A stretch of DNA of 24,248 nt, taken from positions 1-24,248 of the IMG/VR virus record IMGVR_UViG_3300008117_000714; one strand, 5' to 3'. The notes under the pieces were generated by a model, which saw only the letters and a list, made by a program, of their open reading frames with translations, did no database searches and had not been told where the DNA came from. The position numbers and the translations under genes were made by a program. Below are positions 1 to 24,248 of the stretch, piece after piece. This DNA is from a virus. How positions within the stretch are numbered: position 1 is the stretch's first letter; each line of letters opens with the position of its first letter.

Positions 1-1
1 T

Positions 2-805
2 ACCTCTTAATGGATTTGCAGAATCACCAGGAGTTGTGGCGGATCCTGCACTTAGAGTTCCGGCGACTAATCCTGGCCATATGTATCCAGAGCCTCCGCC
101 TCCTCCGCTCATGGTGTTACTTTCTGAATAGCCGCCGGCAGATCCGCCCCAGTATCCACCACCGCCACCGCCACCATATCCTGATCCAGCAGTACATGTT
201 CCGCCTTGTAACGCACCTTGACCCGACGATGAATTACTAATTACACCGCCTGCTGCCGATTGTGTGCCACCTTGGCCTCGAAAGGCAGTTTTGCCGTCAT
301 ATGGACTGTATCCATTTTCACCGTCGGTACCGCCGCCGGCACCCCCTTGATTTCCTGTTCCTGCTCGCGAAGATCCACCACCGCCACCGCCGCCGGCTAT
401 CACTCTTGCATTTGCCTGTGTGTAACTGTTTATAAATAATCCGCTTAATCCGCCGCCACTTGCACCATATCTATTATCTGCTCCGCCTATCACAGGACCG
501 CCGCCTCCGGCTGGACTAGCGGTGCCATTCGTGACTCCAGGACCACCAACCATAACAACAAATGAGGTAGACACACTCAATGGCAATATTCCAAATGCTG
601 CGCCTCCGGCTCCTCCGGGTGCTCCAAAACTCCAACCCCCGGCTTGGCCACCACCACCCCCGGCTCCCCAACAAAATATTTCTATTAGGAATCTAGAATT
701 AAACAAAGCCAAACTTGTAGTATCAACTGTTCCTCTTGGTTGATTATAAAGATAATTGGTAGCTCTTGCTCCGATTACTCCATAGTTACTACGAAATCTA
801 GACAT
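2..805 (-). CDS. Glycine-rich fibre/adhesin-like protein (3' end outside window)
   Basis: The reading frame opens with ATG at 805-803 (MSRFRSNYGVIGARAT) and stays open to the left edge, giving 268 codons with no stop, so the C-terminus is missing. Residues around 45-60 read FLIEIFCWGAGGGGG, the usual entry into phage glycine-rich domains. The rest is dominated by Gly runs (GGGGGG, YGGGGGGGYWGG) separated by short Ser/Ala/Asn/Tyr stretches. Such proteins sit at fibre tips or act as adhesins in several phage groups; a receptor-binding role here is inference. The start codon follows the stop of the upstream gene directly (TAA then ATG), with GAGGTT about 10 bases upstream as a likely ribosome site, so translation is probably coupled. 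It is the last visible gene of the transcription unit starting at 3264-3271. It could also be a structural tip protein without adhesin function. Confidence 0.8.
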   Translation of the reverse strand, partial: MSRFRSNYGVIGARATNYLYNQPRGTVDTTSLALFNSRFLIEIFCWGAGGGGGQAGGWSFGAPGGAGGAAFGILPLSVSTSFVVMVGGPGVTNGTASPAGGGGPVIGGADNRYGASGGGLSGLFINSYTQANARVIAGGGGGGGSSRAGTGNQGGAGGGTDGENGYSPYDGKTAFRGQGGTQSAAGGVISNSSSGQGALQGGTCTAGSGYGGGGGGGYWGGSAGGYSESNTMSGGGGGSGYIWPGLVAGTLSAGSATTPGDSANPLRG

Positions 806-1162
806 TTAGCTTATAACCTCATAAGAACAAGTAATCTGGGCAGCGGTAGCTGAACTGGCATTTGCTTGCAAATAATCGCCTTCTTCCATATAAAGAGCTA
901 CATCTTTGGCCATAACCACTAGTGTGCTATTTGCAGGAACTGCCATATTTCCTGCTAGATAAAAAACACTCGATCCTCTACCAACTACAACATTTGACTG
1001 TATGCTGGAAGTGGTATAGTTTGCTATCATTACGTCGTTGACTTTGAGTACATTACCACTGGTAGCACCGTTTGTAATTACGTTTGCCATTGATGTTGTA
1101 AGTTGTTGGTATTGTGATTTACCAAAAATTGTAGTTACATTAACTATGTTAGGTGCTGCCAT
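806..1162 (-). CDS. Small virion-associated protein of marine T4-like phage type (118 aa)
   Basis: I chose the ATG at 1162 (MAAPNIVNVTTIFGKS) over an upstream TTG at 1174 because GGAGGA lies 4-5 bases before it, a near-perfect ribosome site. The two Gly codons that end the preceding protein form that site, and only one base separates the upstream TAA from this ATG. The protein is small, beta-rich by composition and has no signal peptide or membrane segment. Its ending (ALYMEEGDYLQANASSATAA...CSYEVIS) resembles small proteins found beside fibre genes in cyanophage-like T4 relatives, often called hypothetical or structural. It is similar in layout to the 107-residue protein at 14017-14340 (a VPA or AGDT segment, then L-x2-GD-x-L-x-A-x-A). 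Function is unknown; a role in fibre assembly or as a fibre subunit is inferred from position only. Confidence 0.8.
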   Translation of the reverse strand: MAAPNIVNVTTIFGKSQYQQLTTSMANVITNGATSGNVLKVNDVMIANYTTSSIQSNVVVGRGSSVFYLAGNMAVPANSTLVVMAKDVALYMEEGDYLQANASSATAAQITCSYEVIS

Positions 1163-1163
1163 T

Positions 1164-3242
1164 TTATCCTCCAAATACTATTGACATTGCAATAGCCTTT
1201 CCTGTTGATACTGTGTTTGTTAATTTTGATCCGTCACCAATGAAATAACTAGCTGTAACATTTCCTGCTGTATTGACCCTATTGACAAATAATTGATTTA
1301 AATAATTGCTCGAAGACCCTATACTATACGTGTTTGAGGCGGCGGCTAAAATATTACCATTTAGTGTAGCTTCGCCAATAGTTAAAGCGTAAACTGAAGT
1401 AGGATCTCCTGCAATGTTTCCTGTGATAGGAGGATCTGTATTTGCTGTAAATTTATTTCCTGTGCCTGACGAAAAAGCAGTGCCATTCGCTGCCCAGAAA
1501 ATTCCAGTATCAGTCTGAATACCATAGGCTCTCAAATTACCTGAATTTGGATTGTAAGTTAACGATGTATTGACGTTTTGCGCTGCATTTCCGGTGGTTG
1601 CATTTACAAACGAAACATATGCAGTGCCTGATGAAATGTTTGATGTAATCTGTGTGTTGATAGCATTGGTGGCAGTGCCGGCTGTGCCATCTATTCCAAC
1701 GCCAGTCAGTACCTGTGAAGCACTAGCTCGATTGTAATTGACATCTGTTGTGCCAATAAACAGTGTTCCGTATATGGTTCCATTTAGGCCGCCGGCAAAA
1801 ATATTGCCTGCCACACCCATACCACCTGCCAACACCACTGCACCGGTAATAGTGCTTGTTGAGGTCGTGGTGTCGGTAAACACAATGTTACCAGTGGCAT
1901 CATCGTAAATTATATTAGTGCCACCTAATGTTCCACCGTTATTGTATTGTATTGCGCCATCTAGTCCTGTAGACGGACCGCCAATTGGGGTATTGTTGCC
2001 AGCCCAATATAAACCTGAAGTATATAATGATTCTGAATAAATGTTGCCGCTGACGCCGGCGCCACCAACTACAACTAAAGCCCCGCTTGCTACACTTGTA
2101 CTGGCTACTCCCGATGCGGCTACTATATTACCACTAGACGTAATTGTTGTTCCTACGTGTAAAGCTCCGCCTATTCCTACTCCGCCAACAACAACTAACG
2201 CTCCAGTGGTGGTGTTTGTACTTGCTGTTCCTGAATAAGCAACAATGTTGCCACCACTCTTCAGTGTTAGCGTGTTATTTAGATCATTAAAGTAACCAGA
2301 ATTTGGAGTAACAGTTCCAATGGGAGTATTTTGTAAACTGGCAGCACTAAGTAAACCGCCAACGTAAGTGTCACCACTTACACCCATTCCGCCTCTGACA
2401 ACTAATGCACCTGTAGTTGTGCTTGAACTGGCTGTGCCTGAATTGGCCACTATATTACCGCCAACATTCAATCTTCCACTGATGCCGGCACCGCCGCTAA
2501 CTCTTAATGCACCAGTGGTGTTGTTTGAACTTACTGTTGTATTTGCTAGTGTTAGTTCACCAGACTTTATAGTACCGTAGGTGTTACCAGTAAAAACATT
2601 TCCAACTTCTCTACCACTATCATACCATTCTAGATAACCACTATCATTGGCTCGGCCTAAGAATGCGTGTTCGTCTTGATAATCATAGTAATGAAATTTT
2701 AAACCAATGTCTTTGCCGTCGTTAAATGTCCACGGTGCAAGATTGGCCTGAGTATGTAAGTCTATGACAGCATCACTTATGCTAAGATTTTGCTGTCCTA
2801 TTGTAAAAATATTGCCTTCGACCTGCAAATTACCAGTGATCTTGGCAGTAGCAAAAACAGCATTGCCACTGCTTAAATTGTCTGCAACAAATGTTGATGC
2901 ATATGACGCAGCAGGTGCGCTAAAAGGATTACCGTTTGAATATAAAAAATTATCTGTTCTTAAAGAGTTAACTATTATTGTGCCAGCTGTAACATTTGCG
3001 TAACTAGTTACAGTTAAATTGCTGTTTGTGATGCCAGTATCATCAGTGAATGCTACAACAAATGAATTACCGCTTTCGCTCCACACTAAAGCTACGTTAG
3101 ATTTTACACCTAAATTTCTATTAACCAGAAATCCAACATCAACATTGGCCACAGTGGAATCGCTATTTAAAAGCGTGATAGGATCTTGAAGCTTTGCTTT
3201 AGTGGTATCAGATTGTATAAATCTAGTTCTGGTTAATGCCAT
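1164..3242 (-). CDS. Repetitive tail-fibre-like protein (692 aa)
   Basis: This is a long Gly/Asn/Thr/Ser-rich protein, the first gene of the unit driven by the late promoter at 3264-3271. Residues 31-70 hold a module shared with other proteins here (DVGFLVNRNLG...NVALVW). Residues 155-225 carry a motif known from marine T4-like fibres (IDLHTQANLAPWTFNDGKD, then HYYDYQDEHAFLGRANDSGY). Five copies of a beta-repeat, GAL(V/R)V-x-GG-x-G(V/I)-x-G, follow at about 242-262, 275-297, 344-365, 386-402 and 465-484. The C-terminal part has an IGSSSNYLNQLFVNRV...FIGDGSKLT segment and ends AIAMSIVFGG, a tail also seen in variant form in the 349-residue protein here. The fold is probably an extended trimeric beta-structure. 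Which fibre it belongs to cannot be told. Confidence 0.88.
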   Translation of the reverse strand: MALTRTRFIQSDTTKAKLQDPITLLNSDSTVANVDVGFLVNRNLGVKSNVALVWSESGNSFVVAFTDDTGITNSNLTVTSYANVTAGTIIVNSLRTDNFLYSNGNPFSAPAASYASTFVADNLSSGNAVFATAKITGNLQVEGNIFTIGQQNLSISDAVIDLHTQANLAPWTFNDGKDIGLKFHYYDYQDEHAFLGRANDSGYLEWYDSGREVGNVFTGNTYGTIKSGELTLANTTVSSNNTTGALRVSGGAGISGRLNVGGNIVANSGTASSSTTTGALVVRGGMGVSGDTYVGGLLSAASLQNTPIGTVTPNSGYFNDLNNTLTLKSGGNIVAYSGTASTNTTTGALVVVGGVGIGGALHVGTTITSSGNIVAASGVASTSVASGALVVVGGAGVSGNIYSESLYTSGLYWAGNNTPIGGPSTGLDGAIQYNNGGTLGGTNIIYDDATGNIVFTDTTTSTSTITGAVVLAGGMGVAGNIFAGGLNGTIYGTLFIGTTDVNYNRASASQVLTGVGIDGTAGTATNAINTQITSNISSGTAYVSFVNATTGNAAQNVNTSLTYNPNSGNLRAYGIQTDTGIFWAANGTAFSSGTGNKFTANTDPPITGNIAGDPTSVYALTIGEATLNGNILAAASNTYSIGSSSNYLNQLFVNRVNTAGNVTASYFIGDGSKLTNTVSTGKAIAMSIVFGG

Positions 3243-3263
3243 TGCGAATCCAAATAGTTTTTG

Positions 3264-3271
3264 TATTTATG
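3264..3271 (-). promoter_or_regulatory. T4-type late promoter (CATAAATA)
   Basis: On the minus strand this reads CATAAATA, one base from the T4 late consensus TATAAATA. It lies 22 bases before the ATG at 3242 and just downstream of the terminator of the preceding gene, so it restarts transcription for the 692-residue fibre gene and those beyond it. The leader would be only about 15 bases. Confidence 0.75.
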
Positions 3272-3272
3272 G

Positions 3273-3301
3273 AAAAAACAAAAGGGTCATTTAGACCCTT
3301 T
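3273..3301 (-). terminator. Rho-independent terminator after the 260-aa fibre gene
   Basis: An 8-bp stem (AAAGGGTC/GACCCTTT) with a 5-base loop is followed on the minus strand by TTTTGTTTTTT. It lies 23 bases beyond the stop of the gene at 3324-4106 and closes the unit that starts at 14752-14759. Confidence 0.88.
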
Positions 3302-3323
3302 TTTGTGTATATTTGGGTTACTA

Positions 3324-4106
3324 TTACAATCTGCCCACTACCACTTCAATGACTCCTTCTACACCATCAAAGTTTTCCAGTGCTTTACCTATTACTGTGC
3401 CAATCTGCGGGTTATGATCTGGCCTAGCAAACCCGCTACCAGCACTTACCAACATGTCCCCTTTGGCAATTTTACCGCGAACTTTACAAGGAACTCTTCC
3501 TAAAAGTGCTAAAGTAACTACATTTGGCCCGTTTAGGCTACCATTCATTAAATGAGCAGGATTAGTAGAAACTACACCGGCCACTCGTCTGGAACCATCT
3601 TCGGCTATGGTGACTTCAGCTGCGCCGCCAAATTCTAGCACTGTACCAGGTTCATAGGAATTGTCAGCTTGATAGTTTTCTGCCAAGTCGGCGTATCTTG
3701 CTTGAGTTGATACTCCGTAAAATGTTCCCCACCAGCTGGTTGTTGTACCAAGATTTTGTGTGGTATTTGCTGTAGGAACCATCCAGCCAGCAGTAAACAA
3801 ATTGCCTGATATTCCTACCCCGCCCCTGACTACCAAGGCACCAGTAGCTGCATTACTACTTAAAGTAGTTGCTTCTAATACAAGATTTGAACTGAACGCC
3901 CCTGTGGTACCTTTTACAGTTCCTCCATCTAGGTGAACAGCAAGATTAGAATTTGTAGCAGTCCCGCTGAATGTGGAAGCATAAATTGTACTAAACTGAA
4001 AACTAGTATTGCCAAGGAATACGTTGGCATTAGCCTGAGGTTGAATGTTTCCATTAAACCTTATTGGATTTGGTCCAAATGCTGTATCTATTCTTTGTAA
4101 TGCCAT
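3324..4106 (-). CDS. Fibre-associated protein with conserved C-terminal YADLAENY/GRVPCKV domain (260 aa)
   Basis: Residues 1-60 resemble a fibre attachment or linker segment (ANVFLGNTSFQFSTIYA). One beta-repeat, GALVVRGGVGISGNL, lies at 89-103. Residues 137-260 form a compact domain: RYADLAENY, EPGTVLEFGG, VAGVVSTNPAHLMN, LLGRVPCKVRGKIAKGDML, GTVIGKALENFDG, ending EVVVGRL. I know this domain from C-termini of marine T4-like fibre proteins. Its layout faintly recalls the self-cleaving or chaperone domains at the ends of other phage tailspikes (Peptidase_G2-like), but I see no proof of catalysis. It is the last gene before the terminator at 3273-3301. The start follows AAGGAA by a normal spacing. 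It could cap or fold one of the long fibres encoded upstream. Confidence 0.85.
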   Translation of the reverse strand: MALQRIDTAFGPNPIRFNGNIQPQANANVFLGNTSFQFSTIYASTFSGTATNSNLAVHLDGGTVKGTTGAFSSNLVLEATTLSSNAATGALVVRGGVGISGNLFTAGWMVPTANTTQNLGTTTSWWGTFYGVSTQARYADLAENYQADNSYEPGTVLEFGGAAEVTIAEDGSRRVAGVVSTNPAHLMNGSLNGPNVVTLALLGRVPCKVRGKIAKGDMLVSAGSGFARPDHNPQIGTVIGKALENFDGVEGVIEVVVGRL

Positions 4107-4121
4107 TTTTAAAATTCCTTA

Positions 4122-6716
4122 TTATGCTTGGTTTTCTTGCCAACGCAATACTGCTCGTGCTTGTACTCTAACATTGTTGTTAAGCGGCGTAACTACCACA
4201 CTCAATGTGTCAGGTCCATCCGGGAATGTGTTAAATCCGCCCAACAAGCTGTTATTTAATTCCTTAATCTTGGTCAAATCATACGTGATAGTTTGGAAAT
4301 TGAAACCACCTGTTGTTGTTATACCTGAATAGTTAACGGCATTTTGTCTAGGGGCCGGAGCACCAACAATACCTTGCCATACTACCTCTCCACCAGTGGT
4401 TAATGTGGCTGCGTCATCGTATTGCGCTAGACTGTTGCCACCAACATTGACCCAAGTTGGTGCCGGACTACTTAGTGTGCCATTTAGAATAATCTGAATT
4501 TGACATGCGTCAGTGGCCGAAATATCGCAACTGAGCGGCCACAATTGCATGTGATTGCAAAGATCTCTCACTCCAAACCCGCCAGGAATACCGTTGTCAG
4601 CAGTGGGTGCCAAACGAATATTCAAAATAGTATATGGACTGAATTGGTTAATGGTGTTCAACTGACCAGTCGCGCTGAATGTGTAACCTCGATCTTCGTT
4701 GAACAAACCATCCATGATCATACTGGTACCCCAATGGAACAGTGTTGGAGCTGATGCAGGTGCAGTTTCTCCATTGAGTACCTCATATCTTACTGGCAAG
4801 TTACCTGAACGGAAATAGGCTTCCACTTTGTTGTTACCGTGTACAAACGAATGCAAGTAGGTGATTTCACCTTCTTGATCTTTTACTCCAAATCGAATGG
4901 TACCAGCTCCATACCATGCATAGTCTATATAATACATCAATATCTTGTTGATATCAAGATTAAATCCTGTGATACCTGTACCATCAGCTTTGTCAATATT
5001 GAAACCACTCTGCGGAATACGAGCATCTGTTGTTTTACTTACTTTTACACCGCTTAAAGTGGTAATGCTAGTATCTGCTCTATACGTCGGACTTACATCA
5101 ATGCTTGTATCGCTAATAATTTCAATAACTTTGTAGCTGTTGCCTTTCACTACGATAAAATCGCCTTCAACTAATTCTGATGAAAACAAAGTACCAGATC
5201 CAGCAAAGTTTGCGCTACCGTTAGTGACAGTAATAGTGCCCGACAATTGCCTTACACTGGATCTACGAACCGCCCATAATGTACTTCCATCCCATTCCCA
5301 GAATGCACCATTTTGATCATCATACACACCGGCACGATTTTGGATATTACTAGCGGCCTGTGCAGGATTGTTAAATGCCACAGCAAAACTAACCTGTACA
5401 CCTTTACCACTCTGATAACGGAAATACTTGCGACTCTGTCTGATAATGCGACTGTTAGGTTGTGTGTCATTGGTAGTCATTGTTATACCACCATCAAACG
5501 GTGCAGCATACGCTATACCTTGAGGTCTTACGTAAATGTTTCCTTGAGTTCCTGTAAATGTTGTTGTACCACCTATGCTGGTAGTTTCATAGGTAAATGC
5601 TCTGCCGTTTCCAACAGTGGCAATTGTTTGTGGGCCACGTACATTTGCCCAACTAAAGTTGACAACAGAAATTGTGTTGTTAATTTTTAAACCGTGATTG
5701 GTTTGCGTAATTACTTCTACTGTGGTATTGCCAAAAGTTTTCAAAGCTGTAAACGCAATATTGGCACCAGTAAAAAATGCTCCTGGGTAAATTGCTACGC
5801 CGTTCTGAAAAATGCTACCTGACGAAACTGTTCCTGTTCCTGTATATCTAAAAGTTGTAGCATTGATATTAGAAACTAAAAATTCACCGTTGGCCTGTTC
5901 ATCGGTAGTTCCTACCACTGTGATTGGTTGACCTTCAGTGAGTCCATGTGCTGCCGAGGTAGTCACTGAAACAATACCAGTACCGTTACCTGAAATAGCT
6001 GTGATATTGGCTGTTTGTGCTAAAGCCGCATCAGTATTTCGACCATAACTAGCAAAATAATTGTTTATAAATTTCATAGTTTGCCATTTGGTAGGTTGCG
6101 GTCCATACTCAAAGTCTGTGTCAATCAATGACTGCGGTTGACTGACACGCAGTTTACCAACCGGATCTACTAAGAAGTCCCTGAATGACACTAGAGGAGC
6201 TGGTTCTGAATCTGTAATAATTAATAGTTTATCTGTAGATGCGTAGGCACTTGTATCTACAGGAATGTTACCAATTCTTGTTTGATAATTTCTATCTGAA
6301 AATGTAAGTGCTGTGTTTGTTTCTGTGACAGTAGCCGGTACGTCAAGATAAATGATGTCTGTACCATTTGTATAATCAACCGTAGCACCGTTGGTTGGCA
6401 TACCGTTACCTGCTATTCTCCATCCCTGCTGAACGCCGGTAGTGTTGTAATTTAAAGTATTAAATTGTCCAGTGGTAAACTTAATTGCAGTGTTACCGTT
6501 TTGCACATTACCTTGAACACTTATGCTGCGTTGAATATTAGTAAATGTTACGGCATTAAATGTTGTATCATTAAAGTTGTACAGAGTGGTTTTACTTGGT
6601 ACGTGAATAATCAGTAATATTTGCTCTGGTGCGGCTTTGTCAGGCAGTGTTACCTGTGTACTGCCTGATGCTCCTGTTGTAAAAATGTAACCGCTTGTAT
6701 AAGTTTTCTTTGCCAT
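4122..6716 (-). CDS. Large virion structural protein of cyanophage T4-like type (864 aa)
   Basis: The start MAKKTYTSGYIFTTGASGS and the segments RQSRKYFRYQSGKGVQVSF (427-445), GFNIDKADGTGITGFNLDIN (571-590) and YAWYGAGTIRFGVKD (599-613) are typical of a large structural protein found in T4-like cyanophages and relatives. Two related small beta-domains occur at about 237-297 and 326-380, each with a (A/N)HGL motif (HGLTEGQPITVVGTTDEQANG; HGLKINNTISVVNF). Residues 491-548 form another small domain (SGTITVTNGSANFAGSGTLF...GDFIVVKG). Unlike its neighbours it lacks the GALVV beta-repeats, so it is more likely a globular baseplate- or tail-associated component than a fibre shaft. The ribosome site is AAGGAT. 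It sits in the middle of the fibre operon with gaps of 15-21 bases on both sides. The exact location in the virion is not known to me. Confidence 0.87.
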   Translation of the reverse strand: MAKKTYTSGYIFTTGASGSTQVTLPDKAAPEQILLIIHVPSKTTLYNFNDTTFNAVTFTNIQRSISVQGNVQNGNTAIKFTTGQFNTLNYNTTGVQQGWRIAGNGMPTNGATVDYTNGTDIIYLDVPATVTETNTALTFSDRNYQTRIGNIPVDTSAYASTDKLLIITDSEPAPLVSFRDFLVDPVGKLRVSQPQSLIDTDFEYGPQPTKWQTMKFINNYFASYGRNTDAALAQTANITAISGNGTGIVSVTTSAAHGLTEGQPITVVGTTDEQANGEFLVSNINATTFRYTGTGTVSSGSIFQNGVAIYPGAFFTGANIAFTALKTFGNTTVEVITQTNHGLKINNTISVVNFSWANVRGPQTIATVGNGRAFTYETTSIGGTTTFTGTQGNIYVRPQGIAYAAPFDGGITMTTNDTQPNSRIIRQSRKYFRYQSGKGVQVSFAVAFNNPAQAASNIQNRAGVYDDQNGAFWEWDGSTLWAVRRSSVRQLSGTITVTNGSANFAGSGTLFSSELVEGDFIVVKGNSYKVIEIISDTSIDVSPTYRADTSITTLSGVKVSKTTDARIPQSGFNIDKADGTGITGFNLDINKILMYYIDYAWYGAGTIRFGVKDQEGEITYLHSFVHGNNKVEAYFRSGNLPVRYEVLNGETAPASAPTLFHWGTSMIMDGLFNEDRGYTFSATGQLNTINQFSPYTILNIRLAPTADNGIPGGFGVRDLCNHMQLWPLSCDISATDACQIQIILNGTLSSPAPTWVNVGGNSLAQYDDAATLTTGGEVVWQGIVGAPAPRQNAVNYSGITTTGGFNFQTITYDLTKIKELNNSLLGGFNTFPDGPDTLSVVVTPLNNNVRVQARAVLRWQENQA

Positions 6717-6737
6717 GTATTCAATATCCTTATATTG

Positions 6738-7787
6738 TTAAAATCCGCCTAGTGCAACTGCATAAACTAATGCTGTATTCTGCACAACTGTGATAGATGT
6801 AGAACTATTTGCTCGCCATTTGCCTGTGGCTACACTGTATTGTAAAAATTGTCCATCAGCTGGTGCGCTGGTAAAATCAACATCCGCCAAACTGCCAATG
6901 GCTGTTACTCCGCTACCGGCCAATATTTTTACTTCAACATTACTGCCGCTTGGTATAGGTTCTGTAAAAGTAATATTGGTGCCTGCAATGCTGTATGTCT
7001 CTTTAGGTTGATAAATGCCGTTCCACCACACTGCCACTTGGTCTTTGTCGGCTGGTGTATTACCTAAATTGAATGGTCCTGTAGTGTTGTTACCTTGCAC
7101 TACTTTCGTTATTAATCCTGACCCAGCAGTTGTACTAACTTGACTGCCTTGCTGAAAAATGTTTCCGCCAACATATAAATTTCCTGATTTGATAACAACA
7201 TTGGAGCTGGCTGTGACAAATTTATTTGTGGCAACAACCAGATTGGCTGCTGCAGATCCAGGATCAGAATCTGAAGTATTGATCCAAGTAAACTTGGCGT
7301 CTGCACTCAGTTTTAATTCTACATATCCTTTACCGAGGTCTGATCCAAGATAAAAATATACGTCCCAACTGGTACCGGTACCGAGCCCGTCGACACTTTT
7401 GACTTTGACACCTTGTACACCTTCACGATAACCTAGACTGTAATAATTAGATTCTACATTGGTAGAACCTCCGTTTAGGAAACGAATCTCTACAATGTCT
7501 TTTACTAATGATTCGGCTGCGTATCCTTGACCAGCAACTAGAGTAAATTCAACAGTTTCGCCGGCACCAACACCAGAATTTACACTGAATGTTCCAATTT
7601 TGTACCAAGTGGGTGAACCCAGTGCGCTAGGAAATTGTAAACCAATTTTTTGAATGTAGCTTGTAGTAATTGAAGTAGTAGAAGTACTGCTAATATTGCC
7701 ACTGGTCAAAATTTCACCGTTGCCGGCAAAAATCTTGACTGGCCCCACTTCTAAACCATTGTGTACTACAAAATTCTTATTTGCCAT
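6738..7787 (-). CDS. Tail-fibre-like protein with NGxxQxP module (349 aa)
   Basis: The protein opens MANKNFVVHNGLEVG. Residues 55-165 read as a beta-sandwich-like domain (SPTWYKIGTFSVNSGVGAGE, then VEIRFLNGGSTNVESNYYSL). A fibre connector follows (SNVVIKSGNLYVGGNIFQQG), then a copy of the module shared across this locus (VAVWWNGIYQPKETYSIAGT...ITFTEP). The end ALVYAVALGGF resembles the tail of the 692-residue fibre. A clear ribosome site (AAGGGAGA) precedes the ATG. It belongs to the fibre operon that runs from 14730 leftward. The likely role is a fibre or fibre-adaptor subunit; no enzyme motif is visible. Confidence 0.83.
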   Translation of the reverse strand: MANKNFVVHNGLEVGPVKIFAGNGEILTSGNISSTSTTSITTSYIQKIGLQFPSALGSPTWYKIGTFSVNSGVGAGETVEFTLVAGQGYAAESLVKDIVEIRFLNGGSTNVESNYYSLGYREGVQGVKVKSVDGLGTGTSWDVYFYLGSDLGKGYVELKLSADAKFTWINTSDSDPGSAAANLVVATNKFVTASSNVVIKSGNLYVGGNIFQQGSQVSTTAGSGLITKVVQGNNTTGPFNLGNTPADKDQVAVWWNGIYQPKETYSIAGTNITFTEPIPSGSNVEVKILAGSGVTAIGSLADVDFTSAPADGQFLQYSVATGKWRANSSTSITVVQNTALVYAVALGGF

Positions 7788-7809
7788 AGTTCCATATCTC
7801 CCTTATGAC

Positions 7810-9411
7810 TTACAATTTCATTAATGTTGGTGTAACTTTGATAGACAGGTTAGCTCCTGCGCTGCTGGCATTCAAATATGCAGTACCAGCAGAAATATTA
7901 CTCGAGAAGGTGGCCAAATTGGCTGCACCAGTAAAGGTCACTGCGTACACTTCAATGCTACAAGTAGTGCCATTGTGAACAGCAATTACTTCTGCGGCCT
8001 GATATTCACCTCCGCCTTCGTCGCTGAGTTGAACAAAGAACTTGCCACTTCTATATGTTGCTATTGGGAATCCATATACAGCATCTGTTCCACTAGGAGC
8101 AACATACTTGCCTCTTATATCATCAGTTACATGTTCTGCGTTTGTGGTAAACGTAGAATTAGAAAATAACGTAGTGAAATGACCTGGTCTAGCTACATTA
8201 CCGCCAATTACTGTGTCATCAAGACTACCACTGCTAACTGTTGCACCTGTAATAGATCCGCCGCTGAGATTAATATTGCTGCCAAAGAAATAATCTACAC
8301 GATTGTTAGGACTTCCAATATTACTAGAAGTTACAGGATAAAAATCTCCATGTGTATCTATTCTCCAATTTTCGACGCTACCTAAACTGACATTACCAGT
8401 GTAAAATCTCAATGCTGTGTCGTCTGTTACAAACTGATTGAATCCATTGGTTGACGCGATCCCAGTTACCGTTTGCGTTGTGCTCAAAACTCTGGTGTCT
8501 ACAATGTCACCAATTGACGGCGCTTCAGTAAATGTAACTACATTTCCGCTTACACTATAAGCAGTTGTAGGGATCTGTAATACACCATTGATAGATACCA
8601 ATGTACCGCTTGTTGTTGAATTAGACGTTAAATAAAACTGGGTATTTGACCCATCAACGTTTCCATTGATATCTCCGCTGGAATTTGAGAAAGTTCTACT
8701 TGTAATTACTGTAAATGTACTGCCAGTTGTGTTCCATTGTCCATCACCGTAAAACTCTAAGGCATTTGTGGTGCTGTTAAAACGAATCATTCCGTCTACA
8801 TCAGTAAAGCCAACGGATCCTGGTCTTTGAGCTGATGTGCCCACTGGTATTAACAATGCATCTGTACTGCTTACCACCAACTTTGCGCCTTGTACAATGT
8901 TTCCAGTTGTGACATTACCGCCAATGCTGACTTGATCGTAAGTGGCATCTGCTGCAATATAGACTAAACTTCTTTCGTTGACACCTCTGACGATGGTATC
9001 GTGTGTGGTCCTATTGCCATTGATAACGGCACCTTGACCAATGTAAACATTACCGTTGATTGCTGCGCCACCTGTGCCAGTAATAACCAACGCACCAGTT
9101 GTGTTTGCAGTACCGGCTGCGGCTGTGTAAACTGTGGTATTTCCAGAACTGATAACAATATTACCTGTTGCCAAAGTTAAATTACCAGTGGCTGCTAAGG
9201 CTGTAAATGTGCCAGCAGCTGGTGTAGCATTACCAATAATTGTATTGTTAAGTGAAACAGCAGTTAAAGTTGTAAAAGCTCCGGTAGCAGCAGTGTTTGC
9301 TCCAATTGGATAATTGTCAGCAAAGCCGCCTGTAATTGTTGCGTTTGCAGTGCTGAAGTTGGTTATTAGACTGGTTGTTATATAGGCATTGGTTAATGCA
9401 CTTATATAACC
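7810..9411 (-). CDS. C-terminal fragment of a frameshifted tail-fibre gene
   Basis: This open frame has no credible start of its own: the first possible initiation codon near its annotatable part is a TTG at 9174 with no ribosome site, and the protein-like sequence runs well upstream of it (ALTNAYITTSLITNFSTANA, then PIGANTAATGAFTTLTA). It is the direct continuation of the gene at 9402-11795, cut off by the 26-base tandem duplication. From the TTG, residues 107-232 hold the shared cassette (LLIPVGTSAQRPG, IRFNSTTNALEFYGDGQW, LVSINGVLQIPTTAYSVSG). The C-terminal domain at about 345-454 (KYVAPSGTD, SGKFFVQLSDEGGGEYQAAE) resembles the end of the 573-residue fibre. As it stands this part would be untranslated or made only after frameshifting. 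If the duplication is an assembly error, it is simply the second half of a 1319-residue protein. Confidence 0.85.
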   Translation of the reverse strand, partial: GYISALTNAYITTSLITNFSTANATITGGFADNYPIGANTAATGAFTTLTAVSLNNTIIGNATPAAGTFTALAATGNLTLATGNIVISSGNTTVYTAAAGTANTTGALVITGTGGAAINGNVYIGQGAVINGNRTTHDTIVRGVNERSLVYIAADATYDQVSIGGNVTTGNIVQGAKLVVSSTDALLIPVGTSAQRPGSVGFTDVDGMIRFNSTTNALEFYGDGQWNTTGSTFTVITSRTFSNSSGDINGNVDGSNTQFYLTSNSTTSGTLVSINGVLQIPTTAYSVSGNVVTFTEAPSIGDIVDTRVLSTTQTVTGIASTNGFNQFVTDDTALRFYTGNVSLGSVENWRIDTHGDFYPVTSSNIGSPNNRVDYFFGSNINLSGGSITGATVSSGSLDDTVIGGNVARPGHFTTLFSNSTFTTNAEHVTDDIRGKYVAPSGTDAVYGFPIATYRSGKFFVQLSDEGGGEYQAAEVIAVHNGTTCSIEVYAVTFTGAANLATFSSNISAGTAYLNASSAGANLSIKVTPTLMKL

Positions 9412-9439
9412 ACATTGGTTAATGCACTTATATAACCAC
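9387..9439. repeat. Perfect 26-base tandem duplication causing a frameshift
   Basis: The block beginning CATTGGTTAATGCACTTATA at 9387 recurs identically at 9413; positions 9387-9413 equal 9413-9439. Because 26 is not a multiple of three, the frame downstream moves and a TAA arises at 9404-9402. Taking out one copy joins the two flanking open frames exactly and gives ISALTNAYITTSLITNFST, which nearly equals VSALTNAYITTSNITNFST in the neighbouring fibre at 11857-13578. Confidence 0.97.
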
Positions 9440-11795
9440 CGCTGACAACAATGTTTCCGCTACTGAAGTTGGTGGCAATCAATGTGGTTACATTGCCGTT
9501 AGTAGCATTTACAGTGGTTCCTGTTAGAGTTTGTCCGTCTACTGTGGTAAACACGCCCGAACTAGGAGTAACTGCACCAATTGGAATATTGTTGATACCG
9601 CTTGTACCAGTACCACCTCTAATCCAAACTGGTCCTGTAGTAGCTGCCCACAAACTGGTTGCTGCTCTAAAATTGGATGCATAAACGTTGGCTGCGTTGG
9701 TAGCACCAATTGACATGTTATCAATTGTACCAACATTTAACGGATTGATTGTGACCAATGCCGGAGCCGACTGCGGACTCAAGTAAACATTGGCAGTCAC
9801 GTTTAATGCTGCTAGTTTGGCAGCAGTGCTTGCTTCAATTGTGGTAAAGTATCCCGGCGCTGCTGTGTTTGCACCAATTGGGAAGTTGTCTGCATAACCA
9901 CCTGTGACTACTGCATTGGCTGTGCTGAAGTTAGTTGCCACCAAAGTAGTCGCGTTCGCATTTGTAGTGTTTAGATCTGTAGTGGTAGTAGTACCGGCTG
10001 TTATAGCAGTAATATTACCTGAGCTAATGTTAGCAGTGGTAACCAACAATGTTGGTATATTTAAATTCTTGTTAAAGTTCCAACTATCATCACTGTTAGT
10101 GTAAGTTAAAGTGGCATTGGCACCTGCTACAGTTAAACCGGCACCATCAGCTTGAGCGCCAGATGTAGCATTGGCTGCTATAGTGATATTTTTATCTTCT
10201 ACATTTAAATTGGCACCAATACCTACACCACCAGTAACAACCAGCGCACCAGTTGTGGTATTGTCGCTTTCAGTGGCACTGGTAACTTGTAAATTACCTG
10301 TGCTAAAATTTGCGGCATATAATGTTGTTACATTGCCATTGGTTGCATTTAAAGTTGCCCCAGTGATTGTATATGCTGTTACATTGGTTGCGTTAGCAGT
10401 TGTAAAATTGCCAGTGCTGGCAGTGTTTGGTCCTATAGGTGTTGCGTCAATGTAGCCGCCGGTGATGCGACTGTTTCCTGAACTAAAATTAGTTGCAACC
10501 AGTGTAGTTACGTCAACATTACTGCTAGTAAGATTGGTTATAGAGGCATCAATTACATTAGCATTGATCATCGTAGCTATATAACCGCCTGATATAGTTA
10601 CATATGATGCAACTAAATTACCTGTGCCAATATTAGACAATGATGCATCTGCAGCTATTAATGTTGTAAACGATCCGGTGCTAGCTGTTGAATTTCCAAT
10701 TGGCGTGTTATTAATTGCAGCAAAGTTAGCAAGTGCATTTGTAGCACTCAGTGTTGATCCACCTAGATAAAAATTACCGCCTACTCCAGCACCACCATCT
10801 ACAATTAACGCACCAGACGTAGTTGATGAGCTTGCTGTGGAGGTGTTGACTCTTAATCCTGAATTGGTTACTGCAACATGAAGTTTAATCGCCGAACCTT
10901 CAGTGTGCGAAAGGATTACCAAGTTACCTGTAGCTAGGGCCGAATGATGAATTAAATAACCGTCATTTGGATAAAATCCAGGGAAGGTAGGATTGTTGTA
11001 TGTACTGGAATCTATACCAAGATTAATGTACCCATCAGTATCGTTACCATTATCTGCTGTTAATACAAGGTCTGTTGATGCATTAGAACCGCTGTTAATG
11101 TTTTGGAAGTTGACTTGTGCATATGTGTCAACATTTCCACTCATTTGTAACACAGTTGTAGGAAGTGCAGTGTAAGTAGTTGTACCTGCATATAACGCAC
11201 CAATGCCGCCAGCATTACCAAAGAATACACCAGTGTTGGAGAATGTTCCACCAACTGGTACATTTATATTTCCGCTTAACTGAATATTGCCTGCTACAAT
11301 GTTACCAGCAAATGTGCTTGGTCCTTGTACCCATAGATCCCCTGTTATCCCAACACCACCGCCACCGGGAACAACAATAGCACCAGTGGTATAATTTGTT
11401 GCGTTTTGACCTGACGCTGCTACAATATTACCTGTTGAGGTCAGTCCATTTACATTAGTATTAGTTACATTTAGAGTAGTAATTGTAGCTGTCTGTGCAA
11501 CGCCACCATAATTACCTAATGTCCCAAGGGCACGATTGAATAATATACCTACATCATACGCAGGAACACCTACATAGCCGTTATTGAGAGTAATAAGGCT
11601 GTCAGAAACTAATGTATCAATCGAGTTAATAGTAGTAGTATTACCTGAAACATTAAGATTTCCGGTAATACTAACGTTAGAATTAAGGGTTAGATTTGCA
11701 TTAAATAAACTACCTACCAGTGTGCCCGGGGCAATTTTTTGAAAGGTAATTGTGCTATCAGTAATCTGATTGTTCTTAATTCTAGTGACGGCCAT
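9402..11795 (-). CDS. Large repetitive tail-fibre protein, truncated by frameshift (797 aa as read)
   Basis: I place the start at ATG 11795 (MAVTRIKNNQITDSTIT), with GGAGA a few bases upstream, rather than at the overlapping GTG at 11798. The N-terminus, including SLITLNNGYVG and YDVGILFNRALG, is the standard opening of long fibres in marine T4-like phages. Beta-repeats of the GA(L/I)VV-x-GG-x-G kind and several PIG-x2-T-x3-G-x-FTT repeats (PIGNSTASTGSFTTL, PIGPNTASTGNFTTA, PIGANTAAPGYFTTI, PIGAVTPSSGVFTTV) make up most of the length. The stop at 9402-9404 lies inside a 26-base tandem duplication. Without it the frame continues through 7810-9411 for 1319 residues in all, with at least two more repeats and a C-terminal domain. 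A trimeric fibre missing its C-terminus would usually not fold, so this version is probably non-functional unless the frame is restored. Confidence 0.88.
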   Translation of the reverse strand: MAVTRIKNNQITDSTITFQKIAPGTLVGSLFNANLTLNSNVSITGNLNVSGNTTTINSIDTLVSDSLITLNNGYVGVPAYDVGILFNRALGTLGNYGGVAQTATITTLNVTNTNVNGLTSTGNIVAASGQNATNYTTGAIVVPGGGGVGITGDLWVQGPSTFAGNIVAGNIQLSGNINVPVGGTFSNTGVFFGNAGGIGALYAGTTTYTALPTTVLQMSGNVDTYAQVNFQNINSGSNASTDLVLTADNGNDTDGYINLGIDSSTYNNPTFPGFYPNDGYLIHHSALATGNLVILSHTEGSAIKLHVAVTNSGLRVNTSTASSSTTSGALIVDGGAGVGGNFYLGGSTLSATNALANFAAINNTPIGNSTASTGSFTTLIAADASLSNIGTGNLVASYVTISGGYIATMINANVIDASITNLTSSNVDVTTLVATNFSSGNSRITGGYIDATPIGPNTASTGNFTTANATNVTAYTITGATLNATNGNVTTLYAANFSTGNLQVTSATESDNTTTGALVVTGGVGIGANLNVEDKNITIAANATSGAQADGAGLTVAGANATLTYTNSDDSWNFNKNLNIPTLLVTTANISSGNITAITAGTTTTTDLNTTNANATTLVATNFSTANAVVTGGYADNFPIGANTAAPGYFTTIEASTAAKLAALNVTANVYLSPQSAPALVTINPLNVGTIDNMSIGATNAANVYASNFRAATSLWAATTGPVWIRGGTGTSGINNIPIGAVTPSSGVFTTVDGQTLTGTTVNATNGNVTTLIATNFSSGNIVVSGGYISALTNVVI

Positions 11796-11815
11796 CACTT
11801 ATCTCCAATTTAGTG

Positions 11816-11823
11816 TATTTACC
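11816..11823 (-). promoter_or_regulatory. Weak late-promoter-like site (GGTAAATA)
   Basis: In the 61-base gap before the large fibre gene the minus strand reads GGTAAATA, two bases off TATAAATA, about 21 bases before the ATG at 11795. Position fits an internal booster promoter, but the match is imperfect and the region is AT-rich. Confidence 0.3.
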
Positions 11824-11856
11824 AAAATTGTAAATATTAAAATTGGGTTGAGAAAT

Positions 11857-13578
11857 TCAAATTATAAAATAAGTTTTTTGCAGTCTCATCTGAGCAGATG
11901 AGCTGGCGGTAGCGTAAACTTGAACAAGCGATCCGCTTATGTTTGCTGTAATTGTTGCCAGTGTAGACCCAGTTATAGCCCTGTTTACGTTACTAACTGA
12001 CACTGTGGTGTCAAATTGAGTTACAGCAAATTCAGCAAATTCTGCTGCTCCTGAATCTGCTGTAGTACTGGCTAGGTATTTGACGCTCCTGTATACGGTT
12101 TTATTGAAACTATCAATTAAAACTGCTCCAGTTGATAAAGCAATATTTCCTGCATTAATTTCTTGTGCATTTTCTGCGGTAACTGTACCAGCGGCCAAAT
12201 ACCTTACTGAAATAATATCTGTGACTAATGGTATTTCAGCAAATGTAATTGTAGTACCTGCAACAGTGTATGCGGTACCAGGAGCCTGTAGTGTACCGTT
12301 GATGCTGACAATAATACCTTCAGGAGTTGATGAATAATCTAAGGTATAGCTAATGTTGACGCCGTCGGGCGAAATAGTTTGATTATTAATTTGGCTTAAT
12401 AAACTTATCCACGTTGATCCGTTATATACTTCAATTGAGTTAGTAGAATTATTCCAACGTATTGCGCCAGCATAAGCACTAGGTTGTTGACCAGTGGTAC
12501 CCGATGGCAATTGTAGGGCGCTGGTTCCATTGATAACCACAACGGCATTACTATTACTCAACAATGGTGAAAGTACAAGGTTACCAGTCAAGCTTGACAC
12601 AGTAATATTTTCAATTTTAATATTACCTAAATTTGCCGCGATAATATTTGCAGTTGTAATATTAGCACTAACAATCCCAGAAATACTTCCACCTGTAATC
12701 AAAGCGTTTGCAGTGCTTAAATTATTAAACACAGAGGTGGTGGCTGATAAGTTTGCTAATCCTGACACATAGCCACCAGTTATCACTGCATTGCCAGTTG
12801 ATAAATTAGTAGAATACGCGGTCGTTAAATTTGCCGTTGTAGAATTTAATTCTGTTGCATACCAAGATGCTGTGTTACCAGTTGCGATAGTGGCATTAGA
12901 CAAATTATCTATATATCCGCCATTTATAACTGCATTACCAGTACTAAAGTTTGTTATATTTGAAGTTGTAATGTAGGCGTTTGTTAAAGCTGAAACATAT
13001 CCGCCAGAGATTACTGCGTTACCGGTACTAAAATTAGTTGCATAAGCTGTAGTTAAGTTTGCGTTAGTTGAATTTACAGTTGCGGCATAAAGACTACCAA
13101 AATTACCTGTAGTAACAGTGGCATTAGTTAGCATAGAAATATAGCCGCCGGATATCACTGCATTGGCTGTATTCAATGATCCAAAATAAGCAGTGTCAGT
13201 GACACCAATATTTCCAAAAATACTAGTACCACCAGTGTTGGATATGTTACCGCTAAAATTATTTGCAAATAAATTACCAGCGTACAAATTGCCTGTAATA
13301 CCTGCACCACCTATGACATTAAAGGCTCCTGTGTTTACATCCGAGGCCTGAGCGCCTGATGCTGCTACTAGGTTTCCAAAAATTTTAGTTATGCCTGATA
13401 CATTGGCGGTGCCAGAGACTGTGAAAGTATCAACTACAGAATTGGTATTGACACCAAATCTGAAGTTGGTAAAATCCATATAGGTCAGCGGCTTACCGTT
13501 TGTGGTAAACGCAAGATCAACACTTTGTCTATCTAGGTCACTAAAAAGAAGAGCGCCGCTTATTCTGCCTATAGCCAC
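11857..13578 (-). CDS. Tail-fibre protein with GGY(I/V) repeats and C-terminal cassette (573 aa, GTG start)
   Basis: The start is GTG at 13578 (MAIGRISGALLFSDLDRQSVDLAF), with AGGAG a few bases before it; this N-terminus is typical of structural/fibre proteins in marine T4-like phages. Residues 138-303 hold at least five units of the form (F/L)ST(G/A)NA(V/L)I-x-GG-x-(I/V)S. Residues 354-462 are the shared cassette (LQLPSGTTG, IRWNNSTNSIEVYNGSTW, IIVSINGTLQAPGTAYTVAG). The last 80 residues (YRSVKYLASTTADSGAAEF) form a domain that also ends the large split fibre gene downstream. The two proteins therefore look like paralogues that share repeats, cassette and C-terminal domain, and could co-assemble or be alternative fibres. 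A run of similar repeats on the DNA level makes recombination between the two genes plausible. Confidence 0.88.
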   Translation of the reverse strand: MAIGRISGALLFSDLDRQSVDLAFTTNGKPLTYMDFTNFRFGVNTNSVVDTFTVSGTANVSGITKIFGNLVAASGAQASDVNTGAFNVIGGAGITGNLYAGNLFANNFSGNISNTGGTSIFGNIGVTDTAYFGSLNTANAVISGGYISMLTNATVTTGNFGSLYAATVNSTNANLTTAYATNFSTGNAVISGGYVSALTNAYITTSNITNFSTGNAVINGGYIDNLSNATIATGNTASWYATELNSTTANLTTAYSTNLSTGNAVITGGYVSGLANLSATTSVFNNLSTANALITGGSISGIVSANITTANIIAANLGNIKIENITVSSLTGNLVLSPLLSNSNAVVVINGTSALQLPSGTTGQQPSAYAGAIRWNNSTNSIEVYNGSTWISLLSQINNQTISPDGVNISYTLDYSSTPEGIIVSINGTLQAPGTAYTVAGTTITFAEIPLVTDIISVRYLAAGTVTAENAQEINAGNIALSTGAVLIDSFNKTVYRSVKYLASTTADSGAAEFAEFAVTQFDTTVSVSNVNRAITGSTLATITANISGSLVQVYATASSSAQMRLQKTYFII

Positions 13579-13587
13579 GGCTGCTCC

Positions 13588-14013
13588 TTATGCAGCATCA
13601 GTGCTGTTGAGATTGTGTACTACAACAATTTTGTTAGGGTTAACACCTGGTGCTGGCGGCGGGCTGGTGAATGTGATCGATGTTGTGCCGTTTACGGTAT
13701 AGTTGATATTGGGTTGTTGGTATACTCCACCAATTTGAACCAAAATTGCATTTGCGTCTGATTCGACTTGAGTCATTGTGAAAACAGTTTGTACAGCATC
13801 ACCTGTAAACTCGTCTACATTGATGTTAACACTACCAATTTTGGCAACCTGATTCCATACTCCGGCAAAATACAATTCAACTCTATTATTGCTGGTATTA
13901 AATCTAATTTGTCCGTTTTGCGGTACATCAGGACCAATACTGTTGCTTCCTAATGGCAATTGAATAGCGTAGCTACCGCCTACAAGCTGAGTGTTTTTAA
14001 GATAACGTCCCAT
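13588..14013 (-). CDS. Small structural protein made of the fibre cassette alone (141 aa)
   Basis: MGRYLKNTQLVGGSYAIQLP is the opening of a small structural protein common in T4-like cyanophages. Residues 16-135 are the two-part cassette found inside the larger fibres: IQLPLGSNSIGPDVPQNG, IRFNTSNNRVELYFAGVW, and then ILVQIGGVYQQPNINYTVNG with ITFTSPPP. Here the cassette makes up nearly the whole protein, which suggests an independently folding unit that was copied into, or split from, longer fibres. The gene begins three bases after the stop of the gene at 14017-14340 and ends ten bases before the next start, so it is tightly packed in the fibre operon. The virion position is unknown to me; adaptor or fibre-root roles are possible. 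Confidence 0.85.
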   Translation of the reverse strand: MGRYLKNTQLVGGSYAIQLPLGSNSIGPDVPQNGQIRFNTSNNRVELYFAGVWNQVAKIGSVNINVDEFTGDAVQTVFTMTQVESDANAILVQIGGVYQQPNINYTVNGTTSITFTSPPPAPGVNPNKIVVVHNLNSTDAA

Positions 14014-14016
14014 TCG

Positions 14017-14340
14017 TTATACACCTATAGTGCTTACAGAAGCCACAATGCTATTTCCAACATTGGCATTGGCTCGCAATGTGTCACCATTGCCTAAAAC
14101 TAGTTTTTCCCAATCAACAATGTATGTATCACCTGCAGTAATCACTTTGTTTTTGTAAACAATATTATTTGCGTTGGCAACAAAACCAGCTGGTACCAAA
14201 TGTAATGTAAAAGCAGTGGCCGCAGTGTTGGTGTTGCAAAAATACATAGTAGTCACCGCCACACCGCCTAAGCCGGTTGACGCTAATACATTGGCTGCTG
14301 CCTGTCCTGAATCTACTAGTACGGTATTGTGTATTGCCAT
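14017..14340 (-). CDS. Small virion-associated protein (107 aa)
   Basis: The protein is short and beta-rich, starts MAIHNTVLVDSGQAAANVL and ends with a KLVLGNGDTLRANANVGNS segment. This LVL-x-GD-x-L-x-A pattern, after an AGDTYIVDW stretch, resembles the 118-residue protein at 806-1162 and small proteins beside fibre genes in related phages. There is no signal peptide, membrane helix or enzyme motif. The ribosome site AAGGAC overlaps the stop of the previous gene, so translation is likely coupled. Function is unknown; conservation of the type and position points to a structural or assembly role. Confidence 0.8.
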   Translation of the reverse strand: MAIHNTVLVDSGQAAANVLASTGLGGVAVTTMYFCNTNTAATAFTLHLVPAGFVANANNIVYKNKVITAGDTYIVDWEKLVLGNGDTLRANANVGNSIVASVSTIGV

Positions 14341-14349
14341 TTTTTGTCC

Positions 14350-14730
14350 TTATAATACTAACGCATAAACTTGTGCTGAAGTAACTGCGGTTGTAGATCC
14401 AGTTTGGATAGCCTCATATGTGCTACCATCCTCGGTTAATACCCATTTGCCCAATGTCTCGTTCCATAGTAGAGCAACATTAGCAAAAGACCCTCTATCT
14501 ACATTCAATCCTGCTGTTACAAGAGTAACACCCGGGCCAGTTTCACCTGCGTTGACTGTAATAATGTTATCTGTGATATTTAAATCAGTTTTAGTAATTG
14601 CTGTAGCGTTTCCACCAACATAAAGGTTTCCTTGTACGTACACAGTGTGTGTACTCAAAGTAATGTTCGCATTTGCCTTAATCTTGTTGGTAATTAGGTA
14701 ATCGTCGTTAAGACTTTTTACTACTGGCAT
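14350..14730 (-). CDS. Small fibre-module protein, first gene of the fibre operon (126 aa)
   Basis: The chain reads MPVVKSLNDDYLITNKIKAN, then a fibre connector (VYVQGNLYVGGNATAI), then DNIITVNAGETGPGVTLVTA and DRGSFANVALLWNETLGKWV. The last two segments are the same module as residues 31-70 of the 692-residue fibre and the N-terminus of the large split fibre. It is thus an isolated N-terminal fibre module, possibly an adaptor or a co-assembling short subunit. Its end, SAQVYALVL, resembles the C-terminal tails of other proteins here. It is the first gene behind the late promoter at 14752-14759, with AAGGAT as ribosome site. Confidence 0.82.
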   Translation of the reverse strand: MPVVKSLNDDYLITNKIKANANITLSTHTVYVQGNLYVGGNATAITKTDLNITDNIITVNAGETGPGVTLVTAGLNVDRGSFANVALLWNETLGKWVLTEDGSTYEAIQTGSTTAVTSAQVYALVL

Positions 14731-14751
14731 TTTAGATATCCTTATTCAGTG

Positions 14752-14759
14752 TATTTATG
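14752..14759 (-). promoter_or_regulatory. T4-type late promoter (CATAAATA)
   Basis: CATAAATA on the minus strand, 22 bases before the ATG at 14730 and directly downstream of the terminator at 14785-14808. It has the same sequence and nearly the same spacing to the start codon as the site at 3264-3271, which supports both. Confidence 0.77.
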
Positions 14760-14784
14760 CATACATAAATTTGAATTACCTAAT

Positions 14785-14808
14785 AAAAAACCCGCCGAAG
14801 CGGGTTTT
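14785..14808 (-). terminator. Rho-independent terminator with UUCG loop
   Basis: On the minus strand a 9-bp stem (AAAACCCGC/GCGGGTTTT) closes a TTCG loop of the extra-stable cUUCGg kind and runs into TTTTTTATTA. It ends the one-gene unit at 14828-15337. Confidence 0.93.
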
Positions 14809-14827
14809 AATTTTGATGTTTTATGTA

Positions 14828-15337
14828 TCAATGAGTAAAAACATTAGCAAAACCACTTGTGCCACTAGTGGCTACATAATCGCTACCACGATATTTGTAA
14901 CGTACATCGCTTTGGTCCCATACGTACTTGTTACTAATACGACTTACATAAAAAGCTGTGTTGCTAGTGTTGTATCCGGCAATTGAGCAAGTACTTGCTG
15001 TGCTGCCTGGAGTCCCATTGGCTGCATCAGCTCCTGCAGCTAGGGTACAAATTGTAGCACTGGCGTTAGCGTGAGTATGATTTTCAACTGCGCCTACTGC
15101 ATTTGCAACAAAGAAAGTGGTTGCACCTTTCTGTGCAATAATATAAGCATTGCTATGTAAAATGCCTGAACTATCTCTAAACTGTACTTTGACTGTTTTT
15201 ACACCAGTAGATGTAATCCACTGTGGACGTCCGCCAGTACTACCAATTGTACTACCACTTACTGGTGGATTGAAAACTTCCTGGTCGACTAAAGTTCCGT
15301 CGGCTCTTTTGTGACTGATTTTTAAACCTCTTGCCAT
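14828..15337 (-). CDS. Unknown protein encoded as its own unit after the capsid gene (169 aa)
   Basis: I choose ATG 15337 (MARGLKISHKRADGT), which has AAGGAG eight bases upstream; a longer frame from 15409 would start on top of the late promoter. The chain has PPVSGSTIGSTGGRPQW near residue 25, then KTVKVQFRDSSGILHSNAY, an Ala/Gly/Thr-rich middle (CTLAAGADAANGTPGSTAST) and a tyrosine-rich end (SNKYVWDQSDVRYKYRGSDY). No family is recognised with confidence. It has its own late promoter, an approximately 66-base leader and a strong terminator, and directly follows the major capsid gene. That setting suits an abundant virion protein, such as a capsid decoration protein, but this is inference from arrangement only. 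Confidence 0.85.
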   Translation of the reverse strand: MARGLKISHKRADGTLVDQEVFNPPVSGSTIGSTGGRPQWITSTGVKTVKVQFRDSSGILHSNAYIIAQKGATTFFVANAVGAVENHTHANASATICTLAAGADAANGTPGSTASTCSIAGYNTSNTAFYVSRISNKYVWDQSDVRYKYRGSDYVATSGTSGFANVFTH

Positions 15338-15409
15338 TTTTATTTCTCCTTTAAATTGGCGTTCTAGGCCTACGCGGTTGGCTCCGCAATAAGTTCTTAT
15401 GAACATCAA

Positions 15410-15417
15410 TATTTATT
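15410..15417 (-). promoter_or_regulatory. T4-type late promoter (AATAAATA)
   Basis: AATAAATA on the minus strand, one base off the consensus, just past the terminator of the capsid gene. Unlike the other late promoters here it lies far (73 bases) from its start codon, leaving a leader of about 66 bases with a GCGG/CCGC hairpin at 15373-15386 and a GTTC/GAAC hairpin at 15393-15404. Confidence 0.75.
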
Positions 15418-15426
15418 GTACCCAAC

Positions 15427-15448
15427 AAAAAACCGCCTTGCGGCGGTT
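15427..15448 (-). terminator. Rho-independent terminator of the capsid operon
   Basis: On the minus strand a 7-bp stem (AACCGCC/GGCGGTT) with a GCAA loop of the GNRA type runs into a T-tract, 27 bases after the gp23 stop. It closes the head operon. Confidence 0.93.
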
Positions 15449-15474
15449 TAATGTTTCCCATCCCGAGTGGAAAA

Positions 15475-16671
15475 TTACTGGAACGATAGGTTAGAAACAG
15501 CAATCTCACCTAGGTAGTCAGCTGCGTTACCGAACGATGATGCTGTGTTTGTCAACTCAACATAACCGTAACGTGTCATAAAGCCTACTACTGGTTCGAA
15601 TGTGCTTGGATCTAGAACAACGCCAGAGCTCATTAGAGGAATATATGGGCAGTAGAACGCGGCTGCATCAGCCTCGCTTGAACCCTTATAACCAACTAGA
15701 ACTGCTTGGCTATCGTTTGCATAGCTGTCAACATAGATACGCATTGCACCGTTTAGTGTACCAACAAACTTGGTGTTGGTTGGTGCTTCAAATGTACCTT
15801 CAGTTGTACGAGCAAATGCTGAAGTTGTTGCGCTCTGTAACACAGTTAGAGCTGCTGGACTTACAACTGCCCAGTTACCAGCGCCACGACGTGTACGTGA
15901 AGCGATTAGGTTTGCTGTACGGTTGATTAGAACAGCTAGTGCAGCGTGTTCGTCACCAACGAAAGTAGCAGTACCACTTACAGTTGCTTGGTCAAATGTA
16001 AACTCAGTTGCTGCCAAGCTACGTAGTGAACCTAGGATCTCTTGGTCAATTTCAACTGTGATTTCTTGTGCAAGAGCTGCCATGATTTCTGCTTCGATGT
16101 CCAAACCATGCATGGCTTGTGCATCTTGTGCAGCTTCAAATGTCCAGCGAGCACTTAGCTTACGTGTCTTCGCTTCAACAACTTGCTTCAAGATTTGTAC
16201 ATTGATACGGTTACCAGGTACGCCTTCTAGAGTAGAAGTTGTAGCTGCCTTACCAGTTGTAGCTGTACCACCTGGGGTCAAACCAGAGTAAGCAACAGCG
16301 ATCTTGAATGGGCTTAGTGCTTCATCACCAGCTGTGGTACCAGTAGCATATGGGCTAGCGGTGTCAGTGGTGTTGTCTGCATAACGAACACGTAGAGTGT
16401 GGATCTGTGCAACAGGTCCAGTCATTGGCTGAACACCAACGATTTCGTTTGCAATAACTGTTGGCATAACACGACGAATCACTGGTAGAATGACTCGATT
16501 TAGTGTTGCAACGTTTGAAGCGGCTGTAGCACCAGCTGTAGCTGCTTCCATCAAGTGCTTGCGAGTGTTTTCTAGAACTACACCCATTGTGGTTCTTTTA
16601 GAACCGTTTAAGCCTTCTAACAGAGCGTCTTTAGTTTCGCCCCAACGGCTTTCTAGTAATGCTTGTGTCAT
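15475..16671 (-). CDS. 23: Major capsid protein gp23
   Basis: This protein builds the hexamers of the capsid shell. Family marks are clear: RRVMP (66-70), GVQPMTGPVAQIHTLRV, QVVEAKTRKLSARWTFEAAQ, AMHGLDIEAEI, GTLNGAMRIYVDSYAND, VLVGYKGSSEADA, FYCPYIPL and FEPVVGFMTRYG, in the same order as in T4 gp23. It has 398 residues, against about 521 in T4; the long insertion after the GVQPM region is largely missing, so it is a compact version. In T4, gp21 cuts the N-terminal prosegment after a (L/I)-x-E motif; LME at 40-42, just before a small-residue stretch (AATAGATAASN), is the best candidate here. AAAGGAA is the ribosome site. It is the last gene of the head operon, before a strong terminator. Confidence 0.97.
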   Translation of the reverse strand: MTQALLESRWGETKDALLEGLNGSKRTTMGVVLENTRKHLMEAATAGATAASNVATLNRVILPVIRRVMPTVIANEIVGVQPMTGPVAQIHTLRVRYADNTTDTASPYATGTTAGDEALSPFKIAVAYSGLTPGGTATTGKAATTSTLEGVPGNRINVQILKQVVEAKTRKLSARWTFEAAQDAQAMHGLDIEAEIMAALAQEITVEIDQEILGSLRSLAATEFTFDQATVSGTATFVGDEHAALAVLINRTANLIASRTRRGAGNWAVVSPAALTVLQSATTSAFARTTEGTFEAPTNTKFVGTLNGAMRIYVDSYANDSQAVLVGYKGSSEADAAAFYCPYIPLMSSGVVLDPSTFEPVVGFMTRYGYVELTNTASSFGNAADYLGEIAVSNLSFQ

Positions 16672-16688
16672 TTTTATTCCTTTTCTCC

Positions 16689-16696
16689 TATTTAGG
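16689..16696 (-). promoter_or_regulatory. Possible weak late promoter before gp23 (CCTAAATA)
   Basis: CCTAAATA on the minus strand, with two differences from TATAAATA, lies 18 bases before the gp23 start. An extra promoter would suit the most abundant protein, but the leader would be about 11 bases and would begin at the ribosome site, so support is low. Confidence 0.25.
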
Positions 16697-16698
16697 GT

Positions 16699-17805
16699 TT
16701 ACTTTAGCCCTGCTAAACGCTTGATCTCAAAAACGTTATGAACATTTTCTTCAATTACAGGTGTATTAGCAGATTTATCACCAGTTACTTCTACACGGCT
16801 TTCTGCCAACATAGCCTTAGGCTGTGCAGCAGGTTTAGCTGAGTTGTTTAGAACAGCTGGTAGATACTTTTCGTATGCACTCTGCAACTTAGCAGTTTGC
16901 ACACTTTCAAGAAGTTCGCTCATGACTACAGCTTTCTCCTTGTTTAAAGGTTTCAATAGATTAGCAAGAATTTCCTTGCGCTCTGTTGATTCTTTAATAA
17001 TCTTAATTTCTTTGTCTTTTGATTCAACAATCATTGCAGCCTGTTCAGCAACTTGTTTAGCTTCCGCTAGGGCTTGCTCTTTGGCAGCAACAACAGCTTG
17101 TAGCTTGCGAATTTCTTTGTTCTCATTTAAGTGAGTAACAGCAAATTCACTTGCAAAAGCTTCAAAGATTTGACGGCCAAACATGTTCTCACGAGCAAGT
17201 TGGATATCTTCTTTGAGTTGAGTCATTTCTGACTCTAGTTTCTTGGTAATTGATTCCTTAACTAGTTCTGCAGATCTAGCAATGAAATTCTGTTGTAGTT
17301 CAGCAAGTTTGTCTTTGGCACCAGCGATTAGACGAACCTTTGTCTCAACCACTGCTTGCTTGTCTTGCTCAAATTCTTGAATTTCTTCTGCTAGTGACTT
17401 GATCACAAATGATTCTAGCTTACTAATGCTATTTTCATACTGCTTGCGATCTTCACGTAGTTCGCGGATTTCTTCGGCCAGTTTGCCAACCATAAAATCG
17501 TTAAACTTAGTGCTGCTTTCCATCATGTGAACTTTAAACTTCGCACGATCTTCTGCTAGAGCTTGTTTCTCTGCTGCGAACTCTTCGAGTTCGTTTTGTA
17601 GAGATTCAGTTACCATTTTGTCTAGAGCTTCAACCATAACTTGCTTGTCATGTTGGTATCTTTGAGCGAATTCTTCGCGAAGTTCTGCACGGACACTTTC
17701 ACGAGCTTCAAGAAGTTTTGCTTCCCACGCTTCCGTAATAGCTTGTTGCGTATCTTCGTTTATGATGCCGCTGTCTACCAATGGTTTGATAGCATCTAAT
17801 AACAT
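16699..17805 (-). CDS. 22: Prohead core scaffolding protein gp22
   Basis: This forms the inner core around which the prohead shell assembles and is then degraded by gp21. The N-terminal part (QQAITEAWEAKLLEARESVR, then LREEFAQRYQHDKQVMVEAL) is diagnostic of gp22 in T4-like phages. Residues from about 25 to 290 are almost wholly charged and helical with long heptad-like stretches (EEFAAEKQALAEDRAKF, EEIRELREDRKQYEN), as expected for a coiled-coil scaffold. A short Ala/Pro linker follows and the chain ends NVFEIKRLAGLK, a conserved tail that in this family is thought to touch the shell. It lies between gp21 and gp23, as in T4, with AGGAG before the start. At 368 residues it is longer than T4 gp22 (about 270). 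Confidence 0.95.
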   Translation of the reverse strand: MLLDAIKPLVDSGIINEDTQQAITEAWEAKLLEARESVRAELREEFAQRYQHDKQVMVEALDKMVTESLQNELEEFAAEKQALAEDRAKFKVHMMESSTKFNDFMVGKLAEEIRELREDRKQYENSISKLESFVIKSLAEEIQEFEQDKQAVVETKVRLIAGAKDKLAELQQNFIARSAELVKESITKKLESEMTQLKEDIQLARENMFGRQIFEAFASEFAVTHLNENKEIRKLQAVVAAKEQALAEAKQVAEQAAMIVESKDKEIKIIKESTERKEILANLLKPLNKEKAVVMSELLESVQTAKLQSAYEKYLPAVLNNSAKPAAQPKAMLAESRVEVTGDKSANTPVIEENVHNVFEIKRLAGLK

Positions 17806-17815
17806 CAGGTTTCTC

Positions 17816-18457
17816 CTATTTTAACTTAAGGTCATTGATAAGGCGTGTAATGCCTTCTTTCAGGTACTTCTGTACTCTTTGATCTTGTGTGGCATCACGA
17901 GCCACTTCTAACACTCGGTGTCCATGCCGCATATTCATCAAGCCCTCATAGATTGCTTTGGGATATGCATGTGGAGCCGAAGGCTGTGCTACAATGTCAA
18001 CGGTAATGATGTCAAAACCGCTTACATGTCCTGTACTTTCATTTACTTCGCCTGATCCACGGCTACTAACACCCAACTTAACACCTGAAGTTAACATAGC
18101 TTCAACCAGTTTACCCATTGGTGTTGGTAGGATTTTAAGTTTACCGTGACCACAAGGACCGTCCATCCACATACCTTCAATCATATGCGACACACGATCC
18201 AAATTAATCTTTAGGTCATCAGGGTGATCAACTTCACCAAGAACACTGTGTCCGCTCTTGATTTGTTCGTTGACCTGTGTTACGGCTTTTTCAATTTCAG
18301 AAACGGGATAAACACGTTGGTTGGCGTTCTTAACACCGCCCTCGATGAATATCCCTTTCATATAAAGATTCTTACCTTGACCGTTTGTAGAATCTTCGGA
18401 CAAGACTTCTATCTGCGCACGGTCAAAAGTAAGATCTTCTTTTAGGTACAAAGCCAT
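17816..18457 (-). CDS. 21: Prohead core protease gp21
   Basis: This serine protease with a herpesvirus-protease-like fold matures the prohead by cutting gp23, the core proteins and itself. The motif LGEVDHPDD has the catalytic His (H78), and GVKLGVSSRGSGEV has the catalytic Ser (S131 or S132); the conserved DIITVDIVAQPSAP follows at 149-162. The N-terminal strand LYMKGIFIEGGVKNANQRVYP is also typical. The length, 213 residues, equals that of T4 gp21 (about 212). It lies between the acidic core protein and gp22, as in T4. The ribosome site is a modest AGGG. All key residues are present and I see no damage. Confidence 0.96.
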   Translation of the reverse strand: MALYLKEDLTFDRAQIEVLSEDSTNGQGKNLYMKGIFIEGGVKNANQRVYPVSEIEKAVTQVNEQIKSGHSVLGEVDHPDDLKINLDRVSHMIEGMWMDGPCGHGKLKILPTPMGKLVEAMLTSGVKLGVSSRGSGEVNESTGHVSGFDIITVDIVAQPSAPHAYPKAIYEGLMNMRHGHRVLEVARDATQDQRVQKYLKEGITRLINDLKLK

Positions 18458-18470
18458 ATTATTGCCCTAA

Positions 18471-19406
18471 TTATTTGCCACCTTGTTCAATACTTGTTTT
18501 GTTAACAGGTACGGAACCATCGGTAGTTTGTCCTTCGCCTGCTTTTGCTTTCTCTTTGTTTGAGAAAGTTTTGCCTGCTTTTGCTCCTGGTACATTTTCA
18601 AACTTACCAGCGTGTGGTAGATCTTTTGTTGTACCTTTCTTCGGTGCACTTGTGCCGTCTGGTGCGCTTTCGCTAGAACCTTGAACCAAGTTCTTAGCTG
18701 TACCGCCCATGTCGTTCTTTCCTGCTACTGTAGATTGTGTGTTTACATTAGCATGATCGCCGCCTGCACTGGTACCTGCTGGCTGACCTTCGGTGTTGCT
18801 AGGTGAGCTAATTTTTTCTACGTATTCACGCATTAAATCTACTGCGGTTTTTTGTAGTGGACGACGCTGAGTTGACTCAACTACTGCTTCGGTCATTTCT
18901 TCGTCTTCGTCTTCGTCTTCTTCGTCATCATGTTTGGCTTCGTACATTTCGTTGTCATCTTTACGATCCATGTCCATGTCGTCCATGTCATCACCGCCCA
19001 TGTCATCCATGTCCATTTCCATGTCGTCGCCTTCGTCGCCCATTAGCTGTTCAAATTCAGCTTTTAGAGCTTCTAGCTCGCTCTCAAGATCCATGACTTT
19101 TTGCTCTAGATCTTGTTCGCCTTCGTCGCCCATGTCCATAGCATCATCATCGCCCATGTCGCCCATGTCTAACTCGCCGTTGTCTTCGTCGTCGCCCTCG
19201 CCGATACCGTCGGTTTCGTCCATGGCGATTTCGTCTACCATAGATTCAACTTGATCGCCACCAACTGCTTCTTCGGCGTACTCTTCGTCCATCAAGCTTT
19301 CGTAAATGTCACGTGATTTTTCAACCACGATTTCGTGAAACAACGCACGAGCTTTATCTTCCTCGTCGTTGATAATGTGTTCAATTAGCTGTTCATATTT
19401 GTTCAT
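18471..19406 (-). CDS. Acidic prohead core protein, gp67-like, enlarged (311 aa)
   Basis: The N-terminus (YEQLIEHIINDEEDKARALF, then EIVVEKSRDIYESL) matches the helical start of T4-like core protein gp67, which makes part of the scaffold inside the prohead. T4 gp67 has only about 80 residues: a helix and an acidic tail. Here the acidic part spans about 45-180 with Asp/Glu/Met tracts (MGDMGDDDAMDMGDEGEQD; DMDDMGGDDMDDMDMD), interrupted by a short coiled coil (LEQKVMDLESELEALKAEFE). A Gly/Thr/Asn/Lys-rich tail (about 200-311) is predicted disordered. The place between portal and protease genes fits. A clear AAGGAG precedes the start. The tail may be a separate domain packed as an internal protein after cleavage; this is inference. 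Confidence 0.8.
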   Translation of the reverse strand: MNKYEQLIEHIINDEEDKARALFHEIVVEKSRDIYESLMDEEYAEEAVGGDQVESMVDEIAMDETDGIGEGDDEDNGELDMGDMGDDDAMDMGDEGEQDLEQKVMDLESELEALKAEFEQLMGDEGDDMEMDMDDMGGDDMDDMDMDRKDDNEMYEAKHDDEEDEDEDEEMTEAVVESTQRRPLQKTAVDLMREYVEKISSPSNTEGQPAGTSAGGDHANVNTQSTVAGKNDMGGTAKNLVQGSSESAPDGTSAPKKGTTKDLPHAGKFENVPGAKAGKTFSNKEKAKAGEGQTTDGSVPVNKTSIEQGGK

Positions 19407-19432
19407 TAGGAACTCCTTATAATAATATGGCT

Positions 19433-19453
19433 GTATTTTATTTACTAAAATAC
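19433..19453 (-). other. AT-rich perfect hairpin upstream of the acidic core gene
   Basis: An 8-bp inverted repeat (GTATTTTA/TAAAATAC on the minus strand) with a 5-base loop lies in the 93-base gap between the 74-residue gene and the acidic core gene. There is no T-tract after it, so it is a poor terminator. Its loop region includes AGTAAATA (19446-19439), a weak late-promoter match 33 bases before the start codon. Promoter, RNA-processing and attenuation roles are all possible. Confidence 0.45.
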
Positions 19454-19499
19454 CTAGATAATGGGGTTAAATGGTGTTTTTTTGAAGGATTTAGACGGA

Positions 19500-19724
19500 C
19501 TATACCGGTCCTGGCATAGCTACAGGTGGCTTGTACTGTTTTGATACTTTTTCTAGCTTTTTTTCGTGTTCAACTTTTCTTACATCGTTTGCCATTCTCA
19601 GGCGACTTAGATCGGCTAGAGTTAGTCTAGTTTTGCGTAGGTCTGACAATTTTAGAGGGGTATTGTCTAGTCCTGGACTTTCATATCCTGGTTTGGCTGG
19701 TTCAAATAATTCGGTTACGATCAT
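19500..19724 (-). CDS. Small conserved head-region protein (74 aa)
   Basis: MIVTELFEPAKPGYESPG is followed by a basic helical stretch (LKLSDLRKTRLTLADLSRLR) and a second charged stretch with VRKVEHEKKLEKVSKQYKPP. Small proteins of this kind occur at this place in cyanophage-like T4 relatives, between portal and core genes, where T4 has gp67 and gp68. It might be a gp68 counterpart, but I see no sequence match good enough to say so. No strong ribosome site precedes the ATG (only GAG about 12 bases away), and it starts 21 bases after the portal stop, so its expression probably relies on coupling. Function is unknown; a role in the prohead core is inferred from position and charge. Confidence 0.8.
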   Translation of the reverse strand: MIVTELFEPAKPGYESPGLDNTPLKLSDLRKTRLTLADLSRLRMANDVRKVEHEKKLEKVSKQYKPPVAMPGPV

Positions 19725-19745
19725 AATACTATTTACTCAAACCAG

Positions 19746-21461
19746 TTAAATTGTGGCGCCAGCAGGTGCTGCTTGTGCAGGTGCACCAACCGGGCCTGCG
19801 CCCATTGGTGCTGCTGCCCCTCCAGGTGCTCCTGCTTGACCTTCGGGCGGTGCTTCTGCGGGTGGTGCAACATTTTCCAAATCACCGGCTATGCCGCCTG
19901 GGCTGATACCTACACTTCTCAAGTTGGGATCATCAACAGGTGCTATTTCTACATCACCTTGTTCTTCGGCCCACATAGTTTCGTTTTCACTCATTTCTTG
20001 TTCACTCATGCCCAAGTAACGCTTCATTAGGAATCGTTTACTGAAGTAAGGATATGATTCCAGTTGAGTAAAAGTGGCAATCCGTGCGCTGTCTACATCA
20101 GCCTGACGATACTGTGCAAAGTTCTGCGGAGGTTCAAAGATCAATTCAAACAATTGGCTGTCAATATTAACACCGCGCCAGCGCATGAATAGCTTGAACT
20201 CTTGATCTAGTGTTTCAATTATTGCATTCTGCAAGCGTTGGCAATATTGATTGAAACGCCATTCTTGAATCAGGGCGGTGCCCACACGTCCATCATTGTA
20301 TGACTGTGTACTGTCTTCTACTGCCACAGGCAAGTAACTGCTAGGAATCCGCAAACCGCGGAACAATTTGTTAGTAAAGTAGCGTAAGTCAGTGATTTCA
20401 CCAAGGTTACTTGCACCTGCAAGAGTATCTACACTGCTTCCACGTTGATCACTGGTTACTGGAAAGAAGTAGTCTTCCATTTGTGCCAATGGATTGTATG
20501 TGGCATCCATCATGTTAGCACCACCACCGGTCTGTGTAGGAATTCTACGTTGACTGATTTCGTTTTTGATACGTTCTACATAAGCCATGGCCATGTGACT
20601 TGGCATGTTGCCTACATCAATTTTGAATACTCTGCGTTCTGGAGCTCGTTGCACACGATAGATGATAATAGCATCTTCCAGCAGTTCTTTTTGTTTGAAC
20701 ACTTTAAAAACATTTTCTAATACGCTGGTACCAAATGGCCAATACACATCTAGGCCTTCTGTAAGGCTGAGATGCACAATGTGTTCGGCATTGATAGCTG
20801 CTTCATTTTGAGCACGGGTAAATCTACCACCACCACCCAATGGTACGTTAGGCTGCACATAACTGCCGCTGGGACCACCTACCTGTGGATGATTCATGTA
20901 TTGATCGCTGGTAGTTACTGCTGTAACAGTCAAGTTTTCAAAATTGGGATTGACATCTTTAAGAATGTACTGTTCGGGTTTTTTACCTTCACTTTCATTG
21001 ACAATAACCTTGACTACCTTGCTCATTTCTACCCAGAATAATTTAAAGTTTTCTGGATCTCTAACAAACACTTGATCACCGTATTTGATAGTATTTCTTA
21101 CTATCTTGAATATTCTGCTGTTAAATTCGTTTAACTTGACCCATTGTTGTAGCTGTTCTTTGATAATTTTTACTTCATTATCAGTGGGATTATCTTTGAA
21201 TTTAATATCAAATGGCGAATTATTGGCTTCGTTTTTCTGTGTCATAAACTCAGAAAGAATATCTAACGCAGCATTAATTTCTGAATCCATGTCCATTTGT
21301 TCGTATTGATTGTAACGCTCAATACGATTAGGATGTCCAATATAAACGTCCGGCAGATTGCTTTGATAGTTTCTATAGCCTGGATCTGGCATGCGACCGC
21401 TGCCAATTGGACTGATGTTACTAGGAAGATTGCTAGATTTAAAATACTTACGCCAAGTCAT
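19746..21461 (-). CDS. 20: Portal vertex protein gp20
   Basis: The portal dodecamer occupies one capsid vertex, starts prohead assembly and passes DNA. Diagnostic segments are NRIERYNQYEQMDMDSEINAA (47-67; T4 gp20 region), IVRNTIKYGDQVFVRDPEN, IYRVQRAPERRVFKIDVGNMP (267-287), YNPLAQMEDYFFPVT, DLRYFTNKLFRGLRIPSSYL and FELIFEPPQNFAQYRQ. The length, 571 residues, is near T4 gp20 (524), plus a Pro/Ala/Gly-rich tail from about 530 to the end that T4 lacks. It is the first gene of the head operon, behind the late promoter at 21483-21490. The ribosome site is weak (TTGAGAT). No changes at conserved positions were noticed. Confidence 0.96.
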   Translation of the reverse strand: MTWRKYFKSSNLPSNISPIGSGRMPDPGYRNYQSNLPDVYIGHPNRIERYNQYEQMDMDSEINAALDILSEFMTQKNEANNSPFDIKFKDNPTDNEVKIIKEQLQQWVKLNEFNSRIFKIVRNTIKYGDQVFVRDPENFKLFWVEMSKVVKVIVNESEGKKPEQYILKDVNPNFENLTVTAVTTSDQYMNHPQVGGPSGSYVQPNVPLGGGGRFTRAQNEAAINAEHIVHLSLTEGLDVYWPFGTSVLENVFKVFKQKELLEDAIIIYRVQRAPERRVFKIDVGNMPSHMAMAYVERIKNEISQRRIPTQTGGGANMMDATYNPLAQMEDYFFPVTSDQRGSSVDTLAGASNLGEITDLRYFTNKLFRGLRIPSSYLPVAVEDSTQSYNDGRVGTALIQEWRFNQYCQRLQNAIIETLDQEFKLFMRWRGVNIDSQLFELIFEPPQNFAQYRQADVDSARIATFTQLESYPYFSKRFLMKRYLGMSEQEMSENETMWAEEQGDVEIAPVDDPNLRSVGISPGGIAGDLENVAPPAEAPPEGQAGAPGGAAAPMGAGPVGAPAQAAPAGATI

Positions 21462-21482
21462 ATGTTATCTCAATGAGTACTA

Positions 21483-21490
21483 TATTTATT
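21483..21490 (-). promoter_or_regulatory. T4-type late promoter of the head operon (AATAAATA)
   Basis: AATAAATA on the minus strand, 22 bases before the portal start and just downstream of the tape-measure stop. The spacing to the start codon is the same as for the sites at 3264-3271 and 14752-14759. Confidence 0.78.
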
Positions 21491-21493
21491 GCG

Positions 21494-23776
21494 TTAAGAT
21501 AACTCATTGGCCATTCTTCTAGTGTTGTCTGCTGTCTCTTTAAACTGTTCTAGCATGTCTTCAAATACAGATTTATCACGCATTGCCTGTAACAATTCAT
21601 CAAGTTTACCTTCGGTTTTTTGATTCTGTGCTGCAAGTTGATTGGTAATTCCTGTCATTGATGCTGTAACTGTGTCCACAATTTGATTTACTTCTTCGGG
21701 TGCAGTTGACCCTGCTCGTCCAGCAGCACCGTCTAACATTTGTTTTGGATCTGGAATACTTAATTCACTTAAAAAATCAAGAGCTTGTTTGGGAAAAATT
21801 GCTTCTGTACCATGGAATTCAACAAGTTTGGTGTATCCAGTACTAGGCCCGGACACTATACCGCCTTTGGCAAATCCTAATTTTTCAGCCACTGCTTTAC
21901 CTAATCTTGTTACTACACCTCCTAAGTCTTTGGCCGCTTCTTTTAAACTTTTAACACTATCAGCCAGACCTGTAGCAACTGTATCCATGGCCTTGTTAAT
22001 CATTCCTCCCGGTTCGGCTGCAAATCTGCCTTGTACCAGTTTAAGCACATTGTCTAATGCTTTGGCATCCATTTTTTGTTGTTCTTTGTATGCAGCTAGT
22101 GCACCTCGACCGTCGTTCATTGATAGCAAGTACAAATTCATTGCTTGCGACAAACTGCCCATTTGTGGTTTTAGATTGTCACGTACAGCTCGATCTAAGT
22201 CCATTATGCTAGTTCTAAGTGGATCCACACTGGTAGTAAGTTGTTTCAACTGCTGTACTGTTGTTTCAATTTGTCCGTTTTCAGCTTCTCTAGCAGCTAT
22301 ACCTTTTCGTCCTAGTTCAGCCTGCTTTTCCATCATACCTGTTACATCTGCCAGTTTGCCGGTGGCCAACGTAACAGCACCGTATGTTTCTCCAGCATCT
22401 AAGGCTTCTTTCTTAAGTGCCTCACCGTATTCTGCTACACGTTTCTGATAATTTTCGTTTACTTGTTCGCTAGTCAATGCAGAGTTTTGCATATCTGCAT
22501 AAGTTTCTTCTAACAGTCGCTTACGTGTGGGACTTGCTGCCAACAATTGATTTAGATTTTGATCAACAATAGTGCCATCAAAGGCTGTCATTTGTTGAAG
22601 ACCTTTTTGTATCTCTGGTCCCATACTGGCCACGGCACTAGTAAATCTTTCAAATGCACCTGGCCCTTGTTTTGCCAATTTGGCTTGTACTGCTAATTGT
22701 TCGCTGGCCTGCTTGGCTCTTGCCTGTGCTTGTTTGGCTTCTTCTCCGGTAAACATTGACACAGCTCTAAGATTTTTCAAGTATTCGGCATGTCCTACAG
22801 CAACTTCTTTGTCGCTCATTTTTTGCAACTGGCCGGATTTGTTTAGCATATCCATATATTGGATCAGGCCATCAGCTTGTTCTTCGGCTGAATATCCTGC
22901 TAGTGCTAATTCTTTTCTTAAATCTCTACCGCCTTTGGCTAATTCTGTCAAGGCCAAATTCACTGTTCTAAACTTCTTTACACCGCCAGTGACTGTGTTA
23001 CCAAACTCCATCAAATCTTGTTTGTTTCTAACAACTACCTTAGAAAATTCCTCTTGATAAAGTTGTGCATCTCCGGCAGCATCGCGCATGCCTATAAAAC
23101 CGCCAGTTATGGCTGCACCATTTTTTTCCATCATTGAAAAAGATAAACCGGTATTGGTTATTTCTTTTTGCAACATCTGCAATTGTTTTGCATCTAGTTC
23201 TGCAAGTCCTTTACCTAAACCAAAAGCTCCAGAGGCCAAGCCCGAGATAGCAGCTATGCCTCGCGCAATTGGATTAGGAATCAGTGCCATAGTTGTAGCA
23301 ACTGCTTCAGTGCCTGCAGCCAACTTGTCAAATAATCTTATCTGACTTTCTATACTGGCATTTTGTTGTGCAAACAGGGTATCAATACCGCTTGCTCCTG
23401 CTTGATATGCAGCTATAGATGTATAAAGTTGATTGGTAACAAAATTTACAGCTTCAACCAAACCAGCCTTGAGCAATCCTGCCGACATCTGTCCAGCAGC
23501 ATCTGCTGTAACTTTTGCTGCCATAGCCTGTGCATCTTTCAGCATGTTCATGCCAGCTGTAGACTGTCTTGTAGCAGTGTCAAGGTTGCCAAAATCACTC
23601 ATCAACTGCTGTAGCGCAGCAGCATTGGATTGAATTGTTCCTGTGCCACGCTGCATTTCCATTCGCAGCCTAGCCATTGATTGCCCAACAGCCTGCACAC
23701 TTGCACGGGAATTGTTAGCTATTGCACCCAGTTGTTGCAACGATTGAAGTGCTGCTTGGATATCTGCATCTGCCAT
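21494..23776 (-). CDS. Tail tape-measure protein (760 aa)
   Basis: Tape-measure proteins set tail length and are passed into the cell with the DNA. The chain is mostly Ala/Gln/Leu/Lys-rich helix, with a hydrophobic stretch at about 153-192 (AVATTMALIPNPIARGIAAI, then GLASGAFGLGKGL) suited to membrane insertion. A C-terminal motif typical of tape-measure proteins spans 638-663, GGIVSGPSTGYTK then FHGTEAIFPK. The end (730-760) is again charged helix. At about 1.5 angstrom per residue the predicted tail is near 110 nm, similar to T4; T4 gp29 has about 590 residues and I see no clear sequence match with it. It starts from one of two opposed late promoters shared with the baseplate-hub gene. A large structural core protein is a less likely reading. 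Confidence 0.85.
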   Translation of the reverse strand: MADADIQAALQSLQQLGAIANNSRASVQAVGQSMARLRMEMQRGTGTIQSNAAALQQLMSDFGNLDTATRQSTAGMNMLKDAQAMAAKVTADAAGQMSAGLLKAGLVEAVNFVTNQLYTSIAAYQAGASGIDTLFAQQNASIESQIRLFDKLAAGTEAVATTMALIPNPIARGIAAISGLASGAFGLGKGLAELDAKQLQMLQKEITNTGLSFSMMEKNGAAITGGFIGMRDAAGDAQLYQEEFSKVVVRNKQDLMEFGNTVTGGVKKFRTVNLALTELAKGGRDLRKELALAGYSAEEQADGLIQYMDMLNKSGQLQKMSDKEVAVGHAEYLKNLRAVSMFTGEEAKQAQARAKQASEQLAVQAKLAKQGPGAFERFTSAVASMGPEIQKGLQQMTAFDGTIVDQNLNQLLAASPTRKRLLEETYADMQNSALTSEQVNENYQKRVAEYGEALKKEALDAGETYGAVTLATGKLADVTGMMEKQAELGRKGIAAREAENGQIETTVQQLKQLTTSVDPLRTSIMDLDRAVRDNLKPQMGSLSQAMNLYLLSMNDGRGALAAYKEQQKMDAKALDNVLKLVQGRFAAEPGGMINKAMDTVATGLADSVKSLKEAAKDLGGVVTRLGKAVAEKLGFAKGGIVSGPSTGYTKLVEFHGTEAIFPKQALDFLSELSIPDPKQMLDGAAGRAGSTAPEEVNQIVDTVTASMTGITNQLAAQNQKTEGKLDELLQAMRDKSVFEDMLEQFKETADNTRRMANELS

Positions 23777-23786
23777 AATTTCTGCC

Positions 23787-23794
23787 TATAAATA
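23787..23794 (+). promoter_or_regulatory. T4-type late promoter, plus strand (TATAAATA)
   Basis: Exact T4 late consensus on the plus strand, with the expected start near 23801 and a leader of about 25 bases before the ATG at 23826. It drives the baseplate-hub gene. Confidence 0.85.
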
Positions 23795-23807
23795 TAGTAT
23801 TATCAAT

Positions 23808-23815
23808 TATTTATA
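23808..23815 (-). promoter_or_regulatory. T4-type late promoter, minus strand (TATAAATA)
   Basis: Exact T4 late consensus on the minus strand, with the expected start near 23802 and a leader of about 25 bases before the tape-measure ATG at 23776. Confidence 0.85.
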
Positions 23816-23825
23816 GGAATCAAAA

Positions 23826-24248
23826 ATGGATCAAAAACCCGTAAATCCTTTACGAGCACATTTCAGACAGCCCGCAATTTATTTAAAATTACCCAGTGGC
23901 GGACAATTTTGGAACGGTGGTTTAGATTTACCAGCAGTGGGAGAGATACCCATCTATCCAATGACTGCCCGGGATGAAATCCTGCTTAAAACACCTGATG
24001 CTTTGTTGAATGGTCAAGGCATAATAGATGTAATTCAAAGTTGTTGCCCTAACATCACCGATGCTTGGCAAATGCCCAGCGTTGATGTTGATGCTGTACT
24101 GATAGCAATTAGAATTGCCAGCTACGGCACTACCATGTCTGTGGACACAACCTGCCCTAACTGCAAAACAGAAAACAATTTTGATATAGATTTAACTGGT
24201 TATTTGGACAATATTGTGTTGCCAGATTACAATCAAAAGTTCACTTAC
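23826..24248 (+). CDS. Baseplate-hub protein, T4 gp26-like (3' end outside window)
   Basis: The frame MDQKPVNPLRAHFRQPAIYL runs 141 codons to the right edge with no stop. Segments PLRAHFRQPAIYLKLPSGG, YPMTARDEILLKTPDAL, VIQSCCPNITDAWQMPS and IAIRIASYGTTM are typical of the T4 baseplate-hub family usually labelled gp26 in T4-like cyanophages. TTCPNCKTEN with its two cysteines could be half of a metal site. About 200 residues are expected in full, so roughly 60 are missing. AGGA lies seven bases before the ATG. It is the only plus-strand gene and points away from the rest, suggesting that a baseplate module begins here and continues beyond the window. The hub link fits the adjacent tape-measure gene, since the tape measure ends at the hub. 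Confidence 0.83.
   Translation, partial: MDQKPVNPLRAHFRQPAIYLKLPSGGQFWNGGLDLPAVGEIPIYPMTARDEILLKTPDALLNGQGIIDVIQSCCPNITDAWQMPSVDVDAVLIAIRIASYGTTMSVDTTCPNCKTENNFDIDLTGYLDNIVLPDYNQKFTY

Follow-up and report, generated by a model that had tools for sequence, protein, structure and literature searches.

Introduction

Phase variation by simple-sequence repeats, as in Neisseria and Campylobacter, is characterized by many short units, by conserved repeat tracts, and by frequent switching. The locus analyzed here, a fiber-like gene in a virus record in which a 26-nt unit stands twice in tandem, resembles those tracts in that a change of copy number would put the gene into another frame unless it amounted to a multiple of 3. 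It differs from them in having two copies only, a long unit, and a single contig in which it is seen.

Tandem duplications are also known in phage fiber and baseplate genes (PMC6365445, PMC9887876), a precedent that favors reading the present one as a real mutation. The tail fiber gene of phage EfV12-phi1 carries an in-frame tandem duplication of 1.8 kb (PMC6365445), and in gp075 of phage K8 the duplicated unit, with 21 bp, amounts to 7 codons (PMC9887876); in both cases host range or infectivity was extended. A tandem duplication in the T4 gp37 adhesin is attributed to Tetart et al. 1996, as cited in PMC6365445 and PMC9887876. Our locus is like these three in being an exact tandem duplication, with one- and multi-copy forms, in a gene for a putative host-contact structure. 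However, unlike the units of EfV12-phi1 and K8, the 26-nt unit breaks the frame, and it is known here from one assembled contig. For a phage fiber switched by the copy number of a repeat, our search of the literature yielded no clear precedent.

A third point of comparison is not biological. Common errors in metagenome contigs include sequence left in duplicate where two pieces overlap, as well as a wrong count of local repeats (Chen et al. 2020, PMC7111523), and they count in favor of a fault of assembly here. The present case is similar in that sequence is duplicated within a protein gene rich in internal repeats. On the other hand, the overlap error described in that work leaves Ns between the copies, whereas our sequence contains none, which counts against the same reading.

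Results and Discussion

One Gene in Two Frames

The sequence studied, hereafter the window, is a whole IMG/VR virus record of 24,248 bases with no ambiguous positions. The features at the site of the duplication are the following:

9387 to 9412, no strand assigned: first copy of the 26-nt unit CATTGGTTAATGCACTTATATAACCA; it holds the TAA that ends the upstream frame (9404–9402, minus strand)
9413 to 9438, no strand assigned: second, identical copy of the 26-nt unit, not present in a sister contig (L005) that is otherwise identical here
9402 to 11795, minus strand: upstream frame, from ATG 11795 to the premature TAA, encoding the N-terminal and repeat region of a fiber-like protein
7810 to 9459, minus strand: downstream frame, encoding the remaining repeat region and the C-terminal domain, with no start of its own

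The two copies are exact (9387–9412 equals 9413–9438), and chance is no plausible source of a perfect tandem repeat of this length in 24 kb. A reading made earlier from the sequence alone had given the coordinates of a 27-nt repeat; the exact duplication is present, but its unit is 26 nt, and C9439 merely happens to match as well. As 26 is not a multiple of 3, the second copy shifts the frame.

The same sequence-only reading held that the duplication splits one fiber gene, and in this it proved right. The upstream frame, whose ATG is closely preceded by a GGAG, stops inside the repeat. Removal of one copy joins the two frames into a single one, which runs uninterrupted from the ATG for 1319 codons. 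The downstream frame is open from 9459 to its stop at 7810 and has, as had been claimed, no convincing start with a ribosome site: from 9459 as far as TTG 9174 it contains no ATG, GTG or TTG, the sole upstream start candidate with a weak purine match is ATT 9423, and no convincing ribosome site stands at either TTG 9174 or ATT 9423. Residue 17 of this frame is the point of the join, and it is also where similarity to relatives starts.

Over 532–533 aligned codons, the dN/dS of the downstream frame was 0.034, 0.089 and 0.038 against three relatives (L007, L008 and L009, respectively), values that are approximate because dS is near saturation. Ratios of this order (0.03–0.09) point to strong purifying selection on the C-terminal part. 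This selection, together with the lack of a usable start, identifies the C-terminal part as the back half of one gene. We rejected the interpretation of two genuine adjacent genes, given that the second frame has neither start nor ribosome site and that the N- and C-terminal domains share one frame in 59 distinct contigs, some of them near-identical to each other. We also looked for a relative in which two real genes adjoin at the split point and found none. Thus one gene is split, and a single copy of the unit holds both frames together.

The overlap of the two frames (9459–9402) and the presence of identical codons 26 nt apart would in principle permit a ribosome to frameshift or hop between the copies, so that the full fiber would still be made. 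We consider such a rescue very improbable, however. The overlap contains no slippery heptamer of the type X-XXY-YYZ, no start in the downstream frame has a convincing ribosome site, an Rfam search of the window returned no element, and no relative carries an insert of this kind.

Nature and Setting of the Protein

The gene sits in a structural cluster, together with genes for the portal, the prohead protease and the major capsid protein. The capsid protein is 66–70% identical to those of jumbo phages, including PA5oct, Serratia BF and Sinorhizobium Phosso. A weak match to Peptidase_G2, an autoproteolytic cleavage domain, was found at 3324–4106 of the window.

The C-terminal part of the split gene matches the tail fiber family PHROG 18673 over a short stretch (E = 2.5e-07). 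It had no match among the isolated phages of INPHARED, and a Pfam search of the fiber frames returned none. A structural model of the last 440 residues was poor overall (pLDDT 69, pTM 0.30) and confident over approximately the last 90 residues; its fold matched fiber proteins from uncultured Caudovirales and, partly, T4 gp9. Because of the PHROG match and the fold matches, we regard the gene as fiber-like. A role in host recognition may be supposed from this predicted fiber-like structure.

The protein had been described as nearly identical to the neighboring fiber. This holds for a short motif, GGY[IV]SALTNAYITTS.ITNFST, but not for the whole, as identity overall is about 37% over the shared part of the two C-terminal regions. 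The protein encoded at 1164–3242 lacks the similar C-terminal region that is carried by its homologues in L007 and L009, which suggests an exchange of fiber ends.

Comparison with a Sister Contig

A variable-gap pattern scan for the same flanks retrieved a single other contig, L005 (IMGVR_UViG_3300032050_001487), in which there is one copy of the unit and the gene is open. Against positions 7883–17658 of the window, L005 shows no substitution and four indels, all inside the fiber gene: the window carries the additional 26 nt, whereas stretches of 78, 30 and 144 nt found in L005 are missing from it. The three losses are located as follows:

10200 to 10201, minus strand: loss of 78 nt; the block is present in L005 and relatives, and junction homology is 11 nt
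10873 to 10874, minus strand: loss of 30 nt; the block is present in L005 and relatives, and junction homology is 0 nt
11498 to 11499, minus strand: loss of 144 nt, encoding 48 highly conserved residues; the block is present in L005 and relatives, and junction homology is 1 nt

Each block is conserved among those relatives that can be aligned at its position, none of which shares the deletions. No other IMG/VR contig contains the 26-nt duplication, nor does any contain the junction of the 144-nt deletion.

These data bear on two interpretations that must be weighed against each other. In the first, the extra copy and the three losses arose together in assembly. Four indels without a single substitution, all in one gene, speak for it, as do the absence of the duplication and of the 144-nt junction from other IMG/VR contigs, and junction homologies of 1, 0 and 11 nt fit gaps that were closed up better than they fit recombination. 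In the second, the 26-nt duplication is a real, recent and non-programmed event in one lineage that inactivated the gene, leaving a truncated protein without the C-terminal region, and the in-frame losses are real diversification. This is quite possibly what happened, although it is not the account we would choose. It is supported by the fact that all three losses keep the frame (a chance of 1 in 27), the outcome to be expected if a real gene were under selection; the same fact weighs against an assembly fault. The 78-nt loss, with its 11 nt of homology, also resembles a possible real deletion. Conversely, a real origin must accommodate an odd ratio, four structural changes with no substitution outside a small patch described below, and deletions of highly conserved blocks with 0–1 nt of homology, of a kind that no relative shows.

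The algorithms themselves are an argument on the side of a real event, because assemblers based on k-mer graphs should not produce joins unsupported by reads. Consequently, given the frame-keeping losses, the lack of Ns and this logic of assemblers, a real recent allele stays a serious rival. Under a real mutation, loss of one copy may revert the duplication, yet this would not make it a dedicated switch.

Tandem Units in Related Loci

Comparison with the homologous gene, which had been proposed as a check, gave a uniform answer: in L005, and in every relative that could be compared, the unit stands once and the frame is open. The frame is unbroken in L007 (1736 codons), L008 (2064), L009 (1416) and L010 (1937), and L007, L008 and L009 contain a single copy of the 26-mer in a gap-free alignment. 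In L071 and L091, long open frames with the N-terminal domain had no match to the C-terminal domain. L064 was considered as a second broken example and was discarded, as its downstream frame begins with an ATG of its own (8669) and codes for a protein in its own right. On the sequences compared, then, the gene appears to be broken in this record only.

We surveyed the exact tandem units of 12–200 nt across the window and every locus retrieved, counting identical units once. All 29 other distinct units of at least 12 nt in the related loci were multiples of 3, the 26-mer being the sole exception; when shorter units were included, one 10-nt unit in L065 was the only other. Tandem duplication is thus a normal growth route for these proteins, apparently held in frame by selection. 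Many exact tandem duplications, of 12–99 nt, were seen in the structural genes of related phages, namely L008, L010, L033, L034, L051, L056, L066, L104 and L107, among others.

The survey cuts both ways. Close homologues of the gene range from 1273 to 2064 codons, and this range, with so many recent exact duplications, means that indels are normal here, in favor of a real mutation. But a 26-nt unit that alone breaks the frame among those of at least 12 nt fits a real mutation poorly and an assembly fault well.

The sequence-only reading had also offered a slippage-type on/off switch. In such a switch, one- and two-copy forms would change into each other within a natural population of a jumbo phage and so toggle the fiber gene. 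In principle, slippage during replication can remove one of two identical 26-nt copies that lie side by side, and both forms do exist in otherwise nearly identical records. We nevertheless judge such a switch improbable. There are just two copies, the two-copy state is found in one record, the repeat is conserved in no relative, and the one- and two-copy states are known from separate records rather than from within one population. In the single-copy allele, moreover, the ends of the duplicated unit have 1 nt in common, so nothing predisposes the duplication to recur. With the unit unrepeated in relatives and the other units of at least 12 bases in frame, the proposal of a switch was not borne out.

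Other Near-Identical Contigs

A further contig, L020 (IMGVR_UViG_3300008266_000735), aligns to window positions 21986 to 11499 without indels and with 17 substitutions, and is also 100% identical to positions 20500–24248. It ends 58 nt into the 144-nt block that the window lacks; therefore, a second assembly also breaks in the fiber gene.

Three near-identical contigs (L019, L020 and L029) concur against the window at 11 positions in 17659–17749. It follows from their agreement that the window contig differs outside the fiber gene too, a point in favor of faulty assembly. Against this stands the nature of the patch: the window's version is mostly synonymous and resembles strain sequence, so that it looks like true strain variation, which would suit a real mutation instead. 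With 11 substitutions in 91 bases, recombination or mixed assembly is possible. Part of the window's version was searched for in IMG/VR and had no exact match. Next to the patch, at 17750–17805, the first 56 bases of the gene that starts at 17805 are identical in the aligned relatives, synonymous sites included, and the following 60 bases or so vary; the 56 bases may possibly hold an overlapping signal.

Wherever near-identical contigs can be compared with it, it is the window that stands alone, both at the indels and at the patch. Independent assemblies contradict it at each: L005 at the duplication and the three losses, L020 at the start of the 144-nt block, and L019, L020 and L029 at the patch.

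Origin of the Two-Copy Sequence

Most likely, the duplication is an assembly slip or a one-off mutation rather than an on/off switch. Of the three options raised at the outset (assembly error, population variant, switch), assembly error seems to us somewhat more probable than a real population variant, given that three conserved blocks present in L005 are missing from this very gene; the switch we set aside. We thus lean, from the comparison of contigs, toward the two-copy sequence being a fault private to one contig and made in assembly. Pieces of a long, repeat-rich fiber gene would have been joined imperfectly: at one join, a 26-nt overlap would have been retained twice, and at three further joins 144, 30 and 78 nt would have been dropped. 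In the phage population itself, the gene is most likely intact and about 1400 codons long, like that of L005.

An intact fiber gene is ordinary for these phages, so the biological claim itself matters little. The case, with four indels in one such gene and not one substitution against the sister contig across these 9.8 kb, is rather a caution that repeat-rich fiber genes may give the impression of being split or phase-variable when they are probably neither. If both states were proven in one population, however, this would be a new kind of phage fiber switch.

Follow-up and report, generated by a model that had tools for sequence, protein, structure and literature searches.

What occupies the short gap between a baseplate gene and a head-side gene that point away from each other, and how are the two genes started from it? 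The question is raised by one locus near the end of a 24,248-nt virus fragment from IMG/VR (hereafter, the window). The sole occupant of this 49-nt intergenic gap is the stretch 23785–23817, which consists of CCTATAAATA, 13 nt and TATTTATAGG. It contains two exact TATAAATA boxes, at 23787–23794 on the plus strand and at 23808–23815 on the minus strand, and the boxes together with the flanking CC/GG make up a perfect 10-base inverted repeat. This is the arrangement described by the initial annotation, which had noted two exact matches to the T4 late consensus in such a repeat with a 13-base spacer, and it was recovered at the same positions (Table 1). Both flanking genes are late structural genes, and each box points in the direction of its own gene, 31 nt from that gene's ATG. 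Within 80 nt upstream of either gene, no further late box was found. An intrinsic-terminator search returned no terminator-like stem at the repeat, and Rfam gave zero matches in the window. A terminator-like stem does lie at window 23857–23837 on the minus strand, in the first hub codons and just upstream of the leftward promoter, in a region where the count of such sites is about that expected by chance. Single exact boxes are no rarer in the window than chance would have them (three found versus 1.8 expected, the only one besides the gap pair lying at 431–438); the weight of the observation therefore rests on the pair, its position in a 49-nt gap and its conservation.

Table 1. Features of the gap and its surroundings in the window
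Feature	Position	Strand	Remark
Single late-type box CATAAATA	3264..3271	-	Upstream of ORF starting at 3242 (-)
Single late-type box CATAAATA	14752..14759	-	Upstream of ORF starting at 14730 (-)
Single late-type box AATAAATA	21483..21490	-	Upstream of portal gene 20
760-aa virion gene adjoining portal	21494..23776	-	No Pfam/PHROG match at 0.001
Putative late-promoter box for hub gene, CCTATAAATA	23785..23794	+	Complement holds AGG Shine-Dalgarno (23787-23785, -) of leftward gene
13-nt spacer	23795..23807	.	Last 7 nt TATCAAT (23801-23807) conserved; first 4 nt vary about as much as fourfold sites
Predicted hub transcript start	23800	+	T4 rule applied to box
Predicted leftward transcript start	23802	-	T4 rule applied to box
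Putative late-promoter box for leftward structural operon, CCTATAAATA on - strand (box 23815-23808)	23808..23817	-	Complement TATTTATAGG(A) holds AGGA Shine-Dalgarno (23815-23818, +) of hub gene
Baseplate hub gene (gp26-like, PF12322, phrog_150)	23826..24248	+	Truncated by window end

The profile matches bear out the hub label that the rightward gene had been given. The 760-aa gene on the other side, followed on the minus strand by profile matches to portal gp20, an S77 prohead protease and gp23, had been called a tape-measure gene; no profile match backs that label, and the positional counterparts in phages CBB, Munch and RaK2 are annotated as virion structural protein, head and packaging. 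A tape-measure identity is possible, given the room left by the alanine-rich, proline-poor composition (three relatives) and by the ORF lengths (79 complete ORFs of 639–1161 aa among the relatives, with one of 166 aa). Elsewhere in the window, at 3242–3324 and 14730–14828, a terminator-like hairpin with a T-run is followed by a single late-type box and then by the next ORF, all on the minus strand.

The initial annotation had proposed comparing this gap in related phages. From 105 distinct hub-upstream contexts, we removed 34 known only through motif-selected loci (L114–L221), which left 71 contexts from loci that had been retrieved through protein homology or taken from public phage records, not only via the motif. 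Facing NATAAATA boxes 9–17 nt apart were present in 45 of these 71 contexts, which come from relatives that are not independent of each other; two exact boxes at this distance occurred in 22 and a looser box pair in 46, while 200 dinucleotide shuffles gave means of 0.03 (maximum 1), 0.01 and 0.14, respectively. Back-to-back NATAAATA pairs were found in 0 of 71 contexts. A chance origin of the pair is ruled out by the shuffles together with the homology-only sampling. Two facing NATAAATA boxes are retained in the gap at 24 of the 27 loci found by hub similarity; the three without them (L105–L107) are distant. Single-linkage clustering of the hub proteins gave 41 clusters at 0.7 identity, 21 of which contain facing boxes (9–18 nt); at 0.6 identity facing boxes occur in just 5 of the 11 clusters, so the count of facing pairs is dominated by one clade.

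In 150 pairwise comparisons at 60–95% hub identity, which took in only sequences having a facing pair, bases -12 to -6 of both boxes were 100% identical and base -13 was 93% identical, as compared with 40% at fourfold-degenerate sites. Within the spacer, identity was 44% for the first four bases and 93% for the last seven. The latter, TATCAAT, keep a fixed distance to the right-hand box and not to the left one, and are no general feature after single late boxes.

A NATAAATA pair at 9–17 nt was missing from 26 of the 71 contexts, and a looser pair from 25. Eight of these 25 (L035, L037, L041, L042, L044, L051, L072 and L074) carry a GATAAGTA-like left box, possibly a sign that the hub gene has switched to another type of promoter; GTTAAT lies a few bases upstream in several members of this group. 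Three (L047, L058 and L070) have one GGTAAATA-type box, four have spacers of 18 (L081), 26 (L229 and L230) and 33 (L067), and in three (L080, L106 and L107) the boxes almost abut. The context of L032 was shortened by a wrongly chosen start, and the remaining six (L225, L226, L228, L231, L232 and L235) have no such pair or a different neighbour.

Spacer length bears on another claim of the initial annotation, namely that both transcripts begin at about 23801. According to the available text of PMC1524935, the T4 late box covers -13 to -6, and applying this rule to the two boxes gives predicted starts on either side of that position (Table 1). The idea of a selected common start fared less well: facing-box spacers range overall from 6 to 18, with a further value of 26, and exact coincidence of the starts is unlikely to be the selected feature because it is not conserved.

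The identity of the boxes as late promoters is supported by the phages that carry them. A gp55-family late sigma gene was found in 23 of the 23 longer records searched, including the close relative G001; gp55 was not found in the window, itself a 24,248-nt fragment. The record of L044 holds a gp55-family match with one in-frame TGA stop (G010:18162–18569). The T4-type clamp profile PF09116 matched T4 only, one of 16 T4-like records; the other 15 gave no match even though they carry gp55, and a diverged clamp could escape this profile. The heptamer ATAAATA is rare overall yet enriched immediately upstream of ORFs. It lies within 60 nt upstream of 15 ORFs in G001, 22 in G006, 10 in G007, 25 in G008 and 4 in the window, versus means of 3.4, 7.2, 1.6, 5.6 and 0.55 for permuted 7-mers; the corresponding counts over the whole contig are 21, 36, 17, 40 and 7 versus 75.8, 96.9, 14.7, 83.8 and 7.9. 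The median distance to the ATG is 21 nt for single boxes, whereas facing boxes lie 31–36 nt away. For phage CBB, the available text of PMC5259590 gives 35 places with ATAAATA, describes the motif upstream of structural genes with a predicted late role, and reports a gp55-like factor but no gp33 or gp45. With facing boxes in 45 of 71 contexts, fully identical cores and gp55 throughout the longer records, the annotated reading, in which two divergent late genes are each served by a T4-type late promoter and the two promoters face one another, is well supported as a prediction.

The arms of the repeat extend beyond the 8-base boxes, and this extension appears to have a second function. The AGGA on the plus strand and the AGG on the minus strand read naturally as Shine-Dalgarno sequences, given that on each strand 8 nt separate the outer G of the arm from the ATG. 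CC at -15/-14 was found at only 4 of 57 single late-type boxes. Of the 37 distinct arm pairs in the homology-fetched set, 22 carry CC in the left arm and 29 carry GG in the right. CC/GG is thus common in facing arms and scarce at single boxes, as expected if it is the Shine-Dalgarno sequence of the opposite gene. Judged from its bases, the 10-base repeat reads as constrained twice over: a late box of 8 bases overlaps a ribosome-binding site that lies on the opposite strand. The Shine-Dalgarno sequence lies outside the repeat in PA5oct, Munch and RaK2, so the overlap marks an environmental clade and not the whole group. This promoter/ribosome-site overlap is a new detail that goes beyond the initial annotation, and no description of it was found in the literature searched, which did not take in the main T4 genome review.

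A perfect repeat with a Shine-Dalgarno sequence in it could also be, in the main, an RNA lock: read-through RNA would fold CCUAUAAAUA/UAUUUAUAGG and hide the Shine-Dalgarno sequence, while late transcripts would start in the loop and escape, on both strands. Such a mechanism is established in T4 for e, soc, 49, I-TevI and segB, according to the available text of PMC3014915 and PMC2988022. The predicted read-through fold does place the Shine-Dalgarno sequence in a 10-bp stem (-9.0 kcal/mol on the plus strand and -10.6 kcal/mol on the minus strand), and the stem is gone in RNAs from the predicted starts. Its stability is only moderately above that of shuffled sequences (z of -1.7 and -2.0), no antisense read-through is known at the gap, and in PA5oct, Munch and RaK2 the repeat does not include a Shine-Dalgarno sequence. 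The informative pair is that at -13. It varies freely (T-A, T-G, A-A, A-G, C-A, C-G and others), and the right-box base switches between T and C together with TATAGGA and TATGGAG/TATGGGA. Pairing at this position is feasible in 23 of the 37 distinct arm pairs, versus a shuffle mean of 23.1. Since -13 pairs no more often than with shuffled partners, the result speaks for two separate constraints, one per strand, rather than for pairing at the RNA or DNA level, and the selected pairing of a box arm with a Shine-Dalgarno arm that defines the T4 hairpins is not seen here. We rejected an RNA hairpin as the selected feature on this absence of covariation; the predicted read-through hairpin could be a by-product, and the lock as the main role of the repeat is improbable.

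Still less probable is a single working promoter, with the second box kept as Shine-Dalgarno context or as a decoy. It is only with respect to the right box that TATCAAT is conserved, and 8 of 71 contexts have lost the left NATAAATA, so the boxes are not equally constrained everywhere. Against this stand the complete identity of both cores in the 150 comparisons (60–95% hub identity, facing-pair sequences only) and the lack of an alternative late box within 80 nt of either gene; moreover, a mere Shine-Dalgarno sequence does not require TATTTAT. An operator for a dimeric regulator, or some other site of protein binding or recombination, is a hardly credible reading of the palindrome despite the perfect repeat. 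A rigid dimer site would not tolerate the spacer lengths of 10 to 18 seen in the homology set, and each half is the known late box, which is also found on its own upstream of other genes.

The records directly show the boxes and their conservation, the overlap with the Shine-Dalgarno sequences and the gp55 genes of relatives. Building on them, we consider it very probable that the gap is a compact two-way start module of two inward gp55-type late promoters whose arms double as Shine-Dalgarno sequences, with activity, starts, exclusion and expression ratio as its predicted properties. Each arm (CCTATAAATA) would act as an inward-reading gp55-type late promoter whose transcript would begin in the spacer and exit through the opposite arm. 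The other strand of each arm would end in the AGG(A) Shine-Dalgarno sequence of the adjacent gene, at 8 nt from the ATG. With predicted starts no more than about 2 bp apart, the open complexes would overlap and one polymerase would occupy the site at a time; the suggestion in the initial annotation that two polymerases could hardly bind there together is a reasonable one. Its further idea of alternate firing would be replaced by an average: two identical boxes should give roughly similar initiation both ways over many replicating genomes, not strict alternation. A shared site alone would not match the amounts of the two products; equal boxes would compete, and with many genome copies the mean would approach the ratio of box strengths.

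The layout also occurs at other junctions. A scan of viral contigs for CCTATAAATA-N5-25-TATTTATAGG returned 114 stretches; counted over all loci collected, 71 distinct contexts contain the motif, 64 of them with a spacer of 11–17 out of the 5–25 allowed. The flanking-gene scan covered 10 of 16 loci and found a head closure gene (phrog_218) opposite a tube cap gene (phrog_230) in six (L117, L170, L174, L193, L196 and L218) and a wedge gene (phrog_232) opposite a tube cap gene in two (L115 and L123); L151 is a hub junction, and the profile scan gave no match for the flanking genes of L142. Where an ORF was found at the 16 loci, start codons lie 4–13 nt from the arms, with the exception of L188 and L210 (29–42 nt; spacers of 20 and 25). 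A general rule for divergent junctions was rejected: G001, G006, G007 and G008 have one facing pair (9–18 nt) per contig and 8, 12, 25 and 17 predicted divergent junctions, respectively, G006–G008 having been obtained through the motif. A more far-reaching version of the two-way module, which we put forward only tentatively and hold to be rather unlikely as a whole, would make it self-contained: each arm would serve one strand as promoter and the other as ribosome-binding site, either late gene would be fired by a single polymerase at any one time, the head-side/baseplate initiation ratio would be set by geometry, and the module would have been kept or have re-arisen at several T4-like head/baseplate junctions.

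Among public phages, facing boxes occupy the orthologous gap of PA5oct (spacer 12), Munch (14), RaK2 (12) and XaC1 (14), and those of CBB and Serratia phage BF are 26 apart; no facing pair was found at this gap in 6 of the 12 public records examined. None of the titles and abstract openings searched describes late promoters of the T4 type that face each other; as this literature did not include the main T4 genome review, a prior description may be in print. The initial annotation had regarded the layout as unusual for T4-like phages, and this view did not hold: T4 itself has facing boxes between genes 4 and 53 (TATAAATA-7-TATTTATA) and, 6 apart, between inh and segE. Two more T4 facing pairs lie at segB and I-TevI, both genes with described late-promoter hairpins. 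Five further records with divergent 4/53 genes, two labelled Tevenvirinae and three without lineage, were chosen among the matches listed (20 of 866), and all five have facing boxes (spacers 7, 7, 10, 7 and 10), making 6 of 6 with T4; phage 44RR has a different gene order at 4/53. The layout is less unusual than had been thought because it is more widespread: conserved in relatives and present at other T4 gene pairs too, it is real but not unique. As a conserved arrangement, it offers a simple natural test of how two identical, mutually exclusive promoters would share polymerase in phage late transcription, and it presents a short sequence constrained by promoter function on one strand and by translation on the other.

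Comparison with known systems further delimits the arrangement. The sigma70 bidirectional promoters of the Grainger group, as given in the available text of PMC10268837, likewise combine one site, two opposite transcripts and sequence symmetry. Their -10 elements overlap and their starts diverge, typically 18 bp apart, whereas in the window gap the boxes lie outside and the predicted starts meet inside; divergent starts 7–25 bp apart with overlapping -10 elements, as in the Warman/Grainger type, are thus not what this gap presents, with its predicted starts at 23800/23802 and its separate, facing boxes. The T4 hairpins that sequester a ribosome-binding site (e, soc, 49, I-TevI and segB; available text of PMC3014915 and PMC2988022) share a late box in one arm and a Shine-Dalgarno sequence in the other, but serve one gene and use pairing as a regulatory device, while here both arms are promoter-like and the pairing is without covariation. 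The T4 gene 26/gene 51 gap (NC_000866; L223:6442–6462) is also divergent, 50 nt long, upstream of the gp26 hub gene and equipped with two late boxes, which in contrast overlap back to back (TATTTATAAATA), the opposite topology. The closest counterpart is the T4 4/53 gap, with the same 8-bp box, divergent late genes, facing boxes and Shine-Dalgarno sequences directly outside. It differs in its gene pair, in its spacer (7, with 7 or 10 in relatives, versus 13) and in that its Shine-Dalgarno sequences lie outside the box without overlapping it, whereas they overlap in the window gap. The T4 4/53 gap corrects the idea of an exotic layout and provides a ready laboratory case.
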